Positions 1 through 64,000 of a stretch of 64,000 nt of DNA are shown piece after piece. Made by a program: the position numbers and the translations under genes. Position 1 is the first letter of the stretch; each line of letters begins with the position of its first letter. Location of the stretch: assembly GCF_010728325.1 (NCBI RefSeq), contig NZ_AP022570.1, forward strand, positions 5,580,001-5,644,000, written 5' to 3'. The notes beneath the pieces are model-generated. The model did not search any database and had not been told where the DNA came from. It saw only the letters and a program-made list of their open reading frames with translations. This stretch comes from Mycolicibacterium poriferae (GTDB lineage: Bacteria; Actinomycetota; Actinomycetes; Mycobacteriales; Mycobacteriaceae).

Positions 1-240
1 CACGATCAGGCCTTCCATCTCACCGTGGGGACCGTCGGGCGCCTCGCCCTTGGCGAACAACTCGGCCAGCTGGTCGCGACGGTTCCCGGCGCCCAACTCG
101 GACAGGTAGTCCCAGCCGAGGCGACGCGCAAGCGCCGGCGACGTCGCTGCGAGCTCGCGCAGTTCGGCGAGCACCGACGCACCCCCGTTGACTAAGGAAG
201 CAGCTGATTCGGGCGTTGGGTCGGCGATCGATGTGCTCAA
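1..240 (-). CDS. Conserved hypothetical protein, 5' end only
   Basis: The reading frame runs off the left edge of the window, so only about 80 N-terminal residues are visible. I place the start at TTG 240 because it is preceded by AGGA at a spacing of six bases and the frame is closed by a stop just upstream. The visible protein has a Pro/Ser-rich N-terminus and then a helical, Ala/Leu-rich stretch containing RRLGWDYLSELG and DGPHGEMEGLIV. Codon use is strongly GC-biased at third positions, as in real genes here. It is divergent from the TetR gene and shares its operator region, so it is probably that regulator's target. I do not recognise the family. Confidence 0.6.
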   Translation of the reverse strand, partial: MSTSIADPTPESAASLVNGGASVLAELRELAATSPALARRLGWDYLSELGAGNRRDQLAELFAKGEAPDGPHGEMEGLIV

Positions 241-257
241 CGAAGATCCTCACATTT

Positions 258-300
258 TGGTACGAGTCTGTGCCAGATTATCTGGTACTCGAACGTGCCA
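258..300. promoter_or_regulatory. Tandem inverted-repeat operator between divergent genes
   Basis: Two copies of TGGTAC-N6-GTGCCA lie at 258-275 and 283-300, exactly 25 bp apart and each followed by GA. Between them the sequence also forms CCAGAT-T-ATCTGG. The pair lies between the TTG start of the leftward gene and the TetR gene, the usual position for a TetR autoregulatory operator. The binding protein is inferred from position only. Confidence 0.65.
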
Positions 301-365
301 GAATTGGGCCGGTGTTGTCAAGAGTCTCCCGCGACCCCGGCGGCCGCGGGTGCGACGATCGTCGG

Positions 366-1016
366 GTGGCCGACACTTCGGGACGCACGTACGCGGGCCA
401 GACCGCGGACGCGCGCCGGCACCAGCGGCGAGCCCGACTGCTCGACGCCGCCATCGATGCCCTTGCCGGCAATGAGTGGCGAACCCTCACCGTCGACCGC
501 CTCTGCGCCGCTGCCGGACTCAACAAGCGGTACTTCTACGAGAACTTCGCCAGCCTCGACGAGGTGGCCACCGCCGTGGTCGATGCGATCGCCGAGGAGG
601 TCCGGACCGCGACGATGAGCGCCATCGCCGCCGCCGTGGCCGCACCACTGGAGGATCAGGCCGCTGCCGCCGTGCTCGCCCTGGTCCACACCCTGGTCGA
701 CGACCCGCGCCGGGGCCGGATCCTGCTCGGTGGGGTGGCGAGTTCCCCCGTGCTGCACGAGCATCGGGCATCCGTGATGCGGGGATTGACGGCTGTTCTG
801 GTCGGACACGCGCGCACGATCCACGACGTCGAGCTGGAAAAGGACGCGCTGGCCAAGGTGGCGCCCGCGTTCATCGTCGGGGGAACGGCCGACGCCATCC
901 TCGCCTACCTGGACGGCCGGGCCGACATCTCGGTGTCCGACCTCGTGGCCAGTCTCACCACGCTGTGGCTCATCACGGGCAACGGTGCTGCCGAGGTGGC
1001 ACGCACGCGGAATTAG
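366..1016 (+). CDS. TetR family transcriptional regulator
   Basis: The protein is about 216 aa. An N-terminal helix-turn-helix domain spans roughly residues 20-65 (RLLDAAIDALAG, then TVDRLCAAAGLNKRYFYENF), which is the TetR DNA-binding signature, followed by an all-helical ligand-binding and dimerisation domain. The open frame continues upstream to 216, but that would place the coding region across the tandem operator and the divergent gene start. I therefore use GTG 366, with GTG 312 as the alternative; neither has a strong ribosome binding site. It faces away from the leftward partial gene and probably represses that gene and itself through the operator at 258-300. The ligand is unknown. 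Confidence 0.8.
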   Translation: MADTSGRTYAGQTADARRHQRRARLLDAAIDALAGNEWRTLTVDRLCAAAGLNKRYFYENFASLDEVATAVVDAIAEEVRTATMSAIAAAVAAPLEDQAAAAVLALVHTLVDDPRRGRILLGGVASSPVLHEHRASVMRGLTAVLVGHARTIHDVELEKDALAKVAPAFIVGGTADAILAYLDGRADISVSDLVASLTTLWLITGNGAAEVARTRN

Positions 1017-1025
1017 CCCCCGCTG

Positions 1026-3110
1026 CTAGCTGCTCGACGCCAGCGCGAACGGCAGCACGGCGGGGGCGCCCGCCGCACGCACGGCGCGGGCAGCCATCGT
1101 GAACGTCCATCCCGTGTCGGCCAGATCGTCGACCAGCAGCACCGGCCCGTCGAACGGACAATCCGGCGCCGACCACGACCCCTGTAGGGCGGCCACGCGG
1201 TACGCCGAGTTCACCGCGGTCACCGGCCGGCGCTGCGGGTCGTAGTGCAGCGTGCCGAGATCCGTCAGCCGACCGAGCTCGGCGAGTCGACGGGCCAACG
1301 ACGTGATCAGCGTGGGATGGGTGTCGGAGTCCAGGGCCATCACGGCGGTCGGCCTGGTGTCCCAGTCCCAGGACGCCAGCACCTTGACCGCAGCCGCCAC
1401 CACGTCGTCGGGCACCTCGGCGTCCTCCTCGGCGAGCAGCCGACGCAGCCGCGCGCCCCAGCCCAGATCGGTGAGCCGGCCGATGGCACGGCCCGGGGCG
1501 GGACCGTCGGAGATCCGGCCGGACAGCTCGACGCCCAGCTTGGCCAGCCCGGTGGGCCACTGGCGGCGAGCGGCGATCTCTACGCCGGGACGCATCAGCC
1601 GCTCGCGCGCATTGTCGGCGGCAGTGCTGTCGACGGCACCGTCGAATCGCGACCCGGCGCAGTTGTCGCAACGGCCACACCGCTCCTGCGCCCCGAGCTC
1701 CGGATCATCGAGCTGACGCCGCAGGAAGGCCATCCGGCAGCCGTCGGTGGACTGGTAGTCGAGCATCGCCTGCTGCTCGCGCCGGCGGGCCTCCTCCAGA
1801 GTCCGATACCGCTGTTCGTCGTAATTCCACGGCGTCCCGGTGGCCACCCAGCCACCCTTCACCCGGCGCACGGCACCGTCGACGTCGAGCACCTTGAGCA
1901 CCATCTCCAGCCGGGAACGGTTCAGGTCGACCAGTGGCTCCAGCGCGGGTGTCGATGTCGGACGATCCGGGTCGAGCGCGGCGATCACCGAGCGCACCAT
2001 GGCTTCCGACGGGAACGCGACCGAGGAGAAGTACCGCCACACGTCCTGGTCTTCCCGCCCGGGCAGCAGCACCACCTCGGCGCTCGACGTCGACCTGCCC
2101 GCTCGTCCCACCTGCTGGTAGTACGCGATCGGTGAGGACGGCGCACCGAGGTGGACGACGAACCCGAGATCCGGCTTGTCGAAACCCATCCCCAGCGCCG
2201 ACGTCGCGATCAGCGCCTTCACCCGGTTCTCGAGCAGGTCGGTCTCGAGCTGTTCCCGCTCGGCCGCCTCGGTGGCGCCGGTGTAGGCCGCGACCTGGTA
2301 ACCGTGCTCACGCAGCAGCGCCGCGACATCGTGCGCCTGAGCGACGGTCAGGGTGTAGACGATCCCTGACCCCGGCAGCGCGTCGAGGTGGGTGGCCAGC
2401 CACGCTGCGCGCTGGGCGGGATTGCCCGCCTGCACCACCGACAACCGCAGAGACTCACGGTCCAGGCCGCCGCGCAACACCAACGTGTCGCGTCCCCCCA
2501 CTCCGAGCTGCGCGGCGACATCGGCCACGACCCGGTCGTTGGCGGTGGCAGTGGTGGCCAACACCGGGATGTCGGCGCCCAGTTCGGCGACCAGAGTGCG
2601 GATGCGCCGGTAATCGGGCCGAAAGTCGTGTCCCCAGTCCGAGACGCAGTGGGCCTCGTCGACGACGACCAGCCCGGCATCGCGGGCCAGCGCCGGAAGC
2701 ACCTCGTCGCGGAAATCGGGGTTGTTCAGCCGTTCCGGGCTGACCAGAAGTACATCCAGGTCACCGCCGCGCACCCGGGCGTGGATGTCCGACCAGTCCG
2801 CCACGTTGCTGGAGTTGATGGTCGCGGCATGCACGCCGGCCCGGTCGGCGGCAGCGACCTGGTTACGCATCAGCGCCAGCAGAGGCGACACGATGACGGT
2901 TGCGCCGAGCCCTGCCGCGCGGAGCAGCTTCGCGGCGATGAAGTACACCGCGGACTTGCCCCAGCCGGTGCGTTGCACCACCAGCGCGCGACGGCGCTGC
3001 ACCACCAGCGCTTCGATGGCCGCCCACTGGTCGTACCGCAGGACAGCCGATGGACCAGCGAGTTGTTCCAGGATTGCCTGCGCTTCGGCTCGTGTCGCCA
3101 TGAAGCCCAT
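1026..3110 (-). CDS. recQ: RecQ-type ATP-dependent DNA helicase with C-terminal phosphoribosyltransferase-like domain
   Basis: About 694 aa. The helicase core shows Walker A (RTGWGKSAVY), the DEAH box (VVVDEAHCVSDWGHDFRPDY), motif III (TATAN) and a second RecA-like domain with a YYQQVGRAGR motif. A zinc-binding cluster follows (CRMAF...CGRCDNC). The last 200 residues are not an HRDC domain. They resemble a phosphoribosyltransferase fold ending in a PRPP-loop-like motif (LLVDDLADTGWTF). The product should unwind branched DNA in recombination and repair; the role of the extra domain is not known to me. The frame is open to 3173, but that extension is made of 24-bp tandem repeats, so I start at ATG 3110 (MGFMATRAEAQ), with ATG 3101 as an alternative. 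Confidence 0.88.
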   Translation of the reverse strand: MGFMATRAEAQAILEQLAGPSAVLRYDQWAAIEALVVQRRRALVVQRTGWGKSAVYFIAAKLLRAAGLGATVIVSPLLALMRNQVAAADRAGVHAATINSSNVADWSDIHARVRGGDLDVLLVSPERLNNPDFRDEVLPALARDAGLVVVDEAHCVSDWGHDFRPDYRRIRTLVAELGADIPVLATTATANDRVVADVAAQLGVGGRDTLVLRGGLDRESLRLSVVQAGNPAQRAAWLATHLDALPGSGIVYTLTVAQAHDVAALLREHGYQVAAYTGATEAAEREQLETDLLENRVKALIATSALGMGFDKPDLGFVVHLGAPSSPIAYYQQVGRAGRSTSSAEVVLLPGREDQDVWRYFSSVAFPSEAMVRSVIAALDPDRPTSTPALEPLVDLNRSRLEMVLKVLDVDGAVRRVKGGWVATGTPWNYDEQRYRTLEEARRREQQAMLDYQSTDGCRMAFLRRQLDDPELGAQERCGRCDNCAGSRFDGAVDSTAADNARERLMRPGVEIAARRQWPTGLAKLGVELSGRISDGPAPGRAIGRLTDLGWGARLRRLLAEEDAEVPDDVVAAAVKVLASWDWDTRPTAVMALDSDTHPTLITSLARRLAELGRLTDLGTLHYDPQRRPVTAVNSAYRVAALQGSWSAPDCPFDGPVLLVDDLADTGWTFTMAARAVRAAGAPAVLPFALASSS

Positions 3111-3120
3111 CGTGCCGAAT

Positions 3121-3180
3121 GGCACCGACGAGGAAGCGCCGGGTGGCACCGACGAGGAAGTGCCGGGTAGCACCGACGAC
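3121..3180. repeat. 24-bp tandem repeat, 2.5 copies
   Basis: Copies at 3121-3144 and 3145-3168 differ at one base (unit begins GGCACCGACGAGGAAG and ends CCGGGT), and a 12-bp partial third copy follows at 3169-3180. The array lies just upstream of recQ and is open in the recQ frame as a GTSSSVP-like repeat. It shares the core CACCGACGAG with the 33-bp repeat inside fadE33. Confidence 0.85.
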
Positions 3181-3211
3181 TCGCGTGAGCCGTGCCAAGC
3201 GGCGGCGGGTG

Positions 3212-3370
3212 CTAGTCGGTCTGTCCGCTCACGCTGGTGGTGTACACGTATGCGGGCGCCGGTTCGAAGTTGGCCACCGGCGCCACAATCGCTGCCGACC
3301 CGAAGGCGAGCAGGCCGCCGGCAAAGACGCCGAAGAGACTACGTCGCACGGTCCTGACAGACGCGGTCAT
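3212..3370 (-). CDS. Short exported peptide, paralogous N-terminus to the adjacent hemophore-like protein
   Basis: This 52-aa gene starts at ATG 3370, nine bases after a good ribosome binding site (GAGGAG), and ends at TAG. The sequence has a basic N-terminus (TVRRSLF), a hydrophobic segment (GVFAGGLLAFGSAAIVAPVA) and a short tail ending SVSGQTD. The N-terminus closely resembles that of the neighbouring hemophore-like protein (MTTSV then IRRGLYSVLAGGA), which suggests duplication followed by loss or replacement of the mature domain. It could be a secreted peptide or a single-pass membrane peptide. No function is assigned. Confidence 0.65.
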   Translation of the reverse strand: MTASVRTVRRSLFGVFAGGLLAFGSAAIVAPVANFEPAPAYVYTTSVSGQTD

Positions 3371-3534
3371 GGAAGATCACTCCTCACGGTGTGCGAACAA
3401 CACGCTCGTACACCGTGCCTAGCCGATTCGGTGGCGCGCCAAACTCCGCCCAGGTCAGCGGGCCGAGGGCCATCTCGACGGCCGACTGACGAGATCCATG
3501 TCGGGTTGAGCGGCCGGGGCTTTCACCCGGCCCT

Positions 3535-4014
3535 CTAGGACGGTGGTTCGACTCCCGCCGGAGTGCCTTCCTGGTTCTGGTTCAGGTTCGGGGTGTCGAC
3601 TCCCGCCGCCGTCTGAGGCTGGGTCTGCCACACCGCGGCGGCCACCAGCGTCGGCGCCACGTCGAAGCCGCACTGCTCGCTCAACGCGTTCACCGGCTGG
3701 TGGATCGCCGCCAAGTCATCTCTGACCTGGGGGTTTTGTTCGAAATATGCGTTGTAGGAGTCCTGGGCCTGCTCCGGCGGCTGCGACGAGATACTCGACA
3801 GCTGCGAGTTGGTCGGCGGGTTGGCCACCAGGTAGTCCCCCTCGGCCGCGGTGGCGGCACTGACGGTGCGGGCCACATTCGCTGCCGAGCAGTCGGGCGC
3901 GGGGTCGGGCTGCGCGGTGGCCATCGGCGCCAGGAGCGCCGGGCCGAGCACGAGCGCCCCGCCGGCGAGGACGCTGTAGAGGCCACGGCGAATGTTCATC
4001 ACAGACGTGGTCAT
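3535..4014 (-). CDS. Hemophore-related secreted protein
   Basis: 159 aa. A signal peptide spans about residues 1-34 (RRGLYSVLAGGALVLGPALL, then APMATAQ) and is followed by a small helical domain with two cysteines, one near the start of the mature chain (DCSAANVARTVSAATA) and one near its end (LSEQCGFDV). The motif FEQNPQVRDDLAAIHQP is typical of the mycobacterial hemophore-related family (Rv0203-like, often annotated heme-binding). The C-terminus is an Asn/Gln/Pro-rich tail. The start has GGGGA upstream. Family members act outside the membrane in heme capture, but heme binding by this protein is inferred only. It lies head-to-tail with the 52-aa paralogous peptide gene. Confidence 0.75.
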   Translation of the reverse strand: MTTSVMNIRRGLYSVLAGGALVLGPALLAPMATAQPDPAPDCSAANVARTVSAATAAEGDYLVANPPTNSQLSSISSQPPEQAQDSYNAYFEQNPQVRDDLAAIHQPVNALSEQCGFDVAPTLVAAAVWQTQPQTAAGVDTPNLNQNQEGTPAGVEPPS

Positions 4015-4154
4015 GAAAATCCCCCACTATCGACGACGTTGTCGACGACCGGTCGGTCGCACGCGTCAGCGTATCCGCTCAGCTGGAACACCAGTCGAGA
4101 ATCGGCGTACCAGGCGAACAAGCCACTACGGCGGTGGGGGGTGAGCGTCGCCGG

Positions 4155-5231
4155 TCAGGCCGACGCCGAATCCATCTCGCGCTTGATCTCCAGTGCGATG
4201 TCGATCAGCTGGTCCTCCTGGCCGCCGATCAGTTTGCGCTGCCCCGCGCGGTGCAGCAGCTGGTGGGCGGGCACGCCGTAGCGCTCGGACTGGCGGATGG
4301 CGTGCTTGAGGAAGCTCGAGTACACCCCGGAATACCCCATGATCAGCGCATTGCGATCGAGCAGGCACTCGGCGGGCATCGCCGGAGCGACGACTTCCTC
4401 GGCGGCGTCAGCGATGTCGAAGAAGTCGATGCCGGTCTTGACACCGATCTTGTCGAACACTCCGATCAACGCCTCGACAGGGGCGTTGCCGGCGCCGGCA
4501 CCGAAGCGGCGGCACGAGCCGTCGATCTGCTTGGCGCCGGCGCGTACCGCCTCGATCGAGTTCGCCACCCCGAGGCCGAGATTCTCGTGGCCATGGAAAC
4601 CGACCTGGGCGTCATCGCCGAGCTCGGCCACCAGTGCGGCCACCCGGTCGCGGACCCCCTCGAGCACCAGCGCACCAGCGGAGTCGACGACATAGACGCA
4701 CTGGCACCCCGCATCGGCCATGATGCGGGCCTGGGCCGCCAGCTTCTCCGGGGGGATGGTGTGGCTCATCATCAGAAAGCCGACCGTCTCCAGGCCGAGC
4801 TCGCGGGCCAGCCCGAAATGCTGGATCGACACATCGGCCTCGGTGCAGTGGGTCGCGATGCGACAGATGGACCCGCCATTGTTCTGGGCTTCCTTGATGT
4901 CCTCCTTGGTCCCCACTCCGGGCAGCATCAGGAAGGCGATCTTCGATTCCTTGGCGGTTTCTGCGGCCAACTTGATCAGCTCCTGCTCCGGGGTCTTGGA
5001 GAACCCGTAGTTGAAGCTCGACCCGCCCAGCCCGTCGCCGTGGGTGACCTCGATGACCGGCACCCCGGCCGTGTCCAGCGCCGCGACGATGGCGCCGACC
5101 TCATCGGCGGTGAACTGGTGGCGTTTGTGATGCGAACCGTCGCGCAGCGACGTGTCGGTCATCCGGATGTCCCACATGGGGTCGAAGTAGATGTCGTCGA
5201 CTCCGCCGATGCGCGATGCGCTGCCACTCAT
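4155..5231 (-). CDS. hsaF: 4-hydroxy-2-oxoacid aldolase (4-hydroxy-2-ketovalerate type)
   Basis: 358 aa. A DRE-TIM-like aldolase with the N-terminal catalytic Arg-Asp motif ([15 protein letters not shown]30-D31) and the HxH metal site ([11 protein letters not shown]). It splits the 4-hydroxy-2-oxo acid from steroid ring A/B meta-cleavage into pyruvate and an aldehyde that channels to HsaG. The gene overlaps hsaG by four bases (ATGA), consistent with the known stable aldolase-dehydrogenase complex. The order hsaE-hsaG-hsaF matches Rv3536c-Rv3535c-Rv3534c. The operon is read from the KstR box at 7008. Confidence 0.95.
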
Positions 5232-6154
5232 GATTGGCCTCCTGTCGTGGAAAGGCTCGCTGCTGCCATCTTCTTGGCGACCTCCTCGCCGACCTTCGTC
5301 GCGGCGGCGGTCATGATGTCCAGGTTTCCCGCATACGGCGGCAGGTAGTCACCGGCGCCCTCCACCTCGATGAACGTGGTGACCACAGCCTGCCCTCCGG
5401 AGTTCATCGACGGATCGTCGAACTGCGGATCGTTGAGCAACCGGTAGCCCGGAACGTAGGTCTGCACCTCGGCGACGACGTCGCGGATGGACTGTGCGAT
5501 CGCATCGCGGTCGGCGTCCTCGGGGATCGCGCAAAAGATGGTGTCGCGCATGATCATCGGAGGATCGGCCGGGTTGAGGATGATGATGGCCTTGCCCCGC
5601 TTGGCGCCGCCGATGTTCTGCACCCCAGCACTGGTGGTCTTGGTGAATTCGTCGATGTTCGCCCGGGTACCCGGACCGGCCGAGGCCGAGGACACCGACG
5701 CCACGATCTCGCCGTAAGGCACCTCGACGACGCGGCTGACGGCGTGCACGATCGGGATCGTGGCCTGGCCCCCGCAGGTCACCATGTTGACATTCGGCGC
5801 GTCGAGGTGCTCACCCAGATTCGCCGGCGGGATCACGCCCGGACCCACCGCCGCCGGGGTCAGGTCGATGGCCCGGATGCCGGCTTCGGCGTAGCGAGGC
5901 GCCGCGGCGCGATGCACGTAGGCACTGGTCGCCTCGAACACCAGGTCGGGCTTCTCGGACTGGCTCAGCAACCAGTCCACTCCCTCGTGCGACGTCTCCA
6001 GCCCCAACTTGCGAGCCCGGGCCAAGCCTTCGCTCTCCGGATCGATGCCGATCATCCAGCGTGGCTCCAGCCACTCCGAACGCAACAACTTGTACAGCAG
6101 GTCGGTGCTGATGTTGCCCGACCCCACGATCGCCACAGACTTCTTGTCAGCCAT
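5228..6154 (-). CDS. hsaG: Acylating acetaldehyde/propionaldehyde dehydrogenase
   Basis: 308 aa. The N-terminal Rossmann motif is [13 protein letters not shown] and the catalytic cysteine is C127 in [10 protein letters not shown]. The enzyme converts the aldehyde released by HsaF (propanal in steroid catabolism) to propionyl-CoA using NAD+ and CoA. Length and motifs are normal for the family. It is the middle gene of the hsaE-hsaG-hsaF operon, ten bases after hsaE and overlapping hsaF by ATGA. Confidence 0.95.
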
Positions 6155-6164
6155 GAGCGGCTCC

Positions 6165-6950
6165 TTATTCGAAACTCAGTTGTACTGAACCTAACCCGCT
6201 GAACTCGGCCACGAAGTGGCTGCCCGGCGGGGCATCTATCGCACGGGTGCACGAACCCGGGAGCACGATGTCGCCGGCCCGTAACCGCACCCCGAAGCTC
6301 TCCACCTTGCGGGCCAACCAGGCCACCGCGGTGACCGGATTGCCCAGCACCGCGTCACTGCGCCCCTCGGCGACGACCTCCCCGTTGTTCGTCAGGACCG
6401 CGTCGATGGCCTTGATGTCGACGTCCTTGGGCGAGACCCGGGCTTCACCGAGCACCCAGCCGGCCGACGAGGCGTTGTCGGCGATGGTGTCGCACAGCTT
6501 GATCTGCCAATTCGTGATGCGCGTGTCGATGAGCTCGATGGCCGGGGCGAATGCCGCCGTGGCAGCGAGCACGTCGTCCTCGGTGCACCCGGCTCCTGGC
6601 AGATCGTCGGCCAGGATGAATCCCACCTCGACCTCCACCCGCGGACAGAGGTAACGGTCCGACCGGACTGGAGTCCCTTCGAAGACCTGCATCTCGTCGA
6701 GCAGATGCCCGTAGTCGGGCTCGTCGACGTTCATCATCTTCTGCATCGCCTCCGACGACAGGCCCACCTTGTGCCCGATCACCCGAGCCCCCTCAGCCAC
6801 CCGCTGCCGGATGTTGATCAGCTGGATCTCGTAGGCATCCACCACGTCGATGTCGGGCTGACCGTCGGTCAACGGCGAGATCGGAACCCTGCTGCGTTCC
6901 GCCTGCGCGAGATCGGCGGCGAGTCGTTCCCGAACCTCGTCACGGAGCAT
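6165..6950 (-). CDS. hsaE: 2-hydroxypenta-2,4-dienoate-type hydratase
   Basis: 261 aa from ATG 6950, which matches the family length; an open frame extends upstream but crosses the kstD promoter. The protein is a fumarylacetoacetase-fold hydratase of the MhpD/HsaE group, with conserved segments [20 protein letters not shown] and [14 protein letters not shown] carrying the acidic metal ligands. It hydrates the 2-hydroxyhexa-2,4-dienoic acid made from ring A of cholesterol and passes the product to HsaF. GAGGGG lies upstream of the start. It is the first gene of its operon and is divergent from kstD. Confidence 0.94.
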
Positions 6951-6976
6951 CAGATGAATTCCCCTCGTTTTTCTGA

Positions 6977-7001
6977 CCGGGCCAGTTGTTAGCTGGCCGG
7001 G
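6977..7001. repeat. Inverted repeat in the hsaE-kstD intergenic region
   Basis: CCGGGCCAG and CTGGCCGGG are separated by seven bases, with eight of nine positions paired. The element lies six bases from the KstR box. It could be a second operator or a hairpin in the kstD leader. No regulator is assigned. Confidence 0.45.
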
Positions 7002-7007
7002 CAATTC

Positions 7008-7021
7008 TATAACGTGTTCTA
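7008..7021. promoter_or_regulatory. KstR operator
   Basis: TATAACGTGTTCTA matches the KstR consensus TnnAACnnGTTnnA at every defined position. It ends one base before the kstD ATG and serves both kstD and the divergent hsaE operon. KstR itself is not in this window. Confidence 0.9.
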
Positions 7022-7022
7022 C

Positions 7023-8717
7023 ATGACTGGACAGGTGTATGACGTCGTCGTGGTCGGGAGCGGCGCCGCCGGCATGGTCGCCGCACTCACCGCCGCCCAC
7101 CAGGGACTCTCGACAGTAGTCGTTGAGAAGGCCCCGCACTACGGTGGTTCCACTGCGCGGTCAGGTGGCGGAGTGTGGATCCCCAACAACGAGGTCCTGC
7201 AGCGCGACGGTGTCAAGGACACCACCGAGGCGGCCCGCACCTACCTGCACGCGATCATCGGAGACGTGGTGCCGGCCGACAAGATCGACACCTACCTCAA
7301 GCGCGGGCCGGAGATGCTGTCGTTCGTCCTGCGGCACTCCCCGCTCAAGCTGTGCTGGGTTCCCAACTACTCCGACTACTACCCCGAAACTCCGGGCGGC
7401 AAGGCCTCCGGGCGGTCGGTCGAACCCAAGCCGTTCAACGCCAAAAAGCTCGGCCCAGACCTCAAGGGCCTCGAACCCCCGTACGGCAAGGTGCCACTCA
7501 ACGTGGTGGTGATGCAGCAGGACTACGTGCGACTCAACCAGCTCAAGCGCCACCCCCGCGGCGTGTTGCGCAGCCTCAAGGTGGGCGCCCGCACGATGTG
7601 GGCCCAGGCCACGGGCAAGAACCTCGTCGGGATGGGCCGCGCCCTCATCGCCCCGCTGCGGATCGGGTTGCGTGACGCGGGAGTGCCGGTGCTGCTGAAC
7701 ACCGCCATGACCGACCTGTACATCGAAGACGGTGTCGTCGCCGGCATTCTGGTGCGCGACACCCAGGGGCCCGAAACAGCGGAACCGCAACTCATCCGGG
7801 CGCGTCGCGGCGTGATCCTGGGCAGTGGCGGGTTCGAACACAACGAGCAGATGCGGGTCAAGTACCAGCGCGCTCCGATCACCACCGAGTGGACGGTCGG
7901 GGCCGTGGCCAACACCGGCGACGGAATCCTGGCGGCCGAGAAGCTCGGCGCCGCACTGGATGTGATGGAGGACGCCTGGTGGGGCCCTACGGTGCCCCTG
8001 GTCGGTGCACCCTGGTTCGCGTTGTCCGAACGCAACTCGCCGGGATCGATCATCGTCAACATGGCCGGCAAGCGCTTCATGAACGAGTCGATGCCCTATG
8101 TCGAGGCGTGCCACCACATGTACGGCGGGCAATACGGACAGGGCCCCGGACCCGGAGAGAACATCCCGGCTTGGCTGGTGTTCGACCAGCGGTATCGCGA
8201 CCGCTATATTTTCGCCGGTCTTCAGCCGGGACAGCGGATCCCGTCGAAGTGGATGGAATCCGGCGTCATCGTCAAGGCCGACACCCTCGATGAACTCGCC
8301 GCCAAGACCGGCCTGCCGGCAGCAGAACTCACCGCGACGGTCGAGCGTTTCAACGGCTTCGCCCGCGACGGGGTCGATCAGGACTTCAAGCGGGGTGAGA
8401 GCGCCTACGACCGGTACTACGGCGACCCGACGAACAAGCCCAACCCCAACCTCGGCGAGATCAGCGAAGGTCCGTTCTACGCCGCCAAGATGGTTCCCGG
8501 TGACCTCGGCACCAAGGGCGGGGTGGTGACCGACAACGACGGCCGGGCACTGCGCGACGACGGCTCGGTGATCGAGGGCCTCTACGCTGCGGGCAACGTC
8601 AGCGCCCCGGTGATGGGCCACACCTACCCCGGCCCGGGCGGAACCATCGGGCCGGCCATGACGTTCGGCTATCTCGCGGCACTGCACATCGCCGCGACCG
8701 GGCACCGGAAGGACTGA
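7023..8717 (+). CDS. kstD: 3-ketosteroid delta-1-dehydrogenase
   Basis: 564 aa from ATG 7023 (MTGQVYDVVVVGSG); GTG 7014 is also open but lies inside the KstR box. The N-terminal FAD motif is VVGSGAAGMVAAL. The C-terminal conserved block GHTYPGPGGTIGPAMTFGY is diagnostic of KstD flavoproteins. The enzyme introduces the C1-C2 double bond in ring A of 3-ketosteroids, which with KshAB 9-alpha-hydroxylation opens ring B. The length equals the M. tuberculosis enzyme within one residue. Because the operator abuts the start codon, the transcript may have a very short leader. hsd4B follows three bases later. Confidence 0.95.
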   Translation: MTGQVYDVVVVGSGAAGMVAALTAAHQGLSTVVVEKAPHYGGSTARSGGGVWIPNNEVLQRDGVKDTTEAARTYLHAIIGDVVPADKIDTYLKRGPEMLSFVLRHSPLKLCWVPNYSDYYPETPGGKASGRSVEPKPFNAKKLGPDLKGLEPPYGKVPLNVVVMQQDYVRLNQLKRHPRGVLRSLKVGARTMWAQATGKNLVGMGRALIAPLRIGLRDAGVPVLLNTAMTDLYIEDGVVAGILVRDTQGPETAEPQLIRARRGVILGSGGFEHNEQMRVKYQRAPITTEWTVGAVANTGDGILAAEKLGAALDVMEDAWWGPTVPLVGAPWFALSERNSPGSIIVNMAGKRFMNESMPYVEACHHMYGGQYGQGPGPGENIPAWLVFDQRYRDRYIFAGLQPGQRIPSKWMESGVIVKADTLDELAAKTGLPAAELTATVERFNGFARDGVDQDFKRGESAYDRYYGDPTNKPNPNLGEISEGPFYAAKMVPGDLGTKGGVVTDNDGRALRDDGSVIEGLYAAGNVSAPVMGHTYPGPGGTIGPAMTFGYLAALHIAATGHRKD

Positions 8718-8720
8718 GCA

Positions 8721-9581
8721 ATGCCCATCAACCTCGACGAGGCGATCGGCGCCGAGCTCGAACCGGTCGTATTCTCGTGGAACAGTAGCGATATCCAGCT
8801 CTATCACCTGGGTCTGGGTGCGGGCGCCGACCCGATGGACAAGCAGGAGCTGCGCTATCTGACCGACGACACACCGCAGGTGCTACCGACATTCGGCAAC
8901 GTCGCGCAGAGTTTCCACATGACCGAGCCGCCTGCGGTGAAGTTTCCCGGCATCGACATCGAGCTGTCGAAGGTGCTGCACGCCAGCGAAGCCGTTGAAG
9001 TGCCCGGCCCGATACCGCCGGCAGGCACCGGAATCGCCGTCACCCGCTTCACCGAGATCTGGGACAAAGGCAAGGCGGCAGTGATCTGGTCCGAAACGAC
9101 CGTCAACGATCCGACCGGCACATTGCTGTGGAAGCAGAAACGGTCCATCTTCGCCCGCGGCGAGGGCGGGTTCGGCGGCGACCGCGGACCGTCCACAAGT
9201 CAGGCCGCCCCGGACCGAGCCCCCGATTTCGAGCTGTCGGTTCCGACTTCGCCGTCGCAGGCTCTGCTCTACCGGATGTGCGGCGACCGCAACCCGCTGC
9301 ACTCCGACCCGGACTTCGCCGCCGCTGCCGGGTTTCCCCGCCCCATCCTGCACGGCCTGTGCACCTACGGGATGACGTGCAAAGCGTTGGTGGACAACCT
9401 GCTCGACGGAGATGTCAGCGGACTGAAATCGTTCGGCGCCCGGATGGCCGGGGTGGTCTTCCCCGGCGAGACACTGAAGGTGAGTGTCTGGAAGTCCGAC
9501 AACTCCTACGCGGCGGTGGTGACTGCGCCGGACCGTGACGACGCAGTCGCGTTGGCGGGCGTGGAGTTTGTGCCAGCCTGA
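8721..9581 (+). CDS. hsd4B: MaoC-like 2-enoyl-CoA hydratase of sterol side-chain degradation
   Basis: 286 aa with two hot-dog halves. The C-terminal half has the hydratase-2 motif (YRMCGDRNPLHSDPDFAAAA, then FPRPILHGLC) with the Asp/His pair. The position immediately after kstD is the same as Rv3538. Despite the historical name, the sequence shows no short-chain dehydrogenase domain; it should hydrate a CoA-linked enoyl side chain. It is co-transcribed with kstD under the KstR box at 7008 and ends convergently with the next gene. Confidence 0.9.
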   Translation: MPINLDEAIGAELEPVVFSWNSSDIQLYHLGLGAGADPMDKQELRYLTDDTPQVLPTFGNVAQSFHMTEPPAVKFPGIDIELSKVLHASEAVEVPGPIPPAGTGIAVTRFTEIWDKGKAAVIWSETTVNDPTGTLLWKQKRSIFARGEGGFGGDRGPSTSQAAPDRAPDFELSVPTSPSQALLYRMCGDRNPLHSDPDFAAAAGFPRPILHGLCTYGMTCKALVDNLLDGDVSGLKSFGARMAGVVFPGETLKVSVWKSDNSYAAVVTAPDRDDAVALAGVEFVPA

Positions 9582-9585
9582 CCCC

Positions 9586-10104
9586 TCACTGCCGACACAG
9601 CTCGGAGATGCGCGCCGCATCGTCTTGTGCGGCATCGAGGCGCTGAACCTGAGCGGGGTCATTGGCCGGTGAGCCGGCCAATTGGCCGATACCGATGTTC
9701 TGCAGCGTGTTGGCGAACGACCGCACGGATTCGGACAGCTCACTCGGCGTCGCATCGCTCAGCTGCGTCAACAGATACTGCCCTCCGCCGAGGGTCGCCA
9801 ATCGGGCGTTCGCCGCGACCGCCTGCACGGCTACCGGGTCCGCGCCGAGGTCAGCGTTGGTCTGCAGCGACACCGCGTTGCGCACGGTGTCGAAGGCGCC
9901 GCAGATGCGGGCGCCGGCTTCCTCGGGGGAGTCCTCGCCACCGGACGAGGTCTCGTCGGCGGAGGACGCCTCGTCGGCGGAGGTCGCCTCGCCCGCGGAC
10001 GGGGCGCTCAGCAGCGCCCAGATCGCCACGGCCAGTGCGCCGACCGCGACGACGAGGGCCACCACGACGAGCCGATCGGGACGGGATGCAGAGGTTTCCG
10101 ACAT
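9586..10104 (-). CDS. Membrane-anchored hypothetical protein
   Basis: 172 aa. One N-terminal transmembrane helix (about residues 13-33, VVALVVAVGALAVAIWALL) is followed by an acidic Ser/Glu/Asp-rich linker with repeated ADEASSADE-like units. A mostly helical extracytoplasmic domain comes next with one cysteine at each end (ARICGAF and ELCRQ at the C-terminus), possibly a disulfide pair. This is a common mycobacterial architecture of unknown function. It ends five bases from hsd4B, convergently. Confidence 0.75.
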   Translation of the reverse strand: MSETSASRPDRLVVVALVVAVGALAVAIWALLSAPSAGEATSADEASSADETSSGGEDSPEEAGARICGAFDTVRNAVSLQTNADLGADPVAVQAVAANARLATLGGGQYLLTQLSDATPSELSESVRSFANTLQNIGIGQLAGSPANDPAQVQRLDAAQDDAARISELCRQ

Positions 10105-10170
10105 TGGGCGATCATAGCCTCACGTGAGTTACGTCAAAGTCTCGTGCCGACAACCTCTTTGACAGCAGAG

Positions 10171-10202
10171 AGAGCGCCGGCCACAGCTGTGGCCGGCGCT
10201 CT
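10171..10202 (-). terminator. Perfect hairpin terminator downstream of the PGRS-like gene
   Basis: A 32-bp perfect palindrome (AGAGCGCCGGCCACAG and its complement) lies between two leftward genes, 28 bp past the end of the PGRS-like gene. It has no long T-tract, as is usual for mycobacterial terminators. Confidence 0.75.
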
Positions 10203-10229
10203 TCCTGTCGTCGTCAGTGTCGCTGGAGG

Positions 10230-11663
10230 TCAGGCGCTGTCGCCGCCGTCACTGTCACTGTCGCTGTCACTGGATTCTCCCGACTCACCGTCCTCGCCGC
10301 CGACGCCGCCCGCGCCCCCGGCGCCGGGAGTGGCGGTGCCGTTGGTCGAGTCCGCGTCGCCGCCGTCACCACCGTTTCCGGGATAGCCGAAGAGTCCGCC
10401 GTTGCCGCCGTCGCCACCGTCGCCACCGGTGGCGTCCTCCTCGGCCTCGGCGTTACCGCCGTTGCCGCCGTCGCCGCCGCCTTCACCGAACACCCAGGTG
10501 TGGCCGCCGTCGCCGCCACGCCCGCCGGTCGCTTCGCCGTCGGTGCTGAGCGCGTCACCGCCGTTGCCGCCCTCACCGGCGTTGCCGACGCGGGATCCGC
10601 CGCCCTCGCCGCCGTCACCGCCGACGGCGTCGGCGCCCCCGTTTCCGACCGCGTTGCCGCCGTTGCCGCCGAGTCCGCCGTTACCGGTACCGGTCCATCC
10701 ACCGGCACCGCCGGCGCCACCGGTCGCGGTCTCACCGTCGGCATTGGCCTCGGCGTCACCACCGTCGCCGCCGTTACCGCCGAGGCCGCCGGTCATGGTG
10801 CCGGTGCCACCGCCGTCACCACCCAGTCCTCCGACGGCACTGCCGTTCTCCGAGACGGCGTCACCGCCGGCGCCGCCGTGGCCGTCGGTGCCGACGAACC
10901 CGCCGGCCGCACCGCCGTCGCCTCCTGCGCCGCCGATCACATCGTTCTGCAGTGACTCGTCGATCTCGGTGTCCGGGTTGTCGGCGATATCCCTGGTGTT
11001 GGTGTAACTGCCGCCCGCACCACCGTTACCGCCGGTGCCGAATCCGGCGCCGCCGCGACCACCGTCACCACCCGAGTACCCGACATAGACACCGGACGAG
11101 GACTTGACGGCACCGTCACCGGCGTCACCACCGTCACCGCCGAAGCCGAAGAAGTAGCCGCCGCTGCCGCCGTCGCCACCGGCAGAGGCCGCATAGCCTT
11201 CGCTCGCAAAGCCGTCACCGCCGTGGCCACCGTTGCCGAACCACCACCCGGCGTCACCGCCCTTGCCGCCGTGCAGGCCGTTACCGCCGTCGCCGCCGAG
11301 CAGGCCGCCGTTGCCGCCGTTGCACGCCGCGCCTTCGCAGCCTTCCACCGCGTCCAGGCCGTTGCCGATGAGCCAGCCGCCGTCGCCGAACATGGGGCGC
11401 AGCGCCGGGTTCGCGTCGGTCACCTCCTGGGCCGCGAGCGCACGCTGCTCGCGATCGCGGCGATCACTGCCGCCGTTGAGCGAGAGGAAGAGCGTGTCTT
11501 CCTCGTTCGACACCAGCTTGATGTCGTACTGCGTCGTCGCCGGAGTGGCGTCCTGAACCGCGAGGAACGCGCCGAGGCCCGCGAACGCGGCGCCGGTGAC
11601 TCCGGCGGTCAGGTAGGCGCGGATCGCGGCCGGACGCGCACGGTTCTTGGCATGCTTGGCCAT
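10230..11663 (-). CDS. PGRS-like glycine-rich exported protein without a PE domain
   Basis: 477 aa. A basic N-terminus ([18 protein letters not shown]) and a hydrophobic segment ([18 protein letters not shown]) look like an export signal or anchor. About 65 residues follow that end at an [18 protein letters not shown] motif, then some 330 residues of GGxGG repeats (such as GGDGGNGG and GGAGGDGG) with sparse unique insertions. The tail is acidic ([14 protein letters not shown]). The repeats match the PGRS type of M. tuberculosis PE_PGRS proteins, yet no PE domain is present. The start has GGGGG upstream. Cell-surface location is inferred; function is unknown. Confidence 0.85.
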
Positions 11664-11686
11664 GGAAACCCCCTATACAAGTTTCG

Positions 11687-11740
11687 AGGTGCTGCCCATC
11701 TCCCCATTTCGGCGGCAGCACCTGCATCTTTACAAAGATG
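11687..11740 (-). promoter_or_regulatory. Two adjacent stem-loops in the leader of the PGRS-like gene
   Basis: AGGTGCTGCC (11687-11696) pairs perfectly with GGCAGCACCT (11714-11723). Directly beside it CATCTTT-AC-AAAGATG (11725-11740) is a second perfect inverted repeat. Both lie 24-77 bases upstream of the start codon, so they could be operators or a structured 5' leader. Confidence 0.5.
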
Positions 11741-12313
11741 TGATCAGAATTTATGGCTTTGCTGATATCCGTGTCAAGCGTTTCCCGATCTTTGCCTAGT
11801 CAAGGCTTTCGGCCGGTCTGAGCGCGAACAAAGTGCCCACGTCAACGCAGGTTTCTGACGCGCGGGCATCCGGTAAGTGAACTCACGGTGTAGACAACTC
11901 GCTGATGAACCGGGGTAATGCCCCTGCGTCCGCCTGACCCGAAGGCGGGAACGCTGACGACCAGGCCAACTCGGCGCCAGGGGGCGAGGAAAATACCCCG
12001 GTGGATATTTCCGTCGGCAGGATTTGCATCCAAAGCCATTTTCATTTGCTGCCTGGGGCGCGGCCCGCCACGCGTGGTTATTCACCGCTGCAGAAGCTGT
12101 CGGCAAACAAAACGGAATTGGCGCGGATCATGGCTGAAAAGCAGTATCAACCTTCGATGCGACCGCCGTCCGCGTTTCCGGCTATTTCTCAGCCGCATGC
12201 CCGTCGGTGCGCGGGAAGGGGCAGAGCCGTGCTTGCTCAGAGTGAGCGCCTGCTACCTTGCTCGCGGGGGGATCACCTCGCTGCTCGATGTCACGAAAAC
12301 AGGAGGACATGAC
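11741..12313. other. Intergenic region with no convincing gene
   Basis: About 570 bp lie between the divergent PGRS-like and MPT63-like genes. The part near 11741-11800 is AT-richer than its surroundings. An imperfect inverted repeat GGAAAATACC / GGATATTTCC lies at 11988-12012. Open frames here (11774-12106 on the minus strand, 12001-12312 on the plus strand) lack a ribosome binding site and a mycobacterial codon pattern, so I do not call them. Confidence 0.6.
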
Positions 12314-13246
12314 GTGAAGATCAAGCCCGTTCTGGCGGCTATCACCACCGCAACCGCCGCGACTGTCGGTCTTGCGGGCGCGCCGACCGCCGCCGCTGAC
12401 GCAGACATGCAGTATCTCGGCGAGCAGGGCGAACTGGTCAACGGCGACGTCGTGCAGGGCTGGACGGTCTCCGGCCTGAAGCCCAGCACCGACACGATCC
12501 CCTACCCCGTCGCCGGGACGCTGTGGGAGGCCACCGCCACCGACGAGGCCATCTCGGGCAACGTCATCCCCATCGTGGCGAACCTGAACGCACGCGCTGA
12601 GAGCGGACAGACCTATCGGGTGCTGTTCGGTGTCGCCACCCCGCAGGGAGTCAACCCCGCAACGTTGGCTCAAGGCGAATCCACCACAGGCAAGGTCTAT
12701 TTCGACGTCACGGGCGATGCGCCAGACAGCGTTGTCTACAACGCCGGCGGCACCGACATGCTGGTGTGGGTCGAGGCACCGCCCGCTCCGCCCGCGACCA
12801 GCTCCACCGGTGGAACCTCGCCATCGACAGGTACGTACACCGCGCCGGCCGAGGCGGAGACCACGGAAACGCCGGCCTCCGAAGGCGACACCGGCGAGGC
12901 CGCACCGGAGGGTGCCGAGGCGACGATGACGCCGGCACCGGCGGGCAGTTCCGGCACCCCGCTGCCCGAAGGAAGCTCAGGAACCCCGCTGCCCGAAGGC
13001 AGCTCGGGCACTCCTTTGCCGGAAGGCAGCTCGGGCACCGCGCTGCCCGGCGAGGCCACCCCGGCACCGGTTCCGGCCGCTGCCGATCCCGCCGCACCGG
13101 CCGGCAGTGCGGGAACGCCGCTGCCCGAAGGCGCCTCTGCCGCACAGGCACCGTCCGGCAGTTCGGGGACGCCGCTGCCCGAAGGCGAGCAGACCGCCCC
13201 CGCCGCCCCGGTCACCACGACGGTCGTGGCGCCGCCCCCGGCCTGA
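12314..13246 (+). CDS. MPT63-family secreted protein with C-terminal GSSGTPLPE repeats
   Basis: 310 aa from GTG 12314, seven bases after a consensus AGGAGG; the open frame upstream to 11918 is not used. The signal peptide is about 33 residues and ends PTAAADAD. The mature N-terminal domain (residues about 35-155) matches the immunoglobulin-like MPT63/MPB63 antigen: GWTVSGLKPSTDTIPYPVAG, LWEATAT and GKVYFDVTGDAPDSV. The remaining half is Pro/Ala/Thr-rich and carries several GSSGTPLPE-type nonapeptides, a tail that MPT63 itself lacks. It should be secreted. The repeat tail may extend through or associate with the cell envelope. Confidence 0.85.
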   Translation: MKIKPVLAAITTATAATVGLAGAPTAAADADMQYLGEQGELVNGDVVQGWTVSGLKPSTDTIPYPVAGTLWEATATDEAISGNVIPIVANLNARAESGQTYRVLFGVATPQGVNPATLAQGESTTGKVYFDVTGDAPDSVVYNAGGTDMLVWVEAPPAPPATSSTGGTSPSTGTYTAPAEAETTETPASEGDTGEAAPEGAEATMTPAPAGSSGTPLPEGSSGTPLPEGSSGTPLPEGSSGTALPGEATPAPVPAAADPAAPAGSAGTPLPEGASAAQAPSGSSGTPLPEGEQTAPAAPVTTTVVAPPPA

Positions 13247-13272
13247 CGGTTTCCCTGCGCCCTGCGGTCGGG

Positions 13273-13998
13273 TCAGGAGTGCGACGACCACCACGCGTAG
13301 AGCTGCACCATGTTCGGACCCTGCGGGCCCGACTGGATCTCGCTCAGCAAGAGCTGCGAGTCGGTCGTCCATGCCACCGTGGAGGTGTTCTCGTCGAAGC
13401 CGCACACCAGGGTGCCCGCCACCTGCTGCGGGGTCGCGTTGCGCCGCCAGGGACCCGGTGACTGGATGTTGCCCGGGCAGTCCACCACCGCCAACGCGTC
13501 GAGCACCTCGGCGAACATCACCTCGAGCGCGTCCTCGTCGGTGGCCAGTGTGTACGTCGCCGACAAGGGGCCCCCGGGATCCTCGTTCTTCTGACACCTG
13601 ATCGCCGCCGAGGCGCCGTCGCGCGGGGCCACCTCCTCGCAGGCACCGGGGGGATAGCCGCGCGGAAGGATCCCGCGCAGGCGCTCGGCCGCCGCGTCGG
13701 ACGCCTCCGTCTCGGGAACCTCGGAGCCCCGAGGCGTCCCGGAGGCGATCGAACCCGTCGGGGTGTCCTCGGAATCCGGCGACGGCCAGAACAGCCAGGC
13801 GAGCACACCGAGCGCCAGCACCGCGACCGTGGCCACGGCCACCAGCAGCACTGGGCGCCGGTCCTTGCGCACCGGCCGTGGATTCACCGACAGCGGCGCA
13901 TCGAAGCGACGCTGACCCGCAGCACCGGCCGCCGGCGCTCTGTTGTCGACCGGTAGTGGCCCGGTGTCGTCGTCGGGCGCCGGCTCGTCGGAGCTCAT
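13273..13998 (-). CDS. Single-pass membrane protein with extracytoplasmic cysteine-containing domain
   Basis: 241 aa from ATG 13998. An acidic/proline-rich cytoplasmic N-terminus is followed by one transmembrane helix (LLVAVATVAVLALGVLAWLF, about residues 52-71). The extracytoplasmic domain contains four cysteines (ACEEV, IRCQK, VDCPG, LVCGF), likely two disulfides. The overall plan resembles mycobacterial serine/threonine-kinase-type extracellular sensor domains, but there is no kinase. Function is unknown. It is convergent with the MPT63-like gene. Confidence 0.75.
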   Translation of the reverse strand: MSSDEPAPDDDTGPLPVDNRAPAAGAAGQRRFDAPLSVNPRPVRKDRRPVLLVAVATVAVLALGVLAWLFWPSPDSEDTPTGSIASGTPRGSEVPETEASDAAAERLRGILPRGYPPGACEEVAPRDGASAAIRCQKNEDPGGPLSATYTLATDEDALEVMFAEVLDALAVVDCPGNIQSPGPWRRNATPQQVAGTLVCGFDENTSTVAWTTDSQLLLSEIQSGPQGPNMVQLYAWWSSHS

Positions 13999-14062
13999 CG
14001 GGCCAAGCCTAGTTGGCCCCACGGTCCAGACGGGTGAGCCACACCTTCGTGGCGACCCCGGC

Positions 14063-15220
14063 TCAACCCAGGATCAGGCCGGAGGTCGGCACCCCGGTAC
14101 CCGCGGTGACCAGAACATGCTCCACGTCCGGAACCGGGTTGACCGACGTGCCTCGCAGCTGCCGAACCCCTTCGGCGATGCCGTTCATGCCGTGGATGTA
14201 GGCCTCACCGAGCTGCCCGCCGTGGGTGTTGATCGGCAACCGTCCACCGACCTCGATCGCTCCACCGGCGATGAAATCCTTCGCCTCTCCTTTAGCGCAG
14301 AAGCCGAGCTCCTCGAGCTGGATCAGCGTGTAGGGAGTGAAGTGGTCGTAGAGGACCGCGGTCTGGATGTCTGCGGGAGACAGGTCGCTCTGCTCCCACA
14401 GCTGGCGGCCCACCAGGCCCATCTCCGGCAGGCCGAGCTCCTCGCGGTAGTACGAGTACATGGTGAACTGATCGGCCCCTGCGGCCTGAGCAGCCGCTTC
14501 GATGGTCACCGGGCGGTGTTTGAGGTCTTTGGCCCGCTCCGGTGTGGTGACGACGATGGCGACACCACCGTCGGTCTCCTGGCAGCAGTCGAGCAGCCGC
14601 AGCGGTTCGGCGATCCATCGCGAGTTCTGGTGGTCCTCGATGGTGATCGGCTTACCGTAGAAGTGCGCCTTCGGGTTGTTCGCGGCGTGCTTGCGGTCGG
14701 CGACCGACACGGCACCAAAATCTGCGCTGGTGGCGCCGTATTCGTGCATGTAGCGCTGCGCGATCATCGCCACCGACGCCGCCGGCGTGCTCAGACCATG
14801 CGGGTAGGACCAGCTGTACTCGACGCCGCGCGAATCGGCGTTGACGGTCAGACCCGTCATCACCTGTCCGAACCGGTGTTCCGAGCGCTCGTTGAAGGCC
14901 CGATAGGCGACCACCACTTCAGCGACCCCGGTGGCCACGGCCAGCGCCGCCTGCTGGACGGTCGCTGCCGCCGCACCACCGCCGTAACCGATCTGGCTGA
15001 AGAATGTCAGATCACCGATTCCGGTGGCCCGCGCCACGGCGGTCTCCAGGTTGGAGTCCATGGTGAAGGTGACCAGGCCGTCGACGTCCGACGGCGCGAG
15101 CCCGGCGTCGTCGAGCGCGTCGAGCACCGCCTCGGCCGCCAGGCGAAGCTCGCTGCGGCCGGAGTTCTTGGAGAAGTCGGTCGCACCGATACCGGCGATC
15201 GCGGCCTTGCCGGAGAGCAT
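14063..15220 (-). CDS. ltp2: Thiolase-fold retro-aldolase of cholesterol side-chain degradation
   Basis: 385 aa. A lipid-transfer-protein type thiolase (SCP2-thiolase class), beginning GKAAIAGIGATDFSKNSG, with the conserved C-terminal INTHGGQLGEAYIHGM block. In M. tuberculosis Ltp2 works with the DUF35 domain of ChsH2 to cleave 17-hydroxy-3-oxo-4-pregnene-20-carboxyl-CoA to androstenedione and propionyl-CoA. Here it is the last gene of the cyp125-chsE1-chsE2-chsH2-chsH1-ltp2 operon and overlaps chsH1 by one base (TGATG). The order equals Rv3545c-Rv3540c. Confidence 0.94.
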   Translation of the reverse strand: MLSGKAAIAGIGATDFSKNSGRSELRLAAEAVLDALDDAGLAPSDVDGLVTFTMDSNLETAVARATGIGDLTFFSQIGYGGGAAAATVQQAALAVATGVAEVVVAYRAFNERSEHRFGQVMTGLTVNADSRGVEYSWSYPHGLSTPAASVAMIAQRYMHEYGATSADFGAVSVADRKHAANNPKAHFYGKPITIEDHQNSRWIAEPLRLLDCCQETDGGVAIVVTTPERAKDLKHRPVTIEAAAQAAGADQFTMYSYYREELGLPEMGLVGRQLWEQSDLSPADIQTAVLYDHFTPYTLIQLEELGFCAKGEAKDFIAGGAIEVGGRLPINTHGGQLGEAYIHGMNGIAEGVRQLRGTSVNPVPDVEHVLVTAGTGVPTSGLILG

Positions 15221-15666
15221 CAGCGGTCCTCCAGTTCTTGTGATGAGTGCTCGCGCGAAGAACCGACATCGAGTGTCGCGGTGGCGATGACGTGGTTGCC
15301 GAGGCTGTTGGCACCGACGACCTTCACGGTGGCGACACCGTCGTCGACGGCGGTGACCTCACCGGTGAACGTGATGGTGTCGTAGGCGTACCACGGCACC
15401 CCGAGGCGCAACCCGATCGAGGTGATCCGTGCCGTCGGGCCCGCCCAGTCGGTGAGGTAGCGCTGCACCAGACCGGTGTCGGTCAGGATGTTGACGAAGA
15501 TGTCCTTGGAGCCCTTGGCCTGCGCCTTGTCCCGGTCGTGGTGCACGTCCTGGTAGTCGCGGGTCGCGATGGCCGTCGACACGATGAACGTCGGGTCGCC
15601 GTAGATCTTGAGTTCGGGCAGGGTGGCGCCCACCTCGAGAACCGGCGCCGCGCCGGCGGCGGTCAT
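15220..15666 (-). CDS. chsH1: MaoC-like subunit of the 3-oxo-4,17-pregnadiene-20-carboxyl-CoA hydratase
   Basis: 148 aa from ATG 15666, which overlaps the chsH2 stop by ATGA. A single hot-dog domain carries the hydratase residues in TRDYQDVHHDRDKAQAKG. With the MaoC half of ChsH2 it forms the heteromeric hydratase that adds water to the C17-C20 double bond before Ltp2 cleavage. The C-terminal tail (SSREHSSQELEDR) is longer than I expect for the family and is encoded by a short dispersed repeat (15245-15263). Confidence 0.93.
   Translation of the reverse strand: MTAAGAAPVLEVGATLPELKIYGDPTFIVSTAIATRDYQDVHHDRDKAQAKGSKDIFVNILTDTGLVQRYLTDWAGPTARITSIGLRLGVPWYAYDTITFTGEVTAVDDGVATVKVVGANSLGNHVIATATLDVGSSREHSSQELEDR
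15245..15263. repeat. Short dispersed repeat, copy in chsH1 3' end
   Basis: GAGTGCTCGCGCGAAGAAC agrees with GAGGACTTGCGCGAAGAAC at 27257 and GAGCGCTTGCGCGAGGAGC in fadE33 at most positions. It encodes part of the ChsH1 tail. Confidence 0.5.
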
Positions 15667-16637
15667 CGGGCGGCCTCCCATGCGTACAGGGTCCATGCGG
15701 GGCTGATGTCGCTGTCGGGGAAATCGATATACGTTGCGCGCACGGGCATTCCGATCTGAACTTCGCTGGGATCCACGCCACGCAGTTCGCCGAGCATCCG
15801 CACCCCCTCGTCCAGCTCGACGAGGGCGATCACGAAAGGCAGGCTCCGGCCGGGCACCTTCGGCGCGTGGTGCACCACATAGCTGTAGACCGTGCCGTTG
15901 CCCGAGGAGACGAGATAATCGGACGGCGCCACTCCTTCTTTGTGGTCCTTCCAGACCGCCGGCACCGGCGGATGCTGCAGGGAACCGTCTGGGCGCCGCT
16001 GGATCCGCAACTCATGGGCGTTGACGCCGTCCCAGAAGAACTGGGTGTCCTTGGAGGAGGCCGGCCGCATCAGCTTGTCCGGGTCCAGATCGTCGGGGAC
16101 GTCCGACGTCGCCTCGGCCCGAGGCTTGAACTTCATGATGCGCCAGTTCATCTCGGCGACCGTCTCGTCGTCGGCCGAACCGTTGGGCACTGTCCAGGTG
16201 ATGAGCTGGTTGATGAAGAAGCCCTCGCCCAGCGCGGTCTGCTTGGGTCCCACCACATCGGTGATCTCGGCGTGGACGGTGAGTTGCTCACCCGGGGTCA
16301 GGTACCTGTGGTAGGTCTGCTCACAGTTGGTCGCCACCACTCCGACATAGCCGGCGTCGTCGAACAGGTTCATCATCTTCGACAGCGGATCGTCGTCGGC
16401 GCGGCCCTGTCCGAGGCCGCCCATCGTCCACACCTGGATCATCGCCGGTGGCGCCACGATCCCGGCGTGCCCGGCGGCCTTGGCGGCCTCCTCGTCGACG
16501 TAGATCGGATTCTTGTCGCCGATGGCGTCCACCCAGTGATGAATCATCGGCTGGTTCACCGGATCCCGGCCGGTTCGCGGCTCGCTCTTACCGTCCGCCT
16601 TGATCGCGTCGATGCCCTGCTGGAGATCGGCGCTCAC
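15663..16637 (-). CDS. chsH2: Hydratase subunit with MaoC and DUF35 domains
   Basis: 324 aa. The N-terminal half is a MaoC-like hot-dog domain (HHWVDAIGDKNPIYVDEEAA, AGIVAPPAMIQVW). The C-terminal half is a DUF35 OB-fold domain (ending YIDFPDSDISPAWTLYAWEA). The first domain pairs with ChsH1 for hydration; the DUF35 domain binds Ltp2 and couples hydration to retro-aldol cleavage. Coding regions overlap chsE2 upstream and chsH1 downstream by four bases each, so translation is probably coupled. Confidence 0.94.
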   Translation of the reverse strand: MSADLQQGIDAIKADGKSEPRTGRDPVNQPMIHHWVDAIGDKNPIYVDEEAAKAAGHAGIVAPPAMIQVWTMGGLGQGRADDDPLSKMMNLFDDAGYVGVVATNCEQTYHRYLTPGEQLTVHAEITDVVGPKQTALGEGFFINQLITWTVPNGSADDETVAEMNWRIMKFKPRAEATSDVPDDLDPDKLMRPASSKDTQFFWDGVNAHELRIQRRPDGSLQHPPVPAVWKDHKEGVAPSDYLVSSGNGTVYSYVVHHAPKVPGRSLPFVIALVELDEGVRMLGELRGVDPSEVQIGMPVRATYIDFPDSDISPAWTLYAWEAAR

Positions 16638-17797
16638 CGGATCACCCTCGGCACCTTCAGGCCCGAGGCGGAGATCATCTCCCGCATCACTTCGTTGACC
16701 CCGCCGCCGAACGTGATGACGAGATTGCGTTTGGTCATCTTGTCCAGCCAGTCGAGCAGTTCAGCGGTCTCGGTGTCGGCCGGGTTCCCGTAACCTCCGA
16801 CGATCTCCTCGGCCAGCCGGCCCACCTCCTGGATCCGTTCGGTGGAAAAGACTTTGGTGGCCGCGGCGTCGGCGACGGCGATGGTCTCCCCGGAGGCGGC
16901 CACCTGCCAGTTCAGCAGTTCGTTGACCCGCCAGATCGCTTTGATCTGCGCCAGCAGCCGTTGCACCGCGGGCTGGTCGATCGGGGTGACCCCGTCAGAA
17001 CCCGGCTTCGAGGCCCACGTGTGCACCTGGTCGTAGATGCCGGCGATGCGTCCGGCGGGCCCCAGTCCGACCCGCTCGTGGTTGAGCTGGGTGGTGATCA
17101 GCTTCCAGCCGCCGTTCTCCTCACCGACCAGCATGTCGGCGGGCACCCGCACGTCGTTGTAGTAGGAGGCGTTGGTGTGGTGCGCCCCGTCCGACAGGAT
17201 GATCGGCGTCCAGGAGTAGCCCGGATCCTTGGTGTCGACGATGAGGATCGAGATGCCCTTGTGTTTGGGCGCATCCGGGTCGGTGCGGCACGCCAGCCAG
17301 ATGTAGTCGGCGTCGTGGGCGCCGGTGGTCCACATCTTCTGCCCGTTGACGATGAACTCGTCACCGTGACGAACGGCTGTGGTGCGCAGCGAGGCCAAGT
17401 CGGTGCCGGCCTCCGGCTCGGAGTAGCCGATCGCGAAATGGATGTCACCGGAGAGGATCCCGGGCAGGAACTTCTTCTTCTGCTCGTCGGTGCCGTACAC
17501 CTGCAGCGTGGGTCCCACGGTCTGCAGCGTGACCAGCGGCAGCGGGACGTCGGCGCGGTTGGCCTCGTTGACGAAGATCTGCTGTTCAACCGGGCCGAAA
17601 CCCAGCCCGCCGTACTCCTTGGGCCAGCCGACACCCAGCTTGCCGTCCGAACCCATCCGCTTGATGACCGTGCGATAGGCCTCGTTGTGCCGGTCGGACT
17701 CCATCGCCGCGGCTTCTTCGGGCGTGATCAGCGTCGAGAAGTACTGGCGCAGTTCAGCTTGCAGCTGGCGCTGTTCAGGGGTGAGTTCGATGTACAT
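16634..17797 (-). CDS. chsE2: Acyl-CoA dehydrogenase subunit ChsE2 (FadE29)
   Basis: 387 aa from ATG 17797, the M. tuberculosis FadE29 length; the open frame to 18016 overlaps chsE1. It is a normal acyl-CoA dehydrogenase fold with GYSEPEAGTDLASLRT, the FAD-binding WTTGAHDADYIWL region and a C-terminal ITFGGGVNEVMREMI segment. With ChsE1 it forms an alpha2beta2 flavoenzyme that dehydrogenates the three-carbon side-chain CoA thioester. It overlaps chsE1 by one base (TGATG) and chsH2 by four. Confidence 0.94.
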   Translation of the reverse strand: MYIELTPEQRQLQAELRQYFSTLITPEEAAAMESDRHNEAYRTVIKRMGSDGKLGVGWPKEYGGLGFGPVEQQIFVNEANRADVPLPLVTLQTVGPTLQVYGTDEQKKKFLPGILSGDIHFAIGYSEPEAGTDLASLRTTAVRHGDEFIVNGQKMWTTGAHDADYIWLACRTDPDAPKHKGISILIVDTKDPGYSWTPIILSDGAHHTNASYYNDVRVPADMLVGEENGGWKLITTQLNHERVGLGPAGRIAGIYDQVHTWASKPGSDGVTPIDQPAVQRLLAQIKAIWRVNELLNWQVAASGETIAVADAAATKVFSTERIQEVGRLAEEIVGGYGNPADTETAELLDWLDKMTKRNLVITFGGGVNEVMREMISASGLKVPRVIR

Positions 17798-18798
17798 CAG
17801 GCTCCCACCAGATCGAGGCGATGCGTCGGACCACCCAACAGCCGGGTGAGGTCCTTGATGGAGGAGTAGTAGCGGTCCATCGGGTAGGTGATGTCCATTC
17901 CCATGCCGCCGTGCAGGTGGTGGCACAGCCGCATCGCCGGCGGCGCCTGCGAGGTCAGCCAGTACCCCAGGATGGCGAGATCGTCGTCGGCGTCGAGTCC
18001 CTCGGACAGCCGCCACGCCACCGAGTCGGCGAGCAGCGAGATCGTGCGCGAGGCGATGTACACCTCGGAGAGTTGGGCGGCCACGGTCTGGAACGTCGAC
18101 AGCGGCCTGCCGAACTGCTCGCGGGTGGCGACGTAGTCGGCCGTCAGTCGCAACGCACCGGCCACCAGACCGGCCGCGAGCGCCCCGGTGACAGCGAGCA
18201 CGAGCTGGTTGACCCGCGTCACCGACGCGCCGGCGAGGACGTCGGCTCCGTCGACGGCGACGCCGTCGAAGGTGACCACGTACTCGTCGGAGCCGTTGGA
18301 CGCCGGCGTCTTCGCAGCGGTGACGCCGTCCGCGCCGGCGGGGACGACCACGACGCCGCTGTCGGTGGTGACGAGCAGCCAGTCCGCCTGCTGCGCATAC
18401 CCGACCGCGACCTTGGTACCGGTGAGCTTGCCGTCAGCCAGCGCGACACCAGGGTGCTCGGGCAGGGCTCGCCCGGGTTCACTCAGCGCCAGCGACAGCA
18501 CCGACCCCTTGCCCACGCCGGCCAGGTAGCGGTCCTGCTGGGCGTCGTCGGCGAGATCGAGCAGCACCGCCGTCGCACCCAGCGTCATCAACGCCGGGCT
18601 GACGGTGCCGTGCCTGCCGATCTCGGTGAGTGCCGCCGTGATCTCTGCCAGACCGACGCCGTCACCGCCTAGGCGTTCCGGGACGGCCAGTGCGGTGACC
18701 CCACCGCTGACGAGCGCGTCCCAGCTGTTGTCGCGACCGAGCACCGACGTCACCACGTCGGCGACCGCCTGCTGCCCTTCGTCTGGACTGAAGTCCAC
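17797..18798 (-). CDS. chsE1: Acyl-CoA dehydrogenase subunit ChsE1 (FadE28)
   Basis: 333 aa, shorter than canonical dehydrogenases, as expected for the non-homodimeric partner subunit. The FAD-binding and C-terminal helical domains are recognisable (LTADYVATREQFGRPLSTFQ and HLHGGMGMDITYPMDRYYS). It assembles with ChsE2 into the heterotetramer. About 40 bases separate it from cyp125, and it has a GGAGG-like ribosome binding site. KstR control is through the cyp125 promoter. Confidence 0.93.
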   Translation of the reverse strand: MDFSPDEGQQAVADVVTSVLGRDNSWDALVSGGVTALAVPERLGGDGVGLAEITAALTEIGRHGTVSPALMTLGATAVLLDLADDAQQDRYLAGVGKGSVLSLALSEPGRALPEHPGVALADGKLTGTKVAVGYAQQADWLLVTTDSGVVVVPAGADGVTAAKTPASNGSDEYVVTFDGVAVDGADVLAGASVTRVNQLVLAVTGALAAGLVAGALRLTADYVATREQFGRPLSTFQTVAAQLSEVYIASRTISLLADSVAWRLSEGLDADDDLAILGYWLTSQAPPAMRLCHHLHGGMGMDITYPMDRYYSSIKDLTRLLGGPTHRLDLVGA

Positions 18799-18837
18799 CC
18801 GAATCCTCCTTGATCCCGGGAAAGGTCAGTTACCTCG

Positions 18838-20097
18838 TCAGCTGGTGACCGGACATGTGCCGGTGAAGTCCACCTGCCAGTGCTTGATGCCGTTGAGCCA
18901 CCCCGACCGTAGCCGCTCGGGCTCGCCGATCGGCTTCAGATCAGGCATGTGGTCGGCGACGGCGTTGAAGATCAGGTTGATCGTCATCCGGGCCAGGTTC
19001 GCGCCGATGCAGTAATGGGCTCCGGTGCCGCCGAACCCGACGTGCGGATTCGGGTCGCGCAGGATGTTGAACGTGTGCGGATCGTCGAAGACCTCTTCGT
19101 CGAAGTTGGCTGAGCGGTAGGACATCACCACCCGCTCCCCCTTCTTGATCTGCACGCCCGACAGCACGGTGTCCTCCAGCGCGGTGCGCTGGAACGCCGA
19201 TACCGGGGTGGCCCAGCGGATGATCTCGTCGGCGGCGGTCTCCGGGCGGTCCTTCTTGTACAGCTCCCACTGCTGCGGGTTGTTCGCCAGCGCGACCATG
19301 CCGTGGGTGATCGAGTTGCGGGTCGTCTCGTTGCCGGCCACCGCCAGCATGATGACGAAGAAACCGAACTCGTCGTCGGAGAGCTTCTCGCCCTCGATGT
19401 CGGCCTCGATCAGCTTCGTGACGATGTCCTCGGTCGGATTCTTGCTCCGCTCCTCGGCCATCTTCATCGCGTAGGTGATCAACTCGAAGGAGGACATGGC
19501 CGGGTCGATGTCGGCGTACTCCGGGTCTTCGCCGCCGGTCATCTCGTTGGACCAGCGGAAGAGCTTGTCGCGATCATCCTGCGGGACGCCGAGCAGTTCG
19601 GCGATGGCCTGCAGCGGCAGCTCGCAGGAAACCCGCTCGACGAAGTCGCCCGTGCCCGCGGCCACGGCCTCGCGGGCGATGTTCTGAGCCCGTTCGTTCA
19701 GCTCATCCCGCAGGCGGCCGATGGCGCGGGGGGTGAAACCACGCGAGATGATCTTGCGCAGCCGGGTGTGCTGCGGCGCGTCCATGTTCAGCAACACGTT
19801 CTTCTGCAGGTCGATCGCGTCGCGGGTCATCTCCTGCGGCCACACCGGGATGGCGCCGTCGGGCGAACTGCCGAAGATGTCGCTGCGCTTGGACACCTCC
19901 TTGACGTCGGCGTGCTTGGTGACCAACCAGTAGCCTTTGTCTCCGAAGCCACCCGTGCCACCGGGCACGTCAACCCAGTGAATGGGCTCGGACTTGCGCA
20001 GCTCGGCGAGTTCGTCGATGGGCAGGGCTTTGAGGTTGACGTCCGGATCGAGGAAATCGAAGTCCGACGAGATCGGGCATGAGGACGGTCCTGGCAT
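18838..20097 (-). CDS. cyp125: Cytochrome P450 CYP125, cholest-4-en-3-one C26/C27 hydroxylase
   Basis: 419 aa from ATG 20097, nine bases after AGGAG. Hallmarks are the I-helix AGNETTRNS (lacking the more usual AGxDTT form), the ExxR region and the heme-cysteine loop HVGFGGTGAHYCIGANLARM. CYP125 starts side-chain degradation by oxidising the terminal methyl group to the carboxylic acid. It is the first gene of the side-chain operon and is divergent from fadA5, with a KstR box about 20 bp upstream of the start. Confidence 0.95.
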   Translation of the reverse strand: MPGPSSCPISSDFDFLDPDVNLKALPIDELAELRKSEPIHWVDVPGGTGGFGDKGYWLVTKHADVKEVSKRSDIFGSSPDGAIPVWPQEMTRDAIDLQKNVLLNMDAPQHTRLRKIISRGFTPRAIGRLRDELNERAQNIAREAVAAGTGDFVERVSCELPLQAIAELLGVPQDDRDKLFRWSNEMTGGEDPEYADIDPAMSSFELITYAMKMAEERSKNPTEDIVTKLIEADIEGEKLSDDEFGFFVIMLAVAGNETTRNSITHGMVALANNPQQWELYKKDRPETAADEIIRWATPVSAFQRTALEDTVLSGVQIKKGERVVMSYRSANFDEEVFDDPHTFNILRDPNPHVGFGGTGAHYCIGANLARMTINLIFNAVADHMPDLKPIGEPERLRSGWLNGIKHWQVDFTGTCPVTS

Positions 20098-20116
20098 ACG
20101 TGCGCACTCCTGTAGT

Positions 20117-20130
20117 TGCAACGTGTTCTA
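20117..20130. promoter_or_regulatory. KstR operator upstream of cyp125
   Basis: TGCAACGTGTTCTA matches TnnAACnnGTTnnA fully and lies 20 bases from the cyp125 start. Confidence 0.9.
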
Positions 20131-20195
20131 GTGCCAGTAAAACATGCCTCCACCGCAGATCAAAGGCGTGCGTGCATCGTCGCTTGTCAGAGTAA

Positions 20196-20209
20196 TGAAA
20201 CGTGTTCTA
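20196..20209. promoter_or_regulatory. KstR operator upstream of fadA5
   Basis: TGAAACGTGTTCTA matches TnnAACnnGTTnnA fully and ends ten bases before the fadA5 ATG. Together with the box at 20117 it gives each divergent operon its own site, 79 bp apart. Confidence 0.9.
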
Positions 20210-20210
20210 G

Positions 20211-21383
<1,173 letters not shown>

Positions 21384-21385
21384 GC

Positions 21386-21775
21386 GTGCCCGTGATCGCC
21401 GACACCGACCGCATCGCGGCGGCACAGGCCTACATCAGCGCCCTGGCCAGCCACGACGCCGACGCCGTACCCTTCGCGCCCGGCTGCACCAGGGTGGAGG
21501 TGGGCCTCAAGACCGGATTCTCCGGAAACCATCTGCGCCGCAGCCTGAATCGAGGACTGCAGTACCGCGTGATCGAGTCGGTCAGCACTCCCGAGTTCAG
21601 CGTCGACGGAGACACGGTGCGGGCGCGCTTCGACCTGTCGACCAAGCCGTCGCTCGCGGGTCGCAAGGTCGGTGCGCACATCGACGAGACGTTCCTCATT
21701 CCCGCCGACGACCCGTCGGGGCGCGCGCAGATCCATCACATCAACGCGTCCATCCGACCGTTTCTGACCAGATAG
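21386..21775 (+). CDS. SnoaL/NTF2-like small protein
   Basis: 129 aa from GTG 21386, two bases after fadA5. The start VIADTDRIAAAQAYISALAS, followed by HDADAVPFAPGCTRVEVG, and the C-terminal half with alternating strands suggest the cone-shaped NTF2/SnoaL fold used by ketosteroid isomerases and polyketide cyclases. M. tuberculosis places ddn directly after fadA5, so this gene is an insertion relative to that locus. A role in handling a steroid intermediate is inferred from co-transcription; no catalytic residues are assigned. Confidence 0.7.
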   Translation: MPVIADTDRIAAAQAYISALASHDADAVPFAPGCTRVEVGLKTGFSGNHLRRSLNRGLQYRVIESVSTPEFSVDGDTVRARFDLSTKPSLAGRKVGAHIDETFLIPADDPSGRAQIHHINASIRPFLTR

Positions 21776-22261
<486 letters not shown>

Positions 22262-22286
22262 GAACGCGCCCACTTAGACTGGCGTC

Positions 22287-23030
22287 ATGGCGACGCCTGC
22301 GCAGCAACGAGAGTTCGATCTGCACTTCTACTTCGACCCGGTGTGCCCGTTTGCATGGATGACCAGCAAGTGGGTGCGGATGGTAGCGGCGCAGCGGGAC
22401 TACCGGGTGGACTGGCGATTCGTCTCGTTGCGAATCCTCAACGCGCACATCGATTACGCCAGTCACTTCCCGCCGGAGTACGAGGCCGGACACACTGCGG
22501 GGTTGCGGCTGCTGCGGATGATGACGCGGGTGCGCGCCGAGCACGGACGGGCCGCGGTGGGCAGCCTCTACGAAGCGATCGGCACACACATTTTCGACAC
22601 CCGCCACGACGTCGACCCGCTCACGGCTGCCGCGCAGGGGGCCGAGCGCCTCGTAGCCCCGCTACTGGCCGACGCCGGCCTTCCGGCTGACCTGGTCCGC
22701 GCGCTCGACGATGCCGCCCTCGACGAGCAGGTGCGCGCCGAGACCGACGAAGCTCTTTCCCTCACCGGACGCGACGTGGGCACCCCGATCCTGCATTTCC
22801 AGCCGCCGGAGGGCACGGCGTTCTTCGGCCCGGTGATCAGCCGCCTACCCGATCCGGACGACGCGATCACGCTGTGGGACCACGTGATCGGGCTCGCCGA
22901 GTTCGCGGGATTCGCCGAACTCAAACGCTCGCTGCGCGAGCTGCCGCAGCTGGCCGGTCTCGGGGTTGACGTCGGTGAGGTCGGCAAGCAGGAGGACTGG
23001 CACGCCGGAAGCCGCCGGCTGAAGAGGTGA
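22287..23030 (+). CDS. DsbA-like protein related to mycothiol-dependent nitroreductase (Rv2466c type)
   Basis: 247 aa. Thioredoxin-fold DsbA/FrnE-like protein. The N-terminal active-site segment is FYFDPVCPFAWMTSKW, with C20 in a CPFA motif where Rv2466c has CPWC, so the resolving cysteine is missing. Other family blocks are clear: SLRILN, then GRDVGTPILHF and FFGPVISRLP. A glutathione/mycothiol-S-transferase-like monothiol mechanism is inferred. It follows ddn after 25 bases on the same strand. The C-terminal tail (about residues 215-247) is an extension relative to Rv2466c. Confidence 0.75.
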   Translation: MATPAQQREFDLHFYFDPVCPFAWMTSKWVRMVAAQRDYRVDWRFVSLRILNAHIDYASHFPPEYEAGHTAGLRLLRMMTRVRAEHGRAAVGSLYEAIGTHIFDTRHDVDPLTAAAQGAERLVAPLLADAGLPADLVRALDDAALDEQVRAETDEALSLTGRDVGTPILHFQPPEGTAFFGPVISRLPDPDDAITLWDHVIGLAEFAGFAELKRSLRELPQLAGLGVDVGEVGKQEDWHAGSRRLKR

Positions 23031-23036
23031 CGCCGT

Positions 23037-23942
23037 TCAGGCGCCGTAGACCGGCACCGGCGGGCGCGCCTTGGCCAGCAGGTCGCTGACCACCGGACCG
23101 AGTTCGGCCGGATCCCAGCGGGCGCCCTTGTCGATCTCGGGACCGTGTGCCCACCCCTCGGCGACGCGGATCTTGCCGCCCTCGACCTCGAACACCTTGC
23201 CGGTGACCTCGCGCGCCTCGGCGCTGCCCAGCCACACCACCAGCGGGGAGACGTTCTCCGGCGCCATCGCATCGAACTCGGCGTCCTGGGTGGACATCAT
23301 CTCGGCGAACACCGTCTCGGTCATACGGGTACGCGCCGACGGGGCGATGGCGTTGACCGTCACTCCGTAGCGGCCCATCTCGGCCGCGGCCACCAAGGTC
23401 AACGCGGCGATGCCTGCCTTGGACGCGCTGTAGTTGGCCTGTCCGACGCTGCCCTGCAGACCGGCGCCGGAGCTGGTGTTGATGATGCGCGCGTCGACGG
23501 TGTCCCCGGCCTTGGACTTGGCCCGCCAGTAGGCACCGGCGTGTTTCATCGTGGCGAAGTGTCCCTTGAGGTGCACGGCGGTGACCGCGTCGAACTCCTC
23601 TTCACTGGTGTTGGCGAACATGCGATCCCGCACGATCCCGGCGTTGTTCACCAGGATGTCGAGTCCGCCGAAGTTCTCCACGGCGGTCTGGATCAGCCCC
23701 TCGGCCTGTCCCCAGTCAGCGACGTTGGCTCCGCTGGTGACCGCTTCTCCGCCGGCGGCGACGATTTCGTCCACGACGCCCTGCGCAGCACTGCCTCCCC
23801 CGGCGGGTGATCCATCCAGACCCACACCGATGTCGTTGACCACCACGCGGGCGCCTTCGGCGGCGAAGGCCAGCGCGTGCGCCCGGCCGATCCCACCACC
23901 TGCACCCGTCACGATGACCACGCGGCCGTCAAGCAGTCCCAT
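23037..23942 (-). CDS. Short-chain dehydrogenase/reductase (Rv3548c-like)
   Basis: 301 aa. The NAD-binding motif is VTGAGGGIGRAHALAFAAEG, then NNAG in DILVNNAGIVRD, and the catalytic Tyr-Lys in YSASKAGIAAL. It is longer than the usual 250 aa because of a C-terminal extension, as in Rv3548c. It is probably a hydroxyacyl-CoA dehydrogenase of steroid catabolism, substrate not established here. It lies 15 bases downstream of the next SDR, in the same leftward unit controlled by the KstR2 box at 24756. Confidence 0.85.
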   Translation of the reverse strand: MGLLDGRVVIVTGAGGGIGRAHALAFAAEGARVVVNDIGVGLDGSPAGGGSAAQGVVDEIVAAGGEAVTSGANVADWGQAEGLIQTAVENFGGLDILVNNAGIVRDRMFANTSEEEFDAVTAVHLKGHFATMKHAGAYWRAKSKAGDTVDARIINTSSGAGLQGSVGQANYSASKAGIAALTLVAAAEMGRYGVTVNAIAPSARTRMTETVFAEMMSTQDAEFDAMAPENVSPLVVWLGSAEAREVTGKVFEVEGGKIRVAEGWAHGPEIDKGARWDPAELGPVVSDLLAKARPPVPVYGA

Positions 23943-23957
23943 TGCCAGAGTCTCCTT

Positions 23958-24740
23958 CTACTTTCTGATATCGGCGGTGGTGGTCGACAGATAGTGCGGC
24001 GGCTCGCCGCCGCCGTGCACCTCGAGCGACGCACCACTGATGTATGACGCCGCATCGGACGCCAGAAACGCGGTGGCCCAGCCGATGTCGGCCGGTTTGG
24101 CGAGCCTGCCCAGCGGAACGTTCTGCGAGATCGCCGCGATGGAGTCAGCGTCGCCGTAGAACAGGTCGGCCTGTTCGGTCTCGACCATGCCGACGATGAC
24201 GCTGTTCACGCGGACCTTCGGCGCCCACTCGACGGCCAGCGTGGCGGTGATGTTCTCCATGCCGGCCTTGGCCGCACCGTAGGCCACCGTGCCCGGGGTG
24301 GGACGCCGTCCGCTGACACTGCCGATGTTGACGATCGCGCCGCCCGACTCCTGGCCCTGCATGACCTGGTTGGCGTGGGTCGAGACCGACAGGGCGCCAA
24401 GCAGGTTCAACTCGAGGATCTTGCGGCTGAACTTGGCCGATGCCTCGGCAGCAGGTACGTGCGGTGAGCCGCCGGCGTTGTTGATCACGACGTCGAGGCG
24501 GCCGTGATCGGCGACGATCGTGTCGATGAGCGCCTTGACGGCATCGTCGTCACGGATGTCGCACGGATGGAACTCCCACGGCGACTCGTCTCCGGGGCGC
24601 CGTGCGCAGGTCACGACGGTCGCCCCCTGGCCGGCGAACACCGCGCTGATGCCGGCACCAACGCCGCGCACACCCCCCGTCACCAGCACGACACGACCTT
24701 CCAGGCCCAGCTTGACAGCACTGTCGACGGCGTCAGTCAC
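23958..24740 (-). CDS. Short-chain dehydrogenase/reductase (Rv3549c-like)
   Basis: 260 aa from GTG 24740; the longer open frame to 24851 overlaps the KstR2 box and echA20 promoter. Motifs are VTGGVRGVGAGISAVFAGQG, NNAGGSPHVPA and YGAAKAGMENI, with a C-terminal YISGASLEVHGG. It is the first gene of the leftward pair and starts 15 bases from the KstR2 operator, so it belongs to the KstR2 (late ring) regulon. The exact reaction is not known to me. Confidence 0.87.
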   Translation of the reverse strand: MTDAVDSAVKLGLEGRVVLVTGGVRGVGAGISAVFAGQGATVVTCARRPGDESPWEFHPCDIRDDDAVKALIDTIVADHGRLDVVINNAGGSPHVPAAEASAKFSRKILELNLLGALSVSTHANQVMQGQESGGAIVNIGSVSGRRPTPGTVAYGAAKAGMENITATLAVEWAPKVRVNSVIVGMVETEQADLFYGDADSIAAISQNVPLGRLAKPADIGWATAFLASDAASYISGASLEVHGGGEPPHYLSTTTADIRK

Positions 24741-24755
24741 TGTGCTAGCGTACCA

Positions 24756-24769
24756 AGCAAGTGCTTGCT
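24756..24769. promoter_or_regulatory. KstR2 operator
   Basis: AGCAAGTGCTTGCT matches the KstR2 consensus AnCAAGnnCTTGnT fully. It lies between the divergent SDR gene and echA20 and probably controls both. Confidence 0.9.
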
Positions 24770-24804
24770 TAGGTAGCCGCCCCAGCAGACCCAGGAGTTC
24801 AGCG

Positions 24805-25563
24805 ATGAGCATCGCCACGAAAACCGTGGAACCGGGCATCGTCTCGGTCACCGTCGACTACCCGCCCGTGAACGCCATCCCGTCGCGCGGCTGGTTCGAG
24901 CTCGCCGACACGATCACCGCGGCGGGACGCGACCTCAGCACCCATGTCGTCGTGCTGCGCGCCGAGGGGCGCGGTTTCAACGCCGGCGTCGACATCAAGG
25001 AGATGCAGAACACCGAGGGCTTCACCGCGCTGATCGACGCCAACCGCGGGTGCTACGAAGCGTTCCGGGCGGTGTACGAATGCGCGGTGCCGGTCGTCGC
25101 GGCCGTCAACGGCTTCTGCGTCGGCGGCGGCATCGGTCTGGTCGGCAACGCCGACGTGATCGTCGCCTCGGACGACGCGAAGTTCGGGTTACCCGAGGTC
25201 GAGCGCGGCGCGCTCGGCGCGGCCACCCATTTGTCCCGGCTGGTTCCCCAGCACATGATGCGCCGACTGTTCTTCACCGCCGCGACCGTGGACGCGGAAA
25301 CGCTGCGACATCACGGTTCGGTGCACGAGGTCGTGCCGCGTGCCGATCTCGACGAGGCGGCGCTGCGCGTCGCGCGCGACATCGCCGCCAAGGACACCCG
25401 GGTGATCCGAGCCGCCAAGGAGGCGCTGAACTTCATCGACGTGCAGCGCGTCAACTCGAGTTACCGCATGGAGCAGGGCTTCACGTTCGAGCTGAACCTA
25501 GCCGGCGTCGCCGACGAGCACCGGGACGCGTTCGCGGGAACGTCGAAGAGGGAGAAGGCGTGA
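24805..25563 (+). CDS. echA20: Crotonase-family ring-D hydrolase EchA20
   Basis: 252 aa from ATG 24805 with CCAGGAG upstream. Crotonase fold with oxyanion-hole segments RGFNAGVDIKEM and NGFCVGGGIGLVGNADVIVA. In the HIP-CoA pathway EchA20 hydrolytically opens the remaining cyclopentanone ring D. The canonical hydratase glutamates are not both obvious, consistent with a hydrolase. It is the first gene of the echA20-ipdA-ipdB-ipdC operon under the KstR2 box at 24756. Confidence 0.92.
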   Translation: MSIATKTVEPGIVSVTVDYPPVNAIPSRGWFELADTITAAGRDLSTHVVVLRAEGRGFNAGVDIKEMQNTEGFTALIDANRGCYEAFRAVYECAVPVVAAVNGFCVGGGIGLVGNADVIVASDDAKFGLPEVERGALGAATHLSRLVPQHMMRRLFFTAATVDAETLRHHGSVHEVVPRADLDEAALRVARDIAAKDTRVIRAAKEALNFIDVQRVNSSYRMEQGFTFELNLAGVADEHRDAFAGTSKREKA

Positions 25564-25621
25564 TTCGGCGGGTAGGAGCGATGGGGCCACGCGCGCAGCG
25601 CAGGGGACGACTGGGGGAAAT

Positions 25622-26512
25622 ATGAGCGACAAGAGAAGCACGATCGATGAGGCGGTCGCCTCCATCGAGAGCGGCATGACCGTCGGCATCGGCGGATGGG
25701 GCTCACGGCGCAAGCCGATGGCGTTCGTGCGGGCACTGCTGCGCACCGACGTCACCGACCTGACCGTGGTCGCCTACGGTGGCCCCGATCTGGGTCTGCT
25801 CTGCTCGGCCGGCAAGGTCAAACGCGCGTACTACGGCTTCGTGTCGCTGGATTCGCCGCCGTTCTACGATCCGTGGTTCGCCAAGGCGCGCACGTCCGGC
25901 ACGATCGAAGCCCGCGAGATGGACGAGGGCATGCTGCGCTGCGGGCTGCAGGCCGCCGCCCAACGACTCCCGTTCCTGCCGATCCGGGCCGGCCTCGGCA
26001 GCGACGTGCGGACCTTCTGGGGAGATGAACTCAAGACGGTTCGCTCGCCTTACCAGACCGGTTCCGGCTACGAGGAACTCATCGCGATGCCGGCGCTGAA
26101 CCTCGATGCCGCTTTCGTGCACATGAACCTCGGCGATTCGGCCGGCAACGCGGCCTACACCGGCATCGATCCGTACTTCGACGATCTGTTCCTGATGTCG
26201 GCGCAGCGTCGCCTGCTGTCGGTGGAGAAAGTGGTCAGCACCGAGGAACTGGTCAAATCGGTTCCGCCGCAGGCGCTGCTGATCAACCGGATGATGGTCG
26301 ACACCGTCGTCGAGGCGCCGGGCGGTGCCCACTTCACCACCGCCGAACCCGACTACCGCCGTGACGAGAAGTTTCAGCGGCACTACGCCGAAGCCGCCGG
26401 CAGCGACGAGAGTTGGTCGGCGTTCGTGCAGCGGTTCCTGTCCGGCAGCGAGGCCGACTACCAGGCCGCCGTTCGCGCGTTCGCCGAGGAGCAGAAGGAG
26501 GCACAGAAGTGA
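25622..26512 (+). CDS. ipdA: COCHEA-CoA hydrolase subunit IpdA (CoA-transferase fold, alpha)
   Basis: 296 aa. Family I CoA-transferase alpha-subunit fold, with SGMTVGIGGWGSRRKPMAFV at the N-terminus and AFVHMNLGDSAGNAAYTG mid-chain. IpdAB does not transfer CoA but hydrolytically opens the last steroid ring (ring C) of COCHEA-CoA. The start ATG is preceded by GGGGGAAAT. The 58-bp gap after echA20 is GC-rich and repeat-like. The stop codon overlaps the ipdB start (TGATG). Confidence 0.94.
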   Translation: MSDKRSTIDEAVASIESGMTVGIGGWGSRRKPMAFVRALLRTDVTDLTVVAYGGPDLGLLCSAGKVKRAYYGFVSLDSPPFYDPWFAKARTSGTIEAREMDEGMLRCGLQAAAQRLPFLPIRAGLGSDVRTFWGDELKTVRSPYQTGSGYEELIAMPALNLDAAFVHMNLGDSAGNAAYTGIDPYFDDLFLMSAQRRLLSVEKVVSTEELVKSVPPQALLINRMMVDTVVEAPGGAHFTTAEPDYRRDEKFQRHYAEAAGSDESWSAFVQRFLSGSEADYQAAVRAFAEEQKEAQK

Positions 26513-27258
26513 TGTCCGCAACCCGCGCCGAGGTGTGCGCAGTCGCCTGTGCCGAATTGTTCCGTGACGCCGGCGAGATCATGGTCAGCCCGATGACCAC
26601 CATCGTGTCGGTCGGCGCCCGGCTGGCTCGGCTGACCTTCTCCCCCGACATCCTGCTGACCGACGGCGAGGCGCGGCTCATCGCCGACACCCCCGCCATC
26701 GGAGCATCCGCGGCGATCGAGGGCTGGATGCCCTTCGGGCGGGTGTTCGAGACACTGGCCTGGGGCCGACGCCATGTGGTGATGGGCGCCAACCAGATCG
26801 ACCGTTACGGCAACCAGAACCTGTCGGCGTTCGGACCGCTGCAACATCCCACCCGCCAGATGTTCGGGGTCCGGGGCGCACCCGGCAACTCGATCAACCA
26901 CGCCACCAGCTACTGGGTGGGCAATCACTCCAAGCGGGTGTTCGGTGACTCCGTCGACATCGTGTCCGGAATAGGTTGGGACAAGGTCGATCCCGACAAC
27001 CCGGCCTACCGCTTCGTCAACGTGTACCGGGTGGTGACCAACCTCGGCGTGTTCGACTTCAACGGCCCGGATCACCAGATGCGCGCAGTGTCGCTGCATC
27101 CCGGCGTGACGGCCGAACAGGTCGCCGAGAACACCTCCTTCGACGTGCACGGGCTCGACACCGCCGACACCACACGGCTTCCCACGGGTGACGAGCAGAA
27201 GCTGCTGCGCGAGGTCATCGACCCCAAGTCGCTTCGCGACAAAGAGGTTCGGTCATGA
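26512..27258 (+). CDS. ipdB: COCHEA-CoA hydrolase subunit IpdB (CoA-transferase fold, beta)
   Basis: 248 aa from ATG 26512; GTG 26509 is an alternative one codon upstream. Beta-subunit signature with VGARLARLTFSPDILLTDGE, a GEARLIADTP segment and VVTNLGVFDF. It forms the heterotetrameric ring-opening hydrolase with IpdA. It follows ipdA with a one-base overlap. A short dispersed repeat spans its stop codon. Confidence 0.94.
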   Translation: MSATRAEVCAVACAELFRDAGEIMVSPMTTIVSVGARLARLTFSPDILLTDGEARLIADTPAIGASAAIEGWMPFGRVFETLAWGRRHVVMGANQIDRYGNQNLSAFGPLQHPTRQMFGVRGAPGNSINHATSYWVGNHSKRVFGDSVDIVSGIGWDKVDPDNPAYRFVNVYRVVTNLGVFDFNGPDHQMRAVSLHPGVTAEQVAENTSFDVHGLDTADTTRLPTGDEQKLLREVIDPKSLRDKEVRS

Positions 27259-27275
27259 GGACTTGCGCGAAGAAC
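27257..27275. repeat. Short dispersed repeat at the ipdB-ipdC junction
   Basis: GAGGACTTGCGCGAAGAAC overlaps the ipdB stop and matches the chsH1 (15245) and fadE33 (38741) copies at most positions. Confidence 0.5.
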
Positions 27276-27286
27276 GGAGTTCCAGC

Positions 27287-28363
27287 GTGACGTCGCGGCT
27301 GAAGACCCCGCTGACCGAGCTGGTCGGCATCGAGCATCCGGTCGTGCAGACCGGCATGGGCTGGGTGGCCGGCGCTCGGCTGGTGTCAGCGACGTCCAAC
27401 GCCGGTGGGCTGGGAATTCTGGCCTCGGCGACCATGACCCTCGACGAACTCAAGATCGCTGTCGGCAAGGTCAAGGCCGCGACCGACAAACCGTTCGGCA
27501 TCAACATCCGTGCCGACGCCGGCGACGCGAACGACCGCGTCGACCTCCTGATCAGCGAAGGAGTCAAAGTCGCCTCCTTCGCCCTGGCTCCCAAGCCGGA
27601 CCTCATCGCCAAGCTCAAAGATGCCGGCGTGGTCGTCATCCCCTCGGTCGGGCTGGCCAAGCACGCCAAGAAGGTCGCCGGCTGGGGCGCAGACGCCGTC
27701 ATCGTGCAGGGCGGCGAAGGCGGCGGCCACACCGGACCCATCGCGACCACGCTGCTGCTCCCGTCGGTACTCGATGCGGTGGCCGACACCGGCATGCCGG
27801 TGGTCGCCGCGGGCGGCTTCTTCGACGGCCGGGGACTCGCCGCCGCGCTGTCCTACGGGGCCGCGGGTGTCGCCATGGGCACGCGCTTCCTGCTGACGTC
27901 GGACTCCACCGTCCCCGACTCGGTCAAGCAGCGGTATCTCGCGTCCGCACTCGACGGGACAGTGGTCTCGACCAAGGTCGACGGCATGCCCCACCGGGTG
28001 CTGCGTACCGGGTTGGTCGAGAAGCTCGAGAGCGGCTCACCGCTGCGCGGTCTGTCGGCGGCGGTGCTCAATGCCCAGAAGTTCAAGAAGATGTCGAAGA
28101 TGTCGTGGCGTTCGATGATCAGCGACGGCATGGAGATGCGCCACGGCAAAGACCTGAGCTGGTCGCAGGTGATCATGGCGGCCAATACGCCGATGCTGCT
28201 CAAAGCCGGCCTGGTCGAGGGCAACACCGATGCCGGGGTGCTGGCGTCCGGGCAGGTGGCGGGCATGCTCGACGACCTGCCGTCATGCGCCGAGCTGGTC
28301 CCCGCGATCGTCGCCGAGGCCGTCGAGCAGCTGCGGTCGGCGGCCACCCTCATCACTGAATGA
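27287..28363 (+). CDS. ipdC: FMN-dependent oxidoreductase IpdC (nitronate monooxygenase-like fold)
   Basis: 358 aa from GTG 27287. TIM-barrel flavoprotein of the 2-nitropropane-dioxygenase family, with PVVQTGMGWVAGARLVSATS at the N-terminus, VIVQGGEGGGHTGP and the phosphate-binding AAGGFFDGRGLAAALSYGAA. Rv3553 (IpdC) is a 5-hydroxy-HIP-CoA-type reductase/dehydrogenase in the same operon position. The stop codon is embedded in the first satD operator box. Confidence 0.92.
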   Translation: MTSRLKTPLTELVGIEHPVVQTGMGWVAGARLVSATSNAGGLGILASATMTLDELKIAVGKVKAATDKPFGINIRADAGDANDRVDLLISEGVKVASFALAPKPDLIAKLKDAGVVVIPSVGLAKHAKKVAGWGADAVIVQGGEGGGHTGPIATTLLLPSVLDAVADTGMPVVAAGGFFDGRGLAAALSYGAAGVAMGTRFLLTSDSTVPDSVKQRYLASALDGTVVSTKVDGMPHRVLRTGLVEKLESGSPLRGLSAAVLNAQKFKKMSKMSWRSMISDGMEMRHGKDLSWSQVIMAANTPMLLKAGLVEGNTDAGVLASGQVAGMLDDLPSCAELVPAIVAEAVEQLRSAATLITE

Positions 28364-28434
28364 AGCAATCAGCTTCATTTATCTAGAATGAAGCTATGAT
28401 CTTCATATGGCTAAATCGAAGCAATATGCTTCAT
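28360..28434. promoter_or_regulatory. Three phased ATGAAG-N7-CTTCAT operators of satD
   Basis: Inverted repeats lie at 28360-28378, 28388-28406 and 28416-28434, with centres at 28369, 28397 and 28425, exactly 28 bp apart. The first is perfect over eight bases per arm and overlaps the ipdC stop. The second abuts the satD ATG. The third lies inside codons 4-10 of satD and keeps GAAG-N7-CTTC. This is a strong signature of cooperative autoregulation. Confidence 0.85.
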
Positions 28435-29057
28435 CGCCGATCGCAACGCTGCTCGGCGACGTCGTCGACTCCCGCCACCATCCAGATCGGCGACAGTTGC
28501 ACCAGCGCATCCAAGCGGCCCTGGAAACGGCCGCCGACTCGGCGCTGGACCGGCCCTCCGTCACCGTCGGCGACGAGTTCCAGGGCTCGTATCCCAGTGT
28601 CGGGCAGGCCATCGACGCGGCGCTGACCCTGCGACTCGCGCTGGCCCCCGCCATCGACGTCCGGTTCGGGATCGGGTGGGGCCCCGTATCCGTGCTCGAG
28701 CCCGGGTCCGGCATCCAGGACGGACCGGGGTGGTGGGCCGCTCGCGAGGCCATCGAAGCGACCGCGGCCACCCAGCAGCAGCACGGGCTGCGCCACGTAC
28801 GCACCACGTTCCGGAACGCGACGGACTCCGGCCCGGATCCGCACGCGGTCAACGCCGCCCTGATGTGTCGGGACCATCTGCTTGGATCGCTCGATGAACG
28901 GGCCGTTCGCCTCCTTGCGGGACTGCGGGCCGGATTGCCGAAAAAGGAGTTGGCGATGACGGAGGGCATCAGCGCCTCGGCAGTGTCCCAGCGCGCCGGG
29001 GGGGACGGCTTGGATCTCATCCTCCTGGCCGCTCGTGAGCTCGCGCATATCCGGTGA
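28407..29057 (+). CDS. SatD family protein with C-terminal helix-turn-helix
   Basis: 216 aa. The N-terminal segment IATLLGDVVDSRHHPDRRQ and VGDEFQGSYPS match the SatD family, whose biochemical role is not settled. The C-terminal 50 residues (LLAGLRAGLPKKELAMTEGI and following SASAVSQR) look like a helix-turn-helix, so this protein may bind the three operators that overlap its own start. The downstream membrane gene overlaps its stop by four bases. This pair is not part of the M. tuberculosis steroid locus. Confidence 0.75.
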   Translation: MAKSKQYASSPIATLLGDVVDSRHHPDRRQLHQRIQAALETAADSALDRPSVTVGDEFQGSYPSVGQAIDAALTLRLALAPAIDVRFGIGWGPVSVLEPGSGIQDGPGWWAAREAIEATAATQQQHGLRHVRTTFRNATDSGPDPHAVNAALMCRDHLLGSLDERAVRLLAGLRAGLPKKELAMTEGISASAVSQRAGGDGLDLILLAARELAHIR

Positions 29058-29788
29058 GCGCGCTGGCGGTGCTGCTGATCGCGGTGGGCTGTGCTGACAT
29101 CTGCGCCGTACTCACCGACCGCCGCTGGCCCGCCCTGGTGGCCGGACCGCTGGTGGTGGCCGGCTTCGCCGCCCTGGGCGCGCTGTGGCAGCCGGGAGAC
29201 ATCGCGCTAATGCTCTGGGCGGCCACTATTTCGGTGACGTGGGTCAGCCTGGGCGCGCAGGCCGACCGCACCGGAGAGCATCGCGGCCGCGCACTGACCG
29301 TGTTCGCGGCCGGGGTCGCGGCGCCCCTGCTGCTGGCCGGATGGGCGTCGCCGGTCGCCGGCCCGGCCCAGGCGTGGTTGCATTGGGTCGGCGCAGACCA
29401 CCTCGACCCGGGCCACGTCCTGACCCTCGTCGGGGTCGTCGCCGTGCAGTTGGTCACCGCAAATCGGTTGGTCCGCCTGCTCCTCGGTTCGATCGGCAGC
29501 CTGCCCGCACCCGGCGCCGGCGCATCCTCCCCGTCGGACCGGCTCAAGGGCGGTCGGCTCCTGGGACCGATGGAGCGTCTTTTGATCGTCGGGCTCGGTG
29601 TCAGCGGCGAGCTCGGCGCCGCCTCTCTCGTCGTGGCCGCCAAGAGCATCATCCGGTTCCCGGAGCTCAATGCCCAGCGCGACATCTCCGACGGGGTGGG
29701 CATCGACGAGGTCACCGAGTACTTCCTGGTCGGCAGCTTCGCCAGCTGGCTATTCGCGTTGGCCGGGCTGACGCTGGCCACCACCTGA
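29054..29788 (+). CDS. Integral membrane protein coupled to satD
   Basis: 244 aa from GTG 29054, overlapping the satD stop (GTGA). Hydrophobic segments include SALAVLLIAVGCADICAVL, PLVVAGFAALGALW, ALTVFAAGVAAPLLLAGW, TLVGVVAVQLVTAN and FLVGSFASWLFALAGLTLA, so five to seven transmembrane helices are likely. A conserved-looking RLLGPMERLLIVG block sits before the last helices. SatD genes are commonly paired with such membrane genes. No substrate is assigned. Confidence 0.7.
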   Translation: MSALAVLLIAVGCADICAVLTDRRWPALVAGPLVVAGFAALGALWQPGDIALMLWAATISVTWVSLGAQADRTGEHRGRALTVFAAGVAAPLLLAGWASPVAGPAQAWLHWVGADHLDPGHVLTLVGVVAVQLVTANRLVRLLLGSIGSLPAPGAGASSPSDRLKGGRLLGPMERLLIVGLGVSGELGAASLVVAAKSIIRFPELNAQRDISDGVGIDEVTEYFLVGSFASWLFALAGLTLATT

Positions 29789-29860
29789 GGCCGCATCGCC
29801 GGCCGGCCGGCATCGCCGAAAAGGCCACGGCCAGGCATTCGGCTTCCTAGACTCGGGCCG

Positions 29861-30973
29861 GTGAAAACCAACGCGGCGATCCTGTGGGAGTACGGCGGTG
29901 ACTGGACGGTCGAAGAAATCGACCTCGACCCGCCCGGTGACGGCGAGGTGCTGGTTTCGTGGGAGGCCACCGGCCTGTGCCACTCCGACGAACACATCCG
30001 TACCGGCGACCTGCCCGCCCCGCTGCCCCTGATCGGTGGACACGAAGGGGCCGGGATCGTGCGCGAGGTCGGTGCCGGTGTAGTCGGCCTGGCGCCCGGT
30101 GATCACGTCGTCGCATCCTTCCTGCCGGCCTGCGGCCGCTGCCGGTTCTGCTCCACCGGTCACCAGAACCTGTGCGACCTCGGTGCGATGATCATGGCCG
30201 GGACCCAGCTCGACGGCACCTATCGCCGCCATGTGCGCGGGCAGGACGTCGGGGTGATGGCGCTCGTCGGGACGTTCTCGCAGTACGGCACGGTGCCCGA
30301 AGCGTCGATCGTCAAGATCGACGACGACATCCCGTTGTCCCGCGCCTGCCTGCTGGGCTGCGGGGTGACCACAGGGTGGGGTTCGGCGGTCAACACCGCC
30401 GACGTGGCACCCGGCGACACCGTCGTGATCATCGGGTTGGGCGGCATCGGCAGCGGCGCGATCCAGGGTGCGCGGCTGGCCGGAGCCGAGAAGATCGTCG
30501 TCGTCGAACCAGTGGAGGCCAAGCGGGAGTTGGCGTTCCGATTCGGCGCCACCCATTTCGTCACGTCGATGGAGGAGGCCACCGCGCTGGTCGCCGACCT
30601 GACCCGCGGCGTCATGGCCGACTCCGCAATCCTGACCGTCGGCCTGCTGGAAGGCTCGATGCTCGAGGAAGCCGCGAACATCATCCGCAAGGGCGGCGCG
30701 GTGGTGATGACAGCGCTGTCCACCATGGCGGACAATCAGCCGACACTGGGCATGATGATGTTCACGCTGTTCCAGAAGCGGCTGCTGGGCAGCCTCTACG
30801 GCGAGGCCAACCCGCGCGCCGACATCCCGCGGTTGCTGTCGCTCTACCGCGACGGCAAGCTGCTACTCGACGAGACCGTCACCCACGAGTACAAGCTGGC
30901 CGAGGTCAACGAGGGGTACCAGGACATGCGGGACGGACGCAACATCCGCGGCGTCATCCTGCACGACCACTGA
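29861..30973 (+). CDS. NDMA-dependent zinc alcohol dehydrogenase
   Basis: 370 aa from GTG 29861. Medium-chain dehydrogenase with catalytic-zinc ligands in GLCHSDEH and GGHEGAG, the four-cysteine structural-zinc loop CGRCRFCSTGHQNLC, and the cofactor motif GLGGIGSGAIQGARLAG. The sequence fits the actinobacterial group that keeps NADH bound and uses an external acceptor (NDMA-dependent). It occupies the place where M. tuberculosis has fdxB and Rv3555c. Oxidation of a steroid- or alcohol-derived substrate is possible but unproven. It is convergent with fadA6. Confidence 0.85.
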   Translation: MKTNAAILWEYGGDWTVEEIDLDPPGDGEVLVSWEATGLCHSDEHIRTGDLPAPLPLIGGHEGAGIVREVGAGVVGLAPGDHVVASFLPACGRCRFCSTGHQNLCDLGAMIMAGTQLDGTYRRHVRGQDVGVMALVGTFSQYGTVPEASIVKIDDDIPLSRACLLGCGVTTGWGSAVNTADVAPGDTVVIIGLGGIGSGAIQGARLAGAEKIVVVEPVEAKRELAFRFGATHFVTSMEEATALVADLTRGVMADSAILTVGLLEGSMLEEAANIIRKGGAVVMTALSTMADNQPTLGMMMFTLFQKRLLGSLYGEANPRADIPRLLSLYRDGKLLLDETVTHEYKLAEVNEGYQDMRDGRNIRGVILHDH

Positions 30974-30982
30974 CGTTCGGGC

Positions 30983-32140
30983 TCAGAGCCTTTCGATGAT
31001 CGTGACGTTGGCCGTACCGCCGCCCTCGCACATCGTCTGCAGGCCGTAGCGGCCACCGATGCGCTCCAAGTTGTTCAGCATCGTCGCGAACAGCTTGGCG
31101 CCGGTGGCACCCAGCGGGTGTCCGAGGGCGATCGCGCCGCCGCTGGGGTTCACCTTCTCGGGGTCGGCCTTGGTCTCCTTGAGCCAGGCCTGCACGACGG
31201 GCGCGAACGCCTCGTTGATCTCGACGGTGTCGATGTCCTCGATGGTCAGGCCGGCCTTGTCCAGCGCGTAGCGGGTGGCCGGGATCGGGCCGGTGAGCAT
31301 GAACACCGGGTCGGCGCCGCGCGCACTGATGTGGTGGATGCGGGCACGGGGCGTCAGGCCGTGGTCCTTGACCGCCTGTTCCGACGCCAACAACACGGCG
31401 CTGGCGCCGTCGGAGATCTGGCTGGCCATCGCGGCGGTGAGCCGACCGCCGTCCACGAGGGTCTTCAGGCCGGCCATCTTCTCCAGCGACGTATCCCGTG
31501 GGCCTTCGTCGGTGACGAAGCCGTCGACCGGGATGATCTCGTTCTCGAAGTACCCGGCCCGGATGGCGGCCTGGGCGCGCTGGTGGCTGGTCAGCGCGAA
31601 CTGCTCCATGTCCTCGCGGGAGATGTCCCACTTCTCGGCGATCATCTCCGCGCCGCGGAACTGGGAGATCTCCTGGTCGCCGTAGCGGTGCAGCCAACTC
31701 TTGGATTCGTTTGTCGGGGAAGTGAACCCGAACTGCTCGGCAACGGTCATCGCCGAGCTGATCGGGATCTGGCTCATGTTCTGCATGCCGCCGGCCACGA
31801 TCAGATCCGCGGTTCCCGACATGATCGCCTGCGCGCCGAACGAGATGGCCTGCTGGCTGGAACCGCACTGCCGGTCGACGGTCACCCCGGGCACCTCCTC
31901 CGGGTACCCGGCCGCGAGCCAGGACAGCCGCGCGATGTTGCCGGCCTGCGGGCCGATGGCGTCGACACAGCCCGCGATGACGTCGTCGACGGCGGCCGGA
32001 TCGACGTCCACGCGGTCGAACAATCCCCGCCAGCCGGCGGCTCCGAGGTCCACGGGGTGCACCCCGGCCAGGGAGCCGTTGCGCTTGCCGATCGCGGTAC
32101 GCGCGGCATCGATGACGTACGCCTGAGATGTGACAGCCAT
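30983..32140 (-). CDS. fadA6: Thiolase FadA6
   Basis: 385 aa. Thiolase with the nucleophilic cysteine in [32 protein letters not shown] and TMCEGGGTANV; the usual CxG near the C-terminus is CEG here, as in the FadA6 group. It performs the final thiolysis in HIP-CoA degradation, releasing acetyl-CoA from the ring-C/D remnant. It is the last gene of the leftward fadE30-ipdF-kstR2-fadA6 unit, three bases after kstR2. Confidence 0.93.
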   Translation of the reverse strand: MAVTSQAYVIDAARTAIGKRNGSLAGVHPVDLGAAGWRGLFDRVDVDPAAVDDVIAGCVDAIGPQAGNIARLSWLAAGYPEEVPGVTVDRQCGSSQQAISFGAQAIMSGTADLIVAGGMQNMSQIPISSAMTVAEQFGFTSPTNESKSWLHRYGDQEISQFRGAEMIAEKWDISREDMEQFALTSHQRAQAAIRAGYFENEIIPVDGFVTDEGPRDTSLEKMAGLKTLVDGGRLTAAMASQISDGASAVLLASEQAVKDHGLTPRARIHHISARGADPVFMLTGPIPATRYALDKAGLTIEDIDTVEINEAFAPVVQAWLKETKADPEKVNPSGGAIALGHPLGATGAKLFATMLNNLERIGGRYGLQTMCEGGGTANVTIIERL

Positions 32141-32143
32141 TGT

Positions 32144-32755
32144 TCAGTCTCCTTGTGTCGTGGTGATACCACCGAGAACGATCGAAAGATATTGCTGACC
32201 AACCTGTTCGGCGGTCAACGGGCCCCCGGGCTGATACCAGCGGACCGAAACCCAGGTGGTGTCCCGGATGAACCGGTACACCAGGTCGACGTCGACGTCG
32301 GGACGGAACAGACCCTGTTCGATGCCCTCGGTGAGCACGTCGACCCACATCTTGCGCTGTTGCCTGTTGCGTTCCTCCACATAGGCGAACCGCGGTTGTG
32401 ACGACAGCCGTTTGGCCTCGTCCTGGTAGATCACCACCTCGGCATGACGGGTGGCGATCGCCTCGAACGACGCCATGAACAGTCCCTTGAGCCGCTCCAG
32501 CGGGTTCGGTTCGGTCGCCACGATCTGCTGGTATCGGTCGAACAGCCAATCCAGGAAGCCGCGCAGCACCTCGTCGACCATCTCCTCCTTCGAGGAGAAG
32601 TGGTGGTACAGGCTGCCGGACAGAATGCCGGCTGAGTCGGCGATGTCACGCACCGTCGTCGCCCGCAGGCCCCGCTCGGCGAACATCGCCGCGGCGAGGC
32701 GCAGGAGCTCGTCGCGTCGGGTGTTCGCCGGAGCCGCGGGGCGCTGCGCGGTCAT
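32144..32755 (-). CDS. kstR2: TetR-family repressor KstR2
   Basis: 203 aa from ATG 32755, overlapping the ipdF stop by ATGA; the open frame further upstream is an artefact. Helix-turn-helix at about residues 15-60 (LRLAAAMFAERGLRATTVRD, then SLYHHFSSKEEM). KstR2 represses the C/D-ring genes and is released by HIP-CoA. Two matching operators are seen in the window (24756 and 34711). Being inside its own regulated operon, it is autoregulated through the box at 34711. Confidence 0.94.
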   Translation of the reverse strand: MTAQRPAAPANTRRDELLRLAAAMFAERGLRATTVRDIADSAGILSGSLYHHFSSKEEMVDEVLRGFLDWLFDRYQQIVATEPNPLERLKGLFMASFEAIATRHAEVVIYQDEAKRLSSQPRFAYVEERNRQQRKMWVDVLTEGIEQGLFRPDVDVDLVYRFIRDTTWVSVRWYQPGGPLTAEQVGQQYLSIVLGGITTTQGD

Positions 32756-33543
32756 GGGTGCTGGCTCGAGACCGAGATCACCTCGCCGGTCAGGTAACTG
32801 GAGTAGTCGCTGGCCAAGAACGCGATGGTGGCCGCCACCTCCCACGGCTCGGCGGCCCGGCCGAACGCCTCACCCTGGGCGAGCTGGTCCAGCAGCTCGG
32901 AGCTGCTGGTCTTCTCCAGGAACTTGTGCCGGGCGATGCTGGGCGACACCGCGTTGATCCGCACCCCGAACTCGACCGCCTCGACGGCCGCACAGCGGGT
33001 CAGCGCCATCACCCCCGCCTTGGCCGCCGCATAGTGGGATTGCGAATGCTGTGCGCGCCAACCCAGCACGCTGGCGTTGTTGACGATCACGCCGCCGTGC
33101 GGTGCGTCGCGGAAATAGCGCAGCGCAGCGCGGGTGGCCCGCATGACCGAGGTGAGCGTGACGTTGAGAACCCGGTCCCACTCGTCGTCGCTCATGTCGA
33201 CCACCGGGGTCTGGCCCCCCAGACCCGCGTTGTTGACCAGCACGTCCAACCGGCCCGCCTTCTCGACCGTCTGGGTGATCAGCGCGTCGACGGCCTCGGT
33301 GGAGGTCACGTCGCAGACGACGGCGTCGACCTTGCCGAGCCCCAGCGCGGCGAGCTCGTCGCGGGTCTCGCCGAGTCGGCGTTCGTGGTAGTCGGAGACC
33401 ACGACGTCGGCACCCTCGGCAAGTGCGCGGCGGGCCGTCGTCGACCCGATGCCGGTGCCTGCTGCCGCGGTCACCAGCACGACCTTGCCGGTCAGCAGAC
33501 CGTGGCCGGGGATCTCCTCGGGCGCGATGGACAGGTCGGTCAC
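32752..33543 (-). CDS. ipdF: Short-chain dehydrogenase IpdF
   Basis: 263 aa from GTG 33543, matching Rv3559c in length; the open frame extends upstream across fadE30 but is not coding. SDR motifs are VTAAAGTGIGSTTARRALAEG, VNNAGLGG and YAAAKAGVMAL. IpdF oxidises the 5-hydroxyl of the HIP-CoA side chain after beta-oxidation begins. Overlaps of four bases with fadE30 upstream and kstR2 downstream indicate one operon. M. tuberculosis has a PPE gene between kstR2 and this gene; it is absent here. Confidence 0.92.
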   Translation of the reverse strand: MTDLSIAPEEIPGHGLLTGKVVLVTAAAGTGIGSTTARRALAEGADVVVSDYHERRLGETRDELAALGLGKVDAVVCDVTSTEAVDALITQTVEKAGRLDVLVNNAGLGGQTPVVDMSDDEWDRVLNVTLTSVMRATRAALRYFRDAPHGGVIVNNASVLGWRAQHSQSHYAAAKAGVMALTRCAAVEAVEFGVRINAVSPSIARHKFLEKTSSSELLDQLAQGEAFGRAAEPWEVAATIAFLASDYSSYLTGEVISVSSQHP

Positions 33544-34694
33544 GGTCGAGCCTCCCGGGGCAGGCCGAGCACGCGCTCGGCGATGATGTTGCGCTGGATC
33601 TCGTTGGACCCGCCGTAGATGGTGTCCGATCGCGAGAACAGGTACAGCCGCTGCCATTCGTCGAACTCGCCGCCCGGCAGGGTCAGGCCGGCCATGCCCT
33701 GGACGTCCATCGCGATCTCGCCGAGTTCGCGGTGCCAGTTGGCCCACAACAACTTCGACACCGAGTCTTGGCCCGGCTGTTCCTCGTCCATGGTCGCCAG
33801 CGCATACGAGCGCATCGCCCGCAGCCCGGCCCACGACCGGGTCAGCCGTTCCCGGATCAGCGGGTCGTCGGCTGCGCCCGTCTTCCTGGCCACCTCGACG
33901 AGGTTGGAATGTTCCCGGGCGTAACGGATCTGCTGCCCCAGCGTGGAGACACCGCGTTCGAAGGTGAGCGTGCCCATCGCCACCCGCCATCCGTCGCCGG
34001 GCTCACCGACGACGAGGTCAGCGTCGGTGCGGGCGTCGGTGAAGAAGACTTCGTTGAACTCGGAGTCTCCGGTCAGCTGGATGATCGGGCGGATCTCGAC
34101 GCCCGGTTGATCCAGCGGGACCAGCAGATAGGACAGACCGGCGTGCCGCTTGGAGCCCTTCTCGCTGCGCGCCACGACGAAACACCATTGCGCCCAGTGC
34201 GCCAACGAGGTCCAGACCTTCTGGCCATTGATGACCCAGTGCCCACCCTCTTCGTCGAGCACCGCGGTGGTTGCGACGTTGGCGAGGTCGCTGCCCGCGC
34301 CGGGCTCGGAATAGCCTTGCGACCACAGCTCGGTGACGTCGAGGATCTTCGGCAGGAACCGCTGCTGCTGCTCGGGGGTGCCGTAGGCGATGAGCGTGGG
34401 CCCGACGAGCTCCTCGCCGAGGTGGTTGACCTTGTCGGGGGCGTTGGCCTTGGCGTATTCCTCGTAGAACGCCACGCGGTGGGCGACCGACAGCCCGCGG
34501 CCGCCATGCTCGGTCGGCCAGCCGAGACAGGTCAGGCCCGCAGCGGCCAGATGCCGGTTCCACGCCAGCCGTTCCTCGAATGCCTCGTGCTCGCGACCCG
34601 GCCCGCCCAGCCCCTTCAGTGCGGCGTATTCACCGACCAGATTCTCGGCGAGCCAGTCGCGGACCTCCGACCGGAACTCCTGGACCTCTATCAC
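33540..34694 (-). CDS. fadE30: Acyl-CoA dehydrogenase FadE30
   Basis: 384 aa. Canonical acyl-CoA dehydrogenase with SQGYSEPGAGSDLANVAT, an INGQKVWTSLAHWAQW flavin region and the C-terminal YGGSNEIQRNIIAERVLG block. FadE30 dehydrogenates 5-hydroxy-HIP-CoA. It is the first gene of the fadE30-ipdF-kstR2-fadA6 operon, starting 16 bases from the KstR2 box and divergent from fadD3. Confidence 0.94.
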   Translation of the reverse strand: MIEVQEFRSEVRDWLAENLVGEYAALKGLGGPGREHEAFEERLAWNRHLAAAGLTCLGWPTEHGGRGLSVAHRVAFYEEYAKANAPDKVNHLGEELVGPTLIAYGTPEQQQRFLPKILDVTELWSQGYSEPGAGSDLANVATTAVLDEEGGHWVINGQKVWTSLAHWAQWCFVVARSEKGSKRHAGLSYLLVPLDQPGVEIRPIIQLTGDSEFNEVFFTDARTDADLVVGEPGDGWRVAMGTLTFERGVSTLGQQIRYAREHSNLVEVARKTGAADDPLIRERLTRSWAGLRAMRSYALATMDEEQPGQDSVSKLLWANWHRELGEIAMDVQGMAGLTLPGGEFDEWQRLYLFSRSDTIYGGSNEIQRNIIAERVLGLPREARP

Positions 34695-34710
34695 CCTTGT
34701 AGGCTAACCT

Positions 34711-34724
34711 ACCAAGCACTTGCT
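34711..34724. promoter_or_regulatory. KstR2 operator
   Basis: ACCAAGCACTTGCT matches AnCAAGnnCTTGnT fully and lies between the divergent fadE30 and fadD3 operons. Confidence 0.9.
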
Positions 34725-34752
34725 CGGGTACCCGATCCCCAGAGGAGTATCG

Positions 34753-36288
34753 ATGACGACCTCTCCGAGAACCACTCCCGCGGTTCTCGACCGGATCGCC
34801 CGCGAGCTGCCCGACCACGACGCAGTGGTGACACCGACGCAGACGCTGACGTTCGCCGTGCTGCGCAGCCACGTCCGGCAAGCCGCCGCGGCGATGATCG
34901 ACCTGGGTGTCCAGCCCGGCGACCGGGTGGCGATTTGGTCGCCGAACACCTGGCACTGGGTGGTGGCGTGCCTGGCCACCCACTGCGCCGGTGCGGTGCT
35001 GGTCCCGTTGAACACCCGTTACACCGCCAGCGAAGCCACCGACATCCTGGCGCGAACCGATGCTCCGCTGCTGTTCGCCTCCGGTGAGTTCCTGGGCACC
35101 GACAAGGCCGCCAGCGTGGACCGTGCGCAGCTGCCCGCGCTGCGCCACATCGTGCGGATCCCGGTGGACTCCGACGACGGGACGTGGGAGGAATTCGTGG
35201 CCCGGGCCGCCAACGTCGAGCTGACCGACGTCGACGCCCGTTCCGCGGCAGTAGGCCCCGACGATGTGTCCGACATCCTGTTCACCTCCGGTACCACCGG
35301 GCGCAGTAAGGGCGTGCTCTGTGCGCACCGCCAGTCGCTCGACGCGTCGGCAGCCTGGGCGGCCTGCGGTCAGCTGTCGGAGGCCGACCGGTACCTGTGC
35401 ATCAATCCGTTCTTCCACAACTTCGGTTACAAGGCCGGAATCCTGGCCTGCCTGCAGACCGGCGCCACGCTGTTCCCCGAGTTGACGTTCGACCCCCAGG
35501 CCGCCATGCAGGCGGTGCAGCAGCACCGGATCACCGTGCTGCCCGGACCTCCGACGATCTATCAGACGCTGCTCGACCACCCCGAACGCGGGAACTATGA
35601 CTTGTCGTCGCTGCGGTTCGCGGTCACGGGTGCGGCCACCATCCCGGTCGTGCTGATCGAGCGGATGCAGAATGAGCTCGACATCGACATCGTGCTCACC
35701 GCATACGGATTGACCGAGGCCAGCGGGTTCGGCACGATGTGCCGCGCCGACGACGACGCCGTCACCGTCGCGACCACCTCGGGTCGCCCGATCGCCGACT
35801 TCGAGCTGCGCATCGGCGAGCAGGGGGAAGTGCTGCTCCGCGGACCCAACGTGATGCTGGGCTATCTCGACGACCCCGATGCCACCGCCGCGGCGATCGA
35901 CGCACACGGCTGGTTGCACACCGGCGATGTCGGTGAACTCGACGACGCGGGCAACCTGAAGATCACCGACCGCCTGAAGGACATGTACATCTGCGGTGGG
36001 TTCAACGTCTATCCCGCCGAGGTGGAACAGGTGTTGGCCCGGCTCGACGGCGTCGCCGAGGCCGCCGTGATCGGGGTCCCCGACGAACGCCTCGGCGAGG
36101 TCGGCAAGGCCTTCGTCGTCGTGCTGCCCGGAGCCGACCTGGCCGAACAGTCGGTGATCGACCACACCCGCGAACATCTCGCGAATTTCAAAATCCCCCG
36201 CTCGGTGGAGTTCATCGACGCGCTGCCGCGCAACCCCGGCGGCAAGGTCGTCAAACCCCTTCTCCGACAGCGAAGCGAAAGGGCCTGA
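34753..36288 (+). CDS. fadD3: HIP-CoA ligase FadD3
   Basis: 511 aa from ATG 34753, eight bases after AGAGGAG. ANL-superfamily acyl-CoA synthetase with the P-loop-like ILFTSGTTGRSKGVLCAHRQ, YGLTEASGFGTM, and the hinge/C-terminal DRLKDMYICGGFNVYPAEVE and NPGGKVVKP with the catalytic lysine. FadD3 activates the propionate side chain of HIP and commits rings C and D to degradation. It heads the rightward fadD3-fadE31-fadE32-fadE33-aspB operon. Confidence 0.95.
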   Translation: MTTSPRTTPAVLDRIARELPDHDAVVTPTQTLTFAVLRSHVRQAAAAMIDLGVQPGDRVAIWSPNTWHWVVACLATHCAGAVLVPLNTRYTASEATDILARTDAPLLFASGEFLGTDKAASVDRAQLPALRHIVRIPVDSDDGTWEEFVARAANVELTDVDARSAAVGPDDVSDILFTSGTTGRSKGVLCAHRQSLDASAAWAACGQLSEADRYLCINPFFHNFGYKAGILACLQTGATLFPELTFDPQAAMQAVQQHRITVLPGPPTIYQTLLDHPERGNYDLSSLRFAVTGAATIPVVLIERMQNELDIDIVLTAYGLTEASGFGTMCRADDDAVTVATTSGRPIADFELRIGEQGEVLLRGPNVMLGYLDDPDATAAAIDAHGWLHTGDVGELDDAGNLKITDRLKDMYICGGFNVYPAEVEQVLARLDGVAEAAVIGVPDERLGEVGKAFVVVLPGADLAEQSVIDHTREHLANFKIPRSVEFIDALPRNPGGKVVKPLLRQRSERA

Positions 36289-36289
36289 C

Positions 36290-37414
36290 GTGGATCTCAC
36301 GTTCGACGACGCCACCGACGAGTTCCGCGCCGAGGTGCGGCAGTTCTTCGCCGCGAACACCGACGCCTTCCCGACGAAGTCGTACGACACCGCTGAGGGT
36401 TTCGAACAGCATCGCCGCTGGGACAAGGTGCTCTTCGATGCGGGGCTGTCGGTCATCACCTGGCCGGAACGCTACGGCGGCCGAGACGCGTCGCTGCTGC
36501 AGTGGGTGGTCTTCGAAGAGGAGTACTTCCGGGCCGGTGCACCGGGTCGAGCCAGCGCCAACGGCACCTCGATGCTGGCGCCGACGCTGTTCGCGCACGG
36601 CACCGAAGAACAGCGCGACCGCATCCTGCCGAAAATGGCCAGTGGTCAAGAGATCTGGGCCCAGGCCTGGTCCGAACCCGAATCCGGCAGTGACCTGGCG
36701 TCGCTGCGCTCGACGGCCACCAGGACCGACGGCGGGTGGCTGCTCAACGGCCAGAAGATCTGGAGCTCCCGCGCGGTGTTCGGCGAGCGGGCGTTCGGCC
36801 TGTTCCGTTCCGACCCCGAAGCGCAGCGTCACAAGGGCCTCACGTACGTGATGTTCGACCTGAAGGCCGACGGTGTCACGGTCCGACCGATCGCCCAGCT
36901 CGGCGGCGACACCGGGTTCGGTGAGATCTTCCTCGACGACGTCTTCGTCCCCGACGAAGACGTCATCGGCGAGGCCAACGACGGCTGGCGAGCGGCCATG
37001 AGCACGTCCAGCAACGAGCGCGGAATGTCGCTGCGCAGCCCGGCCCGCTTCCTGGCGCCGGCCGAGAGACTGGTGGCCCAGTGGAAACAGAACCCGGATC
37101 CGGCATTCACCGATCGGGTGGCCGATGCGTGGATCAAGGCGCAGGCTTACCGGCTGCACACCTTCGGCACTGTCACGCGCGTCAGCAACGGCGGGGAACT
37201 GGGGGCGGAGTCCTCGGTCACCAAGGTGTTCTGGTCCGATCTCGACGTCGCGCTACATCAGACCGCGCTGGACCTGCGCGGAGCCGACGGCGAGATCGCC
37301 GACTCCGTCACCGACGGCCTGCTCTTTGCGCTGGGCGGCCCGATCTATGCCGGTACCAACGAGATTCAGCGCAATATCATCGCCGAGCGGCTGCTGGGCC
37401 TGCCCCGAAAGTAG
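36290..37414 (+). CDS. fadE31: Acyl-CoA dehydrogenase FadE31
   Basis: 374 aa from GTG 36290, one base after fadD3. Conserved AWSEPESGSDLASLRSTATR, LLNGQKIWSSRAVF and YAGTNEIQRNIIAERLLG. It belongs to the KstR2 regulon and acts in oxidation of the HIP-CoA-derived ring-C/D acid; the precise step is not fixed from sequence. The order fadE31-fadE32-fadE33 equals Rv3562-Rv3564. Confidence 0.93.
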   Translation: MDLTFDDATDEFRAEVRQFFAANTDAFPTKSYDTAEGFEQHRRWDKVLFDAGLSVITWPERYGGRDASLLQWVVFEEEYFRAGAPGRASANGTSMLAPTLFAHGTEEQRDRILPKMASGQEIWAQAWSEPESGSDLASLRSTATRTDGGWLLNGQKIWSSRAVFGERAFGLFRSDPEAQRHKGLTYVMFDLKADGVTVRPIAQLGGDTGFGEIFLDDVFVPDEDVIGEANDGWRAAMSTSSNERGMSLRSPARFLAPAERLVAQWKQNPDPAFTDRVADAWIKAQAYRLHTFGTVTRVSNGGELGAESSVTKVFWSDLDVALHQTALDLRGADGEIADSVTDGLLFALGGPIYAGTNEIQRNIIAERLLGLPRK

Positions 37415-37420
37415 ATCGAC

Positions 37421-38374
37421 GTGAATTTTGAGATCGACGAACAGCAGCGCGACTTCGCGGCGAGCATCGACGCGGCACTCGGTGCCGCCGACCTGCCGAC
37501 CGCCGTGCGGTCGTGGGCTGACGGCGACACCGCACCCGCCCGTAAGGTGTGGGCCCAGCTGACCGACCTGGGTGTGACGGCGTTGATGGTCCCGGAGAAG
37601 TTCGACGGCATCGACGCCCATCCGGTCGATCTGGTGGTGGCCATGGAGCGGCTGGGCCGGTGGTGTGTGCCCGGCCCGGTCGTCGAATCCGTTGCGGTGG
37701 CACCGATTCTGCTGGGCGACGACGAGCGTGTCGGCGCGTTGGCATCCGGTGAGCTCATCGCCACCGTCGCGCAGCCGCCATGGGTGCCGCGCGCCGTGGA
37801 CGCCGCCACCGCCGGCCTCGTGCTGCTGGCTGGTGACGGCGAGGTCGCTGAGGCGAGCGTCGGCGCCGAACACGAGTCGGTCGATCCGAGTCGAAAGGTC
37901 TTCGCGGTCGAGGCGTCCGGTGACGGTTGGTCGGCCGACACGGCGTTGGCCTTCGAGTTCGGCGCGCTGGCCACCGCCGCGCAACTGGTGGGTGCCGCGC
38001 AGGGCATGCTCGATGCCGCGGTCGCCTACGCCAAGCAGCGCAGCCAGTTCGGCACGGTGATCGGCACCTACCAGGCCATCAAGCACAAGCTGGCCGACGT
38101 GCTCATCGCCGTCGAACTGGCCCGCCCGCTGGTGTACGGGGCAGCGCTGTCTCTGGCCGACCGCTCCCCCGACACCGCCCGCGACGTGAGCGCGGCCAAG
38201 GTGGCCGCAGCCGATGCCGCCCTGGTATCCGCCAGGTCCGCCCTGCAGACCCACGGGGCTATCGGCTTCACCGCCGAACACGATCTGTCGCTGCAGTTGC
38301 TGCGGGTCCAGGCGTTGCGACCCGCATGGGGTGATCCGACCTGGCATCGACGGCGAGTACTGGAGGCCCTGTAG
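37421..38374 (+). CDS. fadE32: Acyl-CoA dehydrogenase-like subunit FadE32
   Basis: 317 aa, short for the family. The N-terminal domain is reduced and the C-terminal helical domain is retained (AKQRSQFGTVIGTYQAIKHK and LQTHGAIGFTAEHDLSLQLL). Such short subunits pair with another short subunit to build a heterotetramer; from memory, the FadE32-FadE33 type pair has been described as IpdE1-IpdE2. The stop is immediately followed by the fadE33 start with no gap. Confidence 0.92.
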   Translation: MNFEIDEQQRDFAASIDAALGAADLPTAVRSWADGDTAPARKVWAQLTDLGVTALMVPEKFDGIDAHPVDLVVAMERLGRWCVPGPVVESVAVAPILLGDDERVGALASGELIATVAQPPWVPRAVDAATAGLVLLAGDGEVAEASVGAEHESVDPSRKVFAVEASGDGWSADTALAFEFGALATAAQLVGAAQGMLDAAVAYAKQRSQFGTVIGTYQAIKHKLADVLIAVELARPLVYGAALSLADRSPDTARDVSAAKVAAADAALVSARSALQTHGAIGFTAEHDLSLQLLRVQALRPAWGDPTWHRRRVLEAL

Positions 38375-39382
38375 ATGAGCGAAGAACGCGAACTGCTCCG
38401 CGAGACCGTCGCTGCGCTCGTGGAGAAGCACGCCACACCGGACGCCGTTCGCGAGGCGATGGCTTCCGAGCGCGGTTACGACGAGGCGCTGTGGACGATG
38501 CTGTGCGAGCAGGTGGGCGCCGCGGCGCTGGTGGTGCCCGAAGAGCTGGGTGGCGCGGGCGGCGAACTGGCCGATGCCGCCGTGGTGTTCGAGGAGCTGG
38601 GTAAGGCGCTGGTGCCGACCCCGCTGTGGGGCACCACCCTGGCTGAGCTCGCGCTGCTGTCGGTCGACCACCCCGACGGCGAGACCCTGGGAGCTCTGGC
38701 CGAGGGGACCGCGATCGGTGCGGTGGTGTTTGACACCGACGAGCGCTTGCGCGAGGAGCAGACCGGCACCGACGAGCGCTTGCGCGAGGAGCAGACCGGC
38801 CGACGTTATGTGGTCCACGGCGACGTCGCCGATGTCGTCATCGCGGCCGACGGTGAGACGCTGACCCGGTGGACGGAGTTCACCGCAACCCCGTCAGTGT
38901 CCATGGATCCCACGCGGCGGCTGGCCGTGGTGGAGCCCGAGACCACGTCGGTGGTGGGTGCCGACCCCGGGCTGGCCGACACCGCCGCGATTCTGCTGGC
39001 CGTCGAGCAGATCGGCGCCGCGACGCGATGCCTGGACCTCACCGTCGCCTACACGAAGGACAGGGTGCAGTTCGGTCGCCCGATCGGCAGCTTCCAGGCC
39101 CTCAAGCACCGGATGGCCGACCTCTACGTCGCGGTGCAGTCGGCGCGGGCTGTGGTCGCCGAGGCGGTCGCCGACCCGTCACCGACGTCGGCCGCGTTGG
39201 CCAGGCTGGCTGCCAGCGAGGCGTTCTCCGCGGTGGCCGCCGAAGCGGTGCAGATGCACGGCGGCATCGCGATCACGTGGGAAAGCGACATCCAGCTCTA
39301 TTTCAAGCGCGCGCACGGCAGCGCTCAGTTGCTCGGACCCCCGAGACAGCAGGTGCGCAGCCTCGAATCCGAGGTGTTCTAG
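38375..39382 (+). CDS. fadE33: Acyl-CoA dehydrogenase-like subunit FadE33
   Basis: 335 aa. Partner subunit of FadE32, with YTKDRVQFGRPIGSFQALKH and VQMHGGIAITWESDIQLYFK, which carries the flavin-adjacent residues. Around residues 121-142 it contains two identical 11-residue units (TDERLREEQTG) encoded by a perfect 33-bp tandem duplication. This sits between the N-terminal and middle domains and is not expected in the family. The reading frame is intact, so the protein is probably functional with a surface-loop insertion. Confidence 0.92.
   Translation: MSEERELLRETVAALVEKHATPDAVREAMASERGYDEALWTMLCEQVGAAALVVPEELGGAGGELADAAVVFEELGKALVPTPLWGTTLAELALLSVDHPDGETLGALAEGTAIGAVVFDTDERLREEQTGTDERLREEQTGRRYVVHGDVADVVIAADGETLTRWTEFTATPSVSMDPTRRLAVVEPETTSVVGADPGLADTAAILLAVEQIGAATRCLDLTVAYTKDRVQFGRPIGSFQALKHRMADLYVAVQSARAVVAEAVADPSPTSAALARLAASEAFSAVAAEAVQMHGGIAITWESDIQLYFKRAHGSAQLLGPPRQQVRSLESEVF
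38735..38800. repeat. Perfect 33-bp tandem duplication inside fadE33
   Basis: Copies lie at 38735-38767 and 38768-38800. Each contains GAGCGCTTGCGCGAGGAGC, a variant of the short element at 15245 and 27257. The length is a multiple of three, so the frame is kept. Confidence 0.92.
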
Positions 39383-39392
39383 CCTGGACACC

Positions 39393-40574
39393 GTGACTTC
39401 TGCGGACGCGAGGAGCAACAGGGGCCCAGCTCTACGCTCCGGTATCCCGCCGTTCTACGTCATGGACGTCTGGTTGGCAGCAGCCGAGCGTCAGCGCACC
39501 CACGGTGATCTGGTCAACCTGTCGGCCGGCCAGCCCAGCGCAGGCGCGCCGTCGGCGGTGCGCGAGGCCGCCGTCGCGGCGTTGACCCGCAACCAGCTCG
39601 GCTATTCGGTGGCGCTGGGCATTCCCGAACTGCGCACCGCGATCGCCGAGTCCTACCGCGCTCGGCACGGGCTTGCCGTCGACGCCGATGATGTCGTCGT
39701 CACCACCGGTTCTTCGGGTGGCTTTCTGTTGGCGTTCCTGGCTTGCTTCGACGTCGGCGACCGGGTGGCCATCGCCAGCCCCGGATACCCCTGTTACCGC
39801 AACATTCTCTCCGCCCTGGGATGTGATGTCGTCGAGTTGCCCTGTGGTCCCGAGACCCGGTTCCAGCCGACGGTCGAGATGTTGGCAGCCGTCGATCCAC
39901 CAGTCTCGGGTGTCATCGTGGCCAGTCCCGCCAATCCGACCGGCACGGTCATTCCCCCGCAGGAGCTCGCCGCGATCGCAACGTGGTGTGACGCCAACGG
40001 GGTGCGCCTGATCAGCGACGAGGTCTACCACGGCCTGGTGTACGAGGGTGCGCCGGCGACGAGTTGCGCGTGGCAGACGTCGCGGGAATCTGTTGTGGTC
40101 AACAGCTTTTCGAAATATTTCGCGATGACGGGCTGGCGCCTGGGCTGGCTGCTGGTGCCGCAGGAACTGCGCCGCGCGGTCGACTGCCTGACCGGCAACT
40201 TCACCATCTGCCCACCGGTGCTCCCCCAGCTGGCCGCCGTGTCGGCGTTCACGCCGGAGTCGGTGGCCGAGGCCGAAGCGCTGCTCGACGGTTACAGCGC
40301 CAACCGCCGACTGCTCCTCGACGGCCTGCGCGCCCTGGGCCTGGACAAGCTCGCACCCACCGACGGTGCGTTCTACGTCTACGCCGACGTCTCCCACCTG
40401 ACCACCGACTCGCTGACCTTCTGCGAGAAGCTGTTGGCCGACACCGGCGTCGCCATCGCCCCGGGGGTGGATTTCGACACCGTGCGGGGCGGAGCGTTCG
40501 TGCGGTTGTCGTTCGCCGGACCGACCTCTGACATCGAGGAGGCGCTGCGCCGACTCGGCGCCTGGCTGACCTGA
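39393..40574 (+). CDS. aspB: Class I PLP-dependent aminotransferase (AspB-like)
   Basis: 393 aa from GTG 39393; the open frame upstream overlaps fadE33 in another frame. Fold-type I markers are PGYPCYRNIL, the Asn of VASPANPTGTV, DEVYHGLVYEG and the PLP lysine in VVNSFSKYFAMTGWRLGWLL. It corresponds to Rv3565 at the end of the fadD3 operon. The substrate is not deducible, and a direct role in sterol degradation is unclear. The final codons are duplicated downstream. Confidence 0.88.
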   Translation: MTSADARSNRGPALRSGIPPFYVMDVWLAAAERQRTHGDLVNLSAGQPSAGAPSAVREAAVAALTRNQLGYSVALGIPELRTAIAESYRARHGLAVDADDVVVTTGSSGGFLLAFLACFDVGDRVAIASPGYPCYRNILSALGCDVVELPCGPETRFQPTVEMLAAVDPPVSGVIVASPANPTGTVIPPQELAAIATWCDANGVRLISDEVYHGLVYEGAPATSCAWQTSRESVVVNSFSKYFAMTGWRLGWLLVPQELRRAVDCLTGNFTICPPVLPQLAAVSAFTPESVAEAEALLDGYSANRRLLLDGLRALGLDKLAPTDGAFYVYADVSHLTTDSLTFCEKLLADTGVAIAPGVDFDTVRGGAFVRLSFAGPTSDIEEALRRLGAWLT

Positions 40575-40602
40575 GCCGACTCGGCGCCTGGCTGACCTGA
40601 GC
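40551..40602. repeat. 26-bp perfect tandem duplication across the aspB stop codon
   Basis: CGACTCGGCGCCTGGCTGAC plus six more bases occurs at 40551-40576 and again at 40577-40602. The copy boundary lies just after the aspB TGA, so the second copy repeats the last codons and stop without changing the protein. Confidence 0.9.
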
Positions 40603-40622
40603 CGGTCAGCCGGCGTTCGGGG

Positions 40623-41018
40623 TCAGGTCAGTGCTTCGATCAGTTCTCCGACGGTGTGCGCCGACTCCAGTGGGTGTCGCAGCCGGCCCGACGGATTGAC
40701 GGTGTAGCGGTTGCGCCGGCCTTCTTTCGACTTGTCCAGGTAACCGTCGGCGATGAGGTCCGCCACGATCGCTTGGACGGCGCGCTCGGTGATGCCGATC
40801 AGCTGACTGAGTTCCCGGGCGGTCAGGGATTCCCCTTGCGCCAGACAGAGCAGCACATGGGCGTGGTTGGTCAGAAACGTCCAGGTGCGCGGCCGCTCGG
40901 CACCGACTTCCGGCAGTCGCCCGGCCGATCCGGTGCCCGCAGCGCGCCGGGTCGGCCGGTCCGTGCTCGGCGCGCGCCGCCGCGTCGTCGTCGTTCGCGT
41001 TCGCTTCGTCGCAGCCAC
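40623..41018 (-). CDS. Winged helix-turn-helix regulator, MarR-like
   Basis: 131 aa. A very basic Arg/Thr-rich N-terminus (TKRTRTTTTRRR) precedes a winged helix: NHAHVLLCLAQGESLTAREL, then ITERAVQAIVADLIADGYLD and a wing KEGRRNRYTVNP. This arrangement is common in mycobacterial MarR/ArsR-type regulators. It is the first gene of the accessory region after aspB and is convergent with it. Its target is unknown; the divergently arranged or adjacent terC and dab genes are candidates. Confidence 0.8.
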   Translation of the reverse strand: MAATKRTRTTTTRRRAPSTDRPTRRAAGTGSAGRLPEVGAERPRTWTFLTNHAHVLLCLAQGESLTARELSQLIGITERAVQAIVADLIADGYLDKSKEGRRNRYTVNPSGRLRHPLESAHTVGELIEALT

Positions 41019-41056
41019 CGCGCCATGATACTGCCCTGTTCACGAAAGCCGTTTCA

Positions 41057-42025
41057 TCAATCGCGGGACGCGACTCCTTTCGCATCGTCGACGGCGTCTC
41101 GGTTGCGGGTTGCCACCAGGCTCCAGCCGATCGACACCGCCAGCGTCACCACGATGACCGACAGCGTCAGTGGTATGGGCAGCTTGCCCACCGGCGTTTC
41201 CGACAGGATCAGCTTCACCCCGGCGAAGGCGAGCAGGAATGCCAGGCCGTAGTGCAGGTGGATGAACCGGCGCATCAACCCGGACAGGCAGAAATACAGA
41301 CTGCGCAGACCCAGCACGGCGAACGCGTTCGCCGTCCACACCAGGAAGGTGCTGGTGGTGATCGCCAGCACCGCGGCGACGGAGTCGATCGCGAAGATCA
41401 GATCAGTGGCTTCCACGGCGACGAGAACCACCAACAGCAGCGTCGCCACCCGCTTTCCGTCGATCCGCGTGATCAACCGGTCACCGTGGTAGTTCGGGTC
41501 GACCGGAATCACCCGACGAACCAGGCGCACCAGGAGGTTCTTCTCGGGCTGGAGATCCTCGTCGTGCTTGAAGGCCATCTTGTATGCGGTGTAGATCAGG
41601 AATCCACCGAACAGGTAGGCGGTCCAGAAGAACGCAGTGAGCAGTTCGGCGCCGACGAAGATGAACACCAGCCGGAACAGCAGTGCACCGATGACGCCCC
41701 AGAACAACACCTTGTGCTGATAACGGTCGGGAACGGCGAAGTAGGTGAAGATCAGGGCGAAGACGAACACATTGTCGACCGACAGCGCCTTCTCGATGAG
41801 ATATCCGGCGTAGTAGGTTCCTGCGACCTCGCCACCGTAGGTCCACCACAGCACCGCTCCGAAACCGAGTCCCGCGCCGATCCACAGGATCGACCACACC
41901 GCTGCCTCGCGGAATTCGATGACGTGGTTGTCGCGATGCATGAACAGGTCGATCGCCAGCATCACGACGATGGCGGTCATGACCGCGACCCACGCCCACA
42001 CCGGTACCGCCAAGGGTTCGGTCAT
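41057..42025 (-). CDS. TerC family integral membrane protein
   Basis: 322 aa from ATG 42025, with CAGGAG eight bases upstream. About eight hydrophobic helices; TerC hallmarks are IDLFMHRDNHVIEFREAAVW, the acidic YLIEKALSVDNVFVFALIF and LVAVEATDLIFAIDSVAAVL. TerC proteins are linked to metal export (manganese, calcium) and tellurite resistance; which applies here is not known. It is divergent from dabB across 104 bases, so the two may share regulation. Confidence 0.88.
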   Translation of the reverse strand: MTEPLAVPVWAWVAVMTAIVVMLAIDLFMHRDNHVIEFREAAVWSILWIGAGLGFGAVLWWTYGGEVAGTYYAGYLIEKALSVDNVFVFALIFTYFAVPDRYQHKVLFWGVIGALLFRLVFIFVGAELLTAFFWTAYLFGGFLIYTAYKMAFKHDEDLQPEKNLLVRLVRRVIPVDPNYHGDRLITRIDGKRVATLLLVVLVAVEATDLIFAIDSVAAVLAITTSTFLVWTANAFAVLGLRSLYFCLSGLMRRFIHLHYGLAFLLAFAGVKLILSETPVGKLPIPLTLSVIVVTLAVSIGWSLVATRNRDAVDDAKGVASRD

Positions 42026-42129
42026 CACTTCTCCTGACCTGCGGTTGCGCGTCGGAGAGCGGCGGGCTTTTCCGTTGTTATTTTCGCGAAGATTGACACA
42101 CGAGACACAATACACGTACTGTCCTTCGT

Positions 42130-43614
42130 ATGTTAAGCGGAATCGCGCAGGCTGCCCTGGCCACCACGGTATTGGCGCCGCTGACGGCCGCATTGCTCGC
42201 CGCGTTGCTCGGCGCACGGTGGCCCGAGCAGCTCGTGCGACTGGGTGCGGCCATCGCCTGCATCGGCTTCCTCGCCGGCGTGGGTCTGACGGCAGTACTG
42301 CTGAGCGGAACCGAAACCGTAATCGGAACTGGTGTTTTCAGCCTGCAGGTCGATCCGGTCGCCGCGATCATGGTGCTGCTGATCTTCGGGGTCAGCGCGG
42401 TCGCGCAGACCTACGCGGTGCGCTACCTGGCCGGCGACCGCCGCGGCGGTTGGTTCGCCGCGGGAGCATCGCTGCTGACCGCGAGCTCGGCGGTGATGGT
42501 GACGGCCACCGCACCCGTGGGGATCGGGGTCGGCTGGACCGGGGCCGGGATCGCGCTCTGCGCACTGCTGGCCACCTACTGGCATCTGCCCGCTGCGCGC
42601 GACGGCGTCCGCCGAACGGCCCTCGCCTTCGTCATCGGTGACGTCGCGCTGTGGTCGGCCATCGGCCTGGTCACGCTCGACGCGTCCGCCGACGGGATCG
42701 TCGCCGCGGTGGCGGCTGTCCTCATCGTCACCGCCGCGCTGTCGCGGTCCGCTCAGATACCCTTCCATCGCTGGCTGCCCGCCACCCTGGCCGCACCTAC
42801 TCCGGTGTCGGCACTGCTCCACGCGGGCGCCGTCAACGCAGGAGCGCTGCTGCTGGTGCGCCTGCACCCGGTCTACGACACCGCTGTGGCCGGCGCTCTC
42901 GCGATCATGGCGGGCACCGCCACGTTGCTCTACGGCGCCGCCGTGATGCTGGTGAAACCGGACGTCAAAGGCGCACTGGCACATTCAACGATGGCGCAGA
43001 TGGGATTCATGATTCTCACCTGCGGGCTGGGCCTCTGGGCAGCAGCGGTCATCCATCTTGTCGCCCACGGCTTCTACAAGGCCACGCTGTTCCTGTCCTC
43101 CGGCTCGGCGATCGCGGGACTGCGCCGTGACGCCGCAGTTCCCCACGACATCGCGGCAGACGGCCGAGGGCGAACTCTCGCCAGGAGCCTCTCGGTAGCA
43201 CTGCCCACCGGGGCCCTTCTGACCGCGCTCGCGGTGATCCCGGCGGCACCCGCCGACCACGCCGCCGAGTACGCCCTGCTGATCTTCGCGTGGGTCACCG
43301 GCGCGGCTGCCACCTGGGGGTGGCTGCGCCGACGCCCCGGTCTCGGTGGCGTCGCCATCGCCGCGTCCTTCCTGGTGCCCGCCGCGGTGGCCTACCTCGG
43401 CCTGATCCGGGCGGTGGGTCACTTCCTCGAACCCGCGCTCCCCGCTCCCGCGGGGCCGAGCACCACCGCCTGGGTCGTCGTCGCAGCCACGGTCACGCTG
43501 CTGACCGCGGTCGCGACAATCCGCTACAGGTCTGGCGGCCTGCACGGCGCCATCTACACCCGAGTCCTCGCCGCCGGACACGTTCCGACCACCACGACAG
43601 GAGACCATCGATGA
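42130..43614 (+). CDS. dabB: NuoL/MrpA-like proton-channel subunit of the DAB inorganic-carbon transporter
   Basis: 494 aa with about 13 transmembrane helices of the proton-conducting antiporter family. The SRSAQIPFHRWLPATLAAPT segment with the following VSALLHAGAVNAG, and the lysine/histidine helix LVAHGFYKATLFLSSGS, are diagnostic. It is not part of a complex I operon. The neighbour that overlaps its stop by ATGA is a DabA (DUF2309) protein. In DAB systems DabB couples cation flow to CO2 hydration by DabA, accumulating bicarbonate in the cytoplasm. Confidence 0.9.
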   Translation: MLSGIAQAALATTVLAPLTAALLAALLGARWPEQLVRLGAAIACIGFLAGVGLTAVLLSGTETVIGTGVFSLQVDPVAAIMVLLIFGVSAVAQTYAVRYLAGDRRGGWFAAGASLLTASSAVMVTATAPVGIGVGWTGAGIALCALLATYWHLPAARDGVRRTALAFVIGDVALWSAIGLVTLDASADGIVAAVAAVLIVTAALSRSAQIPFHRWLPATLAAPTPVSALLHAGAVNAGALLLVRLHPVYDTAVAGALAIMAGTATLLYGAAVMLVKPDVKGALAHSTMAQMGFMILTCGLGLWAAAVIHLVAHGFYKATLFLSSGSAIAGLRRDAAVPHDIAADGRGRTLARSLSVALPTGALLTALAVIPAAPADHAAEYALLIFAWVTGAAATWGWLRRRPGLGGVAIAASFLVPAAVAYLGLIRAVGHFLEPALPAPAGPSTTAWVVVAATVTLLTAVATIRYRSGGLHGAIYTRVLAAGHVPTTTTGDHR

Positions 43615-46166
43615 CCACAGTCGCAGCAGCACCGACCGCGGCGGCCCGCCGCGCACAACTACGCAGCGACGTCCGACTGGCTGCCCGGGTGGTTCCCACC
43701 CACTACCCGCTGGAGACCTTCATCGCGGTCAACCCGCTCAGCGGCATGCTCGGTATGCCGTTCGAACAGGCCATCCGCCGTGCGGGCGACCTGTACGGAG
43801 CACGAGGAACACTGCCCGAGAGCACTTTCCGTACACTGCACCACCAGGGCCGGATCACCGACGCCGACCTGGACCACGCGCTCGTGCGCCGCCACCCCAA
43901 CCTCGTCGACGAGCCGCCGGTGCTCTTGGGCGGACGGCACGTCGGCGCCACCGAACTGTTGCGCGCGGACCTCCTGAACGGGGTGGAGTACCCGAACCCG
44001 CTACGCCGGTACCGCACCCGCGCCGAGCAGTGCGCCCCTCGCGTCGCAGCGCACGTCGACACGCAGGTTGCGAAATGGTGTTCGGCCTTCTTCGGCGCGG
44101 CCACCTGGCCGATGCCGGGCCGCGACAACGGCTTCTACCACGCGTGGCGCACACTGGCCCCGAAGGACCGCACTCTGCCCCGTGCGGCGCGGACCGCCCT
44201 GGCCTCGGCCGCCGAGCGCGCCGACGACGCAGTGTTGTCCGCGCTCGACGCGCTCGAGATCGACGATGACAACCGGATCACCTACCTGCAGGCGCATCTG
44301 ACCAAGCTGCCGGGTTGGGCCGCGCACGTGCAGTGGTGCGGGGACCGGGCAGCGGGCATCGACCTCGTCGACTACCTGGCGATGCGTCTGCTGTACGAGA
44401 CCGCGCTGTTGCCCGACGAGCACCCGGGACCGGTTGCACCCGCAGAGCGGCCCGCCCCCCCGACCGCGCGAGATCGACTCGCCCATCTGCTGGATCTGTG
44501 GAACATCACCCCGGGGGACGAGAGCGAACTGACCGCCGCAGCCCGCATCCTGGCACTGCTGCCGGTCACCACGCGGGAGATGATCTGGCAGAACGCTTTC
44601 GAGGGCGCCTACCGGGACCGCCTCCTGACAGACCTGGCAGCCAACCCGCCGGCCGTGATCGAGCCGGCGCACACCCACCTCGTCACCTGCATCGACACCC
44701 GGTCCGAAGGATTGCGTAGGCACCTGGAGACGTTGCAGGGCTACGACACCTACGGCTTCGCCGGCTTCTTCGCGGTCGCCATCAGGTACACCGGCCTGCT
44801 CGGCGGTGCATCCGCCGACCTGTGCCCGGTGCTGATCTCACCCGCCCACGAGATCAACGAGAACGCCGATCAACCCGAGTCGGCTGCGGTGTGCCGCCAC
44901 ATCCGCGGCAACCAGCAACTGGCGGGAGCAGAGTCGGCGTTCCACGCCGCCAAAGACGCGATGGTCGCGCCCTACGCGCTGGCCGAGGCCGCCGGCTGGA
45001 TCGCCGGGCCGCTGGCCGCCGCGAAGACCTTCATGCCCGCCGCCGCGGGCCGGTTACGCCGCCGGTTGCACGATCTGGTCACGCCCCCAGCTCGGACACA
45101 CGTCGACGTCACCGATATGCCGCTGCACGAACAGATCCTGTTCGCCGAGGTGATGCTCACCGCGATCGGACTGACGCGCGGGTTCGGCCGACTCATCGTC
45201 CTGTGTGGCCACGGCAGCACCACGGAGAACAACCCCTACCAGGCCTCTCTGGACTGCGGCGCCTGTGGTGGTCAGGCAGGCGGACCGAACGCCCGAACCG
45301 CCGCACGGGTCCTCAACCGAGCCGAAGTCCGAGAAGGATTGCGCGAGCGCGGAATCGACATTCCGGAGCACACCGTCGCCGTCGCCGCGCTGCACGACAC
45401 CACGACCGACGTGGTGACGATCCTGGACACCCACCTGGTTCCCACCGACCATCATCTCGACGTCGCCCGGCTCACCGCCGACCTGCGCCGCGCCGGTGCC
45501 GCGCTCGCCGCCGAGCGGACCGCGACGCTTCCCGGCGCGACGGGGCGCCGGGGAGCGGCCCGCGGTGTCGCCCGACGTTCGGTGGACTGGGCGCAGGTCT
45601 ATCCCGAATGGGGCCTGGCCGGCAACGCTGCCATGGTCATCGCTCCGCGCCCGGTAACCCGTGGAATCGACCTGCAGCGACGGGCATTCCTGCACTCCTA
45701 CGACGCAGCGGTCGACCCGGAGGGCGCGGCACTGGAGACGATTCTCACCGCACCGCTGGTCGTCGCGCACTGGATCAACTCGCAGTACTACTTCTCCACC
45801 GTCGCGCCCGACGTCTTCGGCGCGGGGTCGAAGACCATCCACAACGTGGTCGGCGGGTCAGGTGTCATCGCCGGTCACACCGGCGACCTGAAGCTCGGGC
45901 TGCCCGCGCAATCGGTCGCTGTCGGCGATCAGCTGGTGCACGAACCGCAACGGCTCCTGGCCGTCATCGAGGCCCCGCTGGAACTGATCGACACCGTGAT
46001 CGCCCGCAACCCGATCCTGCAGCAACTCTTCGGAAACGGGTGGGTCAGCGTGGCCGCCCGTGCACAGCCTGGCGAGCCATGGCAGCGCTGGACCCGGTCG
46101 GGCTGGCGACTGTGGCTCGACGACAACTGTCCTGCAAATGATCTGACGGAGGTAACACTGGGATGA
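43611..46166 (+). CDS. dabA: DabA, DUF2309/UPF0753 zinc subunit of the DAB inorganic-carbon transporter
   Basis: 851 aa from ATG 43611. The beta-carbonic-anhydrase-like zinc residues are all present: C360 and D362 in LVTCIDTRSEGLRRHLE, H534 in VLCGHGSTTENN, and C549 in LDCGACGGQAGGPNA. The spacing (2, 172, 15) is nearly that of the characterised Halothiobacillus protein. DabA hydrates CO2 to bicarbonate in an energised, one-way manner with DabB. It overlaps dabB and the PII-like gene by four bases each, giving a tight three-gene operon. Confidence 0.93.
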   Translation: MTTVAAAPTAAARRAQLRSDVRLAARVVPTHYPLETFIAVNPLSGMLGMPFEQAIRRAGDLYGARGTLPESTFRTLHHQGRITDADLDHALVRRHPNLVDEPPVLLGGRHVGATELLRADLLNGVEYPNPLRRYRTRAEQCAPRVAAHVDTQVAKWCSAFFGAATWPMPGRDNGFYHAWRTLAPKDRTLPRAARTALASAAERADDAVLSALDALEIDDDNRITYLQAHLTKLPGWAAHVQWCGDRAAGIDLVDYLAMRLLYETALLPDEHPGPVAPAERPAPPTARDRLAHLLDLWNITPGDESELTAAARILALLPVTTREMIWQNAFEGAYRDRLLTDLAANPPAVIEPAHTHLVTCIDTRSEGLRRHLETLQGYDTYGFAGFFAVAIRYTGLLGGASADLCPVLISPAHEINENADQPESAAVCRHIRGNQQLAGAESAFHAAKDAMVAPYALAEAAGWIAGPLAAAKTFMPAAAGRLRRRLHDLVTPPARTHVDVTDMPLHEQILFAEVMLTAIGLTRGFGRLIVLCGHGSTTENNPYQASLDCGACGGQAGGPNARTAARVLNRAEVREGLRERGIDIPEHTVAVAALHDTTTDVVTILDTHLVPTDHHLDVARLTADLRRAGAALAAERTATLPGATGRRGAARGVARRSVDWAQVYPEWGLAGNAAMVIAPRPVTRGIDLQRRAFLHSYDAAVDPEGAALETILTAPLVVAHWINSQYYFSTVAPDVFGAGSKTIHNVVGGSGVIAGHTGDLKLGLPAQSVAVGDQLVHEPQRLLAVIEAPLELIDTVIARNPILQQLFGNGWVSVAARAQPGEPWQRWTRSGWRLWLDDNCPANDLTEVTLG

Positions 46167-46483
46167 CAACCGCCCTGACGAAGATGACGAAAGTCGAGGT
46201 CGTGGTGGCCGGCAAAGACGCCCCGGCGGTGCGTGAACTCATCGGCTCCGTCGGCGCCACCGGCTTCACCAGCCTCTCGGGTGTGTCGGGCCTCGGCCAC
46301 CACGGCTATCACCAGGGCCGGCTGCTGTTCAACCAGCAGGCCACCCTCGAACTCATCATCACCGTCGTGCCCCAGGAGAGGGCCGACGCGCTCCTGGCCG
46401 GGCTCCGGCCGCTGCTCGACGCATCCTCCGGGGTGATGTTCGTGACCGAAACCTATGTCAGTCGCCCCGAGTACTTCAGCTGA
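46163..46483 (+). CDS. PII-like signalling protein linked to the DAB transporter
   Basis: 106 aa. Ferredoxin-like PII fold: MTKVEVVVAGKDAPAVRELI, a flexible T-loop region GVSGLGHHGYHQGRLLFNQQ and a C-terminal VMFVTETYVSRPEYF strand. The canonical uridylylation tyrosine context of GlnB is not present, so this is a PII-like rather than a nitrogen-sensing PII. PII-like genes next to bicarbonate transporters are known to sense nucleotides or bicarbonate status; a role in gating DabAB is inferred from the four-base overlap with dabA. Confidence 0.8.
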   Translation: MTTALTKMTKVEVVVAGKDAPAVRELIGSVGATGFTSLSGVSGLGHHGYHQGRLLFNQQATLELIITVVPQERADALLAGLRPLLDASSGVMFVTETYVSRPEYFS

Positions 46484-46513
46484 CCCGAGATGAAAGGACT
46501 CTCAATGAAGATG

Positions 46514-47722
46514 TCAAGCCGCCGATTCGGTGATCTGGGGTGAGTGGGGTTGCCAGGTGCGGTTGTCGCGGATGAGTGCGTAGAGGACGTTGGTGCGGCG
46601 TCTGGCCAGGCACATCGTGGCTTGGATGGGCCGTTTGCCTTCGTCGCGTTTGCGCTGGTAGTAGGTCTGAGAGTGCGGGTCGCAGCGGATGGCGGTCAGG
46701 GCGGACATGTACATCACCCGGCGCAGTCGTCTGCTGTAGCGCTGCGGAGTGTGCAGCCGTCCGGTGCGTTTCCCCGAATCGCGGGGAACGGGAGCCAGTC
46801 CGGCCCAGGAGGCGAGTTGGTCGGCCGAGCCAATCAGCGCCGGGTCGCCGACGGCGGCGAGGAATTCGGCGCCGAGTCGGAAGCCGATGCCGGGCATGCT
46901 GGTGATCACCTCGGCGAGTGGATGGCGGCGAAATCGGCCCTCGATGTCAGCGTCAGTGGCTTTGATGCGGTCATCGAGGGAGATCACCCCCTGCGCCAGT
47001 TCGGCGACCAGCGCGGCGGCGACCTCTTCGCCGGGCAGGCGCACGGTCTGGGTCTTCGCGGCGGTGACAGCGGTCTCGGCGATGGTGGATGCATTGCGCA
47101 CCCCGGCCTCGGTCAGGGTCTTCGTGATGCGCGACAGTCCGCTCTGCCGAATGGCTTTCGGTCGCTGGTAGCGCGACAACAGAACCACCCAACCACGGTC
47201 CTGGGTCAGTTGAGCCGCTCGCTCAAGCGCCGGGCACACCGCCACCAGTTGCTGACGCAGTCGGTTGATGGTGCGGGTCCGATCAGCCACCAGGTCCGCG
47301 CGGTGAGCGGTCAGCATCCGCAGTTCGGTGACCAGGTCATCGTGGGGATGCAACACCGGCAGATCGGTGCCGCGCATGCGCGACTGATCGGCGATCACCC
47401 GGGCGTCTTTGGCGTCGGTCTTGGCTTCGCCACCGCGGTAGGTTCCCGAGGCCTGCCATACCGCGCGGCCAGCCAGGTAGCGCACCGACTTGCCGGCGTC
47501 GGCCAACACCGTCAACAACAGGCTGGCATACACCGTGGTCAGGTCGACCGCCCAGGACACCTGCTCTGCCATGGCGCCGATCTCGGCCACCAGTGCCCGG
47601 ATGGGTTGCTCGTCGTTGACCAGCTTGCGCGAGAGCTTCACCGCGCCGGTGTCGTCGACGACTACCACCCAGTGATGTTCCTTGCCGACATCCACACCAG
47701 CCCACAACTGGCTCATTGTCAT
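46514..47722 (-). CDS. IS110-family transposase (DEDD recombinase)
   Basis: 402 aa. The N-terminal RuvC-like DEDD domain begins GVDVGKEHHWVVVVD, with KTDAKDARVIADQSRMRG. The C-terminal Tnp2 domain has ITSMPGIGFRLGAEFLAAVG, ADQLASWAGLAPVPRDSGKR and the serine-containing loop typical of IS110 enzymes. The frame is intact. Start ATG 47722 (ATG 47716 is also possible). Related mycobacterial elements include IS900, IS901 and IS1110. These enzymes use an RNA encoded in the element's non-coding end to choose target and donor sites. Confidence 0.93.
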   Translation of the reverse strand: MTMSQLWAGVDVGKEHHWVVVVDDTGAVKLSRKLVNDEQPIRALVAEIGAMAEQVSWAVDLTTVYASLLLTVLADAGKSVRYLAGRAVWQASGTYRGGEAKTDAKDARVIADQSRMRGTDLPVLHPHDDLVTELRMLTAHRADLVADRTRTINRLRQQLVAVCPALERAAQLTQDRGWVVLLSRYQRPKAIRQSGLSRITKTLTEAGVRNASTIAETAVTAAKTQTVRLPGEEVAAALVAELAQGVISLDDRIKATDADIEGRFRRHPLAEVITSMPGIGFRLGAEFLAAVGDPALIGSADQLASWAGLAPVPRDSGKRTGRLHTPQRYSRRLRRVMYMSALTAIRCDPHSQTYYQRKRDEGKRPIQATMCLARRRTNVLYALIRDNRTWQPHSPQITESAA

Positions 47723-47965
47723 CGATCCTCTTTTCGCTTGTCTACCAACATGATCCCCACGGACGACCCCGCCGGCATTTCCTTAAACAAGCGATCAGAT
47801 CGCAGATCTCAATCAGCGGCCAGAGAAGTCCAGGCAAGTCGGGCGGCCAGTCCTTTCAAGCCGCACTCGAAAGCCGGCAAAGACCACATCAGCCTCACCC
47901 GACCCACCCGGGTCGCAGAACAACGTAACAACACGACGCAACTGCAACTACGAACTTAAGGGAAC
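47723..47965 (-). ncRNA. Candidate bridge RNA of the IS110 element
   Basis: The region upstream of the transposase has no gene but contains perfect short hairpins, including GCGAT-CAG-ATCGC (47791-47803), CTTTC/GAAAG near 47852-47873 and CGACCC-ACCC-GGGTCG (47900-47915). IS110-group elements encode their bridge RNA here, on the transposase strand. The exact RNA ends and guide loops cannot be fixed by eye. Confidence 0.45.
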
Positions 47966-47972
47966 ACCGCAC

Positions 47973-48563
47973 ATGTCCAATCCGCAAGAGACCTGGAACC
48001 GACTCCGCGCCGGAGCCGACGGACTGCACGCTCCGAACGACACCGACATGGATCGACCCGTCGCCGCGGTGTTGCGCTGCGCGGACGCCAAGATGGCCGG
48101 GGCCGGCGTATTCGGCCAGCCTGCAGGGTCACTGGTCGACCTGAGTTCGTGGGGCCTGACTGTGGACACCAGCGTGCTGGCCGGGGTCGACTTCGCCGTC
48201 GAAACCGCGGAGGTGCCGCTCATCGTCGTGCTCGGACACGACGACTGTGCGGCGATACGCGCCGCGGTCAAGGCGTGGAATCACGCCGAACTGCCCGACG
48301 GTGCGATGCGCGCCGCGGTCGAGGGAGTGCTCATGTCGCTGGTGGGTCGCGGCGCATCCGTGGAATCCCATGCGCATGTCGCGGCCGCGCATGCGGTCGA
48401 AACCGGTCTGTCGCTGCTCAAGCGTTCTCCCGCGCTGACGCATCGGGTGGACAACGGGACGTGCGGAATCGTCTGCGCCACCTACGACGGGGCGGTTCTC
48501 CGGGTGCATGCGACCATGGGGGATGTCAGGGACGCCAGCACTGCGCTCGTGGAATGCGTGTGA
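47973..48563 (+). CDS. Beta-carbonic anhydrase-like protein
   Basis: 196 aa. The zinc ligands of the beta class are present: C36 in VLRCADAKM, H89 and C92 in VVLGHDDCAAIRAAV. The catalytic Asp-Arg dyad position reads CADAK, so the aspartate (D38) is kept and the arginine is lysine (K40). The middle region (FGQPAGSLVDLSSWG) diverges from the usual VVRNAGN. Its genomic place after dabA and the PII-like gene suggests it belonged to the same inorganic-carbon operon before the IS110 insertion. AAGGGAA, probably IS-derived, now serves as the ribosome binding site. Confidence 0.8.
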   Translation: MSNPQETWNRLRAGADGLHAPNDTDMDRPVAAVLRCADAKMAGAGVFGQPAGSLVDLSSWGLTVDTSVLAGVDFAVETAEVPLIVVLGHDDCAAIRAAVKAWNHAELPDGAMRAAVEGVLMSLVGRGASVESHAHVAAAHAVETGLSLLKRSPALTHRVDNGTCGIVCATYDGAVLRVHATMGDVRDASTALVECV

Positions 48564-48585
48564 GGAGGCCGGCGTCCGGAACCTG

Positions 48586-49863
48586 TCAGCCCATGCCGGA
48601 CGACGAACGTCGCCGACGTGAGATCGCGTCCACACTGGCGGCCAACAGCAGCACACCGCCGGTGACCAGGAAGTTGATGTAGGACGACTGGTTGAGCAGG
48701 CCCAGCCCGTTGGCGATGGTGGCCACGACCACGCCGCCGATCACGGCGTCGATGGCCCGGCCTCTGCCGCCGAACAGGCTGGTACCGCCGATGACCGCGG
48801 CGCCGACGGCATAGAGCAGCGTGTTGCCCGCCCCTGAGGACGCCGACACCTTGCCCGCATAGGACGCGGCGATGATTCCGCTCAGCGCCGCCAACGACGA
48901 ACAGACCACGAACACCGAAACCCGGATCCGGTCAACCGAGATCCCCGCCCGGCGGGCCGCCTCGGCATTGCCGCCGACGGCATAGATGTGGCGTCCGTAG
49001 GAAGTCCGGGTGAGCACCACGGTCGCGACGACGAGGAGGACCAGAACCAGCGGCAGCACGTAGGGAATGCCACGGATCTCCACGCTCGGGTTGACGCTGC
49101 GGTTGACATTGAGCACCACTGTCACACCGAAAACGACTGCGGCTATGGCTGATACGCGCGCCAGGATCACCCCGCTCGGCGGGTGCGAAAGCCGCAGCGC
49201 CTTCTTGCGCCGAAGCTGGAAGGCCTCCACGCCGGCGTAGCCCAGAACCACTGCCAGCGCGAGCGCCCATCCGACTGGCACGGACAGGTTCTCGATGGTC
49301 AGACCGCGGATCACCGGATCGTCCACTCGGACCGAGCCCCCCTCGCCGATCAGCTTGAGCGTCACCCCCTGCAGTCCGAGGAAGAACGCCAATGTCACGA
49401 CGAACGAGGGAATCCCGAGGCTGGCTCTGAGTACGCCGATGGCCAGCCCGATCAATGCGCCGCACGCCGTGCCGACGAGGATCGCGACCCACCACGGCCA
49501 GCTCAAGTTCACCACGGTCAGCGCCATGGCACAGGCCGCGACTCCGCCGGCCACCCCGGCCGACAGGTCGATGTCGCCGAGCAGCAGCACGAACACCAGA
49601 CCCATGGCCAGCACACAGATGGCGCCGGCCTGGGTGATCAGGTTGGCCAGGTTCAACGCGGACAGGAAGCGGTCATTGGCGAGTCCGAAGACGACGAACA
49701 GCACGACAAGGCCGAGAATCGCAGGCAGCGAGCCCATGTCACCGCCACGCACACGTCGCCAATACCCGACCATCGCGCTACGGAGTGTCTGTTGTTCGCC
49801 GAAGTCGCCGGCGAAGTCCCTGTCAGCGAGGCCGACAGCAGGTCGAGATCGGAAAGTTGTCAT
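48586..49863 (-). CDS. xylH: Xylose/sugar ABC transporter permease
   Basis: 425 aa from ATG 49863 with GAGGA seven bases upstream; a GTG at 49914 overlapping the ATPase stop is the alternative. Ten or more hydrophobic helices of the ribose/xylose (BPD_transp_2) permease type, with GDIDLSAGVAGGVAACAMAL and YAVGGNAEAARRAGISVDRI. A long basic cytoplasmic loop lies near residues 225-240 (QLRRKKALRL). It is the last gene of the xylA-xylF-xylG-xylH unit and is convergent with the carbonic anhydrase. Confidence 0.9.
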   Translation of the reverse strand: MTTFRSRPAVGLADRDFAGDFGEQQTLRSAMVGYWRRVRGGDMGSLPAILGLVVLFVVFGLANDRFLSALNLANLITQAGAICVLAMGLVFVLLLGDIDLSAGVAGGVAACAMALTVVNLSWPWWVAILVGTACGALIGLAIGVLRASLGIPSFVVTLAFFLGLQGVTLKLIGEGGSVRVDDPVIRGLTIENLSVPVGWALALAVVLGYAGVEAFQLRRKKALRLSHPPSGVILARVSAIAAVVFGVTVVLNVNRSVNPSVEIRGIPYVLPLVLVLLVVATVVLTRTSYGRHIYAVGGNAEAARRAGISVDRIRVSVFVVCSSLAALSGIIAASYAGKVSASSGAGNTLLYAVGAAVIGGTSLFGGRGRAIDAVIGGVVVATIANGLGLLNQSSYINFLVTGGVLLLAASVDAISRRRRSSSGMG

Positions 49864-49910
49864 CACGGGTTCCTCATGTGTCTTGTCACGGTTGTGCACG
49901 GCGCCGGCGC

Positions 49911-50690
49911 TCACACCGATTCGGTCAGCGAGGCCAACCCGAGGTCACCCGACCGGCCGGCGGTGATCAGTTCCACGACCTGGGCGTGACTCACCTCCGA
50001 AGCCGCGACGTCGGCGGCGACCCGTCCGAGGTACAGCGCACATATCCGGTCGGCCACGGCGAAGACGTCGGACATGTTGTGCGAGATCAGAACCACTCCG
50101 AGTCCTTGATCGGCCAGTCGGCGGACCAGATCGATCACCTGGCGGGTCTGCGCCACCCCCAGCGCGGCGGTGGGTTCGTCGAGTAGAACGACCTTGGAGT
50201 TCCACAGCACCGACTTGGCGATCGCCACGGTCTGGCGTTGCCCGCCGGACAGGCTCGACACCGTCTGGCGTACCGACTTGACGGTGCGCACCGACAGCGA
50301 CGCCAGCGCATCCCGCGCCATTGTCTCCATGCGGGCCTCGTCGAGCAGACCTCTGCTTTTGAGCTCTCGGCCGAGGAACATGTTCTCCACGATGTCGAGG
50401 TTGTCGCAGAGTGCCAGGTCCTGGTAGACGACCTCGACGCCCAGCGCCGAGACGTCGTTGGGGCTGCGGACGGTCACCGGACGCCCCTCGAACAGGAAGG
50501 CGCCGCTGTCGATGTGATAGATGCCGGCGATCGTCTTGACGAGGGTCGACTTGCCTGCCCCGTTGTCGCCGACCAGGGCGGTCACCTGCCCGGGATACAC
50601 CTGGAAGTCGACGTCATGCAGCACGTGGACGACACCGAAACTCTTGTTCACTCCGCGTAGTTCGAGGATCGGCTGCGCGTCGGCGGTCAT
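49911..50690 (-). CDS. xylG: Sugar ABC transporter ATP-binding protein
   Basis: 259 aa. Walker A VGDNGAGKSTLVKTIAG, signature SSLSGGQRQTVAIAK, Walker B KVVLLDEPTAALG and the switch histidine in VLISHNMSDVF. It has one ABC domain, half the size of enterobacterial XylG/RbsA, as in many actinobacterial sugar importers, so it probably forms a homodimer. It lies between xylF (6-base gap) and xylH. Confidence 0.92.
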   Translation of the reverse strand: MTADAQPILELRGVNKSFGVVHVLHDVDFQVYPGQVTALVGDNGAGKSTLVKTIAGIYHIDSGAFLFEGRPVTVRSPNDVSALGVEVVYQDLALCDNLDIVENMFLGRELKSRGLLDEARMETMARDALASLSVRTVKSVRQTVSSLSGGQRQTVAIAKSVLWNSKVVLLDEPTAALGVAQTRQVIDLVRRLADQGLGVVLISHNMSDVFAVADRICALYLGRVAADVAASEVSHAQVVELITAGRSGDLGLASLTESV

Positions 50691-50696
50691 CGGAGA

Positions 50697-51761
50697 TCAG
50701 GCTCCTGCCTCGGTGCACAGCGACGCGAACTGACCCGAACACACCTCATCCTTGGACTGCCCGCCGTCGTCGAACACCACGTTGAGGTTGTCCTTGGTGA
50801 TGGATTTCGGGGTCAGCAGCACCGAGGGGACGTCACGGCCGCCGGTGTCGTCACGTGAGGTGCTCGTCGTGTTCGGCTGCTCACCGTTGGCCAGCGCGAT
50901 GGCCACATCGGCGAGCGCGTTGGCTTCCTCGGTCGCGGACTTGTAGACAGTCATGCACTGCGATCCGGCCAGGATGTTCTGCAATCCCTCGACCGTCGCG
51001 TCCTGGCCGGTGACCGGTACCTGGCCGGCGCGCTTGTTCTTCTCGAGAATCGAGATGACCGAACCGGCGAGACCGTCGTTGGCGGCGTACACCCCGTCGA
51101 CGCGACCGTCGGCCGCGGTGTAGAGCTGCTCGAAGATCGTCACCGCTTTGTCGTTGTCCCAGTCCGGCACCGACTGCTCACCGACGATCGTGACGGTGGG
51201 AGTCGCGTCGATCACCGAGTGCGCGCCGTCGCTGAACAGTGTGGCGTTGTTGTCGGTCGGAGAACCGTTGAGGAACACCACGTTCGCCGGCCGGCCGCCG
51301 AGGCAGTCCACCAGACCCTGGCCCTGCAACTCCCCGACCTTCGTGTTGTCGAACGACACGTAGACATCGGCGGAGCCACCCAACGTCAGGCGGTCGTAGT
51401 CGATGGTCTTCACGCCCTGGGTCGCGGCCTTCTGCTGAATCGATGCCCCACTGTCGGAATCGAGGTTGACGATGGCCAGGACGGTCACTCCATCAGCGAT
51501 CATCCCGTCGGCGATGGTGGCCATCGTGTCCGCCGAACCCTCGGCATTCTGGATCGTGTAATCGACCCCGGCGTCCTGGAAGGCGGCTTCCAAGGCGGGA
51601 CGGTCCTTGCTCTCCCAGCGCACCGACGATTTGGTGTCGGGAAGAATGACCCCGACCTTGCCGGCGCCGCTGTCCGAGGAGTCCGAACCCGAACTGCATG
51701 CGGTCAGAGCCAGTCCCACGCCGATGATCACGCCAACTGAAAGTATGCGAAGTCTTCTCAC
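50697..51761 (-). CDS. xylF: Xylose-binding lipoprotein of the ABC transporter
   Basis: 354 aa from GTG 51761, with GGGAGGG upstream. A lipoprotein signal with lipobox ALTAC (cysteine about residue 21) precedes a periplasmic-binding-protein type I domain: KVGVILPDTKSSVRWESKDR, VIADGVTVLAIVNLDSDSG-like repeats and DGVYAANDGLAGSVISILEK. The ligand is inferred as D-xylose from the xylA, xylB and xylR neighbours and from similarity to XylF-type proteins. Confidence 0.9.
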   Translation of the reverse strand: MRRLRILSVGVIIGVGLALTACSSGSDSSDSGAGKVGVILPDTKSSVRWESKDRPALEAAFQDAGVDYTIQNAEGSADTMATIADGMIADGVTVLAIVNLDSDSGASIQQKAATQGVKTIDYDRLTLGGSADVYVSFDNTKVGELQGQGLVDCLGGRPANVVFLNGSPTDNNATLFSDGAHSVIDATPTVTIVGEQSVPDWDNDKAVTIFEQLYTAADGRVDGVYAANDGLAGSVISILEKNKRAGQVPVTGQDATVEGLQNILAGSQCMTVYKSATEEANALADVAIALANGEQPNTTSTSRDDTGGRDVPSVLLTPKSITKDNLNVVFDDGGQSKDEVCSGQFASLCTEAGA

Positions 51762-51817
51762 GAGTTCCCTCCCGGTCGATGATTTGGTTGGTGGTCGATA
51801 TCGGTCCGCATGCCCCG

Positions 51818-53038
51818 TCACCTGGCTCCCATCAGATGTTCGAGAGCCAACTGTTGGAGTGCGACGAATCCGCAACCCTTTCCGCCGAAGTAGGCGTCCG
51901 TGTCGAATTGTTCGTAGGCGGTGGGGTCGGCGATCAGATCGGCGTAGGACTCGCCTGCGTCGAGGGTGGGCCGGCGCAACTCGTCCACCTTGGCCGCGGC
52001 CATCGCGGCCAATACCTCAGGATCGGCGCGGAATGCGGCCGCGCGCTGCCGTAACAGCAGGTACATCCGCATGTTGGCCGCAGCGGAGGCCCAGACACCG
52101 TCGGCATCCTCGGTGCGGCTGGGCTTGTAGTCGAAGTGTCGCGGCCCGTCGTAGGCAGGCCCGCCGCCGGGGGCACCGTGTTCGAGGAGGTCCACCAGCG
52201 CGAAGGCATTGGCCAGATCACCATGGCCGAACACCAGGTCCTGGTCGAACTTGATCCCGCGCTGACCGTTGAGGTCGATGTGAAACAGCTTGTCGCTGTA
52301 AAGCGCCTGGCTGATCCCGTGCATGAAGTTCAGCCCGGCCATCTGCTCGTGACCAGTCTCGGGATTGACCCCGACCATGTCGGGATGAGCGAGGGTCTCG
52401 ATGAAGGCCAGCGCATGTCCCACCGTGGGCAGCAGAATGTCGCCTCGGGGTTCGTTGGGCTTGGGTTCGATGGCGAAGCGGATTCCGATACCTTGATCGA
52501 TCACGTACTCGCACAACAGATCAACCGCTTCTCGATACCGTTCGAGCGCTGCTCGCACGTCCTTGGCCGAGTCGTATTCGCTTCCTTCACGACCACCCCA
52601 CATGACAAAGGTGTGCGCTCCGAGTTCTGCGGCCAGGTCGATGTTGCGCAACACCTTGCGGAGGGCGAACCGACGCACTGCACGGTCGTTGCTGGTGAAC
52701 CCGCCGTCCTTGAAGGCCGGCTGGGTGAACAGGTTGGTCGTCACCATCGGCACGACCAGACCCGTCGCGTTCAATGCCGAGGACAGTCGGTCGATCATCC
52801 GGCGCCGCTCGGAATCCGAACTTCCGAAAGCAAAGAGGTCGTCGTCGTGCAGTGTGACACCGTATGCACCGAGATCCGCGAGCCGTTCCACGGCCTCGGT
52901 CACATCCAGCGCCGGCCGCGTCGCGACGCCGAAAGGATCATTGCCTTGCCAACCGATCGTCCACAGACCGAAGGAGAACTTGTCGGACCGGCGTGGGATG
53001 AGGGAGTCCGACGCGGCGCGGGATTCCAGGACGGTCAT
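51818..53038 (-). CDS. xylA: Xylose isomerase
   Basis: 406 aa. Class I xylose isomerase TIM barrel of the actinobacterial short type: [13 protein letters not shown], the catalytic histidine in [14 protein letters not shown], the metal-site [12 protein letters not shown] and [20 protein letters not shown]. It interconverts D-xylose and D-xylulose using two divalent metals. It is the first gene of the leftward xylAFGH unit and divergent from xylR. Confidence 0.95.
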
Positions 53039-53100
53039 CGCGGATGCTCCTCAGAGATCATGAGCTGTCGGTGCGGGCAGCATTGCCCAGACCATTTGGT

Positions 53101-53121
53101 TTTGTTCTCCGTCCGAACATA
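53101..53121. promoter_or_regulatory. Candidate XylR operator
   Basis: TnTGTTC-N7-GAACAnA is an inverted repeat in the 128-bp gap between the divergent xylA and xylR-xylB units. It is placed to control both promoters. The regulator is inferred from position and from the ROK family's operator type. Confidence 0.6.
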
Positions 53122-53166
53122 AGATGTGGCCTGCGACACTGTCAAGGCCGAATGCAAGGGGTGGTT

Positions 53167-54360
53167 GTGGCGTTGAAGCCGACCGGAAATGGCAGCTCGG
53201 CCCGAGTCGGGACCAACACCGATGACGTCCGCCGGCGCAATTTGTCGACCGTGTTGACCCTGGTTCACCGGCATCGCGCCCTGACCCGCGCCGAACTCAC
53301 CCGGCACACCGGGCTGTCCCGCTCGACCACCAAGGATCTCGTCGAACAATTGGTCGCGGCCGGACTCGTCGAAGAATCGCCTGCCGCGTCGCCGTCCCAG
53401 GTGGGCAGACCGAGTCCGGTCGTGCGGCCGGGACACAAGGTGCTGGCCGCGGCAGTGACACCGGAAGTCGACGCGGTCACCGTCGGCCTGGTGGGCATGG
53501 GTGGCGCAGTCCTGCGAGTGCTGCGCTGTGCCACCGATCGGGCGCCCACCCCTGAGGACACCGTGGCGATCGTCGCGGAGGCGCTTGCTGAGATCCGCCG
53601 CACGTTGAGCGACGCGCAGTCCATCACTGCCGTGGGAGTCGCGGTCCCCGGTCTGGTACACAGCCGGCAGTCAGCCGTTCAACTGGCACCCAATCTCGAT
53701 TGGCATGACGCCGAAATCGGTCCGATGCTCAGCGCCGCAACGGAATTGCCCGTGTACGCCGCCAACGATGCCAACGCCGGGGCGATCGCCGAGCATCTGT
53801 TCGGTAATCATCACAGCGCCGAGCACCTCATCTATGTCAATGGCGGCCCGAGCGGCATCGGCGCCGGCTTCGTGGTGGCCGGCGGCCTGCTCGAAGGACT
53901 GGCCGGTTATGCCGGCGAATTGGGCCACACCTTTGTGGGGGGCACCGGCGAGTGCCACTGTGGCAGCATCGGCTGCTTGGAGACCGAGGTGACCCACGCT
54001 CCGCTCGCCCGCCTGTTGTCCCAATTGGACGACGAGTCAAGCGGACCCACCGAACAGAGCTCGGCTGAACCGGATCACGACGAGCGGCGGGTACTCAGCG
54101 GGCAGACTCGGGCCTTGGCGATCGCCCTGGGCAATGCGGTCAACATGCTCAACCCCGGCCTGATCGTGCTGGGTGGCTTCCTGCGGGTCTTCCCCCGATA
54201 CGCCGCAGATGCTCTGCGCGCCGAGCTGGCCCGCCACAGCATGACCGCCCCTCGGCAACTGGTCCGTGTCGTTCCCGCCACGCTGGGGGCTGACACCCTG
54301 ATGATCGGCGCCGCCGAACTGGCATTTGGTCCCGTGCTCGCCGACCCCGGAAGGAACTGA
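53167..54360 (+). CDS. xylR: ROK-family transcriptional repressor, xylose-responsive type
   Basis: 397 aa from GTG 53167, six bases after AAGGGG; ATG 53152 and GTG 53161 are in-frame alternatives. N-terminal winged helix ([20 protein letters not shown], then [19 protein letters not shown]). The ROK sugar-kinase-like domain has [15 protein letters not shown], the [14 protein letters not shown] motif and the zinc cluster [10 protein letters not shown]. It probably represses xylAFGH and itself in the absence of xylose. xylB follows two bases after the stop. Confidence 0.9.
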
Positions 54361-54362
54361 CG

Positions 54363-55757
54363 ATGCCCCTTGTCGCCGGTATCGATTCGTCCACACAGTC
54401 ATGCAAAGTCTTGGTGTGCGATGCGGACAGCGGGGAGATCCTGCGCTCGGCGTCCGCGCCGCATCCCGATGGCACCGAGGTCCATCCCAACCGTTGGTGG
54501 GAGGCGCTGGAGCAGGCCATCAGCGCGGCCGGTGGCATCGCCGATGTGGCGGCAGTCTCGGTCGGCGCCCAACAGCACGGCATGGTCTGCCTGGACTCCC
54601 GCGGCCGAGTCGTTCGAGACGCGTTGCTGTGGAACGACACCCGGTCTGCTCACGCGGCCGCGGAACTGACCGACGAACTCGGAGGCCCGCAGGCGTGGGC
54701 GCGTCGCACCGGGGTGGTGCCGGTCGCGGCTGTCACAGCGACGAAGCTGCGCTGGTTGGCCGACCATGAACCACACCACGCCGACGCGACCGCGGCGGTG
54801 TGCCTGCCCCACGACTGGCTGACCTGGCGGCTGAGTGGCTCCTCGGATATCGCCGATCTGCGCACCGATCGCAGCGACGCGAGCGGAACCGGGTACTTCT
54901 CCGCGGAGAGCAACACCGTCCAGACCGACCTGTTGGAACTGGCCTTCCGCGGGCGGCGCCCCGTGGTTCCGCAGGTCCTCGGCCCCCGGGAATCAGCCGG
55001 CACCGCCGCCCACGGGGCGCTGCTGGGTGCCGGCGCAGGCGACAACGCCGCTGCCGCTTTGGGATTGGGGGCAGTTCCCGGTGACTGCATCGTTTCCCTG
55101 GGCACTTCCGGGGTGGTGAGCGCGGTGGCCACGACCGCTCCACACGACGCCGACGGCCTCGTCGCGGGTTTCGCTGATGCGACGGGACGTCAGTTGCCCC
55201 TGGTATGCACTCTCAACGGCGCCCCGGTACTGGCCGCCGTGGCGGCGATGCTGCGGGTGGACTTCACCGAGTTCGACCGCCTCGCGCTGTCCGCACCCCC
55301 GGGCGCCGACGGGATGGTGTTGATTCCCTATTTCGACGGCGAGCGTTCACCCAACCTGCCAGACGCTTCCGGCGCGCTGCACGGCGTCACCTCCCGGAAC
55401 ATGACGTCGGCGAACATCGCCCGTGCCGCGGTGGAGGGCCTGCTCAGTTCGATGGCGTTCTGCGTCGACACCATCGGCGGTCAAGGAGTCGACGTCGAAC
55501 GAATCATGTTGGTCGGAGGTGGCGCCCGATCCGAGGCCGTTCGGCAGATTGCGCCCGCGGTGCTGGGGCTCGACGTTCACGTGCCGCGGCCGACCGAGTA
55601 CGTCGCACTCGGAGCGGCTCGTCAGGCGGCCTGGGTTCTCGGCGGTCAGTCCTCCCCTCCGTCGTGGACGGTGGGCAGCCCAGCCGTGTACACGGCCGAC
55701 TCAACGCCGCACGTACGGGAGCGCTACGACTCCGCACAGAAGCTGACGTTGAGGTGA
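54363..55757 (+). CDS. xylB: Xylulokinase
   Basis: 464 aa. FGGY carbohydrate kinase: [17 protein letters not shown] phosphate-1 motif, [23 protein letters not shown], and the ATP-binding [15 protein letters not shown] and [17 protein letters not shown]. It phosphorylates D-xylulose to D-xylulose 5-phosphate, which enters the pentose phosphate pathway. It is cotranscribed with xylR. Confidence 0.94.
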
Positions 55758-55788
55758 TGTGTCGGTGCCGGGGTGTAGCGTCGGTTTT

Positions 55789-57075
55789 GTGTTCGAAAGT
55801 TTGTTCGATGTCGATCCTGGCGCGTCGGAGGCTGAGCTGCGCGCCGTCATCGAGCGCTGCGAGCACCTGAAATCCGCCGCGGCCGCCGCCCAAGCCCGCG
55901 CGACCGCGCTGTGGGCCGCCCAACGCGCCGACGCCGAGAAGACCGCCGGGATTCCGGCCGCGCGGCGGGGGCAGGGCCTGGCCAGTGAGGTCGCCCTGGC
56001 CCGCCGCGACGCCCCGGCCTGCGGGGCCCGCCACCTGGGGTTCGCGCGGGCCTTGGTGTCCGAGATGCCCCACACCCTGGCCGCCCTGCAGGCCGGGGTG
56101 CTCTCGGAGTGGCGGGCCACCCTGATCGTGCGCGAGTCGGCCTGTTTGAGTGTCGAGCACCGCGCTGAGTTGGACGCCGAACTGTGCGCCGACCCCACCC
56201 GGCTGACCGGGTGGGGAAATCAGCGCATCACCGCCGAAGCCGCGAAGATCGCCGCCCGGTTGGATGCCGCCGCGGTCGTCGAGCGGGCCCGCAAAGCCCC
56301 CGCGGATCGGGCGGTGTGGACCCGCCCGGCCCCTGATGCCATGGTCTATGTCACCGCGCTGCTGCCCGTGGCCCAGGGCGTCGGCATCTACGCGGCGTTG
56401 AAACGCCAAGCCGACCTCACCTGCGACGGGCGCTCGCGCGGACAGGTGATGGCCGACACCCTCTACGAACGCGCCACCGGCGAGTCCGCCACCGCGCCGG
56501 TGGCGGTGGCGCTGAACCTGGTCATGGCTGACACCGCCTTGTTCGGCGCCGACACCAGCCCCGCCTGGGTGCAGGGCTACGGCCCTGTGCCGGCCGCGGT
56601 GGCCCGTCATCTGCTCGCCGACGCCGCCACCGCCGCCCAAACCGAGGCCAAAGCCACCCTGCGCCGCCTCTACCGCCACCCCACCTCCGGACAGTTGGTG
56701 GCGATGGAGTCACGGGCCCGGTTCTTCCCGCCCGGGCTGGCCCGGTTCATCGACGTGCGCGACCAAACCTGCCGCACCCCCTACTGCGACGCCCCGATCC
56801 GCCACCACGATCACGCCACCCCCGACCGTGCGGGAGGGTCGACCAGCGCACGCAACGGTCTGGGCACCTGTGAAACCTGCAACTACGCCAAAGACGCCCC
56901 CGGCTGGACCGTCACCACCACCGATGACGACGGCACCCACACCGCCACCTACACCACCCCCACCGGCGCGACCTACTACTCCCTGGCCCCACCAGCCCCC
57001 GGAACCCCCATCACCCGCCGCAGCATCATCGAAGACGGACTGAGCATCAACCTCATCACCTTCGACGCTGCGTGA
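55789..57075 (+). CDS. DUF222/HNH endonuclease domain protein (13E12 family)
   Basis: 428 aa from GTG 55789 (VFESLFDVDPGASEAELRAV); the open frame from 55759 has no better start. The N-terminal DUF222 helical domain (AQARATALWAAQRADAEK) is followed by a C-terminal HNH domain with CRTPYCDAPIRHHDHATPD and CETCNYAK, which retains the zinc cysteines and metal histidines. These multicopy genes are common in mycobacteria, often near mobile DNA; their role is not established. The 3' end overlaps the convergent aacS by 20 bases. Confidence 0.88.
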   Translation: MFESLFDVDPGASEAELRAVIERCEHLKSAAAAAQARATALWAAQRADAEKTAGIPAARRGQGLASEVALARRDAPACGARHLGFARALVSEMPHTLAALQAGVLSEWRATLIVRESACLSVEHRAELDAELCADPTRLTGWGNQRITAEAAKIAARLDAAAVVERARKAPADRAVWTRPAPDAMVYVTALLPVAQGVGIYAALKRQADLTCDGRSRGQVMADTLYERATGESATAPVAVALNLVMADTALFGADTSPAWVQGYGPVPAAVARHLLADAATAAQTEAKATLRRLYRHPTSGQLVAMESRARFFPPGLARFIDVRDQTCRTPYCDAPIRHHDHATPDRAGGSTSARNGLGTCETCNYAKDAPGWTVTTTDDDGTHTATYTTPTGATYYSLAPPAPGTPITRRSIIEDGLSINLITFDAA

Positions 57076-58990
57076 GGTACCAGTCGAGCAGCGCCGGATC
57101 GTCGACGGCGCTGCGCTCGACGACCTTGGCTGAATCACCGCCCTGGAAGAGCTTTTTGACGGGCACCTCGAGCTTCTTGCCAGTGCGGGTGTGCGGCACT
57201 CCCGGCGCGACGATGATGTCGTCGGGGACATGCCGCGGAGAAACCTCGGTGCGAATGGTGTCCTTGATCGTCTCGCGCAACTCGTCGGTCAACTCGAGTC
57301 CGTCGGCCAGGACGACGAACAACGGCATCCAGTAGCCGCCGTCGGACTGCTCGGCGCCGATCACCAGCGCCTCGACCACTTCGGGAAGGCTTTCGACGGC
57401 CTGGTAGATGTCGGCACTACCCATGCGGATGCCGTGCCGGTTGAGGGTGGAGTCGGAGCGCCCGTGCACGATCACGCTGCCGTGATCGGTGAGGGTGATC
57501 CAGTCCCCGTGCCGCCATACGCCCGGGAACATCTCGAAATACGCGTCGCGGTAACGCTGCCCATCAGGGTCATTCCAGAATTTCACCGGCATCGAAGGCA
57601 GCGGCTTGGTGATCACGAGTTCACCGACCTCGCCGCGTACCGGTTTGCCGGATTCGTCCCACGCCTCCAACGCGCAGCCCAGATAGGGGGCGGACAGCTC
57701 GCCCGGCCACACCGGCACGGTGCGCACCCCCCCGGCGAATGCAGACACCACGTCGGTGCCGCCACTGATGGACGCGACCTGCACGCCCACGTGTTCGGCC
57801 AGCCACAGCGATGAGGCCGGCGGGAGTGACGACCCGGTGATACCGACCGTCCGCAGCGCGGACAGGTCGTGGCTCTTGCTCGGATGCGCATCGGCCTTCA
57901 TGCAACCCAGCACATAGCCTGGGCTGGTGCCCAGCACTGTGGCCCGCACCCGGGAGGCGATGCCCCACAGCGCATCTGGTGTCGGCGACGAGGGGCTGCC
58001 GTCGTAGCAGACGATCGTCGCACCCACCAGCAGGCCGGCCACCTGGAAGTTCCACATCATCCAGCTGGGGCTGGTGAACCAGAAGAACGTGTCGTCGCGA
58101 TCCATGTCCGACTGCAGTGCAACGGCTTTCAGATGTTCCACGACAACACCGCCGTGACCGTGCACGATGCCCTTCGGCAGGCCGGTGGTGCCCGACGAGA
58201 ACAGAATCCACAGCGGATGGTCGAACTCGACGGGGACGGTGTCGACGGGCTGGTCGCTGTGGGCGGCAAGGTCGTCGAGACCCAGCGTGGCCACCAGGGT
58301 CGGTAAACCGGCACTCAGCGCCGCGACGTCCTCGTGTTTGTCGCGGTACTTCCCGGCGAACACATAGCCGTCCGCGGCGATCAGCACCTTCGGTTCCAGC
58401 TGCCCCAGCCGGTCCAGCGCCGCCTTGGCCGAATAGTCCTGCCCGCACGCGCTCCACGCCGCCCCCACGGATGCGGTGGCCAGGAACGCGATCACGGCTT
58501 CGGGGATGTTGGGCAGGTAGCCCACCACGCGATCCCCCGGCTCGACCCCGTGGGAACGCAGCGTCTGGGCGAGGGCGGCCGTGCGGCCGAGCAGTTCGTC
58601 CCAGGACATCTCCCGGTCCGGCTCCTGCTCGCTGACGTGGACGATCGCCGGGCGATCGGCACGTGCGTGGCGGATCACCTGATCGACATAGTTCAGCGAC
58701 GTGCCCGGGAACCACCGGGCGCCGGGCATGTCGACGGACTCCACGACGGTCTCGCCACGTTCGCCGAGTTCGAAGTAGTCCCACAGCGCCGCCCAAAAAT
58801 CGTCGAGATTCTCGACCGACCAGCGCCACAGCGCGGCGTAGTCACCGAACTGCCCACCGGTGCGGGCTTCGACGAACCGCGCGAAGTCGGTGACCCGCGC
58901 ATCGGCGATGTCCTGCTCGGTCGGTTCCCATTGGGTTTGAATTGCCGGCCCGCCGGCGTGTGGTTGAACTGCCGGACCCTGCTCGCTCAC
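57056..58990 (-). CDS. aacS: Acetoacetyl-CoA synthetase
   Basis: 644 aa from GTG 58990, overlapping the bdhA stop by GTGA; the frame is open to 59062 but within bdhA. ANL family with ILFSSGTTGLPKGIVHGHGG, the N-terminal ALWDYFELGERGETVVES typical of AacS, SGGTDVVSAF and the catalytic lysine region HTRTGKKLEVPVKKL. It activates acetoacetate to acetoacetyl-CoA with ATP. It is the third gene of the MHS transporter-bdhA-aacS operon, completing 3-hydroxybutyrate use. Confidence 0.93.
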   Translation of the reverse strand: MSEQGPAVQPHAGGPAIQTQWEPTEQDIADARVTDFARFVEARTGGQFGDYAALWRWSVENLDDFWAALWDYFELGERGETVVESVDMPGARWFPGTSLNYVDQVIRHARADRPAIVHVSEQEPDREMSWDELLGRTAALAQTLRSHGVEPGDRVVGYLPNIPEAVIAFLATASVGAAWSACGQDYSAKAALDRLGQLEPKVLIAADGYVFAGKYRDKHEDVAALSAGLPTLVATLGLDDLAAHSDQPVDTVPVEFDHPLWILFSSGTTGLPKGIVHGHGGVVVEHLKAVALQSDMDRDDTFFWFTSPSWMMWNFQVAGLLVGATIVCYDGSPSSPTPDALWGIASRVRATVLGTSPGYVLGCMKADAHPSKSHDLSALRTVGITGSSLPPASSLWLAEHVGVQVASISGGTDVVSAFAGGVRTVPVWPGELSAPYLGCALEAWDESGKPVRGEVGELVITKPLPSMPVKFWNDPDGQRYRDAYFEMFPGVWRHGDWITLTDHGSVIVHGRSDSTLNRHGIRMGSADIYQAVESLPEVVEALVIGAEQSDGGYWMPLFVVLADGLELTDELRETIKDTIRTEVSPRHVPDDIIVAPGVPHTRTGKKLEVPVKKLFQGGDSAKVVERSAVDDPALLDWYLTQRRR

Positions 58991-59733
58991 CGGGCGCTCC
59001 ACCCGCCGTCCATCGTGTAGGACGCCCCGGTCACCATGCCCGCGTTCGGCGACGCCAGCCACCCCACCAGCGAGCCGACCTCCTCTGGCTCGACAAGACG
59101 TTTCACCGCGCTCTCCTTCAGCAGGATCTCTGTCACCACCTCGTCCTCGCCGATGTTATGCGTTCGGGCTTGATCGGCGATCTGCTTCGTTACCAGAGGG
59201 GTACGCACGTAGCCGGGGTTGACGCAGTTGCTGGTGACCCCGTGCGGACCGCCTTCCAGCGCCGTGACCTTGGACAAGCCCTCGAGGGCGTGCTTGGCGG
59301 TGACATAGGCGGCCTTGAACGGCGATGCACGCAAGCCGTGGATGGACGAGATGTTGATGACGCGGCCGAACTCGTTGCGGTACATGTGCGGAAGCGCGGC
59401 CCGGATCAGCAGGAACGGCGCCTCGACCATCAGGGTCATCATCAGACGGAACCGGTCCGGTGGAAAGGCCGCGATCTCGCTGACGGTCTGCACGCCGGCA
59501 TTGTTGACCAGGATGTCGGTGTGCAAGTCCAGGTCCTCGAGCGCCCCGACATCCAGCAGGTCCAGCGTCCATGCGGAACCACCGATCTCGTCGGCGACAC
59601 TCTGCGCGCCCGCCTCGTCGATGTCGGCGACGGTCACCTTCGCACCGCGCTGCGCCAGTTCCCGCGCACACGCCGCCCCGATTCCGCCGGCGCCGCCGGT
59701 GATGAGAGCCGAACGGCCGTCGAGGTCGTTCAC
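58987..59733 (-). CDS. bdhA: D-3-hydroxybutyrate dehydrogenase
   Basis: 248 aa from GTG 59733. SDR with LITGGAGGIGAACARELAQRG, NNAGVQTVSEIAAFPPDRF, active-site Ser/Tyr/Lys (INISSIHGLRASPFKAAYVT, AKHALEG) and the NCVNPGYVRTPLVTKQIADQ block that is characteristic of bacterial 3-hydroxybutyrate dehydrogenases. It oxidises D-3-hydroxybutyrate to acetoacetate with NAD+. The gene overlaps both neighbours by four bases. Confidence 0.93.
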   Translation of the reverse strand: MNDLDGRSALITGGAGGIGAACARELAQRGAKVTVADIDEAGAQSVADEIGGSAWTLDLLDVGALEDLDLHTDILVNNAGVQTVSEIAAFPPDRFRLMMTLMVEAPFLLIRAALPHMYRNEFGRVINISSIHGLRASPFKAAYVTAKHALEGLSKVTALEGGPHGVTSNCVNPGYVRTPLVTKQIADQARTHNIGEDEVVTEILLKESAVKRLVEPEEVGSLVGWLASPNAGMVTGASYTMDGGWSAR

Positions 59734-61097
59734 CGCGCCCCCGCCTCCGCCAGCTGCTCGCGGTCGGCGGCGTCGATCATCGCCAGGTCGACACCGTTGG
59801 TCTCGCGCATGAACAGCGCTGCCACCAAGGTGATGATCGCGGCGACTGCGAGGTAGATCGCGATCGGTACCCAGGAGTCATAGATGTCGAGCAGCTTCAC
59901 GGAGATGATCGGGGCCAGCGACCCCGCCACGATCGAGGTCACTTGATACCCCAGCGACACACCGGAATACCGCATGCGGGTCGGGAACATCTCGGCCATG
60001 ATCGCCGGCTGCGGCGAGTACATCAGGGCGTGGATCATCAGGCCGAGAACGATGGCGCCGATGACGAACAGGTAGTTGCCGGTGTCCATCATCGGGAACC
60101 CGATGAATCCCCACGCTGCCGCACCGATGGCGCCGACGATGTAGACCGGACGGCGACCGATGCGATCGGAGAGCCGACCCACCTGGGGGATGATCAGGAA
60201 GTGCACCCCGTGCGCGATCAGCAGCCACAACAGGATGTCGCCGGTATCGGCGCCGACCTGCTGGCTCAGATAGGTGATCGACACGATGACCACGAGGTAG
60301 TACATGATGTTCTCGGCGAACCGCAGGCCCATCGCGGTGAACACGCCGCGCGGGTAGCGCTTCAGCACCTCCACGACACCGTAGGACACCGCCTTCACGC
60401 GCTCGACCTCTGCTTGGGCCGCCACGAAGATCGGTGCGTCGGTGACCTTGGTGCGGATGTAGTAGCCGATCAGCACCACCACGGCCGACAGCCAGAACGC
60501 CACACGCCAACCCCAGGACAGAAACGCCTCGTCCGACAGCGTCGTGGTCAAGACCAGCAAAACGACGGTGGCGAGCATGTTGCCGACGGGCACGGCGGCC
60601 TGCGGCCAGCTGGCCCAGAATGCGCGCTGCCGGTCGGGGCTGTGCTCGGCGACGAGCAGCACGGCGCCACCCCACTCTCCCCCGACGGCGAAGCCCTGGA
60701 GGAACCGCAGCACCACGAGCAGGGCCGGCGCCCAGTAACCGATCTGACCGAACGTCGGTAGGCATCCCATCAAGAAGGTGGCGGCACCGACCAGGAGCAG
60801 GCTGAACTGCAACAGCTTCTTGCGGCCGTACTTGTCGCCGAAATGCCCGAAGACCACACCGCCGAGGGGTCGGGCGAGGAAGCCGACCGCGTACGTCAGA
60901 AACGCCGCCAGGATCGCGTCGAGCTCGCTGCCGGTTTGGGCGAAGAACACCTTGTTGAACACCAGGGTCGCCGCCGTGCCGTAGAGAAAGAACTCGTACC
61001 ACTCGACGACGGTGCCGGCCATCGACGCGGCGACAACGCGTTTCAGTCCGGTGCTGACCTTGCCCCCCGATGCATCGGAGCTTTGTTGGGTGGTCAT
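59730..61097 (-). CDS. MFS transporter of the metabolite:H+ symporter (MHS) type
   Basis: 455 aa from ATG 61097, after GGAGGGAG. Twelve transmembrane helices; MHS signatures VVEWYEFFLYGTAATLVFNK and GHFGDKYGRKKLLQFSLLLV, and the mid-chain GEWGGAVLLVAEHSP. MHS proteins import small carboxylates such as ketoglutarate, shikimate or proline/betaine. Given bdhA and aacS downstream with overlapping stops, I infer D-3-hydroxybutyrate or acetoacetate as substrate. It is divergent from the LysR gene. Confidence 0.88.
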   Translation of the reverse strand: MTTQQSSDASGGKVSTGLKRVVAASMAGTVVEWYEFFLYGTAATLVFNKVFFAQTGSELDAILAAFLTYAVGFLARPLGGVVFGHFGDKYGRKKLLQFSLLLVGAATFLMGCLPTFGQIGYWAPALLVVLRFLQGFAVGGEWGGAVLLVAEHSPDRQRAFWASWPQAAVPVGNMLATVVLLVLTTTLSDEAFLSWGWRVAFWLSAVVVLIGYYIRTKVTDAPIFVAAQAEVERVKAVSYGVVEVLKRYPRGVFTAMGLRFAENIMYYLVVIVSITYLSQQVGADTGDILLWLLIAHGVHFLIIPQVGRLSDRIGRRPVYIVGAIGAAAWGFIGFPMMDTGNYLFVIGAIVLGLMIHALMYSPQPAIMAEMFPTRMRYSGVSLGYQVTSIVAGSLAPIISVKLLDIYDSWVPIAIYLAVAAIITLVAALFMRETNGVDLAMIDAADREQLAEAGAR

Positions 61098-61189
61098 CGG
61101 TACTCCCTCCTCTGTGACAGCCGCCACACTCAGTCGTGAGTATTCATGCAGGTGCCCCGGCCGAGCAATGACCAAACCTGCAGGAAGCA

Positions 61190-61205
61190 TCTGCGAAAAT
61201 GCAGA
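61190..61205. promoter_or_regulatory. Candidate LysR operator
   Basis: TCTGC-N6-GCAGA is a perfect inverted repeat ending one base before the LysR ATG and lies within the LysR / MHS transporter divergent region. Related TGCAGG motifs occur at 61147 and 61178. The assignment is from position. Confidence 0.5.
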
Positions 61206-61206
61206 C

Positions 61207-62118
61207 ATGACCGGACCGAGCCGACGACCCAGCGCCGATGACCTGCTGATCCTGTTGGCGGTCGGACGCACCGGTAGGTATACGACCGCCGCCGACGAAC
61301 TCGGTCTCAACCACACGACCATCAGCCGACGGATCGCTGCGCTCGAGCTGGCCGTGGGCGGGCGGGTGCTGGCCCGTGTCTCGGGCGGTTGGGAGCTGAC
61401 CGAGCTGGGGCGCGAAGCACTCGCCGCGGCGGAGGCGGTCGAAGCCGCGGTCCGCTCGTTGAGCACCGAGGCCGGCGGAAAGCGGGCGCTGGAAGGCGTC
61501 GTCCGCGTCTCTGCCACCGACGGATTCTCGGCTTATATCGCCGCGCCCGCTGCCGCAGCCGTACAGCGTGAACACCCCAATGTGGCGGTCGAGATCGTCG
61601 CGGCGACCCGGCGCGCCAGCCAGCAGCGCTCTGGCCTGGACGTCGAGGTGGTGGTCGGTGAACCGACCGTGCACCGCGCCAAAGCCCTTCGCCTGGGCGA
61701 CTACTGCCTCGGGCTGTACGGGTCCCGCGACTATCTCGCCGACCACGGCTCGCCGGCGAATGTCGCCGATCTGCAACGGTTCCCGTTGGTGTACTTCATC
61801 GACTCGATGCTGCAGGTCGACGATCTGGATCTGGCACCCAGCTTCGCGCCGGCCATGCGGGAGTCGGTGACGTCGACCAATGTGTTCGTCCATGTGGAGG
61901 CCACCCGGGCGTCAGCGGGTCTGGGGCTGTTGCCGTGTTTCATGGCCGACCGCCACCCAGATCTGGTCCGGGTTCTGGCCACCGAGGTGTCGATCCGGCT
62001 CACGTACTGGCTTGTTACCCGCGAAGAAACCCTGCGGCGACCCGAGGTGTCGGCCGTCGTCGAGGCGATCGGAGCCCGGATGGCCGACCAACGCACCGTC
62101 CTGCTCGGCGCCCACTAA
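61207..62118 (+). CDS. LysR family transcriptional regulator
   Basis: 303 aa from ATG 61207. N-terminal helix-turn-helix (LLILLAVGRTGRYTTAADEL, then GLNHTTISRRIAALE), then a substrate-binding domain with ALEGVVRVSATDGFSAYIAA and CFMADRHPDLVRVLA. Divergent arrangement with the MHS transporter-bdhA-aacS operon makes it the probable activator of that operon, with a hydroxybutyrate-type inducer. The hydrolase gene follows after ten bases. Confidence 0.85.
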   Translation: MTGPSRRPSADDLLILLAVGRTGRYTTAADELGLNHTTISRRIAALELAVGGRVLARVSGGWELTELGREALAAAEAVEAAVRSLSTEAGGKRALEGVVRVSATDGFSAYIAAPAAAAVQREHPNVAVEIVAATRRASQQRSGLDVEVVVGEPTVHRAKALRLGDYCLGLYGSRDYLADHGSPANVADLQRFPLVYFIDSMLQVDDLDLAPSFAPAMRESVTSTNVFVHVEATRASAGLGLLPCFMADRHPDLVRVLATEVSIRLTYWLVTREETLRRPEVSAVVEAIGARMADQRTVLLGAH

Positions 62119-62128
62119 CGTCGGCGGT

Positions 62129-62899
62129 ATGCCCTTCCTGGACCACCCCCGCGGCCGCGCCTACTACCGCCACTGGGCAGCGGAGCAACCGCGCGCCGCG
62201 GTCATCTTCCTGCACGGATTCGGTGAGCACACCGGTCTGTACCACCGCTACGGGTTCGCCCTCAATGCCGCCGGAATCGACCTGTGGGCCGTCGACCAGT
62301 TCGGGCACGGGCTCAGTCCCGGTGACCGTGGCGACTTCGGCACGATCGAGGACAGTTCGGCACTGGCCGACGCGCTGACCGAGTTGGCCGCCGACCGCCA
62401 CCCCCGTGTGCCGCTGGTGGCGCAGGGTCATTCCTTCGGCGCGGTCGTCACGCTCTTCCGGGTGCTCGCGCACCCTCAGGCATACCGGGCCGCGGTGGTA
62501 TCGGGCGCACCGGTGGTCGCAGTCCCTGCCCTCAGAGACGCCAACACGACCTTCGATCTCGACCCGGCCCTGTTGTCAGCAGACCCGTTCTACGTCGACT
62601 CCCTGATCAACGACCCCCTGGCGTTTGTCGGCGCCGACGGAGTCGCCTTGGTCCGCGAGCTCGACCGCGGGTGGGACCGCTTCGGTGCCGAGCTGCCCGG
62701 ACTGACCGTTCCGACGCTCGCCGTGCACGGCAGCAACGACATGATCGCGCCCGTCGGCGCGGTGCGCGCCTACGCCGAACAGATCGACGCGCTGCGGTTC
62801 GTCGAGTTCGCCGGCGCACGTCACGACATTCTCAACGAAGTTCAACACCGCGACGTGGCTGCCGCCGTCGTTGGCTTCATCGCAGATCAACTGGGGTGA
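62129..62899 (+). CDS. Alpha/beta hydrolase, monoacylglycerol-lipase-like
   Basis: 256 aa from ATG 62129. Oxyanion segment FLHGFGEHTGLYHRYGFAL, nucleophile elbow VAQGHSFGAVV, acid LAVHGSNDMIAPV and histidine GARHDILNEV. The HGFGEH pattern and lid region fit monoglyceride lipase/lysophospholipase enzymes. It is cotranscribed with the LysR gene or separately expressed; cleavage of a short-chain hydroxybutyrate ester is possible but not shown. It ends convergently with hsaB. Confidence 0.85.
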   Translation: MPFLDHPRGRAYYRHWAAEQPRAAVIFLHGFGEHTGLYHRYGFALNAAGIDLWAVDQFGHGLSPGDRGDFGTIEDSSALADALTELAADRHPRVPLVAQGHSFGAVVTLFRVLAHPQAYRAAVVSGAPVVAVPALRDANTTFDLDPALLSADPFYVDSLINDPLAFVGADGVALVRELDRGWDRFGAELPGLTVPTLAVHGSNDMIAPVGAVRAYAEQIDALRFVEFAGARHDILNEVQHRDVAAAVVGFIADQLG

Positions 62900-62905
62900 G
62901 CGGGG

Positions 62906-62939
62906 TTCATCCACAGCAGTTGTGCACAGTGTGGATGAA
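62906..62939. terminator. Inverted repeat between convergent hydrolase and hsaB genes
   Basis: TTCATCCACA pairs perfectly with TGTGGATGAA across a 14-base loop. It is placed as a bidirectional terminator, though no T-tract follows. The arms and loop contain three 9-mers close to DnaA boxes (TCATCCACA twice, TTGTGCACA). Confidence 0.5.
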
Positions 62940-62961
62940 TCACACCCGTGTAACTCCCTGC

Positions 62962-63528
62962 TCAGAGCCAGGTGTCGTCGGTCGTCGCGGTCAGGAACGC
63001 CTCGAGGTCGTTGCGCCAGTCGGCGGGCGAATTCTTGTCCGGTTCGATGCCGGTGTACTGGCCTTGGTAGAACAGCAGCGGACGCGGCTTCTTGCGCGGG
63101 ACGTCGGACAGCGACTGCACCGCACCGAACACGACGAAGTGGTCGCCACCGTCGTGCACCGACGCCACGGTGCAGTCGATGTGCGCCAGTGACCCGTCGA
63201 TGATCGGCGAGCCGAGCTTGGACGGCGTCCAGTCGATGCCGGCGAACTTGTCCGGCTCCCGGGAGCCGAACCGACCCGACACGTCCTTCTGGTTCTCGTG
63301 CAGGATGTTCACGCAGAACGAGCCGCTCGCCTCGATGGCCGCCCACGACCGTGACATCTTGGTCGGGCAGAACAGCACCAACGGAGGGTCCAGGGACAGC
63401 GCGGCGAACGACTGGCAGGCGAACCCCACCGGAACGTCGTCGTGCACCGTCGTGATGACGGTGATACCGGTGCAGAACTGGCCCAGCACACTGCGGAAGG
63501 TGCGGGGGTCGATCGGTGGGCTACCCAC
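62962..63528 (-). CDS. hsaB: Flavin reductase component of 3-HSA hydroxylase
   Basis: 188 aa. Split-barrel flavin reductase with FCTGITVITT, PVGFACQSFAALSLDPPLVL, SFCVNILHENQKDVSGRFG and a C-terminal LLFYQGQYTG. HsaB supplies reduced FMN to the oxygenase HsaA for hydroxylation of 3-HSA, a ring-A aromatised steroid. The order hsaC then hsaB on the minus strand matches Rv3568c-Rv3567c and resumes the conserved cholesterol locus after the accessory region. Confidence 0.94.
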   Translation of the reverse strand: MGSPPIDPRTFRSVLGQFCTGITVITTVHDDVPVGFACQSFAALSLDPPLVLFCPTKMSRSWAAIEASGSFCVNILHENQKDVSGRFGSREPDKFAGIDWTPSKLGSPIIDGSLAHIDCTVASVHDGGDHFVVFGAVQSLSDVPRKKPRPLLFYQGQYTGIEPDKNSPADWRNDLEAFLTATTDDTWL

Positions 63529-63559
63529 TACCGATGGCTCCTCGTGTCGGCGCCCGTCA

Positions 63560-64000
<441 letters not shown>

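Follow-up and report, generated by a model that had tools for sequence, protein, structure and literature searches.

A conserved mycobacterial operon joins a predicted DabB-DabA inorganic carbon pump to a CPII-type PII protein and a probable pseudo-carbonic anhydrase

How a DAB-type inorganic carbon pump is regulated, and what a heterotroph with ordinary carbonic anhydrases (CAs) gains from such a pump, are two questions touched by a locus of Mycolicibacterium poriferae. DAB in heterotrophs is already known (PMC6689103; PMC13144422, both in excerpt), and the 2026 structure paper on DAB2 counts the way in which futile cycling is prevented by regulation among the key DAB questions (PMC13144422, accessible excerpts). 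The window analysed here is the whole stretch of 64,000 nucleotides, positions 5580001-5644000 of a 5.93 Mb genome, and the following of its features are needed first:

42130..43614, plus strand, dabB, membrane subunit (NuoL-like; PF00361/PF00662)
43611..46166, plus strand, dabA, cytoplasmic CA-like subunit (PF10070, 805.8 bits)
46163..46483, plus strand, CPII-type PII protein (PF00543, 63.8 bits)
46499..47960, IS110 insertion splitting the operon (ends approximate, from by-eye comparison with the uninterrupted intergenic region of relative L086)
46514..47722, minus strand, IS110 transposase (PF01548 and PF02371; NF033542, 246 bits)
47973..48563, plus strand, degenerate beta-CA-like protein, here called pseudo-CA (PF00484, 61.7 bits)

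The explanation that we prefer, with a probability of slightly under 0.6, is a four-gene module, split in this genome by IS110, in which a likely DabB-DabA CO2-to-bicarbonate pump is accompanied by a CPII-type PII protein, its predicted gate, and a likely non-catalytic pseudo-CA. DabB-DabA would hydrate CO2 to bicarbonate using the proton motive force; the PII protein would gate the pump via its flexible, highly conserved T-loop, responding to adenylates and bicarbonate; the pseudo-CA would act structurally or regulatorily, without catalysis; and heterotrophic carboxylases would use the pump-made bicarbonate at low CO2.

An earlier note on this DNA, made from the letters alone, had described an ATGA overlap of dabB and dabA, a DabA retaining the zinc-site residues C360, D362, H534 and C549, and a PII-like gene overlapping dabA, and all three observations hold: the ATGA overlap is found at the dabB/dabA junction and again at the dabA/PII junction (PII starts at 46163, dabA ends at 46166), and the four residues are kept together with the dyad residue R364. 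The best PDB match of DabA is DabA2 (9rd0_A, E 1.3e-114), and the five zinc-site and dyad residues are invariant in the aligned DabAs of other actinobacteria (12/12) and of mycobacteria (31/31, hand-picked complete sequences from a total of 45). When DabB is aligned to DabB2 (9rd0_B), window residues S227, H231, K280, S286, H309, H313 and K317 correspond to S256, H260, K310, S316, H339, H343 and K347 of Halothiobacillus neapolitanus (Hn) and are invariant in all 15 aligned sequences; Ser/His/Lys path residues of this NuoL type are described as important in DAB2 (PMC13144422, accessible excerpts). Two sequence marks of DAB/DAC hydratases are seen here, namely an adjoining NuoL-like DabB with the proton-path residues and a DabA with a Cys-His-Cys zinc site and an Asp-Arg dyad. 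A third mark is the finger-motif Glu (Hn E444), which HMMER pairs with window K448. A replacement of this proton-path Glu444 by Lys448 throughout the clade was rejected as a probable alignment artefact in view of an intermediate DabA (L163); since this protein aligns FTFVESTG with LAEAAGW, E459, nearly invariant in the clade, is the likelier equivalent of Hn E444.

By analogy with the work on DAB2 of H. neapolitanus, from which both the hydration reaction and its energy coupling are carried over, DabBA likely hydrates CO2 to bicarbonate driven by the proton motive force. A cation-coupled bicarbonate importer resembling MpsAB, instead of a vectorial CO2 hydratase, is a distinctly unlikely reading of the same two genes. 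Symport of Na+ and bicarbonate has been proposed for the MpsAB system of Staphylococcus aureus, but the DabA zinc site and Asp-Arg dyad are invariant here, DabB keeps its NuoL-type proton-path residues, and the best solved DabA match belongs to DAB2, for which sodium is probably not required (PMC13144422, accessible excerpts).

DabA was found in 45 of 198 same-genus genomes, the window genome included, and regions of up to 18.7 kb around the dab copies were compared from the other 44. PII adjoins dabA in 42 of these 44 relatives, and the CA gene then follows on the same contig in 41; the exceptions are a locus at a contig edge (G139), a locus whose contig ends inside PII with the CA on another contig (G032) and a decayed dabA without PII or pseudo-CA (G074). 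The dabB-dabA gap is -4 in 41/42 loci and dabA overlaps PII in 38/42 (window included), and identity to the window proteins across relatives is 71-90% for PII and 59-67% for DabA. The gene order dabB-dabA-PII-CA recurs across the genus far beyond chance, and the ancestral unit comprises these four genes. With a pseudo-CA profile (A2), 44 proteins from 43 genomes scored 264-338 bits, the CanB-type group following from 184.5 bits down; this places a pseudo-CA in 43/45 DabA-positive versus 0/153 DabA-negative genomes, co-occurrence counts that ignore kinship among the genomes. Consequently, 43 sampled mycobacterial species genomes contain a pump accompanied by two closely linked proteins, the first of a recognised small-molecule sensor type and the second a CA relative stripped of its dyad. 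All four genes have dN/dS well below 1; in nine pairs the values were 0.17-0.33 for DabA, 0.07-0.30 for DabB, 0.00-0.40 for PII and 0.06-0.27 for the pseudo-CA, the last indicating purifying selection (stop-to-stop frames of common length with the first 10% removed, which may include some upstream sequence).

Beyond the genus, a phylum sample of 346 genomes has DabA in 21 and this PII in six (two of them of this genus), directly 3' of dabA in every case; as 15 of the 21 DabA-positive genomes are without it, this PII is not a general DAB partner. A scan of named genomes returned 64 loci, mostly from Mycobacterium and Mycolicibacterium (M. gordonae, M. szulgai, M. chubuense, M. iranicum and others), with further loci in Rhodococcus, Amorphoplanes, Dactylosporangium, Geodermatophilus and Solirubrobacterales. 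The non-mycobacterial loci contain dabB-dabA-PII, the PII of L148 being only a fragment at a contig end. A CA gene was found at none of eight non-mycobacterial CPII loci (L129, L132, L133, L134, L145, L146, L147 and L148) and at none of four loci of further genomes outside the class (L159-L162), and because all 12 are without it the CA-like gene looks like a mycobacterial addition.

The gap between PII and CA is -4 to 63 bp in the 41 relatives with both genes on one contig, compared with 1489 bp in the window genome, which carries a single full-length copy of this IS110; the DEDD and Transposase_20 domains that mark the IS110 family are both found in its transposase. No insert is present at this position in Mycobacterium sp. 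PO1, which among the named relatives is the closest (PII 99%, DabA 92%, CA 95% identical). Given the short gap in relatives, the uninterrupted PO1 locus and the single copy, the simplest reading is that IS110 recently entered an older four-gene operon. The position given in the earlier note for the CA gene, just beyond the element, is right, but the gene does not merely lie beyond it: the element split the operon. In this genome the CA gene may no longer be coupled to the operon, and the module might even be decaying here, with the CA cut off and the whole heading for loss. The element between PII and CA would fit such an outcome, as would G074, which lost PII and the pseudo-CA and has a broken dabA, and G165, where dabA is in two pieces. 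It is nonetheless improbable, as all four genes are open in the window genome, dN/dS against PO1 is 0.04-0.27, and the insertion has left, as judged by eye, an AAGGG sequence resembling a ribosome site ahead of the CA gene.

By sequence, the best PDB match of the PII protein is the CPII of Thiomonas intermedia (E 3.4e-18), a PII protein from a carboxysome locus and reportedly the subject of a paper by Wheatley and others in 2016. CPII is also the best fold match, bicarbonate-bound forms included, at approximately 36% identity, with SbtB lower in the fold-match ranking. The window protein is CPII-like but not a carboxysome CPII, because the genome has no RuBisCO large subunit. Mean column conservation is 0.96 for residues 36-60, the T-loop region, compared with 0.80 for 8-35, 0.82 for 61-89 and 0.94 for 90-106, and the AlphaFold model is least certain at residues 45-50 and 53-58, both within 36-60, suggesting a conserved flexible loop as expected for a T-loop that contacts a partner. 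Eight residues of this loop (G43, G45, H46, G48, G52, L54, F56 and N57) are also kept in 11 non-mycobacterial PII copies. The specific likeness to CPII makes gating of DabBA plausible by analogy with CPII and with the SbtA-SbtB pair, and there is a precedent in the abolition of SbtA uptake by co-expression of SbtB (PMC8438413, in excerpt). Counting against the PII protein as pump gate are its dN/dS values of 0.38-0.40 in two of the nine pairs.

The fourth gene of the unit is where our reading departs most from the earlier note, which had assigned it a catalytic part in CO2 supply. For an active beta-CA, the zinc ligands are in place in the window protein (C36, H89, C92), but the Asp-Arg dyad is not, D38 being paired with K40 at the catalytic Arg position, and the pocket motif carries S58 and W60. 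Across 72 distinct DAB-linked copies (copies identical over the last 120 residues removed beforehand), the Cys-His-Cys zinc triad is kept in 67, a zinc Cys being missing from the other five, and the Asp in 70. The dyad Arg is kept in five of the 72 and the Gly following the second Cys in four; the pocket Arg has become Ser in 69, and the Ala two residues on has become Trp in 71. The active-site Gln is kept in 65, and zinc triad, Asp and Arg are all present in four. In a database search, the best 120 of 1268 proteins, partly the same proteins as the 72 copies, have the Arg in 1/120 and the Trp in 120/120. Ordinary residues, Arg included, were found in the CanB-type proteins whose residues were examined, these being the canonical CAs encoded upstream of dab in one clade (11/11 distinct) and the window genome's own CanB-type CA.

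The AlphaFold model of the pseudo-CA (pLDDT 88.7) has a complete beta-CA fold with Rv3588c (2a5v, TM 0.84) as its top Foldseek match, and the N-terminal W8, L11 and G14 are common to CanB, whose N-terminal helix in this region packs on the partner subunit. As the catalytic Arg is lost nearly throughout the family, the protein is probably a non-catalytic pseudoenzyme with a structural or regulatory role. Loss of the Arg predicts inactivity without proving it, because four of the 72 copies keep triad, Asp and Arg, the window Lys is basic, the Gln is mostly kept and Rv1284 is an active beta-CA that lacks another canonical residue (PMC13144422, accessible excerpts). An ordinary enzyme was rejected on the Arg and pocket Trp counts. 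That the fourth gene nevertheless encodes an active CA, making the locus a redundant CO2/bicarbonate supply unit, is unlikely: the retained zinc triad and Asp, the fold match to Rv3588c and the Lys at the former Arg position of the window protein speak for activity, but the dyad Arg is rare in both samples, the Ser and Trp of the pocket are nearly universal, five copies are without a zinc Cys and the genome already has a CanB-type CA. A role as carbonyl-sulfide hydrolase was also considered, as a conjecture. What persists of the complete supply unit with its own regulator that had been proposed is the DAB pump and its co-translated PII as a conserved unit, without the catalytic CA. Naming sources label these proteins 'carbonic anhydrase' almost always, with one NCBI name 'hypothetical protein', and on our reading the label would need correcting.

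A pump in these bacteria would not act in a CA-free cytosol. CA-family genes are present in 197/198 same-genus genomes, and all 43 genomes with a pseudo-CA contain a second, lower-scoring CanB-type match, on which grounds DAB as a substitute for a missing CA was rejected. Since CA-family genes are nearly universal, an active pump would face dehydration of its product. A tentative idea, less probable than not by a good way, is that the pseudo-CA is dedicated to antagonising CA. With the operon switched on, this inactive CanB paralogue would form mixed pairs with subunits of canonical CAs, or else cap DabA, and so silence cytosolic CA. If true, pump-made bicarbonate would not revert to CO2 and the PII protein would be the energy and bicarbonate gate, and the old problem of a bicarbonate pump working amid abundant carbonic anhydrase would be solved.

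Three further features lie upstream of dabB:

40623..41018, minus strand, small winged-HTH (MarR-like) protein, candidate operon regulator (PF12802)
41057..42025, minus strand, TerC/Alx-family membrane protein, its gene flanked by the HTH gene and dabB (TIGR03718, 394 bits; start by eye)
42093..42132, plus strand, leaderless-type promoter of dabB (-35 TTGACA at 42093-42098, -10 TACTGT at 42117-42122)

The promoter has an 18-nt spacer with a conserved ACACG block, then 7 nt from the -10 element to the ATG, a geometry that predicts a leaderless dabB transcript. A search pattern of TTGACA (one mismatch allowed), 18 nt, TANNNT, 7 nt and ATG found the promoter at this one fixed 40-nt spacing, other spacings being allowed, in 91 of 101 loci (two overlapping locus sets in which many genomes occur twice), giving 63 distinct sequences. 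The hexamers are fixed by the search itself, so that only the single spacing and the other positions count as evidence; among the latter, G at -31 is present in 63/63 sequences, A-C-G at -19 to -17 in 52, 53 and 62, and T-C-G at -7 to -5 in 61, 63 and 61. The ten loci in which the pattern went unmatched are L060, L075, L108, L114 and six of the seven non-mycobacterial ones, and a pattern derived from the promoter, with up to three mismatches allowed, has a single match in the 5.93 Mb genome. The HTH protein would be placed to control the operon at this promoter: its gene is present in 44/45 DabA-positive versus 10/153 DabA-negative genomes (Fisher p 4e-33, kinship ignored), and the window genome has no close paralogue of it (next match E 0.0085). 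Of the 101 loci, 61 have it upstream of dabB and 28 downstream, and none was found at the other 12; in seven of nine regions fetched from the ten DabA-negative genomes that have it, it lies near terC. These downstream and missing cases, together with the DabA-negative genomes, weaken the case for an exclusive DAB regulator; the HTH protein may serve terC instead, which occurs at some dab loci only, a looser association, and its dab role is a lead only.

What the bicarbonate is used for can be narrowed by genome content. DUF2309 (DabA), nuoL and PII/SbtB-type genes were reported together in alpha-carboxysome loci in 2015 (PMC4633670, in excerpt), and RuBisCO is present in 28/198 mycobacterial genomes, both of which could suggest that the operon concentrates CO2 for mycobacterial autotrophy by the Calvin cycle. 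RuBisCO, however, occurs in 6/45 DabA-positive versus 22/153 DabA-negative genomes (p=1.0) and is absent from the window genome, so this role was rejected and is in our estimate extremely improbable. The lack of association makes a heterotrophic role most likely, and the unit neither assists a Calvin cycle nor replaces an absent CA. The earlier note had also placed the operon in a sterol-degrading context, and the window does contain sterol genes (one for a steroid thiolase at 20220-21383 and one for FadD3 at 34720-36288, each above NCBIfam cut-offs), but a link of these genes to dab is not supported. Of the sterol-side and sugar-transport genes in the flanks, 11 were sought in 45 same-genus regions reaching about 8 kb to each side of dabA (contig ends shorten some), counting matches of >50% identity over >150 residues, and none was found. 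Matches to seven of the 11 came from the closest relative, L086, only, whose region stops short of the other four, and a functional sterol linkage was rejected. The likely use is supply of bicarbonate to ordinary carboxylases when CO2 is scarce, and the suggestion that it feeds anaplerotic carboxylases is reasonable.

DAB pumps and PII genes beside them are already known, and what look new are the partnership with a degenerate CA, the four-gene module of heterotrophs and its conserved leaderless-type promoter; among the matches listed from open-licence PMC papers, no description of a degenerate CA partner was found. In clade B of the 2017 COGNAT study, nuoL-ybcC (COG3002) operons carry PII on their 3' side and have the same dabB-dabA-PII order (PMC5700660, in excerpt). 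The terms 'carbonic' and 'mycobacteri' are absent from the text of that study, and neither an HTH gene of the window type nor its promoter appears in the accessible part. DAB2 of H. neapolitanus (PDB 9rd0; PMC13144422, accessible excerpts) has both subunits in common with the window operon, along with the zinc triad, the Asp-Arg dyad and the proton path of DabB, but the window genome lacks RuBisCO and its operon adds PII and the pseudo-CA; the term PII is absent from the main text of the DAB2 paper. With CPII of T. intermedia (PDB 5d4n, 5d4o, 5d4p) the likeness rests on sequence and fold, the window genome differing in its lack of RuBisCO. In SbtA-SbtB of cyanobacteria a PII-like protein is also paired with inorganic-carbon uptake, although the transporter differs. 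CanB/Rv3588c is the closest solved relative of the pseudo-CA in fold and sequence and shares W8, L11 and G14, but in the pseudo-CA Arg55 is lost, Arg73 is Ser, Ala75 is Trp and Gly108 is mostly lost. MpsAB of S. aureus is likewise a DAB homologue of a heterotroph, required for growth in atmospheric CO2 in a species tabulated without CA homologues (PMC6689103, in excerpt), whereas the mycobacterial dab genes occur where CA-family genes are near-universal and come with PII and a pseudo-CA added.

In one clade of the fetched loci (L062-L069, L074, L075), a gene for a canonical CanB-type carbonic anhydrase lies upstream of dabB on the minus strand, in the opposite orientation, at a distance of ~1 kb in most of the clade and ~5 kb in L068. 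The DAB-linked carbonic-anhydrase-like protein that is predicted to be non-catalytic (pseudo-CA) may have originated by duplication of this CanB-type gene. The pseudo-CA gene is itself present as a tandem pair in L068:

L068:10932-11540, pseudo-CA gene, one of the tandem pair
L068:11767-12375, pseudo-CA gene, the other of the tandem pair

These two genes are unlike each other at active-site positions, and one of them is missing the second zinc Cys.

Decayed copies of dabA were found in two genomes of the same-genus sample. The gene is in two pieces in G165 (L074/L149), where the PII and CA genes are still there, and in G074 (L075) both PII and pseudo-CA have also been lost. Among the PII proteins encoded 3' of dabA (alignment A1), 29 of the 42 members also match DUF190 (PF02641), weakly. 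One contig with the typical mycobacterial dab locus (L091) bears the label of an Acidobacteria MAG and is probably misbinned.

The small winged-HTH gene, the candidate dab regulator, lies near terC and away from dab in seven of the nine fetched regions from genomes lacking DabA and in G079 (L164-L167, L170-L173), which suggests that TerC-HTH is a pair whose existence is independent of dab. Other neighbours of dab are:

window 48586-55757, apparent sugar-uptake operon, directed toward the CA gene from its downstream side
L070 and L071, extra NuoL-like membrane proteins (29-35% to DabB), encoded on the minus strand ~1.3-6 kb before dabB on its upstream side

The genes of the former, with names given by ORF reading rather than family search, would encode an ABC permease, ATPase, binding protein, xylose isomerase-like protein, ROK regulator and xylulokinase-like protein. 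The NuoL-like proteins perhaps belong to another complex-I-like or antiporter cluster.

In L061, L062 and L064, one clade that putatively represents M. persicum, M. innocens and M. attenuatum types, an ATG positioned for a leaderless start begins a short ORF upstream of dabB. By-eye reading places its TGA stop in overlap with the GTG start of dabB, an arrangement that resembles a leader peptide.
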